NCBI RefSeq assembly: GCF_041435215.1
Contig: NZ_CP108394.1
Location: 9,796,001 to 9,860,000 of the forward strand
Direction: 5' to 3'
Length of the DNA: 64,000 nucleotides
Source: Streptomyces sp. NBC_01314
Lineage (GTDB): Bacteria; Actinomycetota; Actinomycetes; Streptomycetales; Streptomycetaceae
Under the pieces are notes generated by a model, which was given only the letters and a program-made list of their open reading frames with translations, did not search any database and was not told where the DNA came from. A program made the position numbers and the translations under genes. Below, piece by piece: positions 1-64,000 of the stretch (its first letter is position 1; each line of letters opens with the position of its first letter).

Positions 1-1034
1 CCGACGACGGTCTCGGCGCTGGTCCGCGCGTCGAGGCCGCCCCGGCCGGCCCCGAGCAGGGGCAGCGCGATGGACCGCAGGGGGACCCGCCCGGCACGGC
101 GTTCGGCCGCCGCCAGCTGGAAGACGCGCCGTACGGCCGCCGCGACGGCCGCGGGCGCCGTCTCGTAGCCGTCGCCCGTCGCCGAGGGCGTGGCGACCGC
201 CGCGTGGAGGATCCGCCGCACCCCCTGCGCCGACAGAGCGCCCGGTGAGGTGACGGCGACCGTGCCCGCCGCCACCGGGAGACCGGGCACCCCGAACATC
301 CTTACCCAGTCCGCGAGTTGCCGTGCTATCACGTCGTCCGTGATACGGCCGACGGCGTCCTTCGTGGCCCCGGCCCGCCGCAGGCTGCCGGAGACCGTGC
401 GCCGGAACGTCTTCGACATCTCGAAGTAGATGTTCTCCGAGGAGACCAGGACGTCCACGCCCGTGACCAGCTCGATGGGTGCCACATGCAGAGTGAGCAG
501 GACGTCCCCGTGGGAGAAGGCGGCCCGTAACACATGCCGTCCCGCGCGGACGGGTGCGACGGTGCTCTCCGGAGAGCCGGGCCGGGAGTCCGGGAGAGGC
601 GCCGGCTCGTGACTCCCGAAGCTCATGATCGCGCGGGCCACCTGCTGGAGCATCAGCTTCTCCTGGTGCTTGCGGAACCGCTCCGCCCCGACGCGGTAGA
701 CATGGGCCGCCCGCTCCCGGCGCTCCTTGCCCGACAGATCACGGGTACCGGAGGCGAAACCGAACGAGTGGAGGGCCGCGTCGCGCAACAGCTCCCCGTC
801 GAGGCCCAGCACCACGGTGTGCAGCAGGTGTTCGACAGCCTCCGGCCCCCCGCCGTCGCCCGGTGCGGCTGCCTCCGCACCGGGCGAGCGGCCCGCGACA
901 CACGCGTACAGCGTCTCCAGCTCCGCCTCGTGCAGCCGCAGCAGCCCGAGTGCCCGGACCCGGCCCAGTTCGTCGACCAGCCTGCGCAGCGTCGTCGGGA
1001 GGTCGGGTCCGGCGTGCGGCTGCTCATCGGTCAC
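1..1034 (-). CDS. Macro-domain protein with N-terminal helical region (3' end beyond window)
   Basis: The protein starts at a GTG (1034) directly preceded in frame by a stop codon (TGA at 1040-1038), so no longer N-terminus is possible; it runs off the left edge after about 344 residues. Roughly residues 1-140 form an alanine- and leucine-rich, probably helical region that I do not recognise. The C-terminal part looks like a macro domain: a TVAVTSPGALSAQGV stretch followed by PLRSIALPLLGAGRGGLD, which resembles the loop that binds ADP-ribose phosphates in that fold. Macro domains bind or hydrolyse ADP-ribose on proteins or nucleic acids. A helical N-terminus joined to a macro domain occurs in signalling and biological-conflict proteins, but the role here is inference. 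The 68 bases separating it from the next gene on the same strand show no clear ribosome binding site. Fold call fairly sure, function unknown. Confidence 0.7.
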   Translation of the reverse strand, partial: MTDEQPHAGPDLPTTLRRLVDELGRVRALGLLRLHEAELETLYACVAGRSPGAEAAAPGDGGGPEAVEHLLHTVVLGLDGELLRDAALHSFGFASGTRDLSGKERRERAAHVYRVGAERFRKHQEKLMLQQVARAIMSFGSHEPAPLPDSRPGSPESTVAPVRAGRHVLRAAFSHGDVLLTLHVAPIELVTGVDVLVSSENIYFEMSKTFRRTVSGSLRRAGATKDAVGRITDDVIARQLADWVRMFGVPGLPVAAGTVAVTSPGALSAQGVRRILHAAVATPSATGDGYETAPAAVAAAVRRVFQLAAAERRAGRVPLRSIALPLLGAGRGGLDARTSAETVV

Positions 1035-1102
1035 CGCTCAAGGATGGGCAGGGGTCCCGCGCCGGGCAAGCGGTTTGGGGCGATCAGGAGGAATCGGTAC
1101 GA

Positions 1103-2599
1103 TTATTCGCCCGATGGTGCGGTCAAGGTGACGCCGAGGGAGACAGGGGTGCCGAAGTTCGGGGTGCCGTCGGCGTTCCAGGTGAACTTCTGCGCCCTGG
1201 TCGATCGGTTCATGTCGCAGCCTCCGGAGGCGGAGTTGTTGGCGTGGTAGACCATCCAGTCCTCGGTCCCGTCGGGCGACTTGAAGAACCCGTTGTGGCC
1301 GGGGCCGTAGACGCCGTTGGCGTTGGACCGCTGGAAGACCGGGTTCGGCGACTTGACCCACGAGGAGGAGCTGAGCGGGTCCCCGCCGTTGTAGGTGAGC
1401 ATGCCGAGCTTGTAGTCGGGGGTGGAGCAGTGGCTGGCCGAGTAGACGATGAAGGTCCTGCCGCCGCGCTGCAGGACCTCGGCGCCCTCGTTGACCGCGC
1501 CGCCCACCGTCTCCCAGCTGTAGGTCGGCGTGGAGAGCACACGGCGGGTGCCGCTCGCGGTCCACGGGTTCGACAGCGGGCGGATGAACATGGGCTGCGA
1601 GCCGTTGTAGAACGTGCCCAGGAGGTACAGCTTGCCGTCGAGTTGCAGGATGCCGGGGTCCAGCTCCCAGGTGTTGTCCTGGGTCGGGTCGAGCAGGTCG
1701 GCCTTGAAGCTGTACGGGCCCATGGGGTCCAGGCCGGCGCTCTCCAGGACGTGGATCCGCTGGGTGCCCAGGTCGTACGGCTCCCGGCCGGCCGTGTAGT
1801 AGAAGTACCAGCGCTTGCCGTTGGGGCCGTCGAGGAGATGGAACTCCGGGGCCCACATCGTGCCTGCCCCGTTGGGCCGGGTCAGATTGAAGATCACCTG
1901 TTCGTTGGCCGTGGCGAGCCCGGCGAGCGTGCTCGCCTTGCGCATGGTGACCGTCGAGTTCCAGGTCGTGGTGGCGAGGTAGTAGAAGCCGTCGTGGTAC
2001 GTCAGCCACGGGTCGGGGCCGCGCTGGGCCAGCGGGTTGGTGAACGTCTTCGGGGTGGTGGTGCCGCCGGTGAAGTCGGGCAGCCGCCACACCCTGCCGT
2101 TCGTCGTGGCGCACGGCAGCTGCACCAGGTTGGTGTTCGAGGCCGACGAACCGCCGCTCGGCGCGACGCACTTGCCCGAGCCGACGGAGACCAGGTTGAA
2201 GGTCTTGTCCGTGCCGGCGACCGACACCGGTGTGAGCCGCCACTGCTGGTTGGTCGCACCGTGGCAGGGCCACTGGATGACCGCGGCGTTGTCCGCCGTG
2301 GAGGCGCCGTACACGTCGACGCACTGCCCGGACCGGGTGGTGATCGTGTAGGTGTCGGCCGTCCCCGGGACCGGTGTGAAACTCAGGCTCTGGTTGGCCC
2401 CGCCGTCGCAGGCCAAGGCCCGCAGCTGAGTGCCGTTGGACGACGAACCACCCGGAAGGTCGAGGCAGTTGCCGCCGTTCTGGTTCACCCCCGTCGAGGT
2501 GAAGGCGACGGCGGCGGCAGCGGGCTGCGGCGCCACCAGGAAGGCGACCGCCATGGTGACCGACGCGAAGAACGCGGACAGGAATCTGGGACGAGTCAC
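1103..2599 (-). CDS. Secreted RICIN-GH43 glycosidase (arabinofuranosidase-like)
   Basis: A 498-residue secreted enzyme. Residues 1-31 are a signal peptide (positive start, hydrophobic core, PQPAAAA cleavage region). Residues about 35-160 are a ricin-type beta-trefoil lectin with NQNGGNCLDLPG, SGQCVDVYG and GATNQQWRL repeats. Residues about 185-498 are a five-bladed GH43 domain: NPLAQRGPDPWL supplies the general-base Asp, ELDPGIL the pKa-modulating Asp, and NEGAEVL the general-acid Glu; YGPGHNGFF is also typical. GH43 members act mainly on arabinan, arabinoxylan or xylan side chains; exact specificity is not decided here. The GTG start overlaps the stop of the upstream hydrolase (GTGA), so the two are translationally coupled and probably act on the same plant polysaccharide outside the cell. 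Confidence 0.88.
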   Translation of the reverse strand: MTRPRFLSAFFASVTMAVAFLVAPQPAAAAVAFTSTGVNQNGGNCLDLPGGSSSNGTQLRALACDGGANQSLSFTPVPGTADTYTITTRSGQCVDVYGASTADNAAVIQWPCHGATNQQWRLTPVSVAGTDKTFNLVSVGSGKCVAPSGGSSASNTNLVQLPCATTNGRVWRLPDFTGGTTTPKTFTNPLAQRGPDPWLTYHDGFYYLATTTWNSTVTMRKASTLAGLATANEQVIFNLTRPNGAGTMWAPEFHLLDGPNGKRWYFYYTAGREPYDLGTQRIHVLESAGLDPMGPYSFKADLLDPTQDNTWELDPGILQLDGKLYLLGTFYNGSQPMFIRPLSNPWTASGTRRVLSTPTYSWETVGGAVNEGAEVLQRGGRTFIVYSASHCSTPDYKLGMLTYNGGDPLSSSSWVKSPNPVFQRSNANGVYGPGHNGFFKSPDGTEDWMVYHANNSASGGCDMNRSTRAQKFTWNADGTPNFGTPVSLGVTLTAPSGE

Positions 2600-5500
2600 G
2601 GTCCGTACACCTTTGCTTCGAGGAGTCCGACGGAGTTCGTGCCGTTGCCGGTGAGCAGCACCCGTAGTCGTGTGGTGCTCGTGGCGTCGAAGGAGACGGT
2701 GTTGTACTGGTTCTTGGCCAGCGGGTAGGCCCCGGCGCCCGGCACATCCACGTACGCGCTGCCGTTCCAGTACTGGAGTTTCCACGAGGCGGGCATGTCG
2801 ATGCCCTGGTCGTCGTCGAAGAAGTACACCTCGGCCTTGTTCAGGGTCTTCGCGGAGGGCCAGGTCAGCTCGGCCCACTGCTGGCCCGTCTCCGGCCAGG
2901 TTCCCCAGCGCGGGTTCACGGTGTCGTTGGACGACGGCGGATCGATCCCGTCGTTGACGGCGGTGACACTCTCCCAGGAGGAGGTGTACGACGCCGAGGC
3001 CGTGGCCGACGTCGCCAGGTTGCCCGGCGGCTGGACGCCACCCCGGTTGAACACCTTGACCTCGGTGAGGCCCGTCTTCGCGCCGGAGGCGTTGGTGGCC
3101 AGGACCCGGATGCGCTGGGCGCTGATCGCCGGGAACTGCACCCGGTTGTAGTTGGCCCGGGGCGCCACCGGACTCTTCGTCTGGTCGGGTGCGTTCACCC
3201 ACGAACTGCCGTTGTAGTACTGGATCGTGTACGCGGACGGCGCCCGGTAGGTGGTGTTCGCCGGGCGGCTGTCCTTGAAGTGCAGCCGGACCTCGTTGAG
3301 TGTGCGGGTGGTGCCGAAGTTCAGCTCGTACCAGTCCTGGCTGTTGGCGGAGCCGCCCGCGCCCCAGAACGGTTCGTTGGTGGGGTAGCCGTCGACCGCG
3401 CCGGCGACAGTGCTGCCGGAGCCGGTGTGCGAGGCGGACACGGTCGCGCCGGCGGCGAGGTTGGTGAGGTCGGCGGTCAGGTCGACACCCGCCTTGGCGA
3501 GCATGTCGACCATCTGCGGGCTGTCCTGCACGACCTGGTTGGGGGCCTTGAGCCCGGACTTGGCGGTGTGGTGGGTGACCGTGCCGTTCGTGGTCACATC
3601 ACCCGTGGCCGGGTCCCAGGTCAGGGGTACCAGCGAGCTGACGGTGGCGACCCGGTCGCCGTTCACGTAGACCGAATAGCCCTCCGGGATGCCGGGGTAG
3701 CGCACCACGCCGTCGGCCGGGTCGTCCCAGACGACGGACAGGTCGGCGCCCCGGTAGCGGAGGTTGTTGACGGTGAAGTGACTCCAGCCGATGTCGATCG
3801 GGGACAGCTCGACCTTGGCGTCGTTGCGGGGCCGCAGCCCGGCCACGTCCTCGATGACGGTCCAGTTGCTGCTGCCGAGGATGTTGTGGTGGATCCAGGA
3901 ACGGTAGTTGACGGAGCTGCCGTTCCAGTCCGCCCAGAACTCGTTGGCGTCGGGCCACTGGGTGTTGCCGCCGACGTACTGCGCCCAGGTGTTCCAGTAG
4001 AGGAGCTTCTTGTAGTCGGTGGCGTTCATCCAGGAGTTGGGGTAGTTGCGCAGCACCGACGAGTACAGCCGGAACTGCACGGTCGAGTTGATCGTGGAGA
4101 AGTTGTTGGAGCCCGGCTCCCCGGCGTCGGCCGCCGCCTGCTTGTCGACCTGGTTGGCCGTGTAGAAGGGGAAGATCGGATACTGGGCCGGGTCGTCGTA
4201 CAGCCGCAGGGCCTGCCGGTACGTCGCCGTGTTCGGGACGGCGCCGACCGAGAACGGATAGTAGTTGTTGATCTCCTTCCAGGGCACCCACTCGTTCGTC
4301 GACTTCAACCGGTGCTCGAACAGCTGCCGGTTGGGGTTCCACAGCACGTTGACGATCGCGTCCTTGATCTGCGTCGCCAGCGTGCGCATCTCGGTGGCCT
4401 TGGCCGTGTTGCCGGTCGCCTCATAGGCCTGGGCGGCGGCGAGCGCGCCGCTGTACTGGTAGGCGGACTCGGCGCGGTCCATGTTGCCGGGCTTCCAGTG
4501 GAAGGAGACGGCGTCGGCGTCGTTGCCGGTCAGGGCGCCCCAGTCGTACTCGATGAGCTTGTTGTTGTCGTGGTCGTAGTGCGCGAGCTGTCCCTTGATG
4601 TCGCCCTCGGCATAGCGGGCCAGGTTGGCGGCGATGCCCGGCTGGCCGCCGTGGATCTGGTAGCTCTTCCAGGCCGCCTCGGCGATGTACTGGGTGTAGC
4701 TGTTGGACCAGTTCTCCGGGTCACCGGGGTTGTCGAGGAAACGGCCGCCCTTGGAGGTCTGGCCGACGCTCAGCCAGTCCCCGTACGCGTAGGCCGGGTT
4801 GCGCAGGTACTTGAGGTCGTCGATGTGCATCGGCTGGGTGAGCGCGATCGCGTTGTTGTAGCCGAGGACGCCCTCGGTGGAGGTCGGGAACTGGAAGGTC
4901 TGCCCGGGGATGTCCGCGTCGAGACTGTTGAAGCGCATCAGCCACCAGCGGTAGTAGATGTTCTTCTTGATCGCAGGCTCGGGCACGTCGATGTACGGCA
5001 CGTTCTGTGCCCACCACAGGTTGTAGGCCTTGACGTGGGTGGCGAACGCGGTCGCGGGTGAGTAACCCGCGTAGGCGTTGTACTCGGTCAGTGACTGGGG
5101 GATCTCGTCGGTGACGAACCCCATGACCACCTTGGCCGTCACCGTGGCGCCGGCCGCGATCGTCACGGACCGGTTGAGGCCGCCGCTGGAGACGCCGAAG
5201 CCGTCGCCGGTGAGGCGGGGGCGGAGAGTCGTGAGGTTGTTGAAGGCGTTGACCTGGCCGGTCAGTTCACTTCCGGTGCCGGAGGTGGCGTACGGCGAGG
5301 TCGCCCGCAGTTGCAGCGTCGTGGAACTGGAACCGGTGTTCCTGATGGACAGGTTGGTCACGGCGACGTTGTTGTCGGTGATGAACTTCGTCTGGTCGAC
5401 CGTGACCGAGCCGCTGGTGTGGACGCTCTTCCAGTGGCTGGGCGTCTGCCGGCGCTGGGCGACCTGTTCGGTGAAGGTGCCCGGGGTGATCGCCACGGTG

Positions 5501-5886
5501 TACGCGCTGCTGTCGTTGATGCTCTCCCAGTAGGCGGCCTTCCCGCCGAAACCGAGCTGGGCGGGGTTGTGCTCCTTCATGAAGAGCGCCCGCCCGCGGC
5601 TCATCAGCCAGGGCCCGGCGGGATCGTTGCCGGAGCGGGCCAGCAGGCGGTCCATCCAGAAGTCGGTCCCCGAACTCTCCGAGTCGTAGATGGCCTTCAT
5701 CATGTCGCCCGGCGTGTGCGCGACGGGTGGTGCCGGTATCGCGGGTCCGCCGAAGGAGGGGAACCCGATGGTCTGTGCCGCGGCGGCCGGAGGAGCGGCG
5801 ACGACGGAACATGCGCTCAGCGCCAGCGCGACGAGGAGGCACCTCGTGCGCCGGCGCCGTATCAGGAGGACGTGCGGACTTCTCAT
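2596..5886 (-). CDS. Secreted toroidal glycoside hydrolase with two C-terminal discoidin (F5/8C) domains
   Basis: A 1096-residue extracellular protein. I chose the ATG at 5886 because AGGGAG lies six bases upstream and a signal peptide (RRRR, hydrophobic core, AAPPAAAAQ) follows at once. The middle is rich in paired helices typical of an (alpha/alpha)6 glycosidase barrel, with aromatic-rich stretches such as KKNIYYRWWLMRFNSLD, NSYTQYIAEAAWKSYQIHG, WKPGNMDRAESAYQYSG and FWADWNGSSVNYRSWIHHN. It most resembles MGH1-like toroid hydrolases; a beta-L-arabinofuranosidase-type family is an alternative given the GH43 partner, but I cannot assign a CAZy family. Two discoidin/CBM32-like domains follow (about 810-950, starting at LAAGATVSASHTGSGST, and 955-1096, starting at LATSATASASYTSSWES) and should bind carbohydrate. 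It is the first gene of a two-gene operon. Confidence 0.85.
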   Translation of the reverse strand: MRSPHVLLIRRRRTRCLLVALALSACSVVAAPPAAAAQTIGFPSFGGPAIPAPPVAHTPGDMMKAIYDSESSGTDFWMDRLLARSGNDPAGPWLMSRGRALFMKEHNPAQLGFGGKAAYWESINDSSAYTVAITPGTFTEQVAQRRQTPSHWKSVHTSGSVTVDQTKFITDNNVAVTNLSIRNTGSSSTTLQLRATSPYATSGTGSELTGQVNAFNNLTTLRPRLTGDGFGVSSGGLNRSVTIAAGATVTAKVVMGFVTDEIPQSLTEYNAYAGYSPATAFATHVKAYNLWWAQNVPYIDVPEPAIKKNIYYRWWLMRFNSLDADIPGQTFQFPTSTEGVLGYNNAIALTQPMHIDDLKYLRNPAYAYGDWLSVGQTSKGGRFLDNPGDPENWSNSYTQYIAEAAWKSYQIHGGQPGIAANLARYAEGDIKGQLAHYDHDNNKLIEYDWGALTGNDADAVSFHWKPGNMDRAESAYQYSGALAAAQAYEATGNTAKATEMRTLATQIKDAIVNVLWNPNRQLFEHRLKSTNEWVPWKEINNYYPFSVGAVPNTATYRQALRLYDDPAQYPIFPFYTANQVDKQAAADAGEPGSNNFSTINSTVQFRLYSSVLRNYPNSWMNATDYKKLLYWNTWAQYVGGNTQWPDANEFWADWNGSSVNYRSWIHHNILGSSNWTVIEDVAGLRPRNDAKVELSPIDIGWSHFTVNNLRYRGADLSVVWDDPADGVVRYPGIPEGYSVYVNGDRVATVSSLVPLTWDPATGDVTTNGTVTHHTAKSGLKAPNQVVQDSPQMVDMLAKAGVDLTADLTNLAAGATVSASHTGSGSTVAGAVDGYPTNEPFWGAGGSANSQDWYELNFGTTRTLNEVRLHFKDSRPANTTYRAPSAYTIQYYNGSSWVNAPDQTKSPVAPRANYNRVQFPAISAQRIRVLATNASGAKTGLTEVKVFNRGGVQPPGNLATSATASASYTSSWESVTAVNDGIDPPSSNDTVNPRWGTWPETGQQWAELTWPSAKTLNKAEVYFFDDDQGIDMPASWKLQYWNGSAYVDVPGAGAYPLAKNQYNTVSFDATSTTRLRVLLTGNGTNSVGLLEAKVYGP

Positions 5887-5971
5887 CGGATGCTCCCTGT
5901 CCCGTTGACAACACGCGTTCGCTCGCGATGGCACCGACGTTCGTGAACCGGGGAGTGCGGAAAAGCGACCT

Positions 5972-6013
5972 GAAAGGTTTTCGCAACGTAGGAGCGGCCT
6001 GTTGAAGTGTCAA
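5972..6013 (-). promoter_or_regulatory. Promoter with overlapping GAAAnnnTTTC operator for the hydrolase operon
   Basis: Reading the minus strand, a perfect -35 TTGACA (6013-6008) is followed after 17 bases by a -10-like TACGTT (5990-5985). Immediately downstream, where transcription should begin, lies GAAAACCTTTC (about 5982-5972), an odd-centred inverted repeat GAAA-N3-TTTC. Such sites resemble LacI-family operators that silence secreted hydrolase genes until an inducing sugar appears. Promoter elements are seen; the repressor is inferred, since no LacI gene is adjacent. Confidence 0.6.
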
Positions 6014-6113
6014 GGGAGCCGGAAGAGGCCGGAGTTCGTGGACCGAGCGGTTCAGGACACGCAGGCGTCCCTCTGCGCCCGTCCGTGCTGCGGAAACCCT
6101 TTTCGGTACTGGT

Positions 6114-7247
6114 TCAGTGACGTGGTGACCGGCGGACCGTCAGAACAGCCACGTCGTCGTGCCGGCCGCCGCTGCCCGCGTACGCGCGGGCGTCCTCGTA
6201 CAGGGCCCGGGGCAGGTCGGTGGGGGAGAGGTCGATGTGCTTGGCGAGGCGGTCGTCGACCGGGTAGAACGTGCCGTCGGCGGCGCGGGTCTCGGTGAGG
6301 CCGTCGGTGCTCAACAGCAGCGTCGCGCCGTCCGGGAACGGGAACCAGCCCACGGTCGTGGGTTCGAACGCCAGCTCGGCGAGACCGAGCGGGACACCGG
6401 AGTCCAGCTCGGCCGTGGTGACCGTGCCCTCGTGCATCACATGGGGCGGGATGTGCCCGCAGTTGACGGCCTGCACCTCCTCGCCGACCGCGTCGATGCC
6501 GAGGACGAGGGCGGTGACGAATCGCTCGTCGTCGCCGGTGTTCTCGGCGTAGGAGTTGTGCCGGACGACGGCCGCGTCCAGGGCGTCGACGAGCGCGGTG
6601 AGCGTGGGCTCGCGATGTGCCGCTTCGCGGAAGGCGCCGATGACGGCGAACGCGGCGCCCACGGCGGCCAGTCCCTTGCCCTGGACGTCACCGATCAGCA
6701 CCCGGGTCCCCCAGGGCGAGGCGACGACGTCGTAGATGTCGCCTCCGACGAGCCGGTCCCCCTGAAGGGGCTCGTAGATCCCGTTGACCAGGACGTCGTC
6801 GGTGAGCAGGGGCAGCGGGTGCAGGATGTGCCGCTGCATGGCCGCGGCCGTGGAGCGCAGCCTGAACATCTCGTGCTCGCGGCTGATCCGCCGGTGACAG
6901 GCGTACACCGAGGCCACGCCCAGGGCGAGGGTGAGCAGGACCAGCAGGAGCCGGTCGAGCCACCGGTCCGCGTCGACGTTGCGCACCACCGCCGTGGCGA
7001 AGACGACGAGCGTGGTCCACGCGGCGACGAACGCCGTCTGCCGGACGGTGCACAGCGCCGACGCCGTCCCCGGCAGGAACACCAGCAGCCCGAGGAGCCA
7101 CACCTCGGACCCGGACAGCACACCGAGCGCCTCCACCAGGGCCGTCACCGTCAGCACGCCCAGGACCAGTTCGGCGTTGCGGGGCGGCTCGATGGCCTCG
7201 AAGGCATCGACGGCCTCGACGGCTCTCTTCGGGCGGCTACCGGCCAT
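6114..7247 (-). CDS. Membrane-anchored SpoIIE/PP2C-type serine phosphatase
   Basis: A 377-residue protein; the ATG at 7247 is preceded by GGGAG at a good distance. Residues about 25-145 hold four or five hydrophobic segments (for example VLGVLTVTALVEALGVLSG and LLLVLLTLALGVASVYAC). A short linker (SREHEMFRLRSTAAAMQRHILHPLP) leads into a PPM/SpoIIE catalytic domain from about 180: GDRLVGGDIYDV with the metal-binding Asp, LIGDVQGKGLAA with the second Asp, CGHIPPHV, TDGLTETR and RHDDVAVLTVR. Streptomycetes carry many such phosphatases, usually acting on anti-anti-sigma factors. No partner kinase or STAS protein is adjacent, so the substrate is unknown. It is encoded upstream of, and in the same orientation as, the hydrolase operon, separated from it by the promoter region. 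Confidence 0.9.
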   Translation of the reverse strand: MAGSRPKRAVEAVDAFEAIEPPRNAELVLGVLTVTALVEALGVLSGSEVWLLGLLVFLPGTASALCTVRQTAFVAAWTTLVVFATAVVRNVDADRWLDRLLLVLLTLALGVASVYACHRRISREHEMFRLRSTAAAMQRHILHPLPLLTDDVLVNGIYEPLQGDRLVGGDIYDVVASPWGTRVLIGDVQGKGLAAVGAAFAVIGAFREAAHREPTLTALVDALDAAVVRHNSYAENTGDDERFVTALVLGIDAVGEEVQAVNCGHIPPHVMHEGTVTTAELDSGVPLGLAELAFEPTTVGWFPFPDGATLLLSTDGLTETRAADGTFYPVDDRLAKHIDLSPTDLPRALYEDARAYAGSGGRHDDVAVLTVRRSPRH

Positions 7248-7407
7248 GCGAACTCCCGGGCAGATCGTGATCTCCCCGTACGGTAAGCCGGGCCCGGTCA
7301 CGCACGGCGGGCGCCCCGCCGAACCGGGCCCGAGGGGGCGCCGAGCCGGCTTTCCGAATGCTGCCGAGGGGAGCGTGTGAGGGCGCGCCGAGCCGACCGA
7401 TCGAAAG

Positions 7408-7475
7408 CCGCGGAGCCCAGCCTCGGAGGGCATGGAGCCCAGCCTCGGAGGGCCGCGGAGTCGAGCCTCAGAGGG
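7408..7475. repeat. Three tandem copies of a 22-23-bp unit
   Basis: The core GGAGCCCAGCCTCGGAGG occurs at 7412 and 7434, and a diverged copy (GGAGTCGAGCCTCAGAGG) at 7457, so the spacing is 22 then 23 bp. There are no spacers, so this is a small minisatellite and not a CRISPR array. Confidence 0.7.
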
Positions 7476-7574
7476 CTCGCCGGTCGGGGGCGAGGTGGAT
7501 CTTCGGGCCTGCCCCGGCCCCGGTCGGGCGTTCGCCGCTGGACCTCGTACCTGCCGGGGACGGCGAACACGGGG

Positions 7575-7754
7575 CTGTGATATCGCCGTGGCGGTGCCCA
7601 GCAGGGCCTTCAGTTCCGGGGCGCCCTCGGAGCTCTGGTCCGGCAGCGCCCGCCCGCCTCGGTGATGCCCGCCCTGGCGAGGAGATCGCGGTGGAAGTCC
7701 GGCACGGCGTGCCGGTGGAACAGGGCATCGATCCGACCGGGGTGTTCGTCATGC
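7575..7754 (-). pseudogene. Decayed oxidoreductase-like fragment
   Basis: On the minus strand one frame reads RIDALFHRHAVPDFHRDLL then ARAGITEA, and a second frame continues ELKALLGTATAI, as in the C-terminal part of NmrA/SDR-type NAD(P)-binding proteins. The two parts are frame-shifted relative to each other and the Rossmann N-terminus is missing. An ATG at 7754 opens a third frame (MTNTPVGSMPC). It lies downstream of the palindrome at 7830-7857. The family is a guess from short similarity. Confidence 0.3.
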
Positions 7755-7829
7755 GGAATCCGCCTTTCGCGGTGTGCCGGGCCCCCGGCACACGCACGCG
7801 GCCTTTGACCGCCCCGGCTCCCTTACTGC

Positions 7830-7857
7830 AGCGATCACTACAGTTGGAGTGATCGCT
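7830..7857. promoter_or_regulatory. Perfect palindrome, probable TetR/MarR-type operator
   Basis: AGCGATCACT, eight bases, then AGTGATCGCT: perfect 10-bp arms. On the minus strand a weak promoter (TTGCCG, 16 bases, TGTAGT) lies inside the palindrome and would drive the decayed gene at 7754. The site also lies 120 bases upstream of the LAL regulator start. No TetR or MarR gene remains next to it, so the regulator is either distant or lost. Confidence 0.6.
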
Positions 7858-7976
7858 ACGGCAAAGAGTCCGCGACGTCGCGAAGACCGACGCGGCGCGC
7901 AGTCGCGGGGGAACGCCGGGAAGCCGATGCTGAACGAGGAGCGCGACCCGAGTTCTGACGACCGGTGGTGAGAGCC

Positions 7977-10664
7977 ATGGCAAGGTCCAGTGAGAGTGCG
8001 TCGGGGCCTGCCGTCCCGTGCGCCGATCCGCAGGGCGACCCGTTCCTGCGCACCCGGTTCGCCGTACCGGCCCGGCCCGCCACGTTCCTCCGGCGGAAAC
8101 GGCTGGTCGACCACCTCGACCAGGCCCTGAGAACCCCGCTGACCGTGGTCAACGGTGCCGCCGGTGCCGGCAAGACCCTGCTGGTCGCCGACTGGGCCGC
8201 ACGGCAGGACCCGCCGGTCGCCTGGCTCACCACCGAGGCCGGCGACCAGGGCCCCGGCATGTTCTGGGCCTACTTCCTCCAGACGCTGCGCGCCGCCGGT
8301 GTGCCACTGGCGCCCGAGATCGGCTGCCCGGCCGACGCCGGCCGGGTGGACCGCACGCTGCTGACACGGCTCGCCGCGGAGCTGGGCGCCCGCGAGCGGC
8401 GCGTGATCGTGGTGCTCGACGAGTACGACCGGGTGACCGAACCGGAGATAGCGGACCAGCTGGAGTTCGTACTGCACCACGCGGCGCGGGGCCTGCGCCT
8501 GGTCCTCGTCACCCGCACCGAACCCCTGCTGCCCCTGCACCGCCACCGGACGGCCGGCGACATGACGGAGATCAGGAACGCCGAGCTGGCCTTCACGCCC
8601 GAGGAAGCCTCCGTCCTGCTGGGCCTGCACGGCCTGCGGCTCCCGGTGCCCGTCGCGGAGGCGCTCGTGGAGCGCACCCGGGGGTGGGCGGCCGGTCTGC
8701 GGCTGAGCGCGCTGGCCGCGCGGGAGAGCCCGGAACCGGAGACCTATCTGAAGCGGTTCGAGGCCGAGCGCACGGCCGTAGCCGACTTCCTGCTCGCGGA
8801 GGTGCTCGAACGACAGACCCCCGAGACACAGGATCTCCTCCTGCGGGTCAGCGTCCTGGAGCGGTTCAGCCCCGAGCTGGCGGACGCGCTGACGGAACGC
8901 ACCGACGCCGCGGGCATCCTGGCGGAGCTGCACCGCGGGAACGCGTTCGTCGAGGACCTCGGGCACACCTGGTACCGCCTCCACCCGCTCTTCGGGGAGA
9001 TCCTCCGCGCTCATCTGCGGATGCGCAGCCCCGGCCTGGAACCCGAACTCCACCGGCGGGCCGCCCGGTGGCTGCGCCACTCGGGAACCCTCGCGGAGGC
9101 GCTCGGCCACGGTGCCGCCGCGGGCGACTGGGAATTCACCGCCGGCGCCCTCGTCGACGACCTCGCCATCGGCCAGCTCTTCACGGGACTGCGCTCCGAC
9201 GACCTCGCCGAACTGTTCTCCCGCATGGGCCCCGAGGCGACGAGCCCGGCCGCGAACCTCGTACGGGCGGCCCGTGAGCTCTCCCGGTGCGAACTCGACC
9301 GGGGCCTGACCCACCTGCGGCACGCGGAGCGGAGTCTGGCGGGGGAGGAGGACCGGGCGGAGACCGAGGACGAACCGGGTCCGGCTGCGGCCCGGCTGAG
9401 CTGTCTCCTGCTGGAGACGCTGGCGGCCCGGCTGACCGGCTCGCCGGGAAGGGCGGAACTGGCGGCCGGAACGGCCGAGCGACTGCGGGAGCAGGTCCCC
9501 GCCCACCTCCTGGACGCGCACCCCGAACTCACCGCCCTGCTCCTGGCCCACCTGGGGTCCACACGGCTGTGGGCCGGGCGCTTCGAGGAGGCACGTGCCG
9601 CCCTGTCCCTGGTCGCCGACGGCTCCGGGGACGCGTCGACGGCACTGCCGCGCGAGGACGCTCTCGGCCGGCTGGCCCTCATCGACTATCTGAACGGCTG
9701 GCCCGGCAGGGCGGAACGCAAGGCCATGGCGGCGCTGACCGTCTCCGAGCGGTACAGCCTCCCGCAGCCGTCCGGCTTCGGCGTCGGACGGCTGGTCCTG
9801 GCCGCCGTGGCCGTCGACCGGGACGAGCTGCGGCTGGCCCGGGCCCATCTCGACGCGGCGGCGGACGCCCACCCCACCCTGCGCGACCCGGTGGCGGAGG
9901 CCGGCCGGGCCATCGCCACCGCCCGCCTGCTGCTGGCCCGCGGGGACATCCGTGCCGCCCTGGCGGCGACCGAACCGGCCGTGGCCGCCGACGTGGCCTC
10001 ACCCTGGGCGGAGGGACACACGGCGCTGGTCGCCTCCGCCGCCCACCTCGCCCGAGGCCGGCCCGAGGAAGCCGCCGAACTGCTGCACGCCGTACCCGGC
10101 CACCAGCCGGTGTGCGCCGTGGGGGAGGCACGGGCCCGGCTGGCCGCGGGCACGCCCCTCGCGGCGATCGACCTGCTGGACGGGGTACTGCCCGAGAGCC
10201 GCACCGGCCCCGCGGTGACCGTACGGGCGCTGCTGGTCCGCGCGGAGGCCGCGCACGCGGTGGGAGACCCGGCCGCCGTGCGCAGGCACGTCGCCCAGGC
10301 GCTCCACGAGGCCCGGCGCGAGCGGCTGCGCCGCCCCTTCGCCGAAGCCGGCGGGTGGCTCCGGCCCGTCCTCGACACCGCACCGCTGAGGGCCCTCGCG
10401 GCCGGCTGGCTCACCCCCGGACCGCCCTCCCGCACCGGGCCGCCCCGCCCCGAGGACCGGCCGCCGGTCGTGGAGGAACTGAGCGGACGCGAACGCGATG
10501 TGCTGCGGCGGCTGGAACGGATGATGTCCACCGAGGAGATCGCCGCCGACCTGTGCGTGTCGGTGAACACCGTCAAGACCCACCTCAAGAGCGTCTTCCG
10601 GAAACTGGCGGTCAACCGCCGCAACGAGGCGGTACGCCGCGCCCGCGAGCTGCGCCTGCTCTGA
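7977..10664 (+). CDS. LAL-family (large ATP-binding LuxR) transcriptional regulator
   Basis: An 895-residue MalT-like regulator. Residues 60-67 are the Walker A loop GAAGAGKT, and RRVIVVLDEYDRV near 141-153 is Walker B, together forming a STAND-type ATPase; FSPELADALT and LHPLFGEILRAHLR are typical of the winged-helix segment after it. The middle is an all-helical TPR-like region, and the last 65 residues are a LuxR helix-turn-helix (LSGRERDVLRRLERMMSTEE, then DLCVSVNTVKTHLKSVFRKL). I prefer the ATG at 7977 (GGTGAG just upstream) over two GTGs at 7965 and 7968. LAL proteins usually activate secondary-metabolite or catabolic genes on binding a ligand; no target is evident beside it. A strong hairpin follows at 10743. 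Confidence 0.9.
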   Translation: MARSSESASGPAVPCADPQGDPFLRTRFAVPARPATFLRRKRLVDHLDQALRTPLTVVNGAAGAGKTLLVADWAARQDPPVAWLTTEAGDQGPGMFWAYFLQTLRAAGVPLAPEIGCPADAGRVDRTLLTRLAAELGARERRVIVVLDEYDRVTEPEIADQLEFVLHHAARGLRLVLVTRTEPLLPLHRHRTAGDMTEIRNAELAFTPEEASVLLGLHGLRLPVPVAEALVERTRGWAAGLRLSALAARESPEPETYLKRFEAERTAVADFLLAEVLERQTPETQDLLLRVSVLERFSPELADALTERTDAAGILAELHRGNAFVEDLGHTWYRLHPLFGEILRAHLRMRSPGLEPELHRRAARWLRHSGTLAEALGHGAAAGDWEFTAGALVDDLAIGQLFTGLRSDDLAELFSRMGPEATSPAANLVRAARELSRCELDRGLTHLRHAERSLAGEEDRAETEDEPGPAAARLSCLLLETLAARLTGSPGRAELAAGTAERLREQVPAHLLDAHPELTALLLAHLGSTRLWAGRFEEARAALSLVADGSGDASTALPREDALGRLALIDYLNGWPGRAERKAMAALTVSERYSLPQPSGFGVGRLVLAAVAVDRDELRLARAHLDAAADAHPTLRDPVAEAGRAIATARLLLARGDIRAALAATEPAVAADVASPWAEGHTALVASAAHLARGRPEEAAELLHAVPGHQPVCAVGEARARLAAGTPLAAIDLLDGVLPESRTGPAVTVRALLVRAEAAHAVGDPAAVRRHVAQALHEARRERLRRPFAEAGGWLRPVLDTAPLRALAAGWLTPGPPSRTGPPRPEDRPPVVEELSGRERDVLRRLERMMSTEEIAADLCVSVNTVKTHLKSVFRKLAVNRRNEAVRRARELRLL

Positions 10665-10742
10665 CCCCGCCACGGCGTGGCCCTGTCGCCGTCCGTGACA
10701 CCGGCCGGGCGACGGCGTACCCGCCGTGGCCGGTGACAGGGC

Positions 10743-10772
10743 CCGGCCCCGCCGCTCACGCGGCAGGGCCGG
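10743..10772. terminator. Bidirectional terminator hairpin between converging genes
   Basis: CCGGCCC-c-GCCGC-tcac-GCGGC-a-GGGCCGG forms a 12-bp stem with one mismatch and a 4-base loop. It sits between two convergent genes (LAL regulator ending at 10664, YkuD-like gene ending at 10796). There is no T-run, which is usual in streptomycetes. Confidence 0.7.
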
Positions 10773-10795
10773 TATCCGGGACGCGCGCCCGCCGG

Positions 10796-11479
10796 CTAGG
10801 AGACGTACAGCTGTGTCGGCTTCGGGTAGCTCGACCGGTAGCTCTTCAGCTCACGGACGTCGGCCGGCTTGAGCTTTACGCAGCCGTTCGACTTGTAGTC
10901 GCTGTTGCCGTCCCAGCGCGTCGACTCCGTGGAGCCCTGCGCGCCGTTCGACTTCATCTCGCTGTGGATGAACAGGGCGGTGCGCTTGGTCTTGGCCTTG
11001 CCCAAGCACCTCTTGTCGCTGAGCCGCCAGACGATTCCGTTGATCTTGCCCGAGAAGTTGTTGGAGAAGCTCGTGATGTCGTATGTGCCGCTGGGCAGCC
11101 AGCCCACGTTGCTCTTGCAGCCGTCGCGGCCGATCTTGTTGTCGGCGGTCCCGAGGCCCGAGCCCGCACGCCAGCTGTCGACCCGCCACGTGCGCGTCTT
11201 GTCCGGGGAGACCTGCTGGATGAAGTAGAGGGAGAGGCGCGAGTTCGACGGGTCCTTCTTGTTCTTCTTGAACTGCAGGTACGTGGTGCCCTTCGCGGCA
11301 GCCGCCGTGACCGACGTCAGTTCGGCCGCCCTCGGCGCGTCCAGCGCTCCCACCGCCGACGCCCCCGGCTCCTGCGCCACCGCCGCAGACGGCAGCAGGC
11401 TCACCGCGACGGCTGCCACGCCGGCCGTCGCGATGGCCTTGAGCCTCCGGCGTACGGGGTGTGCTGTACCTGTGTTCAT
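10796..11479 (-). CDS. Secreted YkuD-like (L,D-transpeptidase-type) protein
   Basis: A 227-residue exported protein; the ATG at 11479 follows a GGGAGG ribosome binding site. Residues 1-37 are a signal peptide (VRRRLKAIATAG, hydrophobic core, PSAAVAQ). The mature part has WRVDSWRAGSGL, CKSNVGWLPSGTYDI, an IHSEMKSN segment and YKSNGCVKLKPADVREL. The last resembles the YkuD active-site motif S/T-H-G-C-I/V-R, with the His before Gly replaced by Asn and the Arg by Lys, while the catalytic Cys is kept; IHSE supplies the upstream His. L,D-transpeptidases make 3-3 peptidoglycan cross-links or attach proteins. The variant motif leaves the activity open. Confidence 0.75.
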   Translation of the reverse strand: MNTGTAHPVRRRLKAIATAGVAAVAVSLLPSAAVAQEPGASAVGALDAPRAAELTSVTAAAAKGTTYLQFKKNKKDPSNSRLSLYFIQQVSPDKTRTWRVDSWRAGSGLGTADNKIGRDGCKSNVGWLPSGTYDITSFSNNFSGKINGIVWRLSDKRCLGKAKTKRTALFIHSEMKSNGAQGSTESTRWDGNSDYKSNGCVKLKPADVRELKSYRSSYPKPTQLYVS

Positions 11480-11736
11480 GACTGTTCCTCCCGTTGGACC
11501 GCCCCTGACGGAGCGGTGTCCGGCCTTTGACTGGGCCGACGACACAGAGTTCACCAGCCGGACCGGTTGTTCGGCAGGCCCCTTCCGCCACGCCGAACAA
11601 AACAGAAACGGCCGGTCAGCGACCGTGAACGCTTGCCAGGCATCCAGGTCGGTTCCTAACGTGGCCGCACGCACGGGGAGTTGTCCGTGTGCCGGACACA
11701 CGGAGATCCCTGTGACGGGGGACGGGGGACCTTGCG
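11480..11736. other. Divergent intergenic region
   Basis: 257 bases between the YkuD-like gene and the nSTAND-WD40 gene. It must hold both promoters. The only strong symmetry is the 7-bp-arm inverted repeat at 11684-11704, listed separately. Confidence 0.6.
11684..11704. promoter_or_regulatory. Inverted repeat upstream of the nSTAND-WD40 gene
   Basis: TCCGTGT-GCCGGAC-ACACGGA has perfect 7-bp arms and ends 32 bases before the GTG start at 11737. The position suits an operator, possibly for the gene's own N-terminal helix-turn-helix; this is inference. Confidence 0.4.
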
Positions 11737-14700
11737 GTGGGGCGTCAAGAGAGACCGGTCGACCCGAACGCGGGTGCGGTACAGCGCTTCGCGTACGAGT
11801 TGCGGAAGCTGCGGCGCGAGGCGGACGGCATCACCTATCGGGAGATGGCGCGGCGTGCCCATTACTCGGTGACCTCGCTCTCCCAGGCCGCGGCCGGCGA
11901 ACAGTTCCCCTCGCTGGCGGTGACCCTGGGGTACGTCGGTGCCTGCGGCGGCGACCCGGCGGAGTGGGAGCAGCGCTGGCGCGCGGTGGAGGCGGAGGTG
12001 GCCGGCCAGGTCCGCGAGGACGAGGACGCCGAGCCGCCCTACCAGGGCCTCGCCCGGTTCGAGCCGGAGGACCACGACCGGTTCTTCGGCCGCGGTGAAC
12101 TCACCTCCGCGCTGCGGCAGTCAGTGGCCGAACACCGCTTCACCGCCGTCTTCGGCCCGTCCGGCAGCGGCAAGTCCTCCCTGCTGCGTGCCGGGCTGAT
12201 CCCGTCCCTGCGGCGCGACGGCGGCAGCGGTAACAGCAGGGGCGGCGGCGAAGGCCACGGCGGCAGCGCCGTCCATCTGGCCGCCATCCGCGTCCTGACC
12301 CCGGGGGAGCACCCTCTCACCACCCACGCCGACGCGCTCCGGCCGCTCACGGACCCGCCCGGGAAGCCGCTCACGGACCCGCCCGGGAAAGGGGGAGACA
12401 CCCTGGTCGTGGTCGACCAGTTCGAGGAGGTTTTCACGCTCTGCCAGGACCAGGCCGAGCGCGCCGCGTTCATCGACCTGCTGCTCACAGCCCACCGCCC
12501 GGACAGCGGGTTGCGGGTCGTCATCGCCGTACGCGCCGACTTCTACAGCCGTTGCGCCGAGCACCGCGGCCTCGCCCGTGCCCTGCGCGACACCAGCGTG
12601 CTCGTGGGGCCCATGAGCCCGGCCGAGTTGCGCGAGGCTGTCGTCAAGCCGGCCCAGGCGACCGGCCTGATCGTCGAACGCTCGCTCACCGCCCGCCTCG
12701 TCCGCGAGGTGGAGGGCCGACCCGGCGGCCTGCCGCTGTTGTCGCATGTCCTGCGGGAGACCTGGCGCAGGCGTCGGGGCCGGGCGCTGACCGAGGAGGC
12801 GTACCAGGCGGCGGGCGGGCTCGACGGCGCCATCGCGCAGACCGCCGAGGACATCCATACCGGGCTCTCGCCCGCACAGGCCGAACTGGCCCGGCTGCTG
12901 ATGCTCCGGCTGATCGCGCCCGGCGAGGGCTCTCAGGACACCCGCCGCCCCGTCCCCCGTGCCGAGCTCGACATAGCCGCCCCCGACGATGTCGAACTCG
13001 TCCTCGACCGTCTGGCCCGCGCCCGTCTGCTCACCCTCGACGACGACACCGTCAGTCTTGCCCACGAGGCCCTGATCACCGCCTGGTCCCGGCTCGGCGG
13101 CTGGATCGACGAGGACCGTGAAGGCCTGCGCGCCCACCGTCGCCTTACCGAGGCCGCCCGTGCCTGGGACGACCTCGGCCGCGACCCGGGCGCGCTGTAC
13201 CGGGGCGCCCGTCTGGCCGCCGCCGGGGAGCACTTCCGGGGCGCCTCCGGGCGCCCTGCCGCGCTCACCCCCCTCGAAGACGCCTTCCTGACCGCCTCCC
13301 TCGCGGGTCGCGTCCGGGAGCGCCGCGGCCGTCATGCTCTGATCAGCGCCCTGTCCTGCCTGCTGGTCCTGGCTCTGGTCGCCGGTGCGGTCGCCTGGCA
13401 GCAGAGCCGTACCAGCGATCGCCGGCGCGTCGAGGCGGAGGCGGGCCGCCTCGCCGCCGTCGCCGCCACCCTGCGTCTGACCGATCCGGCGAAGGCGATA
13501 CGCCTCAGCATCGCGGCCTGGGAGCTCGCGCGGACGACGGAGACCCGGTCCGCTCTGCTCGGTTCCCTCGGGCAGAAGGAGCAGGACGTCTTCACCGTCC
13601 CCGACTCCACCGACACCGATGCCGATGCCGAGGGCGCCGAGAACTACCTGAGCGCCGACGGCCGGTCCGTCGTGTCGATCGCACCGGACCGCATCGACAC
13701 CTGGGACGTACGCACCCACCGCCGCACCCGCACCCAGCCCGGCGTAGACCGGAGTCCGGACGACCAGGACGGGGAATTGCTGGTCAGCCAGGAGGGGCGC
13801 ACGCTCGCGCTGTTGGAGGAGGGAGCCGTACGGCTGTGGGATGTGCGCACGGCCCGTGCGACCGGCAGCCTCGCCGTGGAGTTTCCCATGGCCGCGTGGT
13901 TCGCGCCGGGCGGGCACGTTCTCGTTGTGGAGAGCGCGGGATTGGACATCGACGATTCGATGGAACTGCAGGTGTGGGACCTGCGGCAGCGGCGGCGGCT
14001 TCTGCGTGTCCCGTTCGGGGAGTCCGATGTGCTTCAGGACAGCGCCGTCAGCCCGGACGGCCGGTGGCTGGCCTTCTGCACCGACAAACGGCCGCTGGAG
14101 ATCCGCGACCTTGGCGGCGGGGGCCGGAAGCTGCCGCTGCCCTGGCTGGACCGTGCGGGGAAGCGGGACTGCTTCGCGTCCGAGTTCGCCTTCACCCCGG
14201 ACAGCCGCCGCATCGCGATCGTGACCGGCACCGGTATCCGCCTCTGGGACTTCCGTTCCGGCCGCGCACTTCCTCAGCTCAAGGCCGAGGGCATCGAGGG
14301 ATTCCGGTTCAGCGCCGACGGCCGGTTCGTCGTGGCGTCCACTCCTGACGAGATCCTGCTGTGGCGGGTCGCGGCGCCCGGCGCCCCGGTGTTCCGCTAC
14401 ACCCTCGTCAACGAGACTCCCTACGAGCTCCGGCTGGACCTCGCCGAAGGCGCCATACGGTACACGTCGGGCAGCGGCGCGATAGTCCGGTCGCTTAGTC
14501 TCGGCAGTGCGGTGACCGACCGCTGGCAGAACAGGGAGACAGGCGGCGCGAAGTGGAGCGGCGACGGCCGAACGCTGGCCACCGTGGGCCGCACCGACGA
14601 CCTGGCCGGATATGAGCTGCTGGACGCGCACGGCACCCTGGTGGCGAAGCTGCCCGGCGAGCCCTGCCCTCCGCCGGAGCCCGACGAGGGGAGTCCGGAC

Positions 14701-15747
14701 GAACAGACGCTTGAGGGCGAGGTCCTGGAGGAAGAGTCCGGGGCGGTCGTGCACCGACTGGAGGCCGCGGAGATGGCCCTGAACAACTGCTCCGACGCCA
14801 TGACGTTCAGCCCCGGCGGCGGGTACTTCGCGTACGGCCCGGTCTGGCGGGACTACGACTCGAGTTCCTCCGAACGTGCGTTGATCACCGTGTGGGACGT
14901 ACGCGCCCGCCGCGTGCTCGCCACTGTCGACCCGGGCAAGGGCGGTACGCGCGTGCCGGACGGCGAAATGCCCCTCGGCGTCTCCGGAATCGCCCTCAGC
15001 GCCGATGGCCGCACCCTCGCCGTGTCCCGCGTCGCCGAGCGGGACGTGCTCGAACTGTGGGACGTACGCGGGGGAAAGCGTCTGCGTACTCTGCCCGGCT
15101 TCGGGGGCGCGGAACTGGCCGTGCGCCCGGACGGCGGGACGATCGTGTCCTGGGAGGACTCGGTCGCGGACCTGTCGTCCGGACAGGTGACGCAGCGCGT
15201 ACTGGGCGGGGACGATACGACCGCCCTGGCCTTCAGCCCGGACGGCGCCTATCTGGCGGTGGGGGACGCGCTGGGCCGGGTCACCGTCTGGGACGGCGGC
15301 CTGCGCGAGCGCCTCGGCGTGCTGCCGGCTACGTACACCGAGTCCCGCCGCGCGGAGAACGAGGGAGTGGCCGCGCTGGCCTTCTCGCCGGACGGCGAGA
15401 CCCTGGCCGTCGCGGGCGACCTGGGCACGCTCCAGCTGTGGGGCACCGACTCGCACCGGCTCCTCGGCTCCGCACTGTCCACGCCGGGCGACACGATCCG
15501 CTCGCTCGCCTTCGGCCCGGACGGCGGCACGCTGTACGGGGCGGGCACGCACGTGCCGGTGCAGGCGTACGACATCGACCCCGACCGGGTCGCCGCCCGC
15601 CTCTGCGACCGGGCGGGCTCCGGTCTGTCCCCGGCGGACTGGCGGGCATACCTGCCGGGGATCCCTTACCGGGAGACCTGTGCATCGGCACCGTCCAGCC
15701 GGTCAAGCTCGTCGGCTCGTGGCACTCGTGGGAGTGGCCCGCTGTAG
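11737..15747 (+). CDS. HTH-nSTAND ATPase-TM-WD40 protein
   Basis: A 1336-residue multidomain protein starting at GTG 11737. Residues about 15-70 are an XRE-like helix-turn-helix (FAYELRKLRREADGITYREM, then HYSVTSLSQAAAG). Residues about 104-510 are an nSTAND1 NTPase: DHDRFFGRGELTSAL, Walker A GPSGSGKS at 140-147, Walker B TLVVVDQFEEVF near 222, then the winged-helix-like SLAHEALITAWSRLGGWI. A single membrane helix lies at about 532-555 (LISALSCLLVLALVAGAVAW). The C-terminal 750 residues are degenerate WD40 repeats with many LSADGRTLAV and FSPDGxxLAV motifs, forming one or two beta-propellers. Such architectures recur in Streptomyces; roles proposed for relatives include signalling or conflict sensing. 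It stands alone between unrelated genes, so no partner effector is evident. An 18-base in-frame repeat at 12340-12377 (PLTDPPGKPLTDPPGK) lies in the NTPase domain. Confidence 0.9.
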   Translation: MGRQERPVDPNAGAVQRFAYELRKLRREADGITYREMARRAHYSVTSLSQAAAGEQFPSLAVTLGYVGACGGDPAEWEQRWRAVEAEVAGQVREDEDAEPPYQGLARFEPEDHDRFFGRGELTSALRQSVAEHRFTAVFGPSGSGKSSLLRAGLIPSLRRDGGSGNSRGGGEGHGGSAVHLAAIRVLTPGEHPLTTHADALRPLTDPPGKPLTDPPGKGGDTLVVVDQFEEVFTLCQDQAERAAFIDLLLTAHRPDSGLRVVIAVRADFYSRCAEHRGLARALRDTSVLVGPMSPAELREAVVKPAQATGLIVERSLTARLVREVEGRPGGLPLLSHVLRETWRRRRGRALTEEAYQAAGGLDGAIAQTAEDIHTGLSPAQAELARLLMLRLIAPGEGSQDTRRPVPRAELDIAAPDDVELVLDRLARARLLTLDDDTVSLAHEALITAWSRLGGWIDEDREGLRAHRRLTEAARAWDDLGRDPGALYRGARLAAAGEHFRGASGRPAALTPLEDAFLTASLAGRVRERRGRHALISALSCLLVLALVAGAVAWQQSRTSDRRRVEAEAGRLAAVAATLRLTDPAKAIRLSIAAWELARTTETRSALLGSLGQKEQDVFTVPDSTDTDADAEGAENYLSADGRSVVSIAPDRIDTWDVRTHRRTRTQPGVDRSPDDQDGELLVSQEGRTLALLEEGAVRLWDVRTARATGSLAVEFPMAAWFAPGGHVLVVESAGLDIDDSMELQVWDLRQRRRLLRVPFGESDVLQDSAVSPDGRWLAFCTDKRPLEIRDLGGGGRKLPLPWLDRAGKRDCFASEFAFTPDSRRIAIVTGTGIRLWDFRSGRALPQLKAEGIEGFRFSADGRFVVASTPDEILLWRVAAPGAPVFRYTLVNETPYELRLDLAEGAIRYTSGSGAIVRSLSLGSAVTDRWQNRETGGAKWSGDGRTLATVGRTDDLAGYELLDAHGTLVAKLPGEPCPPPEPDEGSPDEQTLEGEVLEEESGAVVHRLEAAEMALNNCSDAMTFSPGGGYFAYGPVWRDYDSSSSERALITVWDVRARRVLATVDPGKGGTRVPDGEMPLGVSGIALSADGRTLAVSRVAERDVLELWDVRGGKRLRTLPGFGGAELAVRPDGGTIVSWEDSVADLSSGQVTQRVLGGDDTTALAFSPDGAYLAVGDALGRVTVWDGGLRERLGVLPATYTESRRAENEGVAALAFSPDGETLAVAGDLGTLQLWGTDSHRLLGSALSTPGDTIRSLAFGPDGGTLYGAGTHVPVQAYDIDPDRVAARLCDRAGSGLSPADWRAYLPGIPYRETCASAPSSRSSSSARGTRGSGPL

Positions 15748-16431
15748 CCTCCCCGGCCCCGGGCGACGCCCCATGGGGGGTCCTCCACTGAGCCGAGTTC
15801 GCCCCAGGGCGATTCAGGGACACCCCCTGCACCGTGGAGGTGCGTCGCGATTCAGGTCCGGTGGCGGTGCGGTCGCTGGTGACCCGCGTGTGGACGCCCG
15901 TCGGAACCAGCGTGCCCGCCATCCGGGCTCAGCCGTGCGTCGACGGCACCTCTGCCGTGGTCAGCCGTGTCGCGATGGCGGTGAGGCGTTCGGCCAGGGC
16001 GATGGGGGCGCGGAGCGGGTCATGGCGGTGAGTTCGATGGTCGCCGTCGTGTGGCGGAGGGCCGAGCATCCACTCCCGGTTCGGGAAGTCGCCCTCGGCG
16101 ATGCGGAGCGGGCCGCAGACCAGGTCCAGGTGCATGAAGTACTCCGGTCCCCTCTCCTCTGGAGCGCCTGTGTCGATCCGCTGCCGCCGACGGCGACGGG
16201 CGCCGTGGACGTGAACGTGACCACAACGGCATAGGTATCAGCCTGCTGACGCGGTCAGGGCAAGCGGAAGAGGGCTCGGCGCCGCTCGGTCATGCCGCTG
16301 GATCGAACGCTGGGCGATGGCCGGCTGTGGTGGCCTTGCCGCTGTCGGGCATACGGGGCAGTCGGTCGCCGGACGTGGTGATGTCCGGGCGCTGCTGATG
16401 GATGGCTCGTTGTCGGCGTCGGCCTACGGCG
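15748..16431. other. 684-bp region without a convincing gene
   Basis: Apart from a possible 68-codon reading frame on the minus strand at 15929-16135, nothing protein-like is visible on either strand. 16240-16430 has short runs with no start or ribosome binding site. It may be the debris of earlier genes. Confidence 0.5.
15929..16135 (-). CDS. Possible small hypothetical protein
   Basis: A 68-codon frame starting at an ATG with GGAG six bases upstream. It begins MHLDLVCGPLRIAEGDFPN and ends LAERLTAIATRLTTAEVPST, which has amphipathic helix character, but the His-rich centre (GPPPHDGDHRTHRHDP) could reflect a frame shift. I do not recognise a family. It could be a real short gene or the frame-shifted tail of a lost one. 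Confidence 0.3.
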   Translation of the reverse strand: MHLDLVCGPLRIAEGDFPNREWMLGPPPHDGDHRTHRHDPLRAPIALAERLTAIATRLTTAEVPSTHG

Positions 16432-16959
16432 TCACTTCGCGGGCACGGCAAGCGCCACCTTGCCCGTGACGCGGCCGGCGAGGAGGTCTCGGACGGCTGA
16501 GGCAGTCTCGGCGAGCGGGTGGACGCGGTCCACGACAGGGGTGAGCCTGCCCGTGTCGATGAGAACGGTCAGGTCGCGCAGCCCATCGGCGTGCTCGGAG
16601 GAAATGAAGGTCCCCAGGTGCCGACTGGTGAACGGGGACAGCATCTGTGCGCGCAGCTGCCGGTCGGTGCCGCCGAGCCAGGGGCCGTTCGTCTCGCCGC
16701 CGGTGATGACCAGCCTGCCGCGGGGTGTGAGGGCGTGGCGCAGGTCGCGCAGACCGCGGTTGCCCGCGATGTCGATGATGGCGTCGTAGCGTCGCGGGCC
16801 GGCAAGGAAGTCCTCGCGCGTGTAGTCGATCACGTGGTCGGCGCCCAGCGCTCGTACGGCGTCGAGCTTGGGGGTGCTCGCGACGGCCGTGACCCGGGCG
16901 CCGAAGGAGTGGGCGAGTTGGACGGCGAAGGTCTCACGGTCCACTCCGGGCCCGGCCAC
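16432..16959 (-). pseudogene. 5'-truncated zinc/quinone-type alcohol dehydrogenase (MDR)
   Basis: About 170 residues of the C-terminal half of a medium-chain dehydrogenase: [56 protein letters not shown] and a normal C-terminus GKVALAVPAK. The N-terminal catalytic GroES-like half and the start of the Rossmann glycine motif (which should read GAGGGVGTFAVQ) are missing; at the break the sequence reads GPGVDRE. The other side of the break is the C-terminal part of a TetR gene on the opposite strand, so one deletion removed both 5' halves. Not expected to be functional. Confidence 0.8.
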
Positions 16960-17275
16960 TCTGCGTCACCACGACGCCGTTCTCGGCTGCCTGCGTCAGG
17001 GTGGGTTCTCCCTCACCCTGACCGCCCACGCCGTCTCGGTTCTCGACAGCTACATCTACGGGTTCGCCCTGCAGGAGAAAACCCTGCCCTTCGGCTCTCC
17101 GGAGGAGACGGCCGAACTGGCGGACACCATCATGAGCGGATTCGGTGACGGCCAGTACCCGTACCTGACCGAGATCGCGACCGCTCACGTCATGCGTCCG
17201 GGGTATGCCTACGGCGACGAGTTCGAATTCGGACTGGACCTCATCCTCGACGGCCTCCGGCAAACAGCGGGCTGA
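16957..17275 (+). pseudogene. 5'-truncated TetR-family regulator
   Basis: The last 105 or so residues of a TetR C-terminal ligand-binding domain: [50 protein letters not shown] end ([18 protein letters not shown]). The N-terminal helix-turn-helix is absent. Sequence similarity to TetR begins within about 25 bases of where the truncated dehydrogenase ends on the other strand. The two would originally have been divergent neighbours sharing a promoter region that is now deleted. Confidence 0.75.
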
Positions 17276-17675
17276 CGAGCCGGCGGCGTACCCGCCGCCC
17301 GTCAGATCCCGCGGGGCTCGGCACCATGAAGCGCACACGGAGCAGAGCCCGGCCGGCCTCAGCCTCCGTCTGGTCCTCGCCGCCGCCGTGAACATCGCCG
17401 CCGTACTCGTTCGCTCGCTGTGGTCGGCGAACCGGTGCCGGCGCTCGGCGGATCCGCCGTCCATCTGCGCCGCTCAGAAACGCATGAGGCCAGCGCACCC
17501 TGGCCCTCTCGGATCCGTCCGGCGGTCAACGGCGGTCAGCGGGGCGCGGGCCCTGCGACCGGCACAGGCTTGTGGCGTCGACCACGCATCAGGAGCACAG
17601 CCCGTTTTCGAGCCTTTGGAGGGACGTGACGGGGCGGTGTTGGGTCGACGAGGTCGCGGCATTCGCCGGCGCGGA
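17276..17675. other. 400-bp region without a gene
   Basis: Between the TetR remnant and the small monooxygenase gene. I see short frames on both strands with no ribosome binding sites, conserved motifs or strong repeats. Confidence 0.5.
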
Positions 17676-17978
17676 TCAGGCGGCGCCGCTGACGCCGGGG
17701 GCGACGAAGCGCCGGTGGAGCGGGAAGAACTCCGCCTGCGGGTCGCTCTTCACACCCAGTTCGCCCTTGAGTACGGGTTCGACCCTGGTGCTGATGAACC
17801 GCGTGAAGTGCTCCTCCGACTCCCAGATGTCCAGCACGTTGAAGCCCTCGGCGGTGAACCACGCCACATGCAACACGCACCCGTCCGGGGATTCCTCCTC
17901 CCAACGCACCTTCTTGCGCACCGCGGCGTACAACTCGGGCGTGATCTCGGGCCAGACGAAAGTCATCACGACTGCCAT
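17676..17978 (-). CDS. ABM-type antibiotic biosynthesis monooxygenase domain protein
   Basis: A 100-residue protein of the dimeric alpha/beta-barrel fold: MAVVMTFVWPEITPELYAAV, then GCVLHVAWFTAEGFNVLDIWE, SEEHFTRFISTRVEPVLK and a short C-terminal strand AEFFPLHRRFVAP. I chose the ATG at 17978, preceded by GAGAGGCACC, because the sequence before it is not protein-like. Family members include small-substrate monooxygenases and proteins of unknown role; catalytic residues are not conserved enough to decide. It is a single-gene unit between decayed genes. Confidence 0.75.
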   Translation of the reverse strand: MAVVMTFVWPEITPELYAAVRKKVRWEEESPDGCVLHVAWFTAEGFNVLDIWESEEHFTRFISTRVEPVLKGELGVKSDPQAEFFPLHRRFVAPGVSGAA

Positions 17979-18210
17979 GAAGGTGCCTCTCAACTGCCTC
18001 AACGCGCCGAGGCATGGTCTGCCTGATCTGCGCGGTCCGCGCATGACGACGCTAGGCAGCTCGGGCCCGTCAGGCACTTCGGGACGGTCCGTCCGTGCGA
18101 ACTGGGTACCGGTCGCAGAGCAGGGGGCATGTCCGCCCTCGGTGGAGGCACCTCAAGAGGCTCGAAAGAATGCCTCTGACCAGCGCAAATGGTGATGTCT
18201 CACTGGAACA

Positions 18211-18537
18211 CTAGTCCGGGCGACCGCCGCGGCGCAGTGCGCGGGTGCACCAGCCGATGATCGCGGCGTTGACCGCTGCCCCGAGAGCGACGGCGATGAC
18301 GGCCATGACGATGTTGTCCGGCAACACGAGGAGTACGAGGCTGGCTGGAGCGGTGGCAAGGAGCGGGATGACGCCGGCCATGGACTCGTCCGAGCTGTCG
18401 CTGATGGTCACCACCAGTGCCCACACGAGCAGGACGGCACAGACGCCGAGGTAGGCGAGGCCGACGACGCCGACGTGGTCGCGCAGTCGGCGCGGGACGG
18501 ATCGGCCGGAATCGGTATCGGAGTCGGTACCGGTCAT
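18211..18537 (-). CDS. Small membrane protein (SCO4225-like)
   Basis: A 108-residue protein with a polar N-terminus and three hydrophobic segments: VVGLAYLGVCAVLLVWALVV, VIPLLATAPASLVLLVL and IVMAVIAVALGAAVNAAIIG, ending in a basic tail. I chose the ATG at 18537, which has AAGGAG nine bases upstream, over a GTG at 18594 without one. It resembles the SCO4225 family of Streptomyces membrane proteins; function unknown. It lies 43 bases downstream of the response regulator on the same strand, so it is probably the third gene of that operon. Confidence 0.75.
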   Translation of the reverse strand: MTGTDSDTDSGRSVPRRLRDHVGVVGLAYLGVCAVLLVWALVVTISDSSDESMAGVIPLLATAPASLVLLVLPDNIVMAVIAVALGAAVNAAIIGWCTRALRRGGRPD

Positions 18538-18580
18538 GGGGCTGGACTCCTTGGTTGCGTCGCGGTGGTCGGTCTCGGTG

Positions 18581-19261
18581 TCAGAGGTGGGCACCGGGCG
18601 GGTTCGGGCGGGCGAGGCCGAGGTCGTACGCGAGGATCGTCGCCTGTACGCGGTCGCGCAGGCCGAGCTTGCGGAGCAGCGCGTTCACGTGGGACTTCAC
18701 GGTGCCTACGGTGATGCCGAGTTGCTCGGCGATCTCCGTGTTGGTGAGTCCGGCCGCGACCAGGGTGAGGACGCCCCGCTGGCTGCCGGTCAGGCTGTCC
18801 AGTTCGGGGGCGCTCCCGGCCGGGACCGCGGCGGGTGGTCCGGACGCGTAGTGGCCGATGAGGCGGCGGGTCGCGGACGGGGCGAGTACGCTCTCGCCGG
18901 CCGCCACCTCCCGGATTCCCCGCAGTAGTTGGGCGGGGTGTACGTCCTTGAGGAGGAAGCCCGAGGCGCCGGCGCGCAGCGCGTCGAAGACATAAGCGTC
19001 GAGGTCGAAGGTGGTGAGGACGAGGACACGGGGCGCGTTCTCCCGTCCGGTGATGATGCGGGTGGCGGCGATTCCGTCCAGTTCGGGCATGCGTACGTCC
19101 ATGATGACCACGTCGGGAGCCAGCTCTTCGGCGAGCCGCACCGCGGCGGCGCCGTCGGCGGCCTCGCCGACGACCGTCATGTCCTCCTCGGCGTCGATCA
19201 CGGCGGCGAACCCCGCCCGTACGATGCCCTGGTCGTCGACGACCAGTACGTTGAGGCTCAT
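18581..19261 (-). CDS. NarL/LuxR-type response regulator
   Basis: A 226-residue two-domain regulator. Residues 1-120 are a receiver domain with the acidic pair VVDD (9-10), phosphoacceptor Asp55 in VVIMDVRMPELDG, TTFD as the Thr motif, and Lys in FLLKD. A Pro/Ala-rich linker leads to a LuxR helix-turn-helix (LTGSQRGVLTLVAAGLTNTE and GITVGTVKSHVNALLRKLGL). Its ATG overlaps the stop of the histidine kinase gene (ATGA), so the pair is translationally coupled and should be a cognate two-component system. The signal is unknown. Confidence 0.95.
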   Translation of the reverse strand: MSLNVLVVDDQGIVRAGFAAVIDAEEDMTVVGEAADGAAAVRLAEELAPDVVIMDVRMPELDGIAATRIITGRENAPRVLVLTTFDLDAYVFDALRAGASGFLLKDVHPAQLLRGIREVAAGESVLAPSATRRLIGHYASGPPAAVPAGSAPELDSLTGSQRGVLTLVAAGLTNTEIAEQLGITVGTVKSHVNALLRKLGLRDRVQATILAYDLGLARPNPPGAHL

Positions 19262-21657
19262 CGATGTCTCTCCTCGTTGTCCGGGTTATCCGGGTTGTCC
19301 GGCGCGACGGCGAGCGGCAGCCGGAGGCGGACCGTTCCCCGCGGGCCAGTGGTCAGGGTGCCGCCGAGCGCCGCGACCCGCGTGGTCAGCCGCTCCCGTA
19401 AGGCGGAGTCGGCGGCGCGGGGCACCCCGGTGGCCGTGAGCGTCAACGTATCGTTGTCCACGTCGAGTTCGAGCATCGCAGGCTCCTCGCCGCCGGCCGC
19501 GAGCACCGTCTCGGCGGCGCGGTAGGCGACCAGGTCGACGGCGGTGGGCAGCCGTTCCGGTACGCGGTCGGTCAGCCGTATCTCGATGTCGCGGCCGGTG
19601 GCCCGGAGTTGGTGGGCGAGCAGGTCGAGCGCCTGGAGGGTGGGCTGCGGCCGCAGTTCGGGCTCTGTCTCGCCCTCCCGGACGGTGTCGAGCAGGGCGC
19701 GCATCGCGGCCAGGGCCTCGCGGGCGCGGGTCGCTGTCGCGTCGAGTCGGCCTGCCGCCGCCTCGGTGACCATGTCGGCGGTGCGGGCCAGTACCGTGGT
19801 TTCGAGGCCGGCGGCGATGCGGCGGCGCTCGGTCCAGGCGTCGCGGACGGCCTCCTCGGTCCAGGCGGCGAGGCGTTCGTCGTGGGCGCGGCGGTCAGCC
19901 TGTCGGCGCAGGGTGCGGCGGCGTCCGGTCAGGTGAGCCGCGGTGCCTGTGAGGGTCGCGCCGACCGTGGTTCCCGCGATGACCGTCCAGAGGGGCGCGG
20001 CCGTGCCTCGGTCCAGAACCGCGGTGGTGGTGGCCGCGGCGTGCACCAGCACCGTGAGGAGAACGGTCATGACGTGGCCGCGGGCCGGTGGGGGCTGGTC
20101 GCTCCCCCGCTCGTCCAGGGCCCCCGTCGCGGCTGAGCCGCGTTTCGATACAACTCCGCGTCCCTTTCGGGGCGTTGCGGTTCGGGTCGGTTCCCTCGCG
20201 AGGGCCGCGCACGTGGCCAACAGGCTCAGCGCGGGTGGGAGGAGGACCGGGCCGCTGTAGTTCCCCGCCGCCATCGCCACCGGCCACAACAGCGCAAGCC
20301 CCAGCAGCATCCCGTACGCCGTCCGCGGAGCCCTCCGCAGCCACAGCAGGGCCACCGCCTGACCCGCCGCCAGCAGGGCGAAGAAGACACCCGCGGATAC
20401 CCGCGTCGCGCTCGACGTCTCCTCGGCCCGGATGACCAGCACGGGCAGCAGCGGCTGCAGGACCAGGCCCGCCGCCGCCACCACCTGCGCCACGCGGTAC
20501 GTCCTCGGCGCCGACGGCTCCACCGTCGTGGCCGTCCGGCCCGGCAGTACCGCCCGTACCTCCCAACCGCCCTCCGTCGTCGGGCCGCTGCGCACCGTGC
20601 CGCCCGCCTCCCGGGCCCGGGAGCGCAGGAAGCCCTGCCCGCGGCCGCCGCCGAGTCCCGCACCGTGCGCCACCGCGCCGGCCGACGGGGGCGTGCTCGT
20701 GACCACGACGTCGGTGCGGGTGTCGCCGTACCGGCACAGCACCCTCGTATGCGCGCCGGGGGCATACCGTGCCACGTTGGTCAGCGCCTCGCGCACGATG
20801 CCGTACGCCGCCTCCGCGACGACGCCGTCCGGCAGGGGGTCGATCTCGCAGTCCACCTGCTGGTCCAGGCGCCGGAACCCGGCGACCAGGTCCAGCAGCC
20901 GTTCCTCCGGTGCCGGCACATCCCCGCGGGAGGGCGTCGGCGCTCGTACCGCGCCGAGCGCGCGAGTGACCTCGCGGCCGGTCTCGACCGCGAACTCCAG
21001 TGCCTCCTCGGCCAGTTCGGGACGCCGGTCGCGCAACCCGAGGGCCGCTCCCGCCGTGACCACCACGGCCGTCAGATGGTGGGCGCTGACGTCGTGCAAC
21101 TCCCGTTCCATACGGCGCCGTTCGACCGCCGGTAGCCGGTGGCGCTCGGACTCGGCCCGCTTCAGCAGCTGTTCGGCAGCTCGCCGTGCGCGACGGGTCC
21201 GCCGTACGAGCAGGCCGGTGCCGCACGCGGTGGCGTACAGCAGAGCCGTCAGTACGAGGTCGAGCCCGTCGCGGTCGCTGAGCCCGTGCAGGGTGATGCC
21301 CTGCAGGAACTGCCAGGCGGCAAGCGCCACCACGCACAGCACGGCGGTGAAGGCGTCGCGTTCGGTCGCCACGGTGAACAGAGCCAGCGCGACACCCGCG
21401 GTCCCGAGCACCGCCATCGCCCCGGCGGGCAGCGGCCCGGCACCCAGCGCGCAGGCGGCGGCGACCACGACGAGGGTGGCCACCGGGCGGGTACGGCGCA
21501 GGGCGAGCGCGGCCGTCACCACTGCGGCGACCAGGGCCGCCACGAGAAGGGCGGACGCGACCGGGACGGCCCCGCGCACCAGCGGCGCCCCGGGCCACAC
21601 CACGGCCTGGGCGCAGATCAGCAGGACCGGGAGCAGCCGGTCGTCGGTTCGATTCAT
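19258..21657 (-). CDS. Sensor histidine kinase with tandem kinase modules, the second degenerate
   Basis: A 799-residue membrane kinase made of two similar halves. Half one: hydrophobic segments (about 10-150), HisKA_3 dimerisation helix with phosphoacceptor His188 in ERRRMERELHDVSAHHL, N-box REALTNVARYA and G-box GAGLGGGRGQGF. Half two (about 400-799): more membrane segments, then ERRRIAAGLETTVLARTADM, where Glu619 stands at the phosphoacceptor position, and a C-terminal domain whose N-box reads YRAAETVLAAGG without the Asn and which has no glycine box. The second half cannot be a working kinase and may be a regulatory or dimerising pseudokinase. No obvious sensor domain is seen outside the membrane. 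Coupled to the downstream response regulator gene by ATGA. Confidence 0.92.
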   Translation of the reverse strand: MNRTDDRLLPVLLICAQAVVWPGAPLVRGAVPVASALLVAALVAAVVTAALALRRTRPVATLVVVAAACALGAGPLPAGAMAVLGTAGVALALFTVATERDAFTAVLCVVALAAWQFLQGITLHGLSDRDGLDLVLTALLYATACGTGLLVRRTRRARRAAEQLLKRAESERHRLPAVERRRMERELHDVSAHHLTAVVVTAGAALGLRDRRPELAEEALEFAVETGREVTRALGAVRAPTPSRGDVPAPEERLLDLVAGFRRLDQQVDCEIDPLPDGVVAEAAYGIVREALTNVARYAPGAHTRVLCRYGDTRTDVVVTSTPPSAGAVAHGAGLGGGRGQGFLRSRAREAGGTVRSGPTTEGGWEVRAVLPGRTATTVEPSAPRTYRVAQVVAAAGLVLQPLLPVLVIRAEETSSATRVSAGVFFALLAAGQAVALLWLRRAPRTAYGMLLGLALLWPVAMAAGNYSGPVLLPPALSLLATCAALAREPTRTATPRKGRGVVSKRGSAATGALDERGSDQPPPARGHVMTVLLTVLVHAAATTTAVLDRGTAAPLWTVIAGTTVGATLTGTAAHLTGRRRTLRRQADRRAHDERLAAWTEEAVRDAWTERRRIAAGLETTVLARTADMVTEAAAGRLDATATRAREALAAMRALLDTVREGETEPELRPQPTLQALDLLAHQLRATGRDIEIRLTDRVPERLPTAVDLVAYRAAETVLAAGGEEPAMLELDVDNDTLTLTATGVPRAADSALRERLTTRVAALGGTLTTGPRGTVRLRLPLAVAPDNPDNPDNEERHR

Positions 21658-21948
21658 GGCGGATCAAGGCTATGGCCGCAGGTGAGCGGCCCGGATCCGG
21701 CTGGAGGCGGATCGCGGTCTCTTACCTGGGTTGCAGAGTCTCTACCTGTGGTTCGACGCGCCAATCGTCCCGCAGCGCGAGGACGGCGCCATGCCCCCGG
21801 CCCTAGTCTCGATCACATCGAGAACGTGGTCGGCCACCGCTTCTACGACCACTTCCAAGACCGGCTCCACCAGCGGCTCTGCCAGCGGTTCTTCCACGCT
21901 CTTCCGCGTATCCAACGCGACTCTTCAACGAATTCAGGGGGATCTCCC

Positions 21949-22401
21949 ATGTCCAAGCGCATTCTCTTCTCGTCGCTCATCGGCGCCGTCGCCCTCGGCG
22001 GAGTGACCGCCTGCGGCCCCGCCCTGGCCTCGACCCCCACCGAGCCGACCCTGGATCGCGGCTCGGTTCGCTACACGGCTCCGTCCGACGGCAGCGCGGG
22101 CTCGTTCACCTACACCGTGGACGTGAGCGACGACTCGGGCATCCGGGGCCTCAAGGTCGTTGCCTGGCCCGCGAGTTCGAAGCTCGACCCGACCGAGGCG
22201 GAGCTTCGCTCTGCGGATGAGAGCGCCAAGTGCCGGAGCACCTCGGACGAGACCAGCCGCTGCACCTACACGCTGAAGGTCACCAAGCAGGAGGCGGCCG
22301 AACTGGCCAAGGGCACCTGGTACGTCTCGGCACTGGCGACGGCCGAGGACGGGGACACGACGTTCGTGCCCCGCGCCGCCACGTTCGACGTCACACGCTG
22401 A
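21949..22401 (+). CDS. Secreted DUF5707 protein
   Basis: A 150-residue exported protein with a GGGGGA ribosome binding site before ATG 21949. Residues 1-28 are a signal peptide (KRILFSSLIGAVALGG, cleavage near ALAS); the Cys22 in TACG is not in a full lipobox. The mature part (VRYTAPSDGSAGSFTYTVDV, SGIRGLKVVAWPASSKLDP, CTYTLKVTKQEAAELAKGTW, FVPRAATFDV) matches the DUF5707 family of Streptomyces, which look like a single immunoglobulin-like domain. Function unknown. Divergent from the two-component operon, with about 290 bases between. Confidence 0.85.
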   Translation: MSKRILFSSLIGAVALGGVTACGPALASTPTEPTLDRGSVRYTAPSDGSAGSFTYTVDVSDDSGIRGLKVVAWPASSKLDPTEAELRSADESAKCRSTSDETSRCTYTLKVTKQEAAELAKGTWYVSALATAEDGDTTFVPRAATFDVTR

Positions 22402-22647
22402 CACGCCGGTCGAACCGTCGTTCAGTGAGGCGGTCTGCCGTTCTTCCGCGGAACACGGCTCCGCCGCCAACCTGGAGAAGGTCGGCGAGGTGAAACTGCC
22501 GCGTAAAGCACCGGCACGGCGAGCAGAGAGGCGGGGAAGGTCGGCTCTGGAAGCGTCGGCGTGTCCCTCACCGCAGGCGACATGAGCACCACCGATGCTT
22601 CCCTGCCGTCCGCCCACAGAGCGGGCTGATGGCCGCAGGTCACCCGC
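22402..22647. other. Intergenic debris
   Basis: 246 bases between DUF5707 and an MFS remnant. A short stretch on the plus strand (NLEKVGEVKLPRKAPARRAERRG) looks protein-like but has no start, and I could not place it in a family. Confidence 0.4.
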
Positions 22648-23052
22648 GTGAGCCACCTGGCTGACAGTCGTGGCAGCCGCGACGACCACAGCCTTGCTGC
22701 TGGCGTGTGCCTGCTGTCCGGCTTCACCGCGCCCACGGTCGTACTGGTCGCCCTGCTGGGCCTCTTCGGGCTCGGCGCCAACCCGGTGCTGATCTCACTG
22801 GCCGTCCGGTTCTCGGGCCAGGCGCCCACGCTGGGATCCGACCTGACCGACTCGGCGTTCGACCTCGGCGCCGCGGCCGGTTCCTGGGGCGCCGGACTCG
22901 CCCTCGACTCCACCCTCGGTGCCACCGGCCCCGCCGTGGTCGGCACCGCCATCGCCGCACTGCCCCTGATCCCCACGATCACCATCGCCCGCGCCCAGCG
23001 CCGTCGCTCCGCAACTGCCGCCATCGGCGGCAACACGAAATACCAGCGGTAA
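22648..23052 (+). pseudogene. C-terminal remnant of an MFS transporter
   Basis: About 120 residues equal to the last four membrane helices of an AraJ/Bcr-like drug:proton antiporter: LLSGFTAPTVVLVALLGLFG, GANPVLISLAVRFSGQAPTLGSDLTDSAFDLGAAAGSW, GPAVVGTAIAALPLIPTITI. The first eight helices are missing and the GTG at 22648 has no good ribosome binding site. It is followed closely by the ADH/XdhC chimera in the same direction. Confidence 0.8.
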
Positions 23053-23077
23053 GTACCACCTGATCGGAGAACATCTC

Positions 23078-23516
23078 ATGCGTGCAACCCTCATGTGCGG
23101 AGCGCGCGATGTCCGGGTCGAGGACGTCCCGGATTCCGTCATCAAACAGCCCACCGACGCGCTGGTCCGCGTCACCGCGTCCTGCGTCTGGGGCAGCGAC
23201 CTGTGGCCATACGGCTCGAAGAAGCGGGAGGACGGTCCCGCACGGTTGGGACACCGTGCGCTCGCCCTGCCCGTCGGCTACGTCATCGCGACGGGCTCCC
23301 GCCGCACTCACGACGAACGCCTGCGGTTCCTGGATGAGGCCGGGGTGTCCGGCGAGCGGTTGGCCCGGCTGCCCTCTCCGATCGGCCTCGACCTCGGCGC
23401 GCCCGCACACCCGAGGAGACCGGCCTGTCGATCACCGCGGAGATCGCCGCCCACACCAACCAGGGCACGGGCCGGCCCTTGACCCGGATCAGCGCCCGAT
23501 CCACCGATCACACTGA
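23078..23516 (+). pseudogene. Chimera of alcohol dehydrogenase N-terminus and XdhC C-terminus, frame-shifted
   Basis: The first 45 codons are the start of a zinc alcohol dehydrogenase (MRATLMCGARDVRVEDVPD, ALVRVTASCVWGSDLWPYG), with Trp where the zinc-ligand region usually reads CGSDLW. After about 20 unrelated codons the sequence becomes the C-terminus of an XdhC/CoxI-type protein (YVIATGSRRTHDERLRFLDEAG, LPSPIGLDLGA). At about 23398 a frame shift moves the rest (RTPEETGLSITAEIAAHTNQ, GTGRPLTRIS) to another frame. XdhC supports maturation of molybdenum hydroxylases. Two different genes were joined by deletion and then decayed. Confidence 0.75.
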
Positions 23517-23736
23517 CCAAGGCAGCCTGCCCCTGTCAGAGCTGAACACAAGAACTTGACAGGGAAGACGACCGCGTGCCGGGTGGTGCCCGCCATGACC
23601 TCCACGAGAAGTCGCCCCCCGGCGGGCGTGTAGGCCGCGCCGACCTTCGCGGACGCGCGCCGGACTGGGGCCCTGATCGCGGACCTCATGGCTCATGACA
23701 AGCTGAGCTTCCCACTGCCCGAACCAGGAGGTCACC

Positions 23737-23979
23737 ATGACTGCAGAGCCCTCACCGCAAGAAGGTTCGGAGACGGCCGACATCGAGGAGCCCGTGCCGG
23801 CACCCGACGACGAAGGCCAGGATGACTTGAAGCGCAAGTTCCGGGAGGCCCTGGCGCGCAAGCGGGGCATGCAGGCGGACGCGGCCGCCCTCGCTGGGAA
23901 CACGGACGCGTCGAAGATCCGCGGGGCGCACGGCCCGGCTGCGAGTCAGCGGTCGTTTCGGCGCAAGAGCGGCGGCTGA
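23737..23979 (+). CDS. DUF5302 small protein
   Basis: An 80-residue, very hydrophilic protein with an AGGAGG ribosome binding site ahead of ATG 23737. It has an acidic N-terminal third (SETADIEEPVPAPDDEGQDD), a helical basic middle (DLKRKFREALARKRGMQADA) and the conserved tail IRGAHGPAASQRSFRRKSGG, which marks the DUF5302 family of actinobacteria. Likely cytosolic; function unknown. It is intact, although its neighbours on both sides are remnants. Confidence 0.88.
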   Translation: MTAEPSPQEGSETADIEEPVPAPDDEGQDDLKRKFREALARKRGMQADAAALAGNTDASKIRGAHGPAASQRSFRRKSGG

Positions 23980-24202
23980 GTCCAAGCGGCCGCCGGAGGG
24001 AACTCGGCAAGGCACGGTCCGGCGGCCGTGCTTGCCCAACTTGGCACGCGCAGCCATGAACCAAAGCTGCGACCTGTTCGCAAGCGTTGGCCAGAACGCT
24101 CTGCGTCACCCGCAGCAGGGAGTACAAGTGGGACACGGCAGCGGTCCCAAGGTGACTCTGCGAACCGGTCGCTGACATGGCGGTGGTGCGGCGGCCTGGC
24201 CG
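23980..24202. other. Intergenic, no gene seen
   Basis: 223 bases with no protein-like frame, between DUF5302 and the lipoamide-dehydrogenase stub. Confidence 0.5.
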
Positions 24203-24298
24203 TCAACAGGCGTTCTTGCCGAGTTGCGCGGCGCGGATCGCGGTGACGTATCCGATGGGGCCGACACCGAGGGCGACGACGCCGTCGGGCGCGCTCAT
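24203..24298 (-). pseudogene. 30-codon N-terminal stub of a lipoamide-dehydrogenase-like flavoprotein
   Basis: Starts at ATG 24298 with GGGGGCACCTC before it and ends at TGA 24203. It reads MSAPDGVVALGVGPIGYVTA then IRAAQLGKNAC: the first beta-alpha-beta of a dihydrolipoamide dehydrogenase, whose FAD-binding motif is normally GAGPGGYVAAIRAAQLG. The rest of the enzyme is missing. It lies 50 bases downstream of the TetR gene on the same strand. Confidence 0.6.
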
Positions 24299-24348
24299 GA
24301 GGTGCCCCCTTTCCAGGGTGTTCGATGGTTGGCTCGTGGAGCGAGTGG

Positions 24349-24972
24349 TCATGCGGCGCGGTGGTGGGGCGCCAGGGTGGCGTGGATCTGGTCGCGGATG
24401 TCGGCGAGGACGGCTTCGTCGCTGCGGTGCAGGTACAGGGTGGCGGTGGTGCTGATGTGGATGATCGCGGTGATCACCCGCGCCAGCGTTGCCGCGTCGG
24501 CGGCACCGATGTACTCGTCGCGGGTGAGCAGGCCGGTGATGCCGTCCTCGAGGCGGCCGGCGAGGGCCAGACCCGCTTGCCGGTAGGGCTCGGCCGGGTC
24601 GCCGAAGATGAGTTCGTGCAGGTATGTGCGGCCGTTCTCGACGTGCTCCCTCACGCACTCCACCACGGGACGGATGAGAGTGACGACCGGCTCCAGCACA
24701 CCCTGCCCGACGGCGGCGTTCGAGGCGGCGAGGCCGACGTCGATGGCGGCGGCGAACTTCTCGTTCTGCACCATGATCAGCAACTCGGCCTTCGTGGACG
24801 CGTACAGGTAGAGGGTGCCGATCGCGACGTCGGCCCGGCGGGCGATCTGCTGCGTCGTGACCCTGCTGACGCCGTGTTCGAGGAACAGCTCGCGGGCTGC
24901 GGTCATGATGCGCTCGCGCTTGGCCTGTTTGGCCAGCTCGCGGCGCCCGATCGGCATGTGACCGCGTCCCAT
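24349..24972 (-). CDS. TetR-family regulator, paralogue of the regulator at 27842
   Basis: A 207-residue regulator; ATG 24972 has GGGAG upstream. Residues about 17-65 are the TetR helix-turn-helix (RERIMTAARELFLEHGVSRV, TTQQIARRADVAIGTLYLYA). The C-terminal domain (TLIRPVVECVREHVENGRTY, EPYRQAGLALAGRLEDGI, ARVITAIIHISTTATLYL) is closely similar along its length to that of the TetR protein at 27842. It is divergent from a quinone-oxidoreductase-like gene, and the shared region carries a palindrome overlapping that gene's promoter, so it probably represses both genes until an inducer, perhaps an electrophile or quinone, binds. Confidence 0.92.
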   Translation of the reverse strand: MGRGHMPIGRRELAKQAKRERIMTAARELFLEHGVSRVTTQQIARRADVAIGTLYLYASTKAELLIMVQNEKFAAAIDVGLAASNAAVGQGVLEPVVTLIRPVVECVREHVENGRTYLHELIFGDPAEPYRQAGLALAGRLEDGITGLLTRDEYIGAADAATLARVITAIIHISTTATLYLHRSDEAVLADIRDQIHATLAPHHRAA

Positions 24973-24982
24973 GGGATCTCCC

Positions 24983-25022
24983 TTGACAATAATTCTGAGG
25001 ATACTCATAATTGAGTGTACTC
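24983..25022 (+). promoter_or_regulatory. Promoter overlapped by a TetR-type palindrome
   Basis: On the plus strand TTGACA (24983-24988) is followed after 17 bases by CATAAT (25006-25011), a near-consensus vegetative promoter for the oxidoreductase at 25121. The palindrome GAGGATACTCA-TAAT-TGAGTGTACTC (24997-25022; 9 of 11 pairs) covers the -10 element, so a bound repressor would block RNA polymerase. Confidence 0.75.
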
Positions 25023-25120
25023 GGATTGGCTGAGTGAGGCGAGACCCCGGAAGTCGCGCTGAATTGGCTGACCTGGTCTCAGACCTGGATAAATAGGACG
25101 AAGGTAAGGAGAGGCGCCCC

Positions 25121-26116
25121 ATGAGAGCGTTCGTCGTCACCAAGTACAAGGAGCCGCTGCAGGAGGCGGACGTCCCCGAGCCCACCGTGGGGGAGCACGA
25201 CGTACTCGTCCGGGTGGAGGCCGCCGGACTGAACCCGCTGGATGAGAAGATCCGCGCCGGTGAGTTCAAGCAGATCCTGCCCTACAAGCTGCCGCTGATC
25301 CTGGGCAACGACGTCGCGGGCACCGTCATCGGCGTCGGGACGGAAGTTCGCGGCTTCAAACCCGGAGACGAGGTCTACGCCCGGCCCGACCAGGACCGCA
25401 TCGGCACGTTCGCCGAGCGCATCGCCGTCGCGGAGAGCGACCTGGCGCTCAAGCCCGCCTCGATCAGCATGGAAGAGGCGGGCTCGCTGCCCCTGGTGGC
25501 GCTCACGGCGTGGCAGGCGCTGGTGGAGCGCGGGAGGGTGCGGCCCGGGCAGAAGGTTCTCATCCACGCCGGCGCCGGCGGGGTCGGTTCGATCGCGATT
25601 CAGCTCGCCGCGCACCTCGGTGCGAGCGTCGCCACGACCGCCAGCGGTTCCAACGCGGACTTCGTGCGCGCGCTCGGCGCGGACACGGTGATCGATTACC
25701 GCACCCAGGACTTCGAGCAGCTCCTGACCGGCTACGACCTGGTGTTGGACAGCCTCGGTGGGGAGACTCTCGAGAAGTCCCTGCGGGTGCTCAAGCCCGG
25801 CGGCAAAGCCCTTGGGATCTCCGGTCCCCCGGACCCCGCGTTCGCCCGCGAGGCCGGCCTGAACCCGCTGCTGCGCCTGGCGGTCGCAGGCCTGAGCGGC
25901 AAGATCCGCAGGCAGGCCAAGAAGCTCGGCGTGACGTATGAGTTCCTGCTCATGCGCGCCAGCGGCGACCAGCTCCGCCAGATCACCACCCTCATCGACC
26001 AGGGCGTGGTGCGCCCGGTCGTGGGAAAGGTGTTCGGCTTCGACCAGACCCCGCAGGCGCTGCAGTCCCTGGCCCAGGGTGGCATCCGCGGCAAGGCCGT
26101 CATCGGCAACAGCTGA
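25121..26116 (+). CDS. NADP-dependent quinone-oxidoreductase-like MDR enzyme
   Basis: A 331-residue medium-chain dehydrogenase without zinc ligands. N-terminal GroES-like domain (DVLVRVEAAGLNPLDEKIR, LGNDVAGTVIGVGTEVRGF, GDEVYAR), Rossmann domain from about 130 with LIHAGAGGVGSIAIQLAAHL and GADTVIDYRTQDF, and C-terminal GKVFGFDQTPQALQSL. Such enzymes reduce quinones or alpha,beta-unsaturated carbonyls with NADPH. The ATG at 25121 has AAGGAGAGGCGCCCC upstream. It is divergent from a TetR gene with a strong promoter-operator between them, which suggests inducible detoxification. The next 270 bases hold a decayed enoyl-CoA hydratase. Confidence 0.93.
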   Translation: MRAFVVTKYKEPLQEADVPEPTVGEHDVLVRVEAAGLNPLDEKIRAGEFKQILPYKLPLILGNDVAGTVIGVGTEVRGFKPGDEVYARPDQDRIGTFAERIAVAESDLALKPASISMEEAGSLPLVALTAWQALVERGRVRPGQKVLIHAGAGGVGSIAIQLAAHLGASVATTASGSNADFVRALGADTVIDYRTQDFEQLLTGYDLVLDSLGGETLEKSLRVLKPGGKALGISGPPDPAFAREAGLNPLLRLAVAGLSGKIRRQAKKLGVTYEFLLMRASGDQLRQITTLIDQGVVRPVVGKVFGFDQTPQALQSLAQGGIRGKAVIGNS

Positions 26117-26386
26117 CCCGCCCGCAACCGCGACATCGTCGCCCGGCTCGCCTCCTTCGACCGCACCTCACTCGCCTCGGCCAAAGCCCAGATCAACCGG
26201 GCCTCCCTGCCCCCGGACGCGGACCCGGTCGCCGCCTACGGCGAGTTCGCCCACTCCCTCACCCTCCCCGGATTCCTCGCCCGCGCCGCCGGCACGCAGG
26301 CCATCGTCGAGCAGGCCGGCATCGACTTCGAGTACCGCCTCGGGCACTACATCGGCATCGCCAACCAGCAACGCCGACACCCATCA
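26117..26386 (+). pseudogene. C-terminal remnant of an enoyl-CoA hydratase/isomerase
   Basis: Directly after the stop of the oxidoreductase, in the same frame, comes RNRDIVARLASFDRTSLASA, KAQINRASLPPDADPVAAYG, EFAHSLTLPGFLARAAG then IDFEYRLGHYIGIANQQ, the C-terminal 85 residues of a crotonase-family enzyme. No start codon, no active-site oxyanion-hole region. After NQQ the frame runs on into unrelated sequence. Confidence 0.65.
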
Positions 26387-26487
26387 GAAAGCGAGTACGG
26401 ACGCAGCAGATGCTGCGGCCGTTACTCGTCTGTCGCGGGGCCCACCTGGTTCGTCGTCGTATCCGTGCCCGATGAGGGAGAAGAACA

Positions 26488-26930
26488 ATGGCGCGAAGCC
26501 CTGTCACCACCGAAGACGGCCGACGGATCGGCGCCTCTGTGGACGCGGTGGTGTTCGACGTCTTCGGCGCCGTGGTCGAGCGGCGCCCCAGCATCGAGGG
26601 CCAATTCGAGCGCGTCGCAGCGCCCGTCGGGGAAGTGCTCCGCCGGTCGCTGGACGAACCGGACCGGATGATGCCCGACGAAGTGCTCGCCGAGCACGGC
26701 TTGACCGAATGCACCGACACCGACCAGACCGAACTGGCGGCGCCTGGCACCGCCTGAGCCCGTGGCGCAACAGCCGCGATGGTCTGTCATCACGATGGTG
26801 CCGCGCTGCTGATCTGTCTGCTGCTGGATCGACTGCCGATGTCATCCACGGCTCGACGGCCGCGACGGTGCACGCCTCCTCGACGCCGGCCAATCGTTCG
26901 AACGCCATGGATCACGGGGGCCCGGCGTGA
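26488..26930 (+). pseudogene. Decayed haloacid-dehalogenase-like (HAD) gene
   Basis: From ATG 26488 one frame gives DAVVFDVFGAVVERRPSIEG, the N-terminal HAD motif (normally VVFDVFGTVVDWR) with its Asp nucleophile, then about 40 residues without the expected cap domain. A second frame from about 26745 reads AWHRLSPWRN, as found further along in type II haloacid dehalogenases. The rest is missing or unrecognisable. Internal deletion plus frame shift; unlikely to be functional. Confidence 0.5.
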
Positions 26931-26959
26931 AGAGATCACGTAGGGACCGAAGAGCAGGC

Positions 26960-27673
26960 TCAGGCGTTCGTGCTGGGCAGGTCCGGGTAAAGCGCCTCAA
27001 CCGGGCCGCTCAGAGCCGCCTTGACCTGCGCGGTCAACTCGTCGGCCAGGACCTCGTATTCGTCGGCCTCGACGGCGTCGTAGACCATCGTCACCAGCTG
27101 CGTCGGCGGCATCTTGGGTCCGTCCGCGTGCGCGGCCATACCGGTGTCGACGTAGCCCATGTGCACACCCGTCACGTGGACGCCCATGGGTGCGAACTCG
27201 ATGCGCAGCGAGTTGGTGGCCGACCACAGCGCGGCCTTGGACGCGCTGTAGGCGCCGCCGAAGGCATACCAGCTGGCAACGGAGTGCACGTCGATGAGGA
27301 TCGACCCCTTCCCGGCGGCGAGGATCGGTGCGAAGGCGCGGGCGAGGAAGACTGGTCCGAAGAAGTTCGTCTCCATGTTTGCCCGGATGTCCGCCTCGGT
27401 GACGTCCAGCAGGCTCGCGCTCGGCGGGATGGCGCCCGCGTTGTTGACGAGCACGGTGACATCCGCCGCGGCGGCGACGGCCGCGTCGATCGACGCGCGG
27501 TCGGTGACGTCAAGGGTCAGGGGGACGATGCGTTCATCGTCCCAGGCGCGGGGGGAACGGGCGGTGGCGTAGACCTTGACGGCGCCGCGAGCCAGGGCGT
27601 CGTGGACGAAGTGGGTACCGATACCGCCATTGGCTCCGGTGACGAGGACGACTGCTCCATCGAGAGAGGGCAT
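26960..27673 (-). CDS. Short-chain dehydrogenase/reductase
   Basis: A 237-residue classical SDR. Cofactor motif TGANGGIG at about 12-19, LDVTDR as the adenine-ring contact, LVNNAGA, then catalytic Ser in DVHSVASWY and YSASK as the Tyr/Lys pair; MGYVDTGM follows the active site. The ATG at 27673 has AAGGAACACCA in front. The acceptor-specificity loop does not tell the substrate. It is divergent from a TetR gene across a perfect 12-bp-arm palindrome, and is the second oxidoreductase in this window controlled in that way. Confidence 0.93.
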   Translation of the reverse strand: MPSLDGAVVLVTGANGGIGTHFVHDALARGAVKVYATARSPRAWDDERIVPLTLDVTDRASIDAAVAAAADVTVLVNNAGAIPPSASLLDVTEADIRANMETNFFGPVFLARAFAPILAAGKGSILIDVHSVASWYAFGGAYSASKAALWSATNSLRIEFAPMGVHVTGVHMGYVDTGMAAHADGPKMPPTQLVTMVYDAVEADEYEVLADELTAQVKAALSGPVEALYPDLPSTNA

Positions 27674-27788
27674 TGGTGTTCCTTCTTTCCAGCGGGATGT
27701 GAAGTGCGCGGCTGTGCACGGATGGAGCAGTGGCTCCTCGCCCTGCCGTGGGAGAATGAGCGGAGCTACATTCGAGCCCACACGGTAG

Positions 27789-27816
27789 TGACTGCAATCA
27801 TAACTGATTGCAGTCA
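27789..27816. promoter_or_regulatory. Perfect 12-bp-arm TetR-type operator
   Basis: TGACTGCAATCA-TAAC-TGATTGCAGTCA: arms of 12 bases with no mismatch around a 4-base centre. It lies between the SDR (27673, minus) and the TetR gene (27842, plus), ending 25 bases before the TetR start. The inner part TCA-TAAC-TGA matches the inner part of the palindrome at 24997-25022 (TCA-TAAT-TGA), in line with the similarity of the two regulators. Confidence 0.85.
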
Positions 27817-27841
27817 GAATCTATTCCTGGAGGACACCGCC

Positions 27842-28444
27842 ATGCCTGTTGCCCCCCAGGCGGTCGGACGGCGCGAGCGGAACAAGCAGGACAAGCTCGA
27901 CCGCATTGTCGCTGCCGCCAGTGAGCTGTTCGCCGAACACGGCGTCGATGAGGTCACGACCCAGCAGATCGCCGACAAGGCCGACATCGGCACCGGGACC
28001 CTGTTCCTTTATGCCAAGACCAAGGGCGAACTCCTCCTGCTTGTGCAGAACGCCAAGTACGCCGAAGCGCTCGAGCGGGGCCGGGCGGACGCCGAGACCG
28101 TCCCAGGCGTGCTGGACGCGGTGCTGGCGATCGTCCGGCCGATGGTGGAGTGCAACCGCACCCAGATCGACAACGGACGCACCTACCTGCGAGAGATGGC
28201 CTTCGGCGACCCCGAGGAGCCCCGGCACAGCGCAGCACTCGCCATCGTCGCGCAGGCCGAGGAGGCCATCGCCGCCGCGCTGCGCCGAGACGAGCGGGTC
28301 ACAGAGGGCGACGCCGCGACGCTGGCACACATCGTGTCCGCCGTGATGTTCCTCAGCATGGCGACGAGCGTGAACATCGCCTTGAGCGTCGAGGAGATCG
28401 TGCAGGACATCCGGGGGCAGATCGACGTCCTGCTGCCTCGCTGA
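27842..28444 (+). CDS. TetR-family regulator, paralogue of the regulator at 24349
   Basis: A 200-residue regulator, ATG 27842 preceded by GGAGGACACCGCC. Helix-turn-helix at about 20-65 (LDRIVAAASELFAEHGVDEV, TTQQIADKADIGTGTLFLYA) and a ligand-binding domain (LAIVRPMVECNRTQIDNGRT, EPRHSAALAIVAQAEEAI, AHIVSAVMFLSMATSVNIAL) that aligns with the TetR at 24349 from end to end with no large gaps. It sits 25 bases downstream of a perfect palindrome and should repress itself and the divergent SDR gene. Confidence 0.93.
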   Translation: MPVAPQAVGRRERNKQDKLDRIVAAASELFAEHGVDEVTTQQIADKADIGTGTLFLYAKTKGELLLLVQNAKYAEALERGRADAETVPGVLDAVLAIVRPMVECNRTQIDNGRTYLREMAFGDPEEPRHSAALAIVAQAEEAIAAALRRDERVTEGDAATLAHIVSAVMFLSMATSVNIALSVEEIVQDIRGQIDVLLPR

Positions 28445-28471
28445 AGCGCGGCCCAGCCTCAGGCCCAGGCG

Positions 28472-28578
28472 ATACGGAGCGTACGGCGGCGTGTGTCACG
28501 GCCTCGCGGCGGACGGCCACGGTGATGGGGAGCCGGATGTCGATCTCGTCGGCGAGGAGTCGGCGCAGTTGCGTTCGC
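28472..28578. repeat. 107-bp direct repeat, copy A
   Basis: Matches 29309-29415 at 101 of 107 positions without gaps and in the same orientation. Copy B is the 3' part of the LysR gene at 29253; copy A is an orphan fragment with the same coding sense (minus strand LRRLLADEIDIRLPITVAVR in the LysR frame). The two copies flank the acetyl-CoA synthetase fragment. Confidence 0.85.
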
Positions 28579-28579
28579 G

Positions 28580-29205
28580 CTTTCCGGTCGTCCCTGACGT
28601 GCAGAGGATGTAGAGCGGATCGGTGGCGGCGACGGGAACGCAGTCGGCCGGCGGCGCGGCGGCGACCAGATCGCCCCAGTCGAGATCGTCGGGCTCCAAT
28701 TCGGCGTGTTCCTGCGGGCGTTGCAGGATTACGCTCTTCTGCGGTTTGTGGACGGCGAGTTCGATGGCCTGGTCGAGCAGGGGCTTGTACGCGATGACGC
28801 GCTTGCCCTCGATGCCGCAGGAGGCGGAGACGACCACCTTGGCGGCGGCGGCGTCGATGCGGAGGGCGAGTTCGCGTGGGGCGAAGCCGCCGAAGACGAC
28901 CGAGCGGACCGCGCCGATACGTGCGCAGGCCGGCATCGCGACGACGGCCTCGGGGATCATCGGCATGTAGATGACGACGCGGTCGCCGTGTTCCACGCCG
29001 AGCTGTGCGAGTGCTCCGGCGAAGGCCGCCACCTCGTTCCTGAGCTGTTCGTAGGTGGAGGTGCGGCGGGTGTCGGTCGCGGGTGAGTCGTGGACGAGCG
29101 CGGGCTGTTCGCCTCGGCCGGCTTCGATGTGCCGGTCGAGCGCGTTGAAACAGACGTTGAGCCGCCCGTCGGGAAACCAGCGGTAGAAGGGTGCGCCCGT
29201 GGAGT
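28580..29205 (-). pseudogene. Internal fragment of acetyl/propionyl-CoA synthetase
   Basis: About 205 residues from the N-terminal third of an Acs-type AMP-forming ligase: APFYRWFPDGRLNVCFNALD, GDRVVIYMPMIPEAVVAMPA, VVFGGFAPRELALRI, KPLLDQAIELA, and ending inside the P-loop motif LYILCTSGTTGK. The first 35 or so residues and everything after the P-loop are missing. No start codon precedes the fragment. It is bounded on both sides by copies of LysR 3' sequence, which suggests insertion or a recombination event at that repeat. Confidence 0.8.
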
Positions 29206-29252
29206 TCAGGGCGTGTTGCGGAGGCGGCCGCGATGAAGGATCTCCTTGGCGT

Positions 29253-30233
29253 TCATTCCGACAGCAGTTCGTCGGCCCGGTCGGCGACCTCGTGCCGTAG
29301 AGCGGTCCATACGGCGCGTACGGCGGGGTGCGTCACGGCCTCGCGGCGGACGGCCAGGGTGATGGGGAGCAGGATGTTGATCTCGTCGGCGAGGAGTCGG
29401 CGCAGTTGCGTTCGCTGGGTCAGGAAGGCTGGTAGGACGCCGATGCCCGCCCCCTGCTGGGTGGCTTCGAGTTGGGCGAAGACGTTGGTCGAGGAGAAGG
29501 CGGGGGTCATGCCGGGAAGGTGGCGCTCGATGTCGAGGTCGCCGACCTGCAGCATCGACTCGACGTAGAAGATGAGTGGGTGCTCCCGCAGCTCGGCCAC
29601 CGTCTCCGGTCGGCCGTACTGGGTGAGGTATTCGTCGCAGGCGTAGAGCCCCAGTGTGTAGTCGGTGAGGTGCTCGGTCACCAGGCGACTGCTGGAGGGA
29701 ACGCCGATGACGAGAGCGAGATCGAAACCGGACGGGCGCAGGGCGAGCTGCCGTGTCGCGGTGATGAGTTCGACCTGGAGGCGGGGGTGTCGACGGCGTA
29801 CGCGAACGAGGGCGGGTGTGGCGAAGGCGGTGCCGAAACCGTCGGGCGCGCTGACGCGCACCGTACCGTGCAGGGACGGCGAGTCCTGACCCGCCACGGT
29901 GTCGACGACGCGGTCGATGGCCTCCTCGATCGCGCGTGCGTTCTCCGAGACGGCTCTTCCGATGTCCGTCAGCGTCCACCCTTCCGTGCCGCGCTCGATG
30001 AGGCGCAGGCCGATGCTCTTCTCCAATGCGGCGATGCGGCGTGACACGGTGGTGTGATCCACGCCGAGTGCGTCGGCGGCCGTCACCAGGCGTCCGGTAC
30101 GGGACACCGCGAGCAGGTAGCGCAGATCGTCCGCGCGAAGTCTGCGCGGATCGACGGGGCGATGGGAGCCGGCCGGCCGCGGGGCGGGGTTCTCGTCCGA
30201 GGAGTGGGAGTCGGGGTGGGCGTGGGGATGCAC
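29253..30233 (-). CDS. LysR-family transcriptional regulator
   Basis: About 326 residues. A winged helix-turn-helix near the N-terminus (LRADDLRYLLAVSRTGRLVT, ALGVDHTTVSRRIAALEKSI) is followed by a LysR-type effector domain (LHGTVRVSAPDGFGTAFATP, HPRLQVELITATRQLALRPS, FDLALVIGVP, GAGIGVLPAFL). I took the GTG at 30233; an ATG at 30260 would add nine residues, and neither has a clear ribosome binding site. It is divergent from an iron-containing alcohol dehydrogenase, which it probably regulates. Its 3' part has a second, orphan copy at 28472-28578. Confidence 0.9.
   Translation of the reverse strand: MHPHAHPDSHSSDENPAPRPAGSHRPVDPRRLRADDLRYLLAVSRTGRLVTAADALGVDHTTVSRRIAALEKSIGLRLIERGTEGWTLTDIGRAVSENARAIEEAIDRVVDTVAGQDSPSLHGTVRVSAPDGFGTAFATPALVRVRRRHPRLQVELITATRQLALRPSGFDLALVIGVPSSSRLVTEHLTDYTLGLYACDEYLTQYGRPETVAELREHPLIFYVESMLQVGDLDIERHLPGMTPAFSSTNVFAQLEATQQGAGIGVLPAFLTQRTQLRRLLADEINILLPITLAVRREAVTHPAVRAVWTALRHEVADRADELLSE
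29309..29415. repeat. 107-bp direct repeat, copy B (inside the LysR gene)
   Basis: The in-gene copy of the repeat described at 28472-28578; it encodes the LysR segment around RRLLADEINILLPITLAVRR. Confidence 0.85.
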
Positions 30234-30264
30234 GGTCCGACCGTATCTGCATTTCTGCACAGTG

Positions 30265-30295
30265 GGTGTGCGCTATTGGTGGTTGATTGCACACC
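30265..30295. promoter_or_regulatory. Inverted repeat between LysR and iron-ADH genes
   Basis: GGTGTGC, 17 bases, GCACACC: perfect 7-bp arms in the 128-base divergent region. It could be a LysR binding site, since these proteins bind dyads next to the gene they control. No clear promoter hexamers were found. Confidence 0.4.
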
Positions 30296-30361
30296 GCGCG
30301 GGACCGCACAGTCGGGGCAGTGGGCGTGACATGCCCCGCCGTTCCTGCCGAAAGGGCCGCC

Positions 30362-31522
30362 ATGGTTGCCAGCCTTTCCCTTCCGCGGATCATGCGTGTC
30401 GGCGGCGGCGCCGTCGGCGAGCTGGGTGACGTCGTCGCGGGGCTGGGCCTGCGCCGCCCCCTGTTGGTGACGGACGCGTTCCTTGCCGGGACCGGTGCGG
30501 CGGAACGCGTGATGACGACGCTGAGGAACGCCGGACTGCAGCCGCACCTGTTCGCCCGTACCGTCCCGGATCCGACGACCGACTCGCTCGTCGCGGGCCT
30601 GGCCGTGCTGCGGGAACACGGTGCGGACTCGGTGATCGGGTTCGGCGGCGGCAGCCCGTTGGACACCGCCAAGGCCCTCGGCCTGCTGGGCGTACAAGGC
30701 GGCCGGATGCGGGACTACAAGGCCCCGCACACCAACCTCGGCCCGGCGCTGCCGGTGATCGCGGTTCCGACGACCGCGGGCAGCGGCTCGGAGGCCACCC
30801 AGTTCACCATCATCACCGACAGTGCCACGGACGAGAAAATGCTCTGCCCGGGGCCGGCGTTCCTGCCGGTCGCCGCCATCGTCGACTTCGAACTGACCCT
30901 GTCGATGCCGGCCCGGCTGACCGCCGACACCGGCATCGACGCACTCACCCATGCCGTCGAGGCATACGTGAGCCGCAAGGCCAATCCGTTCGCCGACGGC
31001 CTCGCCCTGAACGCGATCCGGACCATCGGCCGGTACCTCCGCCGCGTCTACGCCGACGGGGAAGACACCGAGGCGCGCGAAGCGATGATGCTCGCCGCGA
31101 CACAGGCCGGCATCGCCTTCTCCAACTCCAGCGTGGCGCTCGTGCACGGCATGAGCCGTCCGATCGGCGCTCACTTCCACGTCGCCCACGGTCTGTCGAA
31201 CGCGATGCTCTTCCCCGCGGTGACGGCGTTCTCCGTGCCCGCCGCCGAGAGCCGGTACGCCGACTGCGCCCGCGCCCTCGGAGCCGCCACCGACGGCGAC
31301 AGTGACGCCTTGGCCGCCGATAAGTTCGTGGAGGCGCTCCGAGCCCTGTGCCAGGATCTTGAGGTGCCCACCCCTCAAGCCCACGGCATCGACAAGGACG
31401 ACTGGTTCCGCCTGTCGCCCCTCATGGCCGAGCAGGCGCTCGCGTCCGGATCCCCGGCCAACAACCCCGTCGTACCCACCGTGGACGAGATCCAGGATCT
31501 CTACGCGCAGATCTACGCCTGA
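30362..31522 (+). CDS. Iron-containing (group III) alcohol dehydrogenase
   Basis: A 386-residue enzyme. N-terminal nucleotide-binding half with GFGGGSPLDTAKA and PTTAGSGSEATQF, C-terminal helical metal-binding half with DALTHAVEAYVSRKANPFAD and the ligand-bearing MSRPIGAHFHVAHGLSNAML. Group III dehydrogenases oxidise or reduce small alcohols and aldehydes with NAD(P), using Fe2+ or another divalent metal. The ATG at 30362 has GAAAGGGCCGCC in front. It is transcribed away from the LysR gene and followed after 64 bases by the remains of a 3-hydroxyisobutyryl-CoA hydrolase, so it may have belonged to a valine or diol degradation operon. Confidence 0.94.
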   Translation: MVASLSLPRIMRVGGGAVGELGDVVAGLGLRRPLLVTDAFLAGTGAAERVMTTLRNAGLQPHLFARTVPDPTTDSLVAGLAVLREHGADSVIGFGGGSPLDTAKALGLLGVQGGRMRDYKAPHTNLGPALPVIAVPTTAGSGSEATQFTIITDSATDEKMLCPGPAFLPVAAIVDFELTLSMPARLTADTGIDALTHAVEAYVSRKANPFADGLALNAIRTIGRYLRRVYADGEDTEAREAMMLAATQAGIAFSNSSVALVHGMSRPIGAHFHVAHGLSNAMLFPAVTAFSVPAAESRYADCARALGAATDGDSDALAADKFVEALRALCQDLEVPTPQAHGIDKDDWFRLSPLMAEQALASGSPANNPVVPTVDEIQDLYAQIYA

Positions 31523-31586
31523 CCGGCGAGTGGGGAACGTGATGTCCACGACAGCAAGTCCGCATGGACGGCGAGGTGACGACCAA

Positions 31587-32090
31587 TGACTGACACCGCA
31601 GCAGTCGAGATTCTCGCCGACGTCCATCGGGGCGTCGGCCGCATCCTGCTGAACCGGCCCAAGGCGCTCAACGCCCTGACGACAGACATGGTCACCGCCA
31701 TCGACGTGTGCTCGCCGCGTGGGAGGACACACCGCTGTCCGCTGTGCTGATCGCCAGTACCAGCACGAAGGCGTTTCTGTGCCGGTGGAGACATCCGTAC
31801 GATCCGCGAGTACAGCCTCGCCGGGGAGGATGCCGAGGCCAGCGAGCGGTTCTTCGCCTCCGAGTACCGGCTCAACGCCCGGATCGCCGAGTATCCGTCC
31901 CGATCGTGTCGCTCATCGATGGTGTGTGCATGGGCGGCGGTCTCGGTCTGTCCGTCCACTGCGGCTTCCGCGTCGTCACCGAGCGCGCGGTGCCGGCGAT
32001 GTCACTGCCGCCAGGCTTCCTGCTCCAGTGTGCCGCGCTCTTCGCGAAGAGTGCGACCAACTTCCTCGCGGACCGATCGCTCCAGCCCAC
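31587..32090 (+). pseudogene. Decayed 3-hydroxyisobutyryl-CoA hydrolase/enoyl-CoA hydratase
   Basis: Starts well: ATG 31587 gives MTDTAAVEILADVHRGVGRI, LLNRPKALNALTTDMVTAID. Then successive frames are needed: LAAWEDTPLSAVLIASTSTK, GGDIRTIREYSLAGEDAEAS, ERFFASEYRLNARIAEYP, and VPIVSLIDGVCMGGGLGLSV then HCGFRVVTERAVPAM. The order and motifs match a crotonase-fold HIBYL-CoA hydrolase of valine catabolism. At least three frame shifts separate the pieces and the C-terminal third is gone. Confidence 0.8.
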
Positions 32091-32129
32091 AGCCGAACCG
32101 GACGATTTCCCCGACCACACGAGCGTGAG

Positions 32130-32657
32130 TTGGACCGGACAACTGTCCGTGCTCACCTCAAGCCACCTTTCTCCTCCCCTCCCCGTTGGCAGGATCCCGC
32201 GATTGTGGGAGCAACCGCAGGCCGCACCACGGGTGTGGAGGTGCTGCGCGACCTACTCGAGCGACGCCTGCCCGCACCGCCCATCGTGGCCGCCCTTGAC
32301 TTCGCCCTCGACGAAGTGGAGGAGAGCCGCGTGGTCTTCGCGCTGGTGCCGGGCGAGGAGCACTGCAACTTCCTCGGCAGTGTGCACGGAGGGGTCTACG
32401 CCACGCTGCTCGACTCGGCGGCCGGCGGGGCGGTCCAGTCGACCTTGCCGCAGGGCACGGCATGCACCTCGCTCGATCTGTCCGTGAAGTTCCTCCGGTC
32501 GAACACGGTGGACACGGGCAAGGTCCGCGCCATCGGTACGGTTGTCAGCAGGGGACGCCAAACTGCTCTCGCGCAGGCCCAGTCGGTCGACGCGAAGGAT
32601 CGTCTCCTCGCCCACGCCACCAGCAGCTGCATGCTCTTTCCACTCCCCACGCCCTGA
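32130..32657 (+). CDS. PaaI-family hotdog thioesterase (start uncertain)
   Basis: The conserved protein runs from RWQDPAIVGATAGRTTGVEV through LLERRLPAPPIVAALDFALD, LGSVHGGVYATLLDSAAGGA to SRGRQTALAQAQSVDAKDRL, a single hotdog domain with the HGG motif typical of PaaI/YigI-type acyl-CoA thioesterases. The RWQDP segment is conserved in relatives, so translation should start before it, but the only in-frame start there is a TTG at 32130; a GTG at 32205 lies after it. The gene directly follows a decayed hydrolase, and its own start may have been lost in the same event. Possibly expressed, possibly 5'-damaged. Confidence 0.7.
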   Translation: MDRTTVRAHLKPPFSSPPRWQDPAIVGATAGRTTGVEVLRDLLERRLPAPPIVAALDFALDEVEESRVVFALVPGEEHCNFLGSVHGGVYATLLDSAAGGAVQSTLPQGTACTSLDLSVKFLRSNTVDTGKVRAIGTVVSRGRQTALAQAQSVDAKDRLLAHATSSCMLFPLPTP

Positions 32658-32808
32658 ACCACGACGGGTGTGTTCACGGCTTGCACCAAGCAGTGCTCCC
32701 GACCACGACCATGACCTCGGCCGACCTGGCGCCGGTGGCAGCAAGGCGGCTCAGCCGGTCGGCGGCGACGTTCTGGTCGCCCGGCGGCGACATCCCGGCG
32801 CGCAGATG

Positions 32809-33489
32809 TCAAAGTGAGGCGCCGGCGCACTGGACGAGTTGCTGCCCGGTGATCGCTCCGCCGTCCGGGCCGAGGAGGAACGCGGTCAGGCCGGCGACCT
32901 CGTCGGGAGAGACGAACCGACCGAGGGGCGGGTGCGCCGGGGGCGTGCGGGCGCGGCCGGGGTCGGACAGCATCGGCGTGTCGGTCGGGCCGGGGGCGAT
33001 CACGTTGACGGTGATGCCGCGGACGGCCAGTTCCGCTGCCCAGGAGCGCGCGAGCGCGGGCAGGGCGGCTTTGGTCGCGGCGTACTGGCTCTTGCCGGGT
33101 ACGCCGGTGGCGGTGCGGCTGCCGACGAGGACCACGCGGGCCCCGTCGGGCAGCCGGTCGGCGAGCGTGTCGACGAGGATCGTGGCGGCGTGGACGTGTA
33201 CCCGCCACATCAACTCGCCGTCGTCGGCGGACAGTTCGCCCAGCGGTGCCGAGCGCTGGAGTCCGGCGGCGTGCACGACGGCGTCGGGGGCGGGTACGCC
33301 GTCGAGGACCCGGACCAGCTCGGTGGGCTCGGACAGATCCGCCGGGAGCCAGGTCAACCCCGGCGCGGGTACCGGACGGCGGCGACTGATCCCGGTGACC
33401 TGCCATCCCTCCCGCAGCAGGCGACCACTGATCGCCTCACCGATTCCCGAGCTGACGCCGGTGACCAGGGCGTGCCGTGTCTCAGACAT
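32809..33489 (-). CDS. Short-chain dehydrogenase/reductase
   Basis: A 226-residue SDR: TGVSSGIG cofactor loop at 10-17, VVHAAGLQ, catalytic Ser in VGSRTATGV, YAATK as the Tyr/Lys pair, and the C-terminal FLLGPDGGAITGQQLVQCAG close to that of 3-oxoacyl-ACP reductase-like sugar dehydrogenases. It lies 51 bases downstream of the DeoR-type regulator on the same strand and is probably part of the sugar-acid island at 33.5-45.2 kb, perhaps oxidising the imported substrate. Substrate unknown. Confidence 0.92.
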   Translation of the reverse strand: MSETRHALVTGVSSGIGEAISGRLLREGWQVTGISRRRPVPAPGLTWLPADLSEPTELVRVLDGVPAPDAVVHAAGLQRSAPLGELSADDGELMWRVHVHAATILVDTLADRLPDGARVVLVGSRTATGVPGKSQYAATKAALPALARSWAAELAVRGITVNVIAPGPTDTPMLSDPGRARTPPAHPPLGRFVSPDEVAGLTAFLLGPDGGAITGQQLVQCAGASL

Positions 33490-33540
33490 GGCACACCCGC
33501 CCGGCCCGCGTGCCGGCGTGCTCGGCGCTCTCCGACAACG

Positions 33541-34353
33541 TCATGAGGGCGACGTCCTGTGCTCCGGCTCGGTGGACGCCGTCACCTCGGTCAGCACCAC
33601 CTCGACGCCGCGTCCGCGCAACTCGGCCACGATCGACGGGTCGGCGCCGTCGTCGGTGACGAGGGTCCAGTCGGCCGGGAGCTTCGCCCAGGCGTGGAAG
33701 GGGCGGCGGCCGAGCTTCGCCGCGTGCGCGAGGACGTACACATGGTCGGCGCGGCGGGCCATCAGTTCCTTCAGCCGCGTCTGGCGCAGATCGGCCTCGC
33801 AGATGCCGTGCTCGGGCGAGATGCCGTCGGTGCCGAGGAAGACCCGGTCGAAGGTCATCCGTTCCAGCGCGGCCTCGGTCAGCGGACCGACGAAGCCCTG
33901 ACTGAGCGGCCGCAGCGTGCCGCCGAGACACTCGACGTGCACGGTCTCGGCGTCGGAGAGTTCCTGAAGGGCCGTCAGACCCGTGGTCGCGACCGTCAGT
34001 TCCTTCGCGGAGCGCAGTTCGTGGGCGAGGGCACCCACGGTCGATCCGGCGTCCAGCAGCACCGTCTCACCGGCGCGCACCTCGGCGGCGGCTCGGCGCG
34101 CGATGGCCCGCTTCTCCTCGAACGCCTCGCCCGTACGCTGCCGGAGCGACGCCTCGGGATGGGCGGTCAGCGCCATGGCGCCGCCGTAGGTGCGGGCCAG
34201 CCGGCCGTCGGCGGTCAGCCTGGCGAGGTCCCGGCGGATCGTGGAGGCCGTCACGCCGAAGCGCTGCGACAGCTCCTCGACGCTGGTGAGGCCGGTCGTG
34301 GTGGCCACGTGCAGGATCCGTTCACGCCGGGCCTTGGATCCGAGGGGAGACAT
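33541..34353 (-). CDS. DeoR/GlpR-family repressor
   Basis: A 270-residue regulator. N-terminal winged helix (ARRERILHVATTTGLTSVEE, FGVTASTIRRDLARL, RLARTYGGAM) and C-terminal sugar-phosphate sensing domain with TVLLDAGSTVGALAHEL, ECLGGTLRPLSQGFVGPLTE and DGISPEHGICEAD. DeoR proteins are released from DNA by phosphorylated intermediates; here the obvious source is the sugar-acid kinase encoded by the adjacent gene. Between the two genes is a short heptanucleotide tandem repeat. Likely regulates the divergent island promoters near 36.8 kb. Confidence 0.93.
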   Translation of the reverse strand: MSPLGSKARRERILHVATTTGLTSVEELSQRFGVTASTIRRDLARLTADGRLARTYGGAMALTAHPEASLRQRTGEAFEEKRAIARRAAAEVRAGETVLLDAGSTVGALAHELRSAKELTVATTGLTALQELSDAETVHVECLGGTLRPLSQGFVGPLTEAALERMTFDRVFLGTDGISPEHGICEADLRQTRLKELMARRADHVYVLAHAAKLGRRPFHAWAKLPADWTLVTDDGADPSIVAELRGRGVEVVLTEVTASTEPEHRTSPS

Positions 34354-34377
34354 CTGTCGTGGAGTCCTTCTCTGCGC

Positions 34378-34408
34378 GGACTGCGGACTGCGGACTGCGG
34401 ACTGCGGT
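34378..34408. repeat. 7-bp tandem repeat (CTGCGGA)
   Basis: Three exact CTGCGGA units (34381-34401), a fourth with one change (CTGCGGT) and a partial unit before them. The array fills half of the 56-base gap between the DeoR start (34353) and the kinase-PdxA stop (34410), where a promoter or ribosome binding site for DeoR would lie, so copy number could alter expression. Confidence 0.85.
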
Positions 34409-34409
34409 C

Positions 34410-36758
34410 TCAGCGGACCGCTACGGACGACATCTCGGCTGCCTGGCGCACGGCCTCGACCATGCTACCGGCCTCGGCCACGCCCTTGCCTGCGATGTCG
34501 AAGGCCGTTCCATGGTCCACCGAGGTGCGGATGACGGGCAGTCCCACGGTCAGGTTGACGCCCGCCTCGATGCCCAGCACCTTCACCGGGCCGTGCCCCT
34601 GGTCGTGGTACATCGCGACGATCAGGTCGTAGTCTCCGCGCCCGGCGAGGAAGAAGGCCGTGTCGGCCGGGAGGGGGCCGCGGGCGTCGATGCCGTCCGC
34701 GCGCAGCACTTCGAGCGCGGGGACGATCTTCTCCTCCTCCTCGCCGTAGCCGAACAGTCCGTTCTCACCCGCATGCGGGTTGATGCCGCAGACGCCGATC
34801 ACCGGCTTCGCGACACCGGCCCGCACCATCGCGTCGTGACCGCGGCGCACCGTGCGCTCGACCAGGCCCGGCTCGATGCGCCGTATGGCGTCGATCAGGC
34901 CGATGTGGGTGGTGACGTGAATGACCTTCACCTTGGGCGTGGACAGCATCATCGACACCTCGTCCACGCCGGTGAGGTGGGCCAGCAACTCGGTGTGGCC
35001 CGGGTAGAGATGCCCGGCGGAGTGCAGGGCCTCCTTGTTGAGCGGCGCGGTGCAGATGCCGTGCACGGCGCCCTTCATCGCGAGGTCCGCGGCCACCCGT
35101 ACGTACTGGTAGGCGGCCTCGCCGGCGAGGGCGGACAGTTCGCCCCAGGGCAGGTCTGCGGGGAGCAGGTCCAGGTCCACGACGTTGACGCGGCCCGGTG
35201 GGAACTCGGCCTCGCCCGGGGTGGTCACGGAGACGATGTCGCAGTCGACCCCCAGGATCGCGGCGGCCTGCCGCAGCCGCCCGGCATCACCGATGACGAC
35301 GGGACGGCAGCGGGCGAGGGTGTCCGGGTGCAGCAGCGCCGGGACGATCACCTCGGGGCCGATGCCCGCGCCGTCTCCCATGGTCACCGCGATGAGCGGC
35401 AGCGAACGGTGGTTGTCGGCGGTCGGGGTCGCGTTCACCGGGAAGTCTCCTTGCGGTGGGAGGTGGGGAAGGTCCGGCCGGAGCGCTGTGGCGATCCGCA
35501 GCAGGGAATCGGTGTCGCCGAAGCTGCCGGGCCGGGTGACGACATGGCGTCCGTCGGGTGTGAGTGCGTGGACGGCGCCGTGGTGGATCTGGCCGAGCGG
35601 CGCGAGGTGCGCGACGCCGAGCGCGTCGAGGACGCGGCGGGCGGTCTCACCACCCGTCAGGACGAGGTCGGCATCGCCCGCGCGGTCGGCGGCGAGGCGA
35701 GCGAGTGCGGACACCAGACGGCGTGCCGAGCCGGGCCGGATGCCCGGGCCGCTGTCGATGCTGAGGACGGTGACAGCGTCTGAAATTTCATCACATGAAT
35801 GCGGTGCGCCCGGGGGCGACAGAACGTCGGAGTTCATGACGCCGGAGTCCAGGACGCCGGGGTCCAGGACGCCGGAGTCCAGGACGTCGGGGTTCACGGA
35901 TACATGGCGGGCGCCGCGCTCCGTGAGTTGCGCGATCTGCGCAGGCGCGGAGGGATCGGCGGTGCCGACGACGACCAGGAGGGGCCGTCGCCGGCGTTCC
36001 CCGGCCGTCGCCGGAGCCGCTTGTTCCGTCGTGGTTGCTGCCGACGTCCCGTCGGTACGCCTCAGCAGGCGGCCGACCGCCGCGGCGAGGCCGCTCGTGC
36101 CTGCCAGGCGGACGCCGGGCCCGCAGGCGAGCGCCGCCTCGGCGATCAGGTCCAGGTCCGAGTCCGTCTCGGCGTCGCACACCGGAAGGTGTCCGGCGCT
36201 GACCGCCGCGCGCAGCATGGCGGCCAGCGCGTCGCCCCGTACCTCCTCCAGCGGGACGAGCGTCGTACGGGCGTCCCCGAGTGCGGCGGAGACCGACGGC
36301 GGGGGCGCGGTGCTCTCCGCCCGCCAGGCGTCCGTGGTGTGCAGGGGGACGCCGTCGAGATGGACGACACCGCCACGGACCGTGCGGCCGAGGGCGGGCA
36401 GGGCGGTGGCGACGACGACGCCCGCGGTGCCTTCGGCGCAGGCGGCCGTCTCGGCGGCGAGGTTGCCCCGCAGCAGCGAGTCGGCCTTCTTCAGCACCAG
36501 AACGTCCGAGGGCACGGCTCGCAGTGCCTCGCGTACGCGGCGGGCCGCGTCGGCCGCGGGCAGGCAACGGCAGTCGAGGTCGACCACGACGGCCTCGCCG
36601 TACGCGTGGGGGTCCAAGGACGCCGGACCGAGCACGATCCGGCCCGGCACGCCGAGCGCGACCGCGGTCTCCGCCGCCCCGGACAGGTCGTCGGCGAGGG
36701 CGAGGACACGTCGCGGTGCCGTCTCCTCGCGGAGGGGGGAAGTGGAGGGGAAGGGCAC
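34410..36758 (-). CDS. Fused four-carbon acid sugar kinase-PdxA-type dehydrogenase
   Basis: One uninterrupted 782-residue frame from GTG 36758 (AGGAGG six bases upstream). Residues 1-435 are a DUF1537-type kinase: RRVLALADDLSGAAETAVAL, VLKKADSLLRGNLAAE, and the C-terminal nucleotide-binding part LVLTGGETARRVLDALGV. Residues 441-782 are PdxA-like: LIAVTMGDGAGIGPEVIV, GHTELLAHLTG, HVTTHIGL and AMYHDQGHGPVKVLG carry the metal-binding histidines. Known DtnK/PdxA2-type pairs phosphorylate and then oxidatively decarboxylate D-threonate or erythronate; the fusion would do both steps. An internal GTG at 35438 (codon 441) has AAGGAG seven bases upstream, so free PdxA may also be made. A 15-bp repeat array lies in the kinase half. 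Confidence 0.92.
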   Translation of the reverse strand: MPFPSTSPLREETAPRRVLALADDLSGAAETAVALGVPGRIVLGPASLDPHAYGEAVVVDLDCRCLPAADAARRVREALRAVPSDVLVLKKADSLLRGNLAAETAACAEGTAGVVVATALPALGRTVRGGVVHLDGVPLHTTDAWRAESTAPPPSVSAALGDARTTLVPLEEVRGDALAAMLRAAVSAGHLPVCDAETDSDLDLIAEAALACGPGVRLAGTSGLAAAVGRLLRRTDGTSAATTTEQAAPATAGERRRRPLLVVVGTADPSAPAQIAQLTERGARHVSVNPDVLDSGVLDPGVLDSGVMNSDVLSPPGAPHSCDEISDAVTVLSIDSGPGIRPGSARRLVSALARLAADRAGDADLVLTGGETARRVLDALGVAHLAPLGQIHHGAVHALTPDGRHVVTRPGSFGDTDSLLRIATALRPDLPHLPPQGDFPVNATPTADNHRSLPLIAVTMGDGAGIGPEVIVPALLHPDTLARCRPVVIGDAGRLRQAAAILGVDCDIVSVTTPGEAEFPPGRVNVVDLDLLPADLPWGELSALAGEAAYQYVRVAADLAMKGAVHGICTAPLNKEALHSAGHLYPGHTELLAHLTGVDEVSMMLSTPKVKVIHVTTHIGLIDAIRRIEPGLVERTVRRGHDAMVRAGVAKPVIGVCGINPHAGENGLFGYGEEEEKIVPALEVLRADGIDARGPLPADTAFFLAGRGDYDLIVAMYHDQGHGPVKVLGIEAGVNLTVGLPVIRTSVDHGTAFDIAGKGVAEAGSMVEAVRQAAEMSSVAVR
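35819..35893. repeat. 15-bp coding minisatellite in the kinase domain
   Basis: Five 15-bp units of the form CCAGGACGCCGGAGT encode, on the minus strand, NPDVL-DSGVL-DPGVL-DSGVM-NSDVL, an in-frame pentapeptide repeat inserted between GARHVSV and the SPPGAPHS stretch of the kinase. The unit length keeps the frame, so copy number could vary without breaking the enzyme. Confidence 0.85.
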
Positions 36759-36977
36759 GTCATCCTCCTGGACCTGTCGTCGAAGGGGGCACGCGGGGCG
36801 GCCTCGGCGCTCGATGATGACACAGTCTGCGCGATGTGCGCGAGACCTCTTGCGTGATTCGCGCAACCATGGAACGGTTTCCGGCGCGACAGAAAACCGA
36901 CGGCACCCGACGGCGTCCTGCGGGACCGGGCGCCGTCCCGAGCCGGTCGCCGCACAAAAAACCCCGAGAGGTCGACG
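36759..36977. promoter_or_regulatory. Divergent control region of the sugar-acid island with operator-like repeats
   Basis: 219 bases between the kinase-PdxA gene and the binding-protein gene. At 36828-36843 TGCGCGA occurs twice in tandem (spaced by TG), and 36850-36866 is the inverted repeat TTGCG-tgattcg-CGCAA. The three related half-sites within 39 bases suggest a cooperative repressor site, most simply for the DeoR protein encoded nearby. I found no consensus -10/-35 pair. Confidence 0.5.
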
Positions 36978-38555
36978 ATGACCCGAACTCCTCCGAGTGA
37001 GACGCCCAGCCGTCGCACCCTGCTGCGCTGGGGCGCCGCGGGCGGCGCCGGTCTCGCTCTCTCCCCGCTGGCCGCCTGCGCCGGACCCACCGGCGCCCCC
37101 GGCCCCGGCACCCTCACACTCGGGCTGAACCGCTCGCTGGTCAGCCTCGACAACAAGCTCAACCAGTTCGACGCCGCGGTGACCGTGCAGCGGGCCGTGC
37201 GTCAGGCCCTCACCGCCATCGGTCCGGACATGCGACTCACCCGGGTCCTCGCCGACCGGTTCGAGATGACCGCGCCGACCACCTGGAGCGTCCGCCTGCG
37301 CGACGGGATCCGCTACTCCGACGGCCGGCCCGTGACCGTCGACGACGTGACCACCGCGGTGCGCATGTACGGAGAGGTCGCCGGCTCGTTCATCCTCGGC
37401 CTGTTCCCCGAACTCCCCGACGTCGAGGCGACGGGCGACCGCACCTTCCTGCTCCACACCCGCGAACCGGTGCCCATCCTGGACCGGCTGATGGCCAACA
37501 TCCTCATCACCCCGGCGAAGGACAACCGGCCAGAGGAACTCCGCTCCGGCGTCGGCACCGGCCCCTACCGGGTGGCCGGCGCCAACAGCGGCGCGGGCGA
37601 GTACACCCTGGCCCGGGTCCCGGAGTACTGGGGCGGGCGGCCGCCCGTCGAACGGGTCCGCGTCCGCTTCGTACCGGAGGAGTCGAGCCGGGTCGTCGCC
37701 CTGCGCAGCGGCGAACTGGACGTCATCGACACCATCACCCCCGACTCCGCCGAACAGCTCACCGGGCTGCCCGGCGTGCGCCTGGAGCGGACCTCCGGGG
37801 TGCGGATCTGCCAGCTCTTCTACAACTTCCGCAAGCCGAAGAAGCACCCGCTCGCCGACGCCCGGGTGCGCCAGGCGCTGACGTACGCCATCGACGGCGA
37901 GTCCCTCGTCCGAGACGTGCTCACCGACTCGGCCGAGCAGGCCCAGGGAGTGGTCCCGCTCAGTCTCCAGGGCGCCGAACGCACCGGCCGCTTCGCCCAC
38001 GACCCCGCACGGGCGCGGCAGTTGCTCAGGTCCCTGGGCGTCGCCGACGGGCTGCGGATCAAAATCATCTGGGAGTCGGGCGAGTTCGCCGCGGACGCCT
38101 CCGTGATGGAAGCCATCGCGGAGATGCTGAAGGAGGTCGGTGTGCGCGCCACCCTGCAACAGTTCGAGCCCGGCGGCGACATCCTCAAGTGGCGCCAGGG
38201 CAAGGGCGGCGACTGGGACGTCATCGGCAACGGCTTCCCCGGCACCACCGGCCAGGCCACCACCATGCTCCAGGCCATGTACGCGGGCACGGCCGAGGAC
38301 GAACGCACCGGTGACGCGTTCATGGGCTACGTCGTCCCCCGCATCGCCCGACAGCTGTCCGACGCGGCCACCGAGACCGACCCCGCCACCCGCGACCGCA
38401 AGCTCGCCGCCGCCCAGCACGCCGTCTGGGACACCTGGCCGGCCATGTGGGCCTTCGTGCCGAAGACCGTGCTCGCTCGCCGCGCCCGCGTCGACGGCGT
38501 CCGGTTGCTGCCGGTCAACTCCTACGACCTGACCGCCGTACGGCTGGAGGGCTGA
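36978..38555 (+). CDS. Substrate-binding lipoprotein of an Opp/Dpp-type ABC importer
   Basis: A 525-residue family 5 solute-binding protein. The N-terminus combines a twin-arginine motif (SRRTLLRWG) with a lipobox (LAAC, Cys34), so it should be a Tat-exported lipoprotein. The mature part has TWSVRLRDGIRYSDGRPVTV (family 5 signature region), GTGPYRV, and ARVRQALTYAIDGESLV. Family 5 proteins bind peptides, nickel, or oligosaccharides and sugar acids. It is the first gene of a five-gene transport operon followed by catabolic genes, so I expect a carbohydrate ligand. Confidence 0.93.
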   Translation: MTRTPPSETPSRRTLLRWGAAGGAGLALSPLAACAGPTGAPGPGTLTLGLNRSLVSLDNKLNQFDAAVTVQRAVRQALTAIGPDMRLTRVLADRFEMTAPTTWSVRLRDGIRYSDGRPVTVDDVTTAVRMYGEVAGSFILGLFPELPDVEATGDRTFLLHTREPVPILDRLMANILITPAKDNRPEELRSGVGTGPYRVAGANSGAGEYTLARVPEYWGGRPPVERVRVRFVPEESSRVVALRSGELDVIDTITPDSAEQLTGLPGVRLERTSGVRICQLFYNFRKPKKHPLADARVRQALTYAIDGESLVRDVLTDSAEQAQGVVPLSLQGAERTGRFAHDPARARQLLRSLGVADGLRIKIIWESGEFAADASVMEAIAEMLKEVGVRATLQQFEPGGDILKWRQGKGGDWDVIGNGFPGTTGQATTMLQAMYAGTAEDERTGDAFMGYVVPRIARQLSDAATETDPATRDRKLAAAQHAVWDTWPAMWAFVPKTVLARRARVDGVRLLPVNSYDLTAVRLEG

Positions 38556-38558
38556 GCC

Positions 38559-39488
38559 GTGCCGAAGTATCTCGCCCGCCGTCTCGGCCAGAGCCTGTTG
38601 ACCATCTTCCTGACCGTCTCCACGGTCTTCGTCCTGGTCCGGCTCGCCCCCGGAGACCCCGCCGCCGCATACGCGCCACCGAGCGCCACCACAGCCGACC
38701 TGGAGCGCATCCGCGCCCAGTTCGGCCTCGACAAGCCATTGATCACCCAGTACGGGATCTTCCTGCGCGACCTGCTGAGCGGCGATCTCGGCACCAGCTA
38801 CTCCTTCCACGACTCCGCCCTCAGCGTGGTCCTGGACCGCATGCCGTACACGCTCACGCTCTCCGTCGCGGCGATCGCCGTCACCGTGGCCGTCGCGGTC
38901 CCGCTGGGGGTGTGGATGGCCCGCCACGCCGACACCTCGCGCGAACTCGGCGCCAACGTCCTGACCATCACCGGACAGTCCATGCCGGACTTCTGGACCG
39001 GCGTGATGCTGCTGACGGTCTTCGCCGTGCTGCTGCCGGTGCTGCCCGCCTCCGGCTTCACCTCATGGAGCGGCCTCGTCCTGCCGACCGTCACCATCGC
39101 GATCCTCCAACTCGCCCTCGTCTCACGGCTCGTACGCCGCGAGATGACCACGGCACTCGCCTCGCCGTACATCACCGTGGCCCGCTCGCGCGGTGTCTCC
39201 GAACGGGCCCTCACCTGGCGGTACGCCCTCGCCAACTCGTCCGTCCCGCTCGTCACCGCGGTCGGCACCCGCTTCGCGGCACTGCTCAACGGCGTCGTGC
39301 TGGTCGAGGTCGTCTTCGGCTGGCCCGGCGTCGGTTCCCTCGTCGTCCGCGCCCTGGAGACCCGCGACTACCCGCTCATCCAGGCGACCGTCCTGGTCAC
39401 GGCGACCCTCGCCATCCTCGTCCAGCTCCTCGTCGACCTCGCCTACCCGCTCCTCGACCCGCGGGTCCGACTCGGAAAGGCGGCCTGA
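38559..39488 (+). CDS. ABC importer permease, DppB/OppB type
   Basis: A 309-residue inner-membrane protein: N-terminal MPKYLARRLGQSLLTIFLTV as in DppB proteins, LAPGDPAAAYAPP, the periplasmic-face GIFLRDLLSGDLGTSYSF, five further membrane helices and the cytoplasmic EAA-like loop YITVARSRGVSERALTWRYA. It starts at GTG 38559, four bases after the binding-protein stop codon. Confidence 0.95.
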   Translation: MPKYLARRLGQSLLTIFLTVSTVFVLVRLAPGDPAAAYAPPSATTADLERIRAQFGLDKPLITQYGIFLRDLLSGDLGTSYSFHDSALSVVLDRMPYTLTLSVAAIAVTVAVAVPLGVWMARHADTSRELGANVLTITGQSMPDFWTGVMLLTVFAVLLPVLPASGFTSWSGLVLPTVTIAILQLALVSRLVRREMTTALASPYITVARSRGVSERALTWRYALANSSVPLVTAVGTRFAALLNGVVLVEVVFGWPGVGSLVVRALETRDYPLIQATVLVTATLAILVQLLVDLAYPLLDPRVRLGKAA

Positions 39489-39490
39489 CC

Positions 39491-40405
39491 ATGTCCGCCA
39501 CGCTCACACCGTCCGCCGACAGCGCCCGCTCCAGTGCTGTCACCGCCCGGCACCTGGCCCGCGCCACCGCCACCAGGCAGCGGCGCGGCGCCCGCTTCAA
39601 GCTGTGGGCGGGAGCCCTGTGCACCGCGCTGGTCGCCCTGCCGGTGGCCCTCGCGAGCCTGCTGCCGCTGCCGGACCCGGACGCCCAGAACCTCGCGGGG
39701 CGCCGGCTGCCGCCGCTCACCGGCGGGCACCTGTTCGGCACCGACCAGCTCGGGCGCGATCTGCTCTCCCGCATCCTGCACGGCGGCCAGGTGTCGCTGA
39801 CCGTGGGCATCCTCGCCGTCGTCGTCTCCGGGCTCATCGGGATCGCCGCAGGCTCGGCGGCCGGTTACTTCGGGGGCTGGATCGACACGGTCGTCAGCCG
39901 GCTCCTCGAAGCCCAACTGGCGCTGCCCCTGCTGATGATGCTGCTGCTCGTCGTCGCCCTCTTCGGCCCGTCGGTCACCGTCATCACCTGCGTGATCGCG
40001 ATCGCCCAGTGGCCGGAAGTGGCCCGGCTGACCCGCTCCCTGGTCCTGGTCGAACGCGAGAAACCGTATGTGGCGGCCGCCCGTCTGCTCGGTATGCGCA
40101 GCTGGTCGGTCCTGGGACGGCACATCATCCCCAACGTCCTGCGCCCCGCGAGCCTGGTGGTCCTGCTGCTGCTCGCCCAGGCCGTGCTCCTGGAGAGCGC
40201 CCTCAGCTTCCTGGGCGCCGGACCCCAGCGGCCGTTCGCCACCTGGGGCCGCATCATCTCCGACGGCCAGGACTACATCACCACCTCCTGGTGGCTGGTC
40301 ACGCTCCCCGGCCTGGTCATCGCCCTCCTTGTGGTCGGCGTCAACCTCATGGGCGACGGCCTGCGCGACCGCATCCGTACGACAAAGCCCGCGAAGGGAG
40401 CCTGA
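39491..40405 (+). CDS. ABC importer permease, DppC/OppC type
   Basis: A 304-residue permease with a cytoplasmic N-terminal tail, a first helix (ALCTALVALPVALASLLPLP), the DppC hallmark HLFGTDQLGRDLLSRILHGG and an EAA loop PYVAAARLLGMRSWSVLGRH. It begins two bases after the DppB-type gene and pairs with it to form the membrane channel. Confidence 0.95.
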   Translation: MSATLTPSADSARSSAVTARHLARATATRQRRGARFKLWAGALCTALVALPVALASLLPLPDPDAQNLAGRRLPPLTGGHLFGTDQLGRDLLSRILHGGQVSLTVGILAVVVSGLIGIAAGSAAGYFGGWIDTVVSRLLEAQLALPLLMMLLLVVALFGPSVTVITCVIAIAQWPEVARLTRSLVLVEREKPYVAAARLLGMRSWSVLGRHIIPNVLRPASLVVLLLLAQAVLLESALSFLGAGPQRPFATWGRIISDGQDYITTSWWLVTLPGLVIALLVVGVNLMGDGLRDRIRTTKPAKGA

Positions 40406-40408
40406 GCC

Positions 40409-41287
40409 ATGACCAGCGACACCTCGTCGGCCTCCGGCGCCCTGCTGGAGGTCGAGGACCTGCAGATCGAACTGGTCACCCATCGTGGCGTGGTCCGCGC
40501 CGTCGACGGCGTGAGTTTCACCGTCGGACGCGGCGAGACCGTCACGCTCATCGGGGAGTCCGGCTCCGGCAAGTCCACCACGGCGATGGGCGTGCTGCGG
40601 CTGCTGCCCGAAGGGCTCGCCGTGCTGTCCGGCACCGCCCGCATCGGCGGCGAGGACGTCGTCACCGACCCCGGGGCGGCCCGGCGGGCGCGCGGCCGCA
40701 CCGTGTCCCTCATCCCCCAGGACCCGATGACCGCGCTCAGCCCCGTCCACACCGTCGGGCGGCAGCTCGGCGAGGCCCTGCGGCTGCGGCACCCCGGCCT
40801 GTCCCGGGCCGAGGCCCGCGAGCGCGGCACCCACCTGCTGGACCAGGTACGGATCAGCAGGCCCGAAACGCGCTGGAAGGCGTACCCGCACCAGTTCTCC
40901 GGCGGCATGCTCCAGCGCGTCCTCATCGCCGTCGCGCTGGCCGCCGAACCCCAGTTGCTGGTCGCCGACGAACCCACCTCCGCCCTGGACGCCACCGTCC
41001 AGGCGAGCGTCCTCGACCTGCTGATGGACCTTCAGGAACGCACCGGCGTAGGCATGTTGATGATCACCCACGACCTCGGCGTCGCCCGGCTGGTGTCCGA
41101 CCGCATCCACGTCATGAAGGAGGGCCGGTTCGTCGAGTCGGGGCCGGCCCAGCAGATCGTCGAGCGGCCCGCACACCCGTACACCGGGAAACTGCTCGCG
41201 GCCGTCCCGAGCCTCGGACCCTGGGACGAGGACGGGCTCGACGACCACACCGCCCAGCCCGAGCAGGAAGACAGGGCCGCCCGATGA
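40409..41287 (+). CDS. ABC importer ATPase, DppD/OppD type
   Basis: A 292-residue ATPase. Walker A GESGSGKST near 50, Q-loop SLIPQDPMTAL, signature FSGGMLQRVLIA, Walker B LLVADEPTSALD and switch His in ITHDLG. It lacks the C-terminal cysteine-rich cluster seen in many OppD proteins. Its stop overlaps the next ATPase start (ATGA). Confidence 0.95.
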   Translation: MTSDTSSASGALLEVEDLQIELVTHRGVVRAVDGVSFTVGRGETVTLIGESGSGKSTTAMGVLRLLPEGLAVLSGTARIGGEDVVTDPGAARRARGRTVSLIPQDPMTALSPVHTVGRQLGEALRLRHPGLSRAEARERGTHLLDQVRISRPETRWKAYPHQFSGGMLQRVLIAVALAAEPQLLVADEPTSALDATVQASVLDLLMDLQERTGVGMLMITHDLGVARLVSDRIHVMKEGRFVESGPAQQIVERPAHPYTGKLLAAVPSLGPWDEDGLDDHTAQPEQEDRAAR

Positions 41288-42225
41288 GCCAGGCAGCAGT
41301 GACACCGGACGCGGCCGACGCCGCCGACGCGTCGGCGTTTCTCGCCGTCGAGGATCTCGTCGTCGACTACCCCACGCCGGCCGGCCCCGTGCGCGCCGTC
41401 GACCACGTCAGCTTCAGCGTGCCCCGCGGTGGCTCACTCGCCGTCGTCGGCGAGTCGGGCAGCGGCAAGTCGACCATCGCCTGCGCGATCGTACGGCTGC
41501 TCAAGCCCGCCTCCGGGCGGATCGTGCTGGACGGCACCGACCTCGCCGCGCTGCCCGAGCGGCGCCTGAGGCCGCTGCGGCGCCGCGTCCAGATGGTCTT
41601 CCAGGATCCCTACGGATCCCTCGCCCCGCACCTGACCGCCCTGGAGATCGTGGCCGAACCGCTGCGCGTCGCGGGCGTGAAGGACAAGACCGAACGGCGC
41701 CGCCGCGCCACCGGACTGCTCGACCGCGTGGGACTGCCGGCCACGGCACTCGAACGACGGCCCGCCGAGTTCTCCGGCGGACAGCGCCAGCGCATCGGCA
41801 TCGCCCGCGCCCTGGCCTCGGAACCCGACCTGCTGGTGTGCGACGAGGCCACCTCGGCCCTCGACGTGTCCGTGCAGGCCCAGGTGCTCGATCTGCTGCG
41901 CGAACTGCGGGAGGAGACCGGCATCACCTACATCGTCATCGCCCACCACCTCGGCGTGGTGCGCGAGATCAGCACCGACGTCGTCGTCCTGAAGGCGGGA
42001 CGGGTCGTCGAGCGCGGCCGTACCGCCGACGTCCTCGCCGCCCCCGCCGAGCCCTACACCCGCGCGCTGCGCCGCGCCGCCCTCGACCCCACGGCGATAC
42101 GGGGACTCAAACCCCGCACCCGGGCGGCCACGACCCCGGCCTCGGCCACCGGCGCACCGGAGCCGCACACGCCCCAGACCCCCCACAACCCTCTCACCGT
42201 CTCACCGGAAGGACCCGGCAAGTGA
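41284..42225 (+). CDS. ABC importer ATPase, DppF/OppF type
   Basis: A 313-residue ATPase: Walker A GESGSGKST near 57, Q-loop MVFQDPYGSLAPH, signature FSGGQRQRIGIARAL, Walker B LLVCDEATSALD and H-loop IAHHLG. A Pro/Thr-rich tail of about 45 residues follows the oligopeptide-type C-terminus. The start ATG overlaps the stop of the previous gene and its own stop overlaps the next start (GTGA). Confidence 0.95.
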   Translation: MSQAAVTPDAADAADASAFLAVEDLVVDYPTPAGPVRAVDHVSFSVPRGGSLAVVGESGSGKSTIACAIVRLLKPASGRIVLDGTDLAALPERRLRPLRRRVQMVFQDPYGSLAPHLTALEIVAEPLRVAGVKDKTERRRRATGLLDRVGLPATALERRPAEFSGGQRQRIGIARALASEPDLLVCDEATSALDVSVQAQVLDLLRELREETGITYIVIAHHLGVVREISTDVVVLKAGRVVERGRTADVLAAPAEPYTRALRRAALDPTAIRGLKPRTRAATTPASATGAPEPHTPQTPHNPLTVSPEGPGK

Positions 42226-43211
42226 CCACCGGCATCGAACTGCCGAACGTGCCCGTGCCCCTGTCCCGGCTCGTCCTCGGCACCATGACGTTCGGCGACA
42301 CCGTCGACCGGGCCGGCGCCGCGGACATGCTCGCGACGGCGCTGGAGGCCGGCATCACGGGCGTGGACACCGCGAACGGCTACGCCGGCGGCGAGAGCGA
42401 ACGCATCCTCGCCGAGCTGCTCCCCGCCCACCGCGACCGGATCGTGCTCGCCACCAAGGCCGGCATACCGCACCCCGACCAAGGGGAGCACGCCCCGCTG
42501 TCCGCCCCGGGCCTGCGGGCCGCCCTGGAAGGCAGCCTCAAGCGACTCGGCACCGACCGCGTCGACCTGTTCTATCTGCACCAGCCCGACCGGGCCACAC
42601 CCCTCGCCGAAACCCTCGCCACCGTCGCCGAGTTCGTCGCCGAAGGGAAGGTCCTCGCGCTCGGCGTCTCCAACTTCGCCGCCTGGCAGATCGCCGAACT
42701 GGTGCGCGTCGCCGACGAGGTGGGTGCCCCACGACCGGTCGTCGCCCAGCAGCTGCACAATCTGCTCGCTCGCCGGATCGAGGAGGAATACGTCGAGTAT
42801 GCGGCGTACGCAGCCGTCACCGGCCTGCGCACCATGGTCTACAACCCGCTCGGCGGCGGCCTCCTCACCGGACGGCACCGCTACGAGCAGGCCCCCGAGG
42901 GCGGACGGTTCGCCGACTCCCGGCTCGCGGACATGTACCGGCAGCGCTACTGGGATCCGCGCCTGTTCGCCGCGGTCGCCGAACTGGCCCGGATCGCCGA
43001 GGGCTTCGGCGTCCCGCTCACCGAACTGGCCCTGCGCTGGCTCCTCGACCGGGACTCGACCGACGCCTTGCTGCTCGGCGGTTCCCGGACCGGCCACCTG
43101 CGCGCCAACCTCGCCGCCGCGCAGGCCGGACCGCTGCCGCTCGACGTGACCGCCGCCTGCGACGAGGTCGGCGCGGGTCTGCGCGGCCCCATGCCCGCCT
43201 ACAACCGCTGA
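42222..43211 (+). CDS. Aldo/keto reductase
   Basis: A 329-residue (beta/alpha)8 oxidoreductase: GVDTANGYAGGESERILAEL contains the catalytic Asp and Tyr, VLATKAG the Lys, FYLHQPD the His; GVSNFAAWQIAEL and LLLGGSRTGHLRANL bind NADP. It resembles the YccK/IolS-like group that acts on sugar or keto-sugar carbonyls. It is translationally coupled to the importer, so it likely acts on the imported compound or its first product. Confidence 0.93.
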   Translation: MTTGIELPNVPVPLSRLVLGTMTFGDTVDRAGAADMLATALEAGITGVDTANGYAGGESERILAELLPAHRDRIVLATKAGIPHPDQGEHAPLSAPGLRAALEGSLKRLGTDRVDLFYLHQPDRATPLAETLATVAEFVAEGKVLALGVSNFAAWQIAELVRVADEVGAPRPVVAQQLHNLLARRIEEEYVEYAAYAAVTGLRTMVYNPLGGGLLTGRHRYEQAPEGGRFADSRLADMYRQRYWDPRLFAAVAELARIAEGFGVPLTELALRWLLDRDSTDALLLGGSRTGHLRANLAAAQAGPLPLDVTAACDEVGAGLRGPMPAYNR

Positions 43212-43282
43212 GCCCGGACGGGACCTCGAAGCCCCCGTCCCACTGCCCGCCCTCTGTGCCCCCTGTGAAGGAACACCTGACC

Positions 43283-44062
43283 ATGACCCCCGCAGAGTTC
43301 ACCGCCGCCCTGCGCGCCCGCGAGCAACTGCTCGGCTACTGGTGCCTGATGGACGCGCCCGTGGCCACCGAACGCATCGCCCGCCTCGGTTACGACTACG
43401 TCGCCCTGGACGCCCAGCACGGCCTGTTCGGCTACTCCGGCATGCTCAACAACCTCCTCGCGATCGACAGCCGGGGCTCCACGGCCGTGGGCCTGGTCCG
43501 GGTGGAGGCCAACGACCCCGCCCCGATCGGCCGCGCCCTCGACGCGGGCGCGACCGGAGTGATCGTGCCGCTGGTCGACACGGCCGCGCAGGCCGCCGAG
43601 GCCGTGGCCGCGGTCCGCTACCCGCCCCTCGGCCGGCGCTCCTACGGCCCGATGCGCTCGGCGCTGAGGATCGGCCCCGACCCGGCCGACACGCACGACA
43701 CCACGGTCGTCCTCGCCATGATCGAGACGGCCGAAGGACTCGCCGACGTCGAGGCGATCTGCGCGACGCCGGGCCTTGACGGCGTCTACGTCGGCCCCTC
43801 CGACCTGCGCATCGCCCTCGGCGGCGCCTCGTCCACGGACCCGAACCTGGCCGACGCCTTCGAGGCCGCACTCGGCACCGTACGCGAGGCAGCGGCGGCC
43901 GCCGGAATCGCCGCGGGCATCCACAACCCGGACGGGGCGAGCGCCGCCAAGCGCCTCGCCGAGGGCTTCACCTTCGCGACCGTCGCCTGCGACCTGGTGC
44001 ACCTGGAACAGACCGCCCGCCAACACCTGGGCGCTGCCCGGACCTCTGGAGAGGCACTGTGA
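43283..44062 (+). CDS. HpcH/HpaI-family aldolase
   Basis: A 259-residue class II-type pyruvate aldolase. LGYWCLMDAPVATERIARLG and YDYVALDAQHG at the N-terminus, AMIETAEGLADVEAI with the metal-binding Glu, and GLDGVYVGPSDLRIALGG with the Asp. Relatives (HpaI, GarL, RhmA) cleave 2-keto-3-deoxy acids into pyruvate and an aldehyde. I chose ATG 43283, with AAGGAAC in front. It would suit a pathway in which a sugar acid is dehydrated and cleaved. It overlaps the start of the next gene (GTGA). Confidence 0.94.
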   Translation: MTPAEFTAALRAREQLLGYWCLMDAPVATERIARLGYDYVALDAQHGLFGYSGMLNNLLAIDSRGSTAVGLVRVEANDPAPIGRALDAGATGVIVPLVDTAAQAAEAVAAVRYPPLGRRSYGPMRSALRIGPDPADTHDTTVVLAMIETAEGLADVEAICATPGLDGVYVGPSDLRIALGGASSTDPNLADAFEAALGTVREAAAAAGIAAGIHNPDGASAAKRLAEGFTFATVACDLVHLEQTARQHLGAARTSGEAL

Positions 44063-45231
44063 CGAACCCGCTCCTCGACGCCTTCGACCGCACCGACACC
44101 ACGCTGCCCGCACCGACCGTGCAGAACCACGCCGCCAACCTCACCGTGCTGCCCGGCGGGGATCTCGGCTGCGTCTGGTTCGGCGGCACGCAGGAGGGCA
44201 TGGCGGACATCAGCGTGTGGTTCTCGCGCCTCGCACCCGGCACCACGACCTGGACGGACCCGGTCCGCCTCTCGGACGACCCGACACGCTCAGAGCAGAA
44301 CCCCGTGCTCTTCCCCACCCCCTCGGGCGCCCTGTGGCTGCTGCATACCGCCCAGCGGGGCGGAGACCAGGACACCGCGGAGGTACGGCTGCGCGTCAGC
44401 CACGACAACGGCACGACCTGGGAGGCGACCCGCACCCTGTTCCCCGCGACCCCGGACGTCGGCGGCGTCTTCGTACGCCAGCCCCCCGTCGTCCTGCCCA
44501 CCGGCCGTCTGCTGCTGCCCGTCTTCCGCTGCCGGACCGCCCCCGGCGAGAAGTGGTCGGGCGACCTCGACACCAGCGCCGTCATGATCAGCGAAGACGA
44601 GGGCAGTACCTGGCGCGAGCAGCGCGTGCCCGACTCCACGGGCCTGGTCCACATGAACGTCCACCGGTTGCCGGACGGCTCCCTGCTCGCCCTCTACCGC
44701 AGCCGACGCGCCGACGCCGTCCACCGGTCCGTGTCGCTGGACGACGGCGACACCTGGAGTGAGCCGGAGCCGCTCGGGCTGCCGAACAACAACTCCTCGA
44801 TCCAGTACGTCCCGTTGGCCGACGGCCGCCTGGCTCTCGTCTACAACCACAGCAGCGCCGCCGACGCGACCGCACGCCGCGCCTCCCTCTACGACGAGAT
44901 CGACGACACGGGCAAACTCGCCGACCACAAGGCCCCGGGCGGCTCGGCGACCACGGCGGTACGGGAGGCTCCCTCGACCGCGTTCTGGGGTGCCCCCCGC
45001 GCGCCACTCAGCCTCGCCCTCTCCTCCGACGGCGGCCTGACCTGGCCGCTGCGCGCCGACCTCGTGACCGGCGACGGCCACTGCCTCACCAACAACTCCC
45101 GCGACGGCCTCAACCGCGAACTGTCCTATCCCTCGATAGCGCAGACACCGGACGGCGCCCTCCACATCGCCTACACACACCACCGAAAGGTCATCCGCCA
45201 CATCAGGCTCGCCCCGCAGAGCACGAGGTGA
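44059..45231 (+). CDS. Intracellular Asp-box (sialidase-like BNR) hydrolase
   Basis: A 390-residue six-bladed beta-propeller of the BNR_2 type. Four Asp boxes are visible: SHDNGTTWE, SEDEGSTWR, SLDDGDTWS and SSDGGLTWP. There is no signal peptide, so it should act in the cytoplasm on an imported substrate, unlike secreted sialidases. The FRCRTAPGEKWSGDLDTSAV and SYPSIAQTPDGALHIAYTHH stretches are typical of sialidase-family proteins in catabolic loci whose substrates are not sialic acid. It is the last gene of the transport operon and overlaps the aldolase gene; it may release a sugar acid from an oligosaccharide. Confidence 0.88.
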   Translation: MTNPLLDAFDRTDTTLPAPTVQNHAANLTVLPGGDLGCVWFGGTQEGMADISVWFSRLAPGTTTWTDPVRLSDDPTRSEQNPVLFPTPSGALWLLHTAQRGGDQDTAEVRLRVSHDNGTTWEATRTLFPATPDVGGVFVRQPPVVLPTGRLLLPVFRCRTAPGEKWSGDLDTSAVMISEDEGSTWREQRVPDSTGLVHMNVHRLPDGSLLALYRSRRADAVHRSVSLDDGDTWSEPEPLGLPNNNSSIQYVPLADGRLALVYNHSSAADATARRASLYDEIDDTGKLADHKAPGGSATTAVREAPSTAFWGAPRAPLSLALSSDGGLTWPLRADLVTGDGHCLTNNSRDGLNRELSYPSIAQTPDGALHIAYTHHRKVIRHIRLAPQSTR

Positions 45232-45568
45232 GTGACCGCTCGGGCCGGTCGAGCCTCGATGCCCGAGTGGGGTGGAGGCCGGGACGGGATGCGGCTCGCG
45301 CCTGTCCGAGTTCAAAACGCCCGATGTCCGCCGGCGTTGATCGAGCCGGTCCTGGCGGCCCGACCCTCGGAGCACAGCGGCCGGGCCGCACGGCATGCCG
45401 CTGGGCCTGGATGGGGTGACGGTCGCCTTCGGGAAGCCCGGCACGGTCAGTATCCCAGCCACTTCGGTCGACACCAGCGGCAACGCGATCACCCAGACGC
45501 TCCGGAACGCGTACCGCACCAATGCGCTGCGCCGTTTTCCGCGCCGGGCGGCGGGGAGGCCGGACACC
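45232..45568. other. 337-bp region of remnants
   Basis: No intact gene. A stretch on the plus strand around 45395-45520 (GVTVAFGKPGTVSIPATSVD, TSGNAITQTLRNAYRTNA) looks like the C-terminal beta-rich end of a secreted protein but has no start and could not be assigned. Confidence 0.4.
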
Positions 45569-45660
45569 TCATGGTCGACGAAGCACACTTCGTGAAGAAC
45601 CTGTAGGCCGAGCGGCCCCAGACGGTCGCCCTGTGGGCGGAGCGTTGCGGGCACCCTTTT
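45540..45660 (+). pseudogene. Short SNF2/DEAD-helicase-like remnant
   Basis: The plus strand reads HLMVDEAHFVKNL, a stop codon, then AERPQTVALWAERCG. SNF2-type helicases have VVDEAHYVKN followed by a few residues and RTQAVRALAER in the same spacing. The match is short and contains a stop, so at best it is a scrap of such a gene next to the broken PfkB gene. Confidence 0.3.
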
Positions 45661-46453
45661 GGAGGCCTTCGAGAGCACCCTTGCGCGAGTCACCCGCGCC
45701 GACCGTGTCGACGACCTGCGTGGTCACCGCGGGCACGCGCAGCCGTTCGCCGTCGAGTGAGGCCATGGCGCCGTCGCCGCCGAGGGTGATGACGACGAGT
45801 CGTACCCCCGCGGCGTGCCAGGTGTCGCACGCCTGCTCGGGCGGGGTGCCCGTCAGGAGCAGTTCCAGGTCGTCCTCGCTCAGCCGCAGGATGTCGGCGA
45901 GAACGCACCAGCGTGCCAGCCGGGCGCGGTAGACCTCGGGGCGCACCAACAGCGGTCTTACGTTGGGATCGATGCTGATGGTGGTCTGCGGGGCGGCTGC
46001 CGCCGGGAACTCCTCCACCACCGCCCCGCCGGGCTCTCGGATCAGCGCCAGCGATCCGGTGTGGAGGCAGGCCGTTTCGGACAGATCCACCCTGGCCAGT
46101 TCGCCTGGGGTCCACTGCCAGTCGGCCGTGTTCTGGGCGTGGAACGAGAACGCGGCCTGCCCCGCGGCATCCAGCTCCGCCACGGCCAGTGTGCTGGGCT
46201 CGCCGGCGGCGACGGCGTTCGACAGGTCGACGCCGGACGCCTCCAGGTGGGCCCGGAACAGACGGCCGAACACGTCGTTGGACAGACGTGCGAGGAAGCG
46301 GGCTGGTGTGCCCATCCGAGCCAGGGCCACCGCCGTATTCGCGGGTCCGCCGCCGGGCAGCACCCGCAGGGCGAGTTCGTTCGCGGCGTCTGCCGGTTGG
46401 GTGAAGGCGTCCGCGACGCACTCTCCCAGGACGGTGATCTGATGCGGGCTCAT
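45569..46453 (-). pseudogene. PfkB-family carbohydrate kinase, truncated after the GAGD motif
   Basis: Starts normally at ATG 46453 (GGAGAG upstream): SPHQITVLGECVADAFTQP, LPGGGPANTAVALARMGTPA (sugar site) and FLARLSNDVFGRLFRAHLEA. The C-terminal part reaches VVDTVGAGDS, which holds the catalytic Asp, and then turns into RKGALEGLQKGARNAPPTG, unlike the SF-x-A-G-helix that must follow to complete the nucleotide site. About 50-60 normal residues are missing and the new tail runs into helicase-like debris. It is the last gene of the polyol operon; it is probably inactive or weakened, though the frame stays open. Confidence 0.75.
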
Positions 46454-46670
46454 GGGTTGCTCTCCCGAGGAAGGCTCGAAGAGGTCAAATGTGAGGCCGT
46501 GCGACGTTGCCGGGGCGCAGAGGACGTCACCCTCGTCGGAGAGCACCCGCCTTGAAGGGAGCACGTCGGGGCCGGACCCGGGCGATGACCGGTCCAGCCC
46601 CTGCCCGAGAGGTGCGTGCCACCGGGCGTGACGTCGGGGAGGACGACGAGGGCGTCGGCTGGGGTGGAGG

Positions 46671-47660
46671 TCAGGGCAGTACGACGATCTTGCGTCCCTG
46701 GCCGGCGGCGAACTGGTCCAGTGCCTGCGGGTACTCCGACAGCGGCATCCGGTGGCTGATGAAGACCTGGGGATCGAGTACCCCGGTGGCGAAGAGTTCC
46801 GCCGCCCGCTCGTAGCTGTGCAGCACCGCCATGGAGCCGGTGATGGTGATCTCCTGGTTGTAGATGCGGTACGGGGAGATGGTGGCTGTCGTCGCGTAGT
46901 CGGAGACGCCGAACTGCAGGAACGTCCCGGCCTTGGCGACCCGTTCCAGGCCGTCCTGGATGGCGGCGGCGTTGCCCGTCGCGTCGACCACCACGTCCCA
47001 GCCGGCCGGCCGCCCCAACTCCTCGGCGGAGAGCGCCGTTCGGGAGCAGCCCAGCTTCGCGGCCGTCACCAGTCGATCCGGGTTGACGTCGACGACGTCG
47101 ACCGACGAGGCGCCGGTGCGCTTGGCCAGCTCCAGCATCATCAGCCCCATCGTCCCGCTGCCGTAGATGAGCACGTGGGAGCCGAGCCTGCTGTTGAGGA
47201 CGTCGTAGCCGCGTACGGCGCAGGACAGCGGCTCGATCAGGGCCGCGTCCTGGACGTCCACGTGGTCGGGCAGCCGTACGCAGTTGGCGACGGGCGCCAC
47301 GGCGTACTCGGCGGCGCCACCGGCCCGGGTCACCCCGATCGCCTGCCAGCGGTCGCAGAGGTTGTTGCGCCCCACCCGGCAGTAGCGGCATTCGTTGCAG
47401 TACAGCGAGGGGTCCACGGCGACCCGGTCGCCGAGCGCGAGTTCGGTGACGTCTCTGCCGAGGCCCACGACCTCCCCGGCGAACTCGTGACCCGGCACGA
47501 CCGGCAGCGTCGGTGCGAACTCGCCCTGCAGGATGTGCAGATCGGTCCCGCACAGCCCGCAGGCCGCCACATCGACCACGACCTCGCGCGGCCCGGGTGT
47601 GGGGTCGGGCACCGTGGTGACGGTGACCTTGCCGGGGGCTTCGATGACAGCGGCTTTCAC
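46671..47660 (-). CDS. Zinc-dependent polyol (sorbitol-type) dehydrogenase
   Basis: A 329-residue MDR enzyme: catalytic zinc site CGLCGTDLHILQGEF and GHEFAGEVVGLG, structural zinc-type cluster YCNECRYCRVGRNNLC, NAD-binding LIYGSGTMGLMMLELAKR and VVDVNPDRL, as in sorbitol/xylitol dehydrogenases. Its GTG start (47660) overlaps the stop of the permease gene. In the operon it would oxidise the imported polyol to a ketose that the (now broken) PfkB kinase would phosphorylate. Confidence 0.94.
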   Translation of the reverse strand: MKAAVIEAPGKVTVTTVPDPTPGPREVVVDVAACGLCGTDLHILQGEFAPTLPVVPGHEFAGEVVGLGRDVTELALGDRVAVDPSLYCNECRYCRVGRNNLCDRWQAIGVTRAGGAAEYAVAPVANCVRLPDHVDVQDAALIEPLSCAVRGYDVLNSRLGSHVLIYGSGTMGLMMLELAKRTGASSVDVVDVNPDRLVTAAKLGCSRTALSAEELGRPAGWDVVVDATGNAAAIQDGLERVAKAGTFLQFGVSDYATTATISPYRIYNQEITITGSMAVLHSYERAAELFATGVLDPQVFISHRMPLSEYPQALDQFAAGQGRKIVVLP

Positions 47661-48541
47661 TTGACTGCTCCTAGGGACAGGCCGCGGACCAGTTTGTCCT
47701 GGGCGGCGAAACCGGCGATGAGGACCGGCAGGGAGACCAGCGTGGCCGCGGCGCACAGCCGGGCCAGGAACAGGCCCTCGTTGGTGATGAAGCCGACGAG
47801 GAAGACCGGGGCGGTCGATGCCTTGGTCGCGGTGAGGTTGACGGCGAACATGAACTCGTTCCAGCTGAAGATGAAGCAGATCAGCGAGGTGGCGGCGAGT
47901 CCGGGCATGGCGACCGGTGCGACGATCCGCAGCAGCATGGTGGGCAGGTTGGCGCCGTCGACCTCGGCGGCCTCGAGGATCTCCTTGGGGACCTCGGCGA
48001 GGAAGGAGCGCATCATCCACACCGCGATCGGGAGGTTCATGGCGGTGTAGAGGATGACCAGCGTCCACACGTTGTCGAGCATTCCGGCGTCCTTGACGAT
48101 CAGGTACACGGGAAGCAGGGCGGCGATGGCGGGGAGGAACTTGGTGGACAGGAAGAAGAACATCACGTCGGTCCACTTCTCGACCGGCTTGATGGACAGC
48201 GCGTAGGCCGTCGGTACCGCGAGGGCGAGCACCAGCAGGGTCGAGATGACGCTGGCCATGGCCGAGTTGAGGAGGAAGGGGGTGATGTCCCGGCTGAAGA
48301 GGAGTTCGTACTGGTCGAGGGTGAGGGCGGCGAGAGGGGTCGGCGGGTTGGTCGCCGCGTCCGCCTCCTGGTGGAAGGAGGTGAGGACCATCCACGCCAC
48401 CGGTGCGAAGAACGCCAGGGTGGCGAGCCAGGCGACGAAGGTCCACGTGGGCGACAGGCGGGGCGCGCCGCCCTGGTCGTCGCGTCGGCGGAGGAGTTTC
48501 CTGAGCTTCGCCCCGGGGGCGGCTGCCGCGTGCGCGGTCAT
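47657..48541 (-). CDS. Carbohydrate ABC permease, MalG type
   Basis: A 294-residue permease with six membrane helices, the EAA loop VPKEILEAAEVDGANLPTML and C-terminal AAQDKLVRGLSLGAVK typical of the MalG/SmoG group. It overlaps both neighbours by four bases. Confidence 0.95.
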   Translation of the reverse strand: MTAHAAAAPGAKLRKLLRRRDDQGGAPRLSPTWTFVAWLATLAFFAPVAWMVLTSFHQEADAATNPPTPLAALTLDQYELLFSRDITPFLLNSAMASVISTLLVLALAVPTAYALSIKPVEKWTDVMFFFLSTKFLPAIAALLPVYLIVKDAGMLDNVWTLVILYTAMNLPIAVWMMRSFLAEVPKEILEAAEVDGANLPTMLLRIVAPVAMPGLAATSLICFIFSWNEFMFAVNLTATKASTAPVFLVGFITNEGLFLARLCAAATLVSLPVLIAGFAAQDKLVRGLSLGAVK

Positions 48542-49497
48542 CGGGACACCTCCTCGCGGAACAGCGACGCGATCGTGCGCAGGGCGAAGGTCGCGATCAC
48601 GATCGAGCCGAGGACGACGACCACTCCGGCGGCCGCGGCCTCGCCGTACTCGAATTTGCGGAACATGGTCAGGTAGATCTCGTAGGGCAGGTTGGTCGTC
48701 TGTGAGCCGGGGCCGCCCTGGGTGATGGTGTAGACCGCGTCGAAGGTCTGCACGACGTAGATCGTGCCGAGCAGGATGCCCAGTTCGAGGTACTGGCGCA
48801 GGTGCGGCAGGGTGATGTGGCGGAAGGTCGCCATGGCCGAGGCCCCGTCGACGCGGGCCGCCTCCAGGACATCGCCGGGCTGCGCCTGCAGACCGGCCAG
48901 GAGGATCAGCATCATGAACGGTGTCCACTGCCAGACCAGTGAGATCACGACGGCGGGCATGGGGTAGAAGGAGATCCAGTCGACCGTGGGGCCGTTGTCC
49001 GCTCCGAAGAACCGGTATACGGCGTTGAGGGTGCCGTTGAGCAGGCCGTAGTCGGGGTTGTAGATGGCGTGCTTCCACAGCAGTGCCGCCGCGACCGGCA
49101 TCACGAGGAACGGGGCGATGAGCAGGGTGCGCGCCAGCCCGCGGCCGACGAACTTGCGGTCGAGGAGCATCGCCAGCCCGAGGCCGAGGAGCACGCTGAT
49201 GAGCACCACGGAGGCGGTGAGCACGATGGTGTTGAGCACCGCCGCGCGCAGTCGCTCGTCGGTGAAGACGAACGTGAAGTTGGACAGGCCGACGAAGTGC
49301 CGCTCGCCGGGCTTGAGGATGTTCCACCGGAAGGTGGAGATGACGAGCGTGGCCACGAAGGGCAGCTGCGTGACGACGATGGTGAAGACCAGCGCCGGCA
49401 GCAGCGGGAAGCGCCGCCGCCACTTGCTGACTTCGGTGGAGGTGCGTGTGCGGCTGGGTGGTGGGGCTGTCTTGGGTGGGGCGCTGAGCGCGGTCAT
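48538..49497 (-). CDS. Carbohydrate ABC permease, MalF type
   Basis: A 319-residue permease: FPLLPALVFTIVVTQLPFVA, FVGLSNFTFVF, APFLVMPVAAALLWKHAIYN, EAA loop PGDVLEAARVDGASAMATFR, and GGPGSQTTNLPYEIY. It is most like SmoF/MtlF permeases for sorbitol or mannitol. Pairs with the MalG-type gene; no ATPase gene is in the operon. Confidence 0.95.
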   Translation of the reverse strand: MTALSAPPKTAPPPSRTRTSTEVSKWRRRFPLLPALVFTIVVTQLPFVATLVISTFRWNILKPGERHFVGLSNFTFVFTDERLRAAVLNTIVLTASVVLISVLLGLGLAMLLDRKFVGRGLARTLLIAPFLVMPVAAALLWKHAIYNPDYGLLNGTLNAVYRFFGADNGPTVDWISFYPMPAVVISLVWQWTPFMMLILLAGLQAQPGDVLEAARVDGASAMATFRHITLPHLRQYLELGILLGTIYVVQTFDAVYTITQGGPGSQTTNLPYEIYLTMFRKFEYGEAAAAGVVVVLGSIVIATFALRTIASLFREEVSR

Positions 49498-49579
49498 GAT
49501 GGTTCCTCTGCCGATGACGGCCGGGGTGGGGGAAGCGGCGCCCGGCCGGGGGAAGGGGCGGCCGGGCGGTTCGGGCGGG

Positions 49580-50935
49580 TTACCGGTAGTTCTCGGCGAC
49601 GTCCTCGGCGAGCTTCTGGCCGTCGTTCAGCGCCTTGTCCACACTGGTCTTTCCGGCGATGGCGGCGGAGATCTCCTGGGTGACCTTGGTGCCGAGGTCC
49701 TGGAACTCGGGGATGGCCACGTACTGGATGCCCACCGTCGGCCGGGGCTGGACGCCCGGGTTCGCCGGGTCGGCCGCCTCGATCGACTTCAGGGTGATGT
49801 CACCGAACGACCCGGCGGCCTTCTGGTACTCGGGGTTCTCGTAGGTGCTGGCCCGCTTGCCGGCCGGGACACGTGACCAGCCGAGCTTCTCGCCGACGAG
49901 GTTCTCGTACTTCTTGCTGGAGGCCCACAGCATGAACTGCGAGGCTGCGTCGGCGTTCTTCGTGGTCTTGGGCATGGCCCACGCCCAGCTCCACAGCCAG
50001 CCGCTGCTCTTGGTCTCGACGGTCGGGGCGTAGGCGTAACCGACCTTGCCGGCGATCTTGCTGGACTTGGCGTCCTCAAGCGATCCGGCGGCGCTGGTCG
50101 CGTCGTACCACATCGCGACCTTCTTCTGGCTCATGGCGTTGAGGCACTCCGTGAAGCCGGCCTGTGCCGCTCCCGCCTGCCCGTGCTTCCTCACCAGGTC
50201 GACGTAGAAGGTGGTGGCCTTCTTGAACTCGGGGCTGTTGACCTGGGCCTTCCAGTCCTTGGTGAACCAGGTGCCGCCGAAGGTGTTGACCACGGTCGTC
50301 AGCGACGCGCCGAGCTCGCCCCAGCCGGCAAGACCGCGCAGACAGATGCCCTTCATGCCGGGCTCGGCGCCGTCGACCTCGGCGGCGATGTCGGCGATCT
50401 GCTGCCAGGTCGGGTGCTCGGGCACGGTGATGCCCTTCGCCTTCATGACGTCCTTGTTGTACATGAGCATCGAGGACTCGCCGTAGAACGGCAGGGCGTA
50501 GAGCTTGCCGTCGGAGCCGGACAGGGACGTGACCATCGGCTTGAGCAGGTCGGCCTTGTCGAAGCTCGTGTCCTTGTCGGCGTAGGAGCCGAGCTCGTGC
50601 AGCCAGCCGTTCTTCTCCCAGATGGGCACCTCGTAGGCGCCGATGGTGGCGACGTCGTACTGGCCGGCCTGGGTGGCGATGTCCTGGGTGACCTTGTCGC
50701 GCAGCTCGTTCTCGGGAAGGATCGTGAAGTTGACCTTGATCCCGGTGTCCTTGGTGAAGGTGCTCTTCGTCAGCTTCGCGATGTCCTCCATCTGCGGGTT
50801 GCCGACCATCAGGACGTTGATGCTCTCGCCGTCGCCGCCGGAGCTCGAGGAGCCGCCCGCGCCGCTGCAGGCGACCAGCAGCGCGCTTGTGGCCGTGGCC
50901 GTGGCGAGGACGTGGATCATTCTCCGTGTACGCAT
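49580..50935 (-). CDS. Carbohydrate-binding lipoprotein (polyol type)
   Basis: A 451-residue family 1 solute-binding protein. Lipobox LLVAC with Cys23, then a Gly/Ser-rich linker (SGAGGSSSSGGDGE). The mature part has INVLMVGNPQMEDIAKLTKS, YDVATIGAYEVPIWEKNGWL, GKLYALPFYGESSMLMYNKD and TWQQIADIAAEVDG, like SmoE/MtlE polyol-binding proteins. First structural gene of the operon; a 140-base leader separates it from the DeoR gene. Confidence 0.94.
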   Translation of the reverse strand: MRTRRMIHVLATATATSALLVACSGAGGSSSSGGDGESINVLMVGNPQMEDIAKLTKSTFTKDTGIKVNFTILPENELRDKVTQDIATQAGQYDVATIGAYEVPIWEKNGWLHELGSYADKDTSFDKADLLKPMVTSLSGSDGKLYALPFYGESSMLMYNKDVMKAKGITVPEHPTWQQIADIAAEVDGAEPGMKGICLRGLAGWGELGASLTTVVNTFGGTWFTKDWKAQVNSPEFKKATTFYVDLVRKHGQAGAAQAGFTECLNAMSQKKVAMWYDATSAAGSLEDAKSSKIAGKVGYAYAPTVETKSSGWLWSWAWAMPKTTKNADAASQFMLWASSKKYENLVGEKLGWSRVPAGKRASTYENPEYQKAAGSFGDITLKSIEAADPANPGVQPRPTVGIQYVAIPEFQDLGTKVTQEISAAIAGKTSVDKALNDGQKLAEDVAENYR

Positions 50936-51023
50936 GACTGACTCCAGGGTGTTCGAGGGCGTGGGGAACCAGGCCCCCAGGCCTGCGAGGGTGGCGGGGA
51001 GGGTGGGCCAGGGACGTGAGGGC

Positions 51024-51079
51024 GGGGACAGGGAGGGGACTGCGGCTCAGTGGGACAGGGAGGGGGAACCGCGGCTCAG
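51024..51079. repeat. Two tandem copies of a 27-29-bp unit
   Basis: GGGACAGGGAGGGG, a few variable bases, then GCGGCTCAG occurs at 51025-51050 and again at 51052-51079. It lies in the gap downstream of the DeoR gene and overlaps its stop codon by a few bases; it could be structured RNA in the leader of the binding-protein gene. Confidence 0.6.
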
Positions 51080-51837
51080 GCCCGTATGACCTCGGGGCCC
51101 AGCAGTGAGTAGCGGTGTGCCTCGGAGGCGGGGAGTCCTGCGTCGGTGACGATCGCCTCGAACTCCGTGACCTCCGCGAAGCGGCAGAAGCTGGCGGCAC
51201 CGAACTTCGTATGGACGCCGGAGAACACCCGGCGGCGGGCGGCCCTCATGACCTGGGCCTTGAGCTCACTGACCGCGGGGTCGGGGGTGGTGAGTCCGTA
51301 CTCGCGGGAGATGCCGTTCGCACCGACGTACGCCAGGTCGATGACGAAGCCGGAGAGCATGCGCGTCGCCCAGTGGTCGACCGTGGCCAGTGTCCCGCCA
51401 CGCACCCGGCCGCCGAGCAGCAACACGGTCATGTTCTCGGCGGAGGCCAGGGCACCCGCCGTGGGCAGCGAGGAGGTGACCACGGTCAGTGGCCGGTCGC
51501 GGGGGAGGGCGGCGGCGATGAGCTGCGGGGTGTAGCCCTCGTCGATGAAGACGGTTTCGGCGTCTGCGAGCAGTTCGACCGCGGCGTTCGCGATCCGGGA
51601 CTTCTCGGGGACGTGCATAGTGGTGCGGAAGGCGAGCGTCGTCTCGAAGCCCGCGCTCTCCACGGGATGGGCGCCCCCATGGGTACGCCGGACCAGCCCG
51701 TGCTCCTCCAGTACGTTCAGATCACGCCTCACGGTCTCCTTGGAGACCCCGAGATCGGCGGCGAGCTTTCCGACGTCCACGGATCCGGTACGTCGTGCCG
51801 TCTCCAGAATCACGCGCCTTCGCTCCTCGGCGTCCAC
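51076..51837 (-). CDS. DeoR/GlpR-family repressor of the polyol operon
   Basis: A 253-residue regulator: helix-turn-helix ERRRVILETARRTGSVDVGK, LGVSKETVRRDLNVLEEHGL, VRRTHGGAHPV; sugar-phosphate domain with FIDEGYTPQLIAAAL, LLLGGRVRGGTLATVDHWAT and LAYVGANGIS. The expected TxxDxG effector loop reads VFIDEGYT, close to the norm (I/L-D-S/A-G-S/T). It is encoded just upstream of the transport genes in the same direction, probably in the same transcription unit, so the operon would be autoregulated. Confidence 0.93.
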   Translation of the reverse strand: MDAEERRRVILETARRTGSVDVGKLAADLGVSKETVRRDLNVLEEHGLVRRTHGGAHPVESAGFETTLAFRTTMHVPEKSRIANAAVELLADAETVFIDEGYTPQLIAAALPRDRPLTVVTSSLPTAGALASAENMTVLLLGGRVRGGTLATVDHWATRMLSGFVIDLAYVGANGISREYGLTTPDPAVSELKAQVMRAARRRVFSGVHTKFGAASFCRFAEVTEFEAIVTDAGLPASEAHRYSLLGPEVIRA

Positions 51838-52189
51838 GGCGACACCTCCGTTCCACGGCTCCGCAGGGTGCGCCCGCGCCGGCTGATTCCCGGAGGTCCT
51901 GCCCGTTTGGGCGTCCGGTGGCTAATTTCTACAGGCGGACCACCCCGCTGGCCAGGCTCTCAGTACAGCGCTTCATGACCGAATGTGCCCGTTCGGTAAA
52001 GTCGGAACCCCCTGGACGAGGCGCCGTTGGCACCCCGGACGCGGAAGGCCACTGCCCGCTTGCCCGCGGAGAGTGCCCGTTCGCCGCCCGTATTCCTGGC
52101 GGAACGGGCGATGGGTCCCGTGCTGGTACCTGTCACGGCCTTCTTTGAGCAGACGGTTCCAGGCTCCGCAGCGGCAGCCGCGACGGCGG
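51838..52189. other. 352-bp region without a gene
   Basis: Upstream of the DeoR gene; should contain its promoter. I see no strong dyad or hexamer pair and no protein-like frame. Confidence 0.5.
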
Positions 52190-52370
52190 GCCGTCCTCGT
52201 GTCGCCCCGTGGTGCCTCCACCATGACCAGCCAGTTTCCTTCAAAGACGGGCTCGGAGATGACCACCCCTTCCATGCCCTGCTGGAGGAGTGACTCCACG
52301 GTGTCGGCGATACCCTCCGTGTCGTCGACCGGTGTGTTGGACAGCTGCAGCTGCCTCGCATGGGTTGATC
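52190..52370 (-). pseudogene. Fragment of a LacI-family sugar-responsive regulator
   Basis: The minus strand gives ARQLQLSNTPVDDTEGIADT, VESLLQQGMEGVVISEPVFE, GN, the first beta-alpha units of a LacI-type periplasmic-binding-like domain (compare the NTP-DD-GI-VESLLQQGVEGIVISEP pattern). The helix-turn-helix before it and the remaining two thirds after it are gone. It may be the lost regulator of a sugar operon. Confidence 0.6.
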
Positions 52371-52421
52371 TTTCAGAGTTGTCGCGGTGAATTCTGGTTG
52401 CCCGGGGCTGGGCAGGCAGCG

Positions 52422-53483
52422 ATGATCCTCCTCATGCTCGATGCTGCGTCTGCGGGTCCCGCACTACGGCCGTATCCCAAGATCTCTGCAAGGGGAGGGC
52501 TTGGCGTGTCCGGAGTCCGGGAGTGGGTCGCGGTGGAAAAAGTGCATGGAGCGCACTTTGCGGTGGTGTGTGATGGCACGGGGGTTCGTCCGGCGAAGCG
52601 GCGTGAGCTGTTGGGCGATGATGCGCTGGATGGTTTCTTCGGCGTGAGCAGAATTTGGCCGGTGCTGTCGGTAGCGGCGGCCCGTTTCGCTTCCGCACTG
52701 CACAGTTCGTGGGGCGACGCTGCAATGGTGACGATCTACGGTGAGCTGGCCGGTGGAAGCTATCCGCACCCGGATGTTCCCGCCATCGCCGGGGCCGAGC
52801 CAGTGCAGACGGGCGTGTGGTACGCGCCGGGCCTGCAGTGGCTGCCGTTCGACGCCTCAGTCGAGACGGCCGAGGGACGCTGCTGGATCTCTGACCGTGC
52901 TCTGCGTGACGCCGCAGCCGCTGCAGGGCTCGTCTGTCCTCCAGCTCTGGGGAACGGCGCGCTGAACAAGCTCCAGGAGCTGCCGTGTGCCTTCCCCACA
53001 AGGGTCCCAGCCGTCTTTGAGCTGCCTGAGTTGGCAGACAATCTTGCCGAAGGCTACGTCCTCAAGCCAGCCGACGAATGGTCGGAGACGAAGGCTGCGT
53101 GCATAGGCATACGTCCTGTTGTCAAGGTGAAGCAAAAGTCTTTCGCGGAGGACGAGCGGTTCGACGGCGCACGTCCCTATCTGCCGCCGCCGCAGGGAGC
53201 GGCCGGGGTTCCCGCCTGGCTCCTGGCCCAGGCCTCGGCACTCCTCACCCCCGCTCGCGCGGCCGCCGTGGTCAGCAAGCTGGGCCCCCGCGCTCCGGTA
53301 GATGCTGTGGCGGAGGAGATCACACGGGATGTTTCGGAGGAGCTCGCCGAAGCGCTGGGAGGCCTAGAAGACACACTCCTACGCCCGCTGGAGCGAGCGC
53401 TTCTGCCTGGGGCGCGGTCCTTGGCGGTGTTCGATGCCAAGGACCGCCACCGTTCCCGGACAGGCAGACAAGGCACACGGTGA
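52422..53483 (+). CDS. Rnl2-type RNA ligase
   Basis: A 353-residue protein with the full set of covalent nucleotidyltransferase motifs in the Rnl2 arrangement: motif I EKVHGAHF, with Lys40 as the expected AMP-accepting nucleophile; motif III TIYGELAGGSYPHP; IIIa GLQWLPFD; motif IV LAEGYVLKP; motif V VKVKQKSF. Upstream RPYPKI is also typical. Rnl2 enzymes seal nicks in duplex RNA or join broken RNAs using ATP. The C-terminal 110 residues are helical and not recognised. I chose ATG 52422; the ATG at 52434 is possible. No phosphatase, kinase or nuclease partner is adjacent, so it appears to be an orphan. Its 3' end lies against a truncated PKS-cluster gene, so it may mark a newcomer. Confidence 0.88.
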   Translation: MILLMLDAASAGPALRPYPKISARGGLGVSGVREWVAVEKVHGAHFAVVCDGTGVRPAKRRELLGDDALDGFFGVSRIWPVLSVAAARFASALHSSWGDAAMVTIYGELAGGSYPHPDVPAIAGAEPVQTGVWYAPGLQWLPFDASVETAEGRCWISDRALRDAAAAAGLVCPPALGNGALNKLQELPCAFPTRVPAVFELPELADNLAEGYVLKPADEWSETKAACIGIRPVVKVKQKSFAEDERFDGARPYLPPPQGAAGVPAWLLAQASALLTPARAAAVVSKLGPRAPVDAVAEEITRDVSEELAEALGGLEDTLLRPLERALLPGARSLAVFDAKDRHRSRTGRQGTR

Positions 53484-53618
53484 CGGCAGGGGGAGGACGC
53501 GGTGACCCCGCAGTGCGACGGCCGTGGCGGCGGTCGACCCGGCCGGGCCGCCGCCCACGACGATCACGTCGAACTCCTCGGTCTCCACTGTCTTCCCTGT
53601 CTCGTGGTCGGGGTTCAC
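53379..53618 (-). pseudogene. Truncated FAD-dependent oxidoreductase/halogenase, formerly coupled to the PKS
   Basis: GTG 53618 overlaps the PKS stop codon (GTGA) and has the AAGGAG of the PKS 3' end as ribosome binding site. It reads [20 protein letters not shown] then VGGGPAGSTAATAVALRGHR, a complete N-terminal FAD-binding beta-alpha-beta as in flavin-dependent halogenases and aromatic hydroxylases. From about 53500 the sequence becomes LPLPSPCALSACPGTVAVLG, which is the antisense of the RNA ligase 3' end. The rest of the enzyme is missing, so the PKS product probably lost a tailoring step. Confidence 0.8.
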
Positions 53619-56600
53619 CGCTCTCCTTCTGTTTCTGTGTTCGGCGCCGACGCGGCGCCCGCACGGCCGAGGGAATCGATCCAGGTGCGGACGGCCGCCG
53701 CCGTGGTGAGGGTGTGTTCCCGCATGAACGAGAAGTGGTCGCCGGGGACGTCGACCCGGGTGTGCGGCAGCGGCCAGGAGGTGCGCCACTCGTCCGGGGC
53801 CGCGCCCGCCGCCATCGCGGGCGTCGGCCGGGTGGCCCGGACCAGCAGGGTGGGGGTGGCGACCGGCTCCGGCTCCCAATCCAGGAACATCCGGGTGTAC
53901 GCGCCCAGCGCGGCCACCCCGGTGTCCTCGTCCCCCGTGAACTGGTTTCCGCCCAGGCGCGGCGCGATCACGGCGGGCAGGGACAGCAGCCAGTCCTTGT
54001 CGCTGTTGCCGTCGTTGATGAGGTACGTGTCGAGCAGCACCTGTCCGACGGGCGGGTTCCCCATGGCTTCGAGCCGCCGGGTCACCGCATGGGCGACCGC
54101 GCCTCCGGTGCTCACGCCGACGATCACGAAGGGCCGGTCGCCGACGTGCTGTCGCACCGTCTCCGCGTGTGTCCGGGCGAGCGTGTCCCGGTCGGCCGGC
54201 ACGGCACGGCCCGCCCCGATGCCGGGGTGCGGGAGTTCGAGGACGTCCAGTTCGCCCTGGAAGTGGGCGTGGAATCCGGCGAATTCACCACCGGGGGCGG
54301 CGAAGGGCGGGTGGAAGCCGTTGAGGAAGACGAGTACTGGCCCGGCTTGGGAACCGTCGGCGCGCCGCAGCGGGGCCAGGGCGTGCTCCCGGTCGGCGTC
54401 CGGGCCGAAGGTCGGCAGCGCCCAGGAAGCCGTGACCAGCATGTGCATCGCCGCGACCACCTGCCCGGCCTCGCAGACCCGCCGGTAGAGCGAGGAGAGC
54501 GTCTGCGCGGGCCGGCCCTCCGCGGGCGCGTGCTCCGGCTCCGGTGCGACGTCGGGCAGGCCGTCCAGCAGACCGAGTACGTGGCGGGCCAGCCCCTGGG
54601 CCGTCGGGTGCTCGAACACCACGGCGGCGGACAGCCTCAGCCGCAGGGCCATGCTCAGCCGGTTGCGGACCTGGACCGCCATCAGGGAGTCGAAGCCCAG
54701 CTCGGCGAAGGACTTGCCGGCCGGCAGCGCGTCAGCGTCCGGGTAGCCGAGGACCGTGGCCACGTCGGCACGCATCAACTCCGCGAGGGCGTCCTCCCGT
54801 TGGGCGGCGGGCAGCCCGGCCAGCACCTTGCGCCAGGCGCCCGGCTCCCAAAGCTGCTCCGCACCGGGCGAGGAGCCGTCACCGGCGCCCTCCCCGGTCC
54901 CGGCGGCCGGCCTGCGGGGAGGCACGAGTCCGCGCAGCGGCGGCGGCAGGAGCCCCTGGGCGGACCTGAGTGCCCCCCGGTCCAGCAGTACCGGCGCCAG
55001 CACGGGTTCGCCCGCGCGCAGCGCCGCGTCGAAGAGGGCCAGGCCCTGCTCCACGGAGAGCGCTCGGAGCACCTCACCGGCCGACCGGCGCGGGACCACC
55101 CCCGCGTCCTCATCAGCCGCACCGGCCATGCCGGCCCCGTGGTCCCACGGTCCCCAGGCCAAGGACACGGCGGGCAGCCCCAGTTGGGAACGGTGCCGGG
55201 CCAGGGCGTCCAGGAAGGCGTTCGCCGCCGCGTAGTTGCCCTGGCCGACGCGGCCCAGCAGGCCGGACACCGAGGAGAACAGGACGAACGCCGACAGGTC
55301 CAGGTCCCGGGTCAGCTCGTGCAGATGCCAGGCCGCGTCCACCTTCGGCCGCAGCACGGCCGCCATCCGCCCGGGTGTCAGCGCGGCGATGACACCGTCG
55401 TCCAGCACCCCTGCCGCATGCACCACGGCGGCCGGCGCGGGCGAGCACTCCTTGATCACCTCGGCCAGCGCGGCGCGGTCGGCCGCGTCACAGGCCACGA
55501 TCCGTACCTCGGCGCCCAACTCCTCCAGCATGACGCGCAGTTCCCCGGCATTCGGCGCCTGGGGCCCCTGCCGACCGGTGAGCAGCAGATGCCGTACGCC
55601 ATGGGCGGTCACGAGATGGCGGGCGACCTCCGCGCCGAGCGCGCCGGTACCGCCGGTGATCAGGACCGTGCCGTCGGGCCCGAAGCTGTCGCCCCGGGTG
55701 GAGATCTCACCGGCGCCGATCAGGCGCGGGACCGCCAAGTGCCCGTTCCGTACGGAGAGTTGGCCCTCGTCGCCGGCCGCCGCAGCGGGGAGCAGCCGCA
55801 GTGATTCCGGCCGCCCGTCCACATCGACGAGGACGACACGTCCGGGCAGCTCCGTCTGTGCGGCACGCACCAGCCCCCACACGGCGGCCCCGGCCGGATC
55901 CGGCTCGGGTGCGGTCGCGTTCCGCGTCAGCACGACCAGACGGGAGCCCGCCGTCCGAGGGTCGTCCTGCCAGTCCTGGAGGGTACGCAGCACCCTGCCG
56001 GTCAGCCGGTGTACGGCGGGGAGCGGATCGGCATCCGCCTCCGGGCCGCCGTCGACGGCCGTGACGACGACGGTGTCCGGTTCGGGGGCGTCGGTTCCCA
56101 CGAGGTCGGGGAGTGCCCCGCGCAGGTCCAGCTCGTCCGGGCCGACCAGCGCCCAGCGTCCGCCGGTCACGGGTCGCCGCTCGCCCTCCGGCTCCTCGAC
56201 ACCGGTCCACTCGGGGCGCAGCAGGGCCCTGCGCACGGCGTCGGCCGCCGATTCGACCGTCTCGGCGGGGAGTTCACGCGTGGTCATGGAGTCCACGTGA
56301 GCCACCGGGCGTCCCGACGGGTCGGCCAGGGTGACCGTGACCGAGTCCTTCCCGCTCGGGGCGATCCGTACGCGCACCTCCGACGCACCCGTCGCGTACA
56401 GGCGTACGCCATTCCACGCGAACGGCACCCGGACCGTGCCGGAGCCGGGAGCCGAGCCCGCGAGCATCGGGGCGTGCAGGGCCGCGTCCAGCAGCGCCGG
56501 ATGGATCCCGAACCGGTTGGCGTGTTCCGACTCCGCCTCGGGCAGGCGGACGTCCGCGAACATCTCGTCGCCGAGCCGCCAGACCGCCTGTACGCCCCGG

Positions 56601-59600
56601 AATGCCGGGCCGTAGGAGAGGCCGGCCTCCGCGAGGCTGTCGTACGCGTCGGCCAGGTCGACCTCGGTCGCGTCCTGCGGCGGCCACACCGCCGGTTCCG
56701 CCTCCGGCCGGGCGGTTTCCGTGGCGCAGAGGAGACCTGTGGCGTGCCGGGTCCAGTCGGGCTCGGAGTCGTCCGTGGCGGGCCGGGCGTGGATGTCGAC
56801 CAGGCGCCTGCCGGAGTCGTCCGCCGGGCCCACGACGACCTGGACGCGAACGCCGGTGGCCGCGGGCAGGATCAGCGGGGCCAGGACCACGAGTTCGTCG
56901 AGCGTGCCGAAGCCGACCTCGTCACCCGCCCGTACGGCCATCTCCACGAACCCCGTCGCGGGGACCAGGACCCTTCCGCCGATCACATGGTCGGCGAGCC
57001 ACGGGTGAGCGGTGGTGGAGAGCAGGCCGGAGAACACCGTCCGGCCGGTGTCCGGCACGGTGAACGCCGGTCCCAGCAGCGGGTGTTCGTGCGGGTCCGT
57101 GGCGGCGAAGGGAGCGCTTGGCGCGGCCAGCCAGTACCGCTGCCGTTGGAAGGCGTACGTCGGCAGATCCTCCAGGTGCCGTGCACCGCTACCCGTGAAC
57201 ACGACGGGCCAGTCGACGGGCGTTCCGCGCACATGGAGGCGGGCCACGGCGGTCAGCAGGCTCTTCGGTTCGGGATCGCCGGCGCGGGTGGCGGCGGCGC
57301 ACACGGGGGCGGGGCCCTCGCCGTCCGGGCCGGTCAGACAGTCCTCGGCGGCGGTGGTGAGCGCCGCCCCCGGGCCGATCTCCAGGAACGCCGACACCCC
57401 GTTGTCCCCGAGCCATCGCACGGCGTCGGCGAATCGCACCGGCAGACGGGCGTGCCGCACCCAGTACTCCGGCGAACACAGTTCCCCGGCCTCGGCCGGG
57501 CGGCCCGACACGGCCGAGACGACCGGGATCCGCGGCGGCCGGAACGTCAGCCCCTCGGCGACCCGGCGGAAGTCGTCGAGCATCGGTTCCACGAGTGGGG
57601 AGTGGAAGGCGTGACCGACCCGCAGCCGAACGGTCCTGCGACCTCGCGCCTCGAATCCGGCCGCCACGGCCAGCACGGCGTTCTCCGCTCCCGAAATCAC
57701 CACCGCACGAGGTCCGTTGACCGAGGCGATCGCCACCTGGCCGTCGAACGTGGGGAGTTCGGCGAGGACTTCCTCCTCCGTCGCGTGCAGCGCCACCATC
57801 GCCCCGCCGCCCGGCAGGGCGTGCATCAACCGACCCCGGGCCGCGACGAGTTCCGCCGCGTCGGCCAGGTCCAGCACTCCGGCGACATGGGCGGCCGCCA
57901 GTTCCCCCACGGAGTGCCCGGCCAGGAAGTCGGGGCGTACTCCCCAGGACTCCAGCAGCCGGAACAGTGCCACCTCGAACGCGAACAGGCCGGCCTGGGT
58001 GAAGTCCGTACGGTCGAGCACGGCGGCCTCCGGCGTGCCCGACTCCGCGGACAGCACCACGTCGAGAGGGTGCTGCAGACGGCCGTCCAGTGCCCGGCAG
58101 ACCTCCTCGAACGCCGAGTCGAAGGCGGGGAAGGCGGCACGCAACTCCGCACCCATATGGGCACGTTGAGAGCCCTGGCCGGTGAACAGGAAGGCTGTAC
58201 GGACGCCGGGATCGGCGACGGCACGCCCCGCTCCCGTACCGTCGGCGAGCGCCTCCAGCGCGCTCAGCATCCGTGCCCGGTCGTCGGCCGGAACCATCGC
58301 CCGGTGGGCGAGCGGGGACCTCGGCACGGCGAGGGAGACACCGACGTCGGTGGGCGACAGGTGGGGCCGGGACGCCAGGTGGGCGGCGAGACGTCGGGCC
58401 TGGGAGCGCAGGGCGACCTCGTCGGCGCCGGACAGTAGCCAGGGCACCGGGACCTGTGTGGTGCTCGGTCCGGTGTCGGGCCGCTGAGGGGGCTCCTCCA
58501 GGATCACATGGGCGTTGGTCCCGCTGATGCCGAACGCGGACACCCCGGCCCGGCGTGGCCGGGAGCCCGTCACCGGCCAGGGGCGGGACTCGGCCAGCAG
58601 TTCCACCCGGCCCGCCGACCAGTCGACGTGCGGGCTGGGTTCCGCCGCGTACAGCGAGCGCGGGAGCTGCTCGTGGCGCATGGCCTGCACCATCTTGATG
58701 ACCCCGGCGACACCGGCGGCGGCCTGGGTGTGTCCCAGGTTGGACTTGACCGAGCCCAGCCACAGCGGCGGCCGGTCCCCGGCCCGCCCCTGTCCGTAGG
58801 TGGCCAGCAGGGCGCTCGCCTCGACGGGGTCACCCAGCGTGGTGCCCGTACCGTGCGCCTCCACCACGTCCACGTCGTCAGCGCCGAGCCCGGCGTCGGT
58901 CAACGCCCTGGTGATCAGGCGCTGTTGGGCCTGGCCGTTCGGTGCCGTCAGGCCGTTGGACGCGCCGTCGGAGTTGACGGCGGAGCCGCGCAGCACGGCC
59001 AGGACGGGGTGGCCGTTCCGGCGGGCGTCGGACAACCGCTCCAGCAGCACAAGGCCCGCGCCCTCGCCCCAGGAGGTGCCGTCCGCCGAGGCCGAGAACG
59101 ACTTGCAGCGGCCATCGGGCGACAGAGCGCGATGTCGGCTGAAAGCCGTGAACGCCTTGGGAGTCGCCATCACGGTGACACCCCCGGCCAGGGCCAGGGA
59201 ACACTCGCCGGAGCGCAGCGCCCGCGCCGCCCAGTGCAGGGCCACCAGCGAGGACGAGCACGCGGTGTCGAGCGTGATCGACGGCCCGCGCAGGCCGTAC
59301 ACGTACGAGATCCGGCCGGAGGCCACGCTGCCCGCCGAGCCCAGGGCCAGATGGGCCTCCAGCTCGTGCCTGTCCAAGCGCGTGGAGTAGTCGCCGTGCA
59401 TCACGCCGACGAACACACCCGTGTCGCTCTCGCGCAGCGCCGCCTGGGAGATGCCCGCCCGCTCCCACACCTCCCACGAGGTCTCCAGCAGCAGTCGCTG
59501 CTGCGGGTCCATGGCCAGTGCCTCCCGCGGTGAGATCCCGAACAGGCCCGCGTCGAACTCGGCGGCCCGGTGCAGGAATCCGCCGCTGCGGGTGTACGAC

Positions 59601-61738
59601 GTGCCGACCCGGTCCGGGTCAGGGTCGTACAGGGCGGCCAGGTCCCAGCCCCGGTCGGTGGGGAAGCCCGAGACCACGTCCCGGCCCTCCGCCACCAGGT
59701 CCCACAGATCCTCGGGGGAGTACACGTCCCCGGGGTAACGGCAGCCCATGGCGACGATCACCACAGGGTCGTCCGCTTCCGTCGCGGAGCCGAGGCGCGG
59801 CACAGGTACGGGCGCCGGGGTGAAGAGGATGTCGTGCACGTGCCGGGTCAGGGCGTCCGGCGTGGGATGGTCGAAGACCAGCGTCGACGGGAGCCGCAGC
59901 CCGGTCGCCTCGCCGAGCCGCTCGATCAGCGTGACGGCTCCCTCGGACGTCAGCCCGAGATCGGTGAACGGGCGGTCGGCGTCGAGCCGTTCGTGCGGAC
60001 CGTCGGCGTCGAGTCCTTCGTACGATCCGTCGCCGCACACCGCGGACGTCTGCGCGAGTACCGCCTCGCGCAGGGCGCGTTCCCTCCCCTCCGGCGGGAG
60101 AGCGAGCAGGCGTCGGCGCAGGGCACCGTCGGTCGCCGTCGGGGAGGCGGGGCGGACCTCGGGTACCGGTCGGGCCAGGTCCGGCAGGACCGCGTGGCGG
60201 GTGATCTTGCCGGACGCCGTACGCGGGACGGCCGCGATCTCGTGGATCTCGACGGGCAGCTTGTACGCGGCCAGCCGCTTCCGGCACGCGGCCAGTATCC
60301 GCCGAGGGTCGAACCCGTCCGGTCCCGGAACGACGTACGCCACCGGGACCTCGCCGAGGACGTCGTGCGGCCTGCCCACCACCACCGCGTCCCGCACGCC
60401 GGGACAGTGCAGCAGGGCCTGCTCGATCTCGGTGGGGTGGATGTTCTCCCCGCCCCGGATGATCAGCTCGCTGACCCGGCCGGTGAGGGCGAGATGCCCG
60501 TGCGCGACGCGTCGCCCCAGGTCACCGGTGCGGTACCAGCCGTCCCGCAGCGCGGACGCCGTCGCCTCGGGCCGGCGGTGATAGCCGGTCATCAGACTCG
60601 GCCCACGCGCCCAGATCTCGCCCTCGTCGCCGTCCGCGACATCGTTGCCGGAGCCCGGATCGACCAGCCGTACGTCCATCCCCGGGACCGGCAGCCCACA
60701 GGACCCGTCGACCCTCGACCCGTCCGGCCGGTTCACCGCGATCATCCCGCAGGTCTCGGTACTGCCGTACGCGTCGAGCAGCGGCGCCCCCAGCAGGTCC
60801 TCCACCGCCCGTCGCAGGGCCGGCGCGCTCGGGGCGCCCGCCACGACACACGTCCGCAGAGCAGGTACGGGCGAGGTGTCCTCGGCCGCCGACGCCACCA
60901 GCTGGTGGTACACGGCGGGCACCCCGGCCAGGGCGGTGTAGGAGCCGCCCAGGGATGCGCGAGGCGTGCGCAGCTCCCTCAACAGGCCGCCGGGAGGCAG
61001 CAGTTCGCCGGTGATCCGCGCGCTCGCGCCGACCGCGGTGACCCCCAGGATCGCCAGCGAGTGCCCGAAGCTGTGGAACAGCGGGAGCGGCCAGAGCAGC
61101 CGGTCCTCGGGGGAGAGCCCGAAGATCGGCGTGTAGCAGGCCGCCACCGACCACAGGGCCGCACGCTGCGTGGACAGCACGCCCTTGGGCCGATGGGTGG
61201 TGCCGGAGGTGTAGAGCATCCAGGCCGGCTCGTCGAGCCCGAGATCGTCGCGGGGCGGCACGGCGGGCTCCGCCTCGGCCACCTCCTCGAAGAGGACCGT
61301 GCCGTCGGGGGCGTCCGACGGCACGGGATCCGTGCCGGTGAGCAGGACGCGCGTACGGTCGTGCAGGCCCCCCGCGCGGTTCAGGCGGGCCAGGTGCGCG
61401 CGGTCGGTGACGACGACCGAGGCCCCGCTGTCCTCCAGGAAATGGGCCAGTTCGGCGTCCGAGGACCGGGGGTTGAGGGGCACGCCGACCGCACCCGCCC
61501 GGACACCGGCGAGGACGCTCTCCACCATCTCCACACGGTTGCCCAGCAGGATCGCGACCCGGTCCCCGCGCCGCACACCCGCCCCCGCGAGATACGCGGC
61601 CAGCCGACCGGTGCGCCGCTCCAACTCCGCGTAGGTGACGTCCCGTTCGTCGTCGGCGTACGCCACCCGCGACGGTGACCTCTCGGCGTGCGCCTTCAAC
61701 AGTTCGGGCAGCGGCCGGATCAGCTCGTCGCGCGTCAT
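53615..61738 (-). CDS. Single-module type I PKS: acyl-CoA ligase-ACP-KS-AT-DH-KR-ACP-TE
   Basis: A 2707-residue synthase that looks like a complete assembly line. Residues 1-510: AMP-dependent acyl ligase ([45 protein letters not shown]). About 560-640: ACP with Ser in [10 protein letters not shown]. From 655: ketosynthase ([25 protein letters not shown]). From 1180: acyltransferase, [11 protein letters not shown], with HAFH near 1376 predicting malonyl-CoA. From 1550: dehydratase [10 protein letters not shown], variant of HxxxGxxxxP, and Asp in ALLDAALH. From 2025: ketoreductase [10 protein letters not shown], with VLDD (B-type) and [11 protein letters not shown]. Near 2350: ACP, GFDSL. From 2450: thioesterase, GVSTGG near 2540 in place of GHSxG. 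I infer a free starter acid extended once by malonyl-CoA, reduced and dehydrated, then released as an enoic acid; iterative use is possible. ATG 61738 has GGAGGGG upstream. Confidence 0.93.
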
Positions 61739-62351
61739 GTACCCGCCCCTCCGGCACGTGGCGCAGCACGGCCCGTTGTCAATCCCCTTGCAGAGCAACG
61801 GTATTGATCGTAAAGGCAGGTCGGCCGGTGATCGAATGTGTCGACGACCGGTGTCGTGTCACGCCTGTCAGATCTGTCTGGTCTGTCCGCAGTGCAGCGC
61901 GGCGTCAGCCGCCGCCGTCGTCCAGGTCCGCGCAGCACCCGTAGCTCCTGGCCGGCGAGCTCCATCTCGTACAGCTTGCCCCGCGCGTTCTCGAAGCGGC
62001 GGTGGAGCTGGGGGCCGTCGGTGATAGAGGGCGCGAGCTGGTTCGGTACGCCGGCGGGGCGCCCTCGGGCTCATCGGCTGCCCGCTGCGCCTCCACCTGC
62101 CTCAACCTGCCGACCGCAACGAGCTGAGAGACCGCGTCCGGGACGCCGAGAGCGCCGGGGCCGCCCATTGCACGCACCAGTAGGAGCGCCCGTCCTCCGG
62201 CCCGGTAGCGTCCGGTCGCGGCACGCCGAGGACGCTGTCGGGTCCGAGGAACTCCGCCTTCGGGGCCAGGCGGGCGTTCCTCCACTCCGTGGTGACCGTG
62301 GCGCGCCGGCTCGGGCACTCTTCGCCAACCGTCACGCTTCGTTACTACGCC
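61739..62351. other. 613-bp region with no intact gene
   Basis: Upstream of the PKS. On the minus strand a GTG at 62335 opens 77 codons (RATVTTEWRNARLAPKAEFL, LGVPRPDATGPEDGRSYWCV, QWAAPALSAS), and further down another frame reads ITDGPQLHRRFENARGKLYE, MELAGQELRVLRGPG. These look like pieces of one or two real proteins in different frames, but I do not recognise the family. Probably a decayed gene; the PKS promoter should also lie here. Confidence 0.45.
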
Positions 62352-62380
62352 CCCTTCCTTCCGGAGGACGGAAGGAAGGG
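62352..62380. terminator. Perfect 11-bp-stem hairpin
   Basis: CCCTTCCTTCC-ggaggac-GGAAGGAAGGG. It lies between the PKS region and the MFS gene. The stem is purine/pyrimidine-segregated and has no T-run; it may terminate transcription, or hide the GGAGG in its loop as a translation control element for a gene now lost. Confidence 0.5.
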
Positions 62381-62692
62381 ACGCACCGTCATTGACGGAC
62401 TGCTGGGGAGGCAGGGGAATCGGTCTGCCGGTCGAAACTCCCCAGATTCTCCCCAGGGCTGATCGCGGCCGATTCCGAGACGGTGTGCCGGGTACGCGGG
62501 CTGCCGTTGTCGTGCCCGGCTCGCCGCTCCGACGGATCGTGGTCACCGGCCGCGCGGGTGGCTGCCTCGCCCGTGGCGGGTGAGGCGCCGGCAGGGCTTC
62601 TGAGCTGCGATGGAGGTGGCGGCCGGTCGGCGGCCGGTCGCCTCCGGACCACCCCCACCGGGGTTCCGGGCCGACTCGGCGTGGAGGACACC
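62381..62692. other. 312-bp leader region of the MFS gene
   Basis: No gene seen. It should carry the promoter of the exporter; I found no clear hexamer pair. A GC-rich stretch GGCGGCCGGTCGGCGGCCGGTCGCC (62619-62643) contains a direct duplication of GGCGGCCGGTC. Confidence 0.45.
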
Positions 62693-64000
62693 GTGAAGCA
62701 GTGGCGGGCTCTGATCGTCCTGGGGACGGCCCAGTTCCTGATGGTTCTGGACACGTCCGTCATGAACGTCTCCATCAGCCAACTGGTCGAGGACTTCGAC
62801 ACCGAGGTCACCGCCATCCAGGCTGTCATCACGCTGTACGCGCTGGTCATGGCCGCCTTCATGATCATCGGCGGCAGACTCGGCGACCTCCTCGGCCGCC
62901 GTCGGCTCTTCTTCCTCGGCCTCGTGGTCTACGGCATCGGCTCGGCCCTGACCGCCGTGGCACCCACCCTGTGGGTCCTCGCGCTGGGCTGGTCGGTCAT
63001 CGAAGGCCTCGGAGCGGCCATGGTGCTGCCGGCCATGGCCGCCCTCGTGGCCGAGTCCTACCGGGGCAAGGACCGGGCCGTCGCCTACGGAGTCATCGGC
63101 GGACTGGCCGGCGCGGGGATCGCGGTCGGCCCGCTGCTGGGCGGCTGGGTGACGACATACCTCACCTGGCGCCTGGTCTTCGCCGGTGAGGTCGTGGTGG
63201 TCGTCGCCGTCCTGTGCTTCCGCCGCGTGATCACCGAAGCCCCGCGGACCGGCCCACGCCCCGCGATGGACGGCGTCGGCGCCGCGCTGTCGGCGGCCGG
63301 CCTCGGACTGGGCGTGCTCGGTGTGCTGCAGAGCGGCACCTGGGGCTGGGTGCAGCCCCGCAACCCGCCCTTCACCGTCATGGGCTTCGCGCCGACCCTG
63401 TTCGTCATCGGCGCCGGAGGGCTCGTCCTGGCCGCCTTCGCGCACTGGGAGCACCGACGGGTCGCCCACGGCACCGACCCCCTCGTTCACCTGCCCCTGC
63501 TGCGTCGGCCGGCACTGCGTTCGGGTCTGTCGGTCCTGCTCTGCCAGAACCTCATCCTGCTCGGGCTGTTCTTCACCATCCCGCTCTATCTGCAGGTCGT
63601 GCAGGGCTTCGACGCCTTCCAGACCGGACTGCGGCTGCTCCCGGTGTCCGTCACCATGCTCGCCGCCTCCTTGATCGCCTCCCGGCTGGGCCGGGTGGCG
63701 GGACCGCGCCGGGTGGTGCGACTGGCCCTGGCGACCCTGGTCGCGGCCATCGTGTGGTTGCTGGCCACCATCGACCCCGTCATCGACGACACCCAGTTCG
63801 CCCTGGCCATGGCCCTGCTCGGCGTGGGCATGGGACTGCTCGCCTCGCAACTGGGCAACGTCGTGCAGTCCAGCGTGGGCGAGGAGGAACGCAGTGAGGT
63901 CGGGGGCCTGCAGTTCACGGCCCAGAACCTGGGTTCCGCCCTGGGCACCGCGCTCATCGGATCGCTGCTCATCGGCTCCCTCGCCCATGCCTTCACCGCG
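62693..64000 (+). CDS. DHA2-type (14-TM) MFS drug exporter, 3' end beyond window
   Basis: Starts at GTG 62693 with GGAGGACACC in front and stays open for 436 codons to the right edge. First helix RALIVLGTAQFLMVLDTSVM with the DHA2 motif LDTSVMNV, then GGRLGDLLGRRRLF (motif A), GWSVIEGLGAAMVLPAMAAL and GGLAGAGIAVGPLLGGWVTT (motif C). The two extra central helices expected of 14-TM exporters follow (DGVGAALSAAGLGLGVLGVL, VMGFAPTLFVIGAGGLVLAA). Relatives export antibiotics and cationic toxins. It is divergent from the PKS gene and may export its product, but 900 bases of debris lie between them. Confidence 0.92.
   Translation, partial: MKQWRALIVLGTAQFLMVLDTSVMNVSISQLVEDFDTEVTAIQAVITLYALVMAAFMIIGGRLGDLLGRRRLFFLGLVVYGIGSALTAVAPTLWVLALGWSVIEGLGAAMVLPAMAALVAESYRGKDRAVAYGVIGGLAGAGIAVGPLLGGWVTTYLTWRLVFAGEVVVVVAVLCFRRVITEAPRTGPRPAMDGVGAALSAAGLGLGVLGVLQSGTWGWVQPRNPPFTVMGFAPTLFVIGAGGLVLAAFAHWEHRRVAHGTDPLVHLPLLRRPALRSGLSVLLCQNLILLGLFFTIPLYLQVVQGFDAFQTGLRLLPVSVTMLAASLIASRLGRVAGPRRVVRLALATLVAAIVWLLATIDPVIDDTQFALAMALLGVGMGLLASQLGNVVQSSVGEEERSEVGGLQFTAQNLGSALGTALIGSLLIGSLAHAFTA

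Follow-up and report, generated by a model that had tools for sequence, protein, structure and literature searches.

D-threonate is reportedly broken down by a DUF1537 kinase, DtnK, together with PdxA2, as described by Zhang et al. in 2016. Galactarate and glucarate are degraded through the GarL-GarR-GarK route, and sialic acid utilisation involves a sialidase, an anomerase, NAL, and an SSS or ABC importer. Dha is a keto-deoxy diacid of prasinophyte walls and of pectin RG-II, which vascular plants have in their primary walls. Chain D of RG-II terminates in beta-1,5-Araf, and Dha makes up 17% in the intracellular and wall polysaccharides of T. suecica. No Dha catabolic pathway was found in the literature searched, which consisted mostly of open papers with thin subscription coverage. 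The initial annotation of the locus described here held that its gene combination matches no known pathway, and no named pathway was indeed found in that literature. The neighbourhood as such has nevertheless been published: PMC12928451 reports it from E. coli and S. meliloti, with pyridoxal phosphate synthesis as its suggested role.

The window, a stretch of 64,000 nucleotides from Streptomyces sp. NBC_01314, carries an island at 32809–45231 that contains all the gene families named in the initial annotation, in the order given there. The minus-strand operon comprises a 782-aa fusion of a DUF1537 kinase (PF07005 and PF17042) and a PdxA2-type dehydrogenase (PF04166) with a GTG start (34410–36758), a DeoR-family repressor presumed to be the local regulator (33541–34353; PF00455/PF08220), and a 226-aa SDR oxidoreductase with a YAATK motif (32809–33489; PF13561, E 1.9e-32). 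The DeoR protein matches that of a sister cluster on an S. albus plasmid at 79%, and the SDR matches its island homologues in Caballeronia and Pantoea at 61% and 52%. The plus-strand operon encodes a family-5 (Opp-type) solute-binding protein (SBP, 36978–38555; PF00496, E 5.8e-63) with a possible TAT signal (TAT_signal below cut-off), two ABC permeases (38559–39488 and 39491–40405; both PF00528), two ABC ATPases (40409–41287, PF00005 and PF08352; 41284–42225, PF00005), an aldo/keto reductase (AKR, 42222–43211; PF00248), an HpaI/GarL-type class II pyruvate aldolase (43283–44062; PF03328), and a cytoplasmic sialidase-fold BNR_2 protein with a non-canonical active site (44059–45231). The junctions from SBP to BNR measure +3, +2, +3, −4, −4, +71, and −4 bp, and the coupling or near-coupling claimed for this operon therefore holds everywhere except between AKR and HpaI.

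The divergent control region proposed at 36828–36866 is real, though it consists of two palindromes with four half-sites and not of three half-sites. The two 17-bp palindromes, 23 bp apart and without assigned strand, have the form TTGCGC-N5-GCGCAA; the upstream one, CTGCGCGATGTGCGCGA (36827–36843), matches at 10 of 12 positions as counted by eye, and the other, TTGCGTGATTCGCGCAA (36850–36866), at 11 of 12. All 38 orthologous promoters, from 37 loci plus the window, contain a palindrome scoring at least 10/12 (the second palindrome of the window and a duplicate of one locus were left out; spans of 212–714 bp, a few of which include coding ends), compared with 0.96 expected from first-order resampling, and the conservation is beyond chance. 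A genome-wide search for RG-II enzymes in the same regulon found the strict operator TTGCGYN5RCGCAA once in the 11.3-Mb genome, as the second palindrome of the island, and nowhere beyond it; a reversed control pattern occurred six times. DeoR may repress both operons through the paired palindromes, and the idea that the island serves sugar-acid catabolism and answers to a single local regulator is supported.

The general PdxA model (4-hydroxythreonine-4-phosphate dehydrogenase), at 350 bits against a cut-off of 290, is the sole one that any of the island enzymes in the window passes. The fusion protein scores below the cut-offs for D-threonate kinase (107.8 of 450 bits) and D-threonate-4-P dehydrogenase (332.3 of 583); it gives 499 bits to 4jqp, and its PdxA2 domain 302 to 6e85. 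The relatives in the E. coli neighbourhood lie above the D-threonate cut-offs (kinase 526/450 bits, dehydrogenase 680/583). Of 48 loci, among them the one in the window and two that are duplicates, 15 have kinase and PdxA in a single frame without stops and 33 do not. The best models for the aldolase are GarL (153/393 bits) and HpaI (139/369), followed by keto-deoxy-rhamnonate aldolase (99/441), all below cut-off; D43, H46, R73, E148, and D174 are retained, corresponding to the conserved Asp/His, Arg, and metal-binding Glu and Asp, which we take to play the class II pyruvate aldolase roles. The AKR, whose nearest PDB relatives 2c91 and 2bp1 are AKR7 aldehyde reductases, contains D49, Y54, K79, and H120. 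In a sequence alignment, a Thr of the SBP falls opposite DppA Asp408, which presumably binds the peptide amino group; a preference for peptides, named in the initial annotation as a refuting outcome, is weakened by this but not settled.

The BNR protein has a sialidase beta-propeller fold with Asp boxes, a match that shows no function in itself, and the roles of its residues rest on alignments. His198 stands where T. forsythia NanH and 4fj6 have the presumed catalytic Glu, a replacement shared by the BNR proteins of E. coli, Pantoea, and Agrobacterium. The Tyr-Glu nucleophile pair of GH33 exo-sialidases is thus absent, and the Tyr-Glu pair of the GH143 Dha hydrolase, which we take 5mqr to represent and to which similarity is weak (E 5e-4), is not kept either. 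Tyr357, R214, R314, and R376 are invariant across sets of 21 and 56 sequences, and the first-blade Arg of the GH33 arginine triad for the carboxylate appears, by eye, to be His24. The sialidase-like nature claimed for this cytosolic protein was confirmed in fold, but the release of an acid sugar from an imported oligosaccharide is doubtful, because His198 replaces the sialidase Glu and relatives have single-protein importers. YhcH adjoins BNR in Pantoea and E. coli, so BNR is probably not merely an anomerase.

The neighbourhood is not confined to this strain, an outcome that the initial annotation named as refuting. Six actinomycete genera retain it, and Pseudomonadota and Bacteroidota have it in rebuilt form. 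Gene order is preserved in the six genera, and flank genes are unshared. Kinase-PdxA is the most constant part, lying near BNR in all 39 actinomycete loci with enough flank; ABC genes are present in 37 of these, AKR in 36, and the aldolase in 27. Among the 12 genomes lacking the aldolase at the locus, all six tested encode an HpaI elsewhere (63–76%), and no HpaI remnant was detected at E 0.01 in 15 loci without HpaI. The sister cluster (AKR-HpaI-2-hydroxyacid dehydrogenase-kinase-PdxA-DeoR) has neither BNR nor importer, and the core is therefore not tied to BNR. Nine flank proteins tested in four loci included one GH53 galactanase, which was not counted as evidence, and no RG-II depolymerase was found among the flank proteins tested, including seven more from L038, L013, and L039.

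Across versions, the same functional set is built from non-orthologous parts, namely an HpaI or DHDPS-type aldolase, an AKR or Fe-ADH, and a fused or split kinase-PdxA2; since unrelated families occupy the aldolase and reductase positions, each has been functionally replaced. In ten Pseudomonadota plasmid loci, the DHDPS-type aldolase, Fe-ADH, and PdxA occur in nine and the kinase in eight; Pantoea piersonii has just symporter-BNR-YhcH-SDR within 29 kb, and Pantoea JZ2 has PdxA without a nearby kinase. The E. coli version, found in 1043 of 5426 complete genomes, comprises a DASS/CitMHS anion transporter, YhcH, BNR (57% to that of the window), TerC, DHDPS, Fe-ADH, kinase, PdxA2, and DeoR. The DHDPS homologues are NAL-like, with dapA as their top model, passed by the Caballeronia protein (240/206 bits). 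In Bacteroidota, 296 genomes gave 14 with a match to the D-threonate kinase model, all of them below its cut-off; in the 20 kb around six of these matches, Fe-ADH, DHDPS, PdxA, and kinase are consecutive in four loci, three of which have a Na+ symporter. One locus has a GH127-like beta-L-arabinofuranosidase nearby, and two have sulfatases, which fit the presence of Dha in T. suecica polysaccharides. Pfam scans recognised no GH142 or GH143 in the six loci, and Bacteroidota, considered as a decisive test of Dha, proved suggestive only. Kinase-PdxA pairs also stand alone, in L118 and Gemmobacter. The importers of the islands belong to four unrelated types, and none therefore fixes the ligand; those of Pantoea, Caballeronia, Methylobacterium, and E. 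coli are single proteins typical of monomers, and the DASS/citrate-type importer of E. coli suits a diacid substrate.

The pyruvate aldolase, reductase, DUF1537 kinase, and PdxA2 probably form a route ending in pyruvate, DHAP, and CO2; gene content, its conservation, the functional replacement of parts, the conserved operator, the fold, and the catalytic residues are observed, and from these we infer every activity, the order of the steps, and the substrate. An acidic sugar would be taken up by the Opp-type ABC importer and turned into an open-chain keto acid by the cytoplasmic BNR enzyme, through hydrolysis, ring opening, or another reaction, possibly assisted in some relatives by the YhcH anomerase-like protein. 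HpaI would cut C3-C4 to yield pyruvate and D-threuronate (tartrate semialdehyde), which the AKR may reduce to D-threonate; the DUF1537 domain would then phosphorylate O4, and the PdxA2 domain would oxidise C3 and decarboxylate the product to DHAP and CO2. None of these steps is given to the SDR. Working backwards, the substrate would be a C7 keto-deoxy diacid, and by Fischer bookkeeping only the D-lyxo and D-xylo forms among eight C7 isomers give D-threonate. Whether it is Dha, most likely from plant pectin or algal walls, is evenly balanced in our judgement, raised from somewhat below that on two grounds: in E. coli both kinase and dehydrogenase score above the cut-offs for D-threonate, and the transporter there is of the anion/citrate type. 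Import and breakdown of Dha by the island to pyruvate, DHAP, and CO2 is the best explanation of the whole, held with confidence falling just short of even. Counted against it are the passing of the general PdxA model alone by the window enzymes, dapA as the top model of the DHDPS homologues, the 12 of 39 loci without aldolase, the gaps in both Pantoea strains, the sister cluster, the lack of RG-II depolymerases in the flanks tested, the strict operator at the island alone, the BNR active site unlike that of sialidases, the four unrelated importer types, and the role in B6 synthesis that PMC12928451 gives to the E. coli pair.

The same route might instead serve another C7 ulosaric acid, such as the D-xylo form, or a C7 precursor that BNR dehydrates or delactonises, making BNR a monomer-processing enzyme and not a glycosidase. 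The shared His198, the single-protein importers of several relatives, the lack of any other dehydratase in the island, and the yield of D-threonate from D-xylo would all suit such a substrate, which we nevertheless consider unlikely: YhcH beside BNR in Pantoea and E. coli speaks against it, and we know of no natural D-xylo C7 ulosaric isomer. Less probable again is tetronate scavenging, in which BNR frees a D-threonate conjugate, the main line consists of kinase and PdxA2, and AKR and aldolase perform a side reaction. The constancy of kinase-PdxA and its isolated pairs would agree with this, but in three phyla kinase-PdxA is repeatedly accompanied by an aldolase and a carbonyl reductase, each drawn from two unrelated families, and a side reaction would hardly see such faithful replacement.

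The NAL-like DHDPS homologues, sialidase-fold enzyme, and YhcH point to ulosonic acids, and a different keto-deoxy acid, for instance Kdo, Kdn, KDG, or a keto-deoxy-hexarate, might be the substrate, the C4 acid then arising by tetrose oxidation. This is improbable, as Kdo, Kdn, and KDG cleave to arabinose, mannose, and glyceraldehyde and give no C4 acid, hexarates yield a C3 acid, and the island has no pentose or hexose kinase. Slightly more improbable is vitamin B6 salvage, with kinase and PdxA2 recycling 4-hydroxythreonine to pyridoxal phosphate, as printed for the E. coli pair. DUF1537 members can phosphorylate 4-hydroxythreonine, PdxA2 can perform the PdxA reaction, and the general PdxA model is passed by the domain in the window; however, aldolase, reductase, importer, and BNR would be left unexplained, both members of the E. 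coli pair exceed the cut-offs of the D-threonate models, and a review views DUF1537 kinases as rather acid-sugar catabolic. A peptide importer beside assorted, unrelated sugar genes is scarcely credible: the importer family takes its name from peptides and nickel, but gene order is kept in six genera around a single conserved bidirectional operator, and the flank genes are unshared.

Although somewhat doubtful, the island may be the first identified bacterial Dha pathway, forming D-threonate intracellularly, spread over three phyla and roughly one in five complete E. coli genomes. At its centre would stand a sialidase-fold family whose chemistry has shifted from sialic acids, joined by aldolases, reductases, and importers of unrelated origin. 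If Dha breakdown is its role, the catabolic gap for the Dha residue of RG-II would be closed, the D-threonate kinase/PdxA2 pair would gain a natural source of D-threonate, and a large protein group annotated 'exo-alpha-sialidase' would be reassigned. An uncharacterised E. coli region, presently read as B6 synthesis, would also be explained, and enzymes and a sensor (DeoR plus operator) would become available for Dha, a sugar short of standards.

Compared with D-threonate catabolism, the window has the same two domains in fused form, whereas the island adds an upstream aldolase, reductase, importer, and sialidase-fold enzyme and would make D-threonate inside the cell. In the GarL-GarR-GarK route, a keto-deoxy diacid is likewise cleaved by an HpaI-family aldolase to pyruvate and a semialdehyde acid, which is then reduced and phosphorylated; the island route would be one carbon longer, would end with PdxA2 decarboxylation to DHAP, and has no dehydratase of the usual families. 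In the pseudomonad versions, a sialidase-fold enzyme, the anomerase-like YhcH, and a NAL-superfamily aldolase recall sialic acid utilisation, but the island lacks an amino-sugar kinase, epimerase, and deaminase, would handle a C4-acid product, and has altered sialidase residues. The GH143 Dha hydrolase of Bacteroides thetaiotaomicron is also sialidase-like and acts on Dha, but it has a five-fold propeller with a Tyr-Glu pair and acts on RG-II, whereas the window protein is cytoplasmic and without the Glu. Closest is the E. coli region GR6 (nagE-glnS) with its S. meliloti relative, which, according to PMC12928451, has the same functional set (COG4692 sialidase-like, NanQ-like, DapA-like, Fe-ADH, DtnK, PdxA2, and a GlpR-type regulator). 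The window has HpaI and AKR in place of the DapA-like protein and Fe-ADH and an Opp ABC importer in place of the anion transporter, and the B6 synthesis proposed there differs from the present route.

The island (32809–45231) is composed of two divergent operons that share the gap 36759–36977. The minus operon encodes the kinase-PdxA fusion (a DUF1537 kinase joined to a PdxA2-type dehydrogenase, 34410–36758), DeoR, and SDR, while the plus operon encodes a binding protein, two permeases, two ATPases, an aldo/keto reductase (AKR), the HpaI aldolase, and BNR, a cytoplasmic sialidase-fold BNR_2 protein (44059–45231). The window, with a GC content of 71%, belongs to a two-contig genome of 11.3 Mb, and the closest named relatives of its BNR are Streptomyces proteins with 91–93% identity, by which the source is assigned to Streptomyces. 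DeoR adjoins SDR in all seven close relatives for which the stretch beyond SDR (4.5–7.6 kb) was fetched, and in the same stretches the window's LysR, iron-type alcohol dehydrogenase (Fe-ADH), and thioesterase were detected in none. On the BNR side, none of 47 loci has the PfkB kinase or the sugar SBP, and the Zn-ADH had a single match of 27% identity among them. Since the flanking genes are not kept beside the relatives' islands, the island extends from SDR to BNR.

Several flanking genes have features of their own. The Fe-ADH (30287–31522), accompanied by its own LysR close outside the island, belongs to the family of the reductase of the pseudomonad island versions, and the gene itself has no counterpart beside the islands of the seven relatives. 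In 31708–32657, a stretch of 37 residues matches enoyl-CoA hydratase (ECH_2) and overlaps the thioesterase ORF in a different frame; it looks like a decayed hydratase gene. The profile match of the PfkB kinase (45569–46564) stops at position 265 of 302, directly past the GAGD motif, and the gene may be truncated.

The initial annotation proposed a shared divergent control region with related half-sites at 36828–36866, and this is supported by conservation. The best TTGCGC-N5-GCGCAA palindrome scores 10–12 of 12 in each of 38 promoters, the window's own and those of 37 loci, with 0.96 promoters expected at a score of at least 10 under first-order resampling, and two TTGCGY half-sites are spaced exactly 23 bp apart in 19 of the 38. 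The strict operator form, which lends the proposal further support, occurs once in the genome, against six occurrences of a control pattern. These data argue for a local regulator, presumably the island DeoR, and it is near certain that island and operator are real.

The distribution of the island within the family is sparse, with BNR matches in 2 and kinase/PdxA matches in 18 of 249 sampled genomes, own genome included (E 1e-60). A scan of GTDB contigs yielded 65 loci, 47 of them close. In 39 of the latter, BNR was intact and the upstream sequence reached 7.5 kb or more; this group contains kinase-PdxA (39), ABC importer (37), AKR (36), aldolase (27), DeoR (27), and SDR (18, lying just past the fetched end in six more). 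The island occurs in Streptomyces, Goodfellowiella, Saccharopolyspora, Murinocardiopsis, Sinomonas, and Modestobacter; in Sinomonas, an MFS transporter adjoining kinase-PdxA replaces the ABC importer. All 12 loci without aldolase are from Streptomyces, and an HpaI of 63–76% identity is encoded elsewhere in the genome in all six that were searched. Streptomyces also carries a sister cluster of AKR, HpaI, 2-hydroxyacid dehydrogenase, kinase, PdxA, and DeoR that lacks both BNR and importer. It is complete in two fetched stretches (L074, 6926–13066; L048, 1221–7345) and represented by its AKR-HpaI-dehydrogenase part only in four others (L086–L089). Its core matches that of the island, and its entry step differs.

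Within the fusion, the kinase is the less conserved half, with identities of 82–89% versus 97–98% for PdxA in the four closest loci, and about 37–68% versus 79–93% in other actinomycete BNR islands. An in-frame degenerate repeat, VLDSGVLDPGVLDSGVMNSDVL, lies within the kinase half at about residues 311–333.

BNR matches were also found in 315 plasmid records, of which nine with at least 45% identity were inspected (Pantoea, two; Agrobacterium; Rhizobium, three; Sinorhizobium; Shinella; Methylobacterium), together with a tenth, from Caballeronia, taken from the kinase-PdxA match list. Nine of the ten combine PdxA with a DHDPS-family aldolase and an iron-type alcohol dehydrogenase, and eight, including Methylobacterium, have the DUF1537 kinase. 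In Pantoea JZ2, a kinase was neither annotated in 36 kb nor seen as an ORF beside PdxA. Pantoea piersonii (L098, 12515–16243) carries only a symporter-BNR-YhcH-SDR operon, with aldolase, reductase, kinase, and PdxA all absent from the 29 kb seen. The operon suggests a possible BNR-SDR sub-module that works ahead of the core. A Klebsiella plasmid (L073, 5711–12442) has a different arrangement of a distant BNR (27%), DHDPS, FGGY kinase, and MFS transporter, flanked on both sides by IS elements. This sugar-acid operon, carried by a conjugative plasmid, is likewise uncharacterised.

In Bacteroidota, the D-threonate kinase model matched below its cut-off in 14 of 296 genomes, and Fe-ADH, DHDPS, PdxA, and kinase are consecutive in four of six fetched stretches. 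One operon Fe-ADH, queried against 13 of the 14 genomes, gave matches of 53–100% that were confined to these four operons, plus matches of 27–39% in three genomes. In three cases a Na+ symporter comes after the operon. Two operons (L119, L120) have a sulfatase, TonB-type receptor, and distant BNR_2 protein in their vicinity, and one (L122) has GH127-like and GH43-like proteins. The four operons (L119–L122) look like polysaccharide utilisation loci.

The constant feature is a reaction set (pyruvate aldolase, carbonyl reductase, DUF1537 kinase, PdxA2) and not an orthologue set. The set quite probably represents the assigned route, in which the aldolase would cleave the substrate to pyruvate and an aldehyde acid, D-threuronate, and the reductase would convert the latter to D-threonate. 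DtnK and PdxA2 convert D-threonate to DHAP and CO2, the step that the DUF1537 kinase and PdxA2 would perform here. The catalytic residues of the window HpaI and the catalytic motifs of its AKR and SDR are kept, and the GI/VK Lys motif is intact in the four DHDPS proteins that were checked. Among the models, dapA ranks first for the DHDPS homologues, with its cut-off passed only by the Caballeronia protein; keto-diacid aldolase or N-acetylneuraminate lyase models rank next, below cut-off. The best PDB relatives of the AKR are AKR7 aldehyde reductases, to which succinic semialdehyde reductase also belongs; D-threuronate is dihydroxy-succinic semialdehyde.

If D-threonate arises by reduction of the aldolase's aldehyde, the aldolase substrate would be a seven-carbon 2-keto-3-deoxy-diacid. 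By stereochemical bookkeeping, only the D-lyxo and D-xylo forms among the eight stereoisomers lead to D-threonate, and the D-lyxo isomer is the keto-deoxy heptulosaric acid Dha. Plant Kdo and Dha are reported only from RG-II, where Dha is linked to the backbone and bears a terminal beta-1,5-Araf, and Dha is also reported from prasinophyte scales and Tetraselmis. Dha is a candidate substrate with roughly even chances, and hydrolysis as the action of BNR is a more doubtful prediction.

A chromosomal counterpart is present in Escherichia coli. The region in RefSeq (L142, 2771–11750) encodes an SLC13 permease, YhcH, a sialidase family protein, TerC, DHDPS, and Fe-ADH, with divergent dtnK, D-threonate-4-P dehydrogenase, and DeoR. 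Of 5426 complete genomes of the species, 1043 carry at least 80% of this region, always on the chromosome. The E. coli BNR shares 57% identity with the window BNR and keeps all nine compared positions. The kinase (526 bits, cut-off 450) and dehydrogenase (680, cut-off 583) both exceed the D-threonate model cut-offs, and the permease scores above cut-off for CitMHS but below it for the DASS anion model. The region, between nagE and glnS, is described in print as uncharacterised, with COG4692, NanQ-like, DapA, Fe-ADH, DtnK, PdxA2, and GlpR-type genes; it is set beside S. meliloti and suggested to act in B6 synthesis (PMC12928451).
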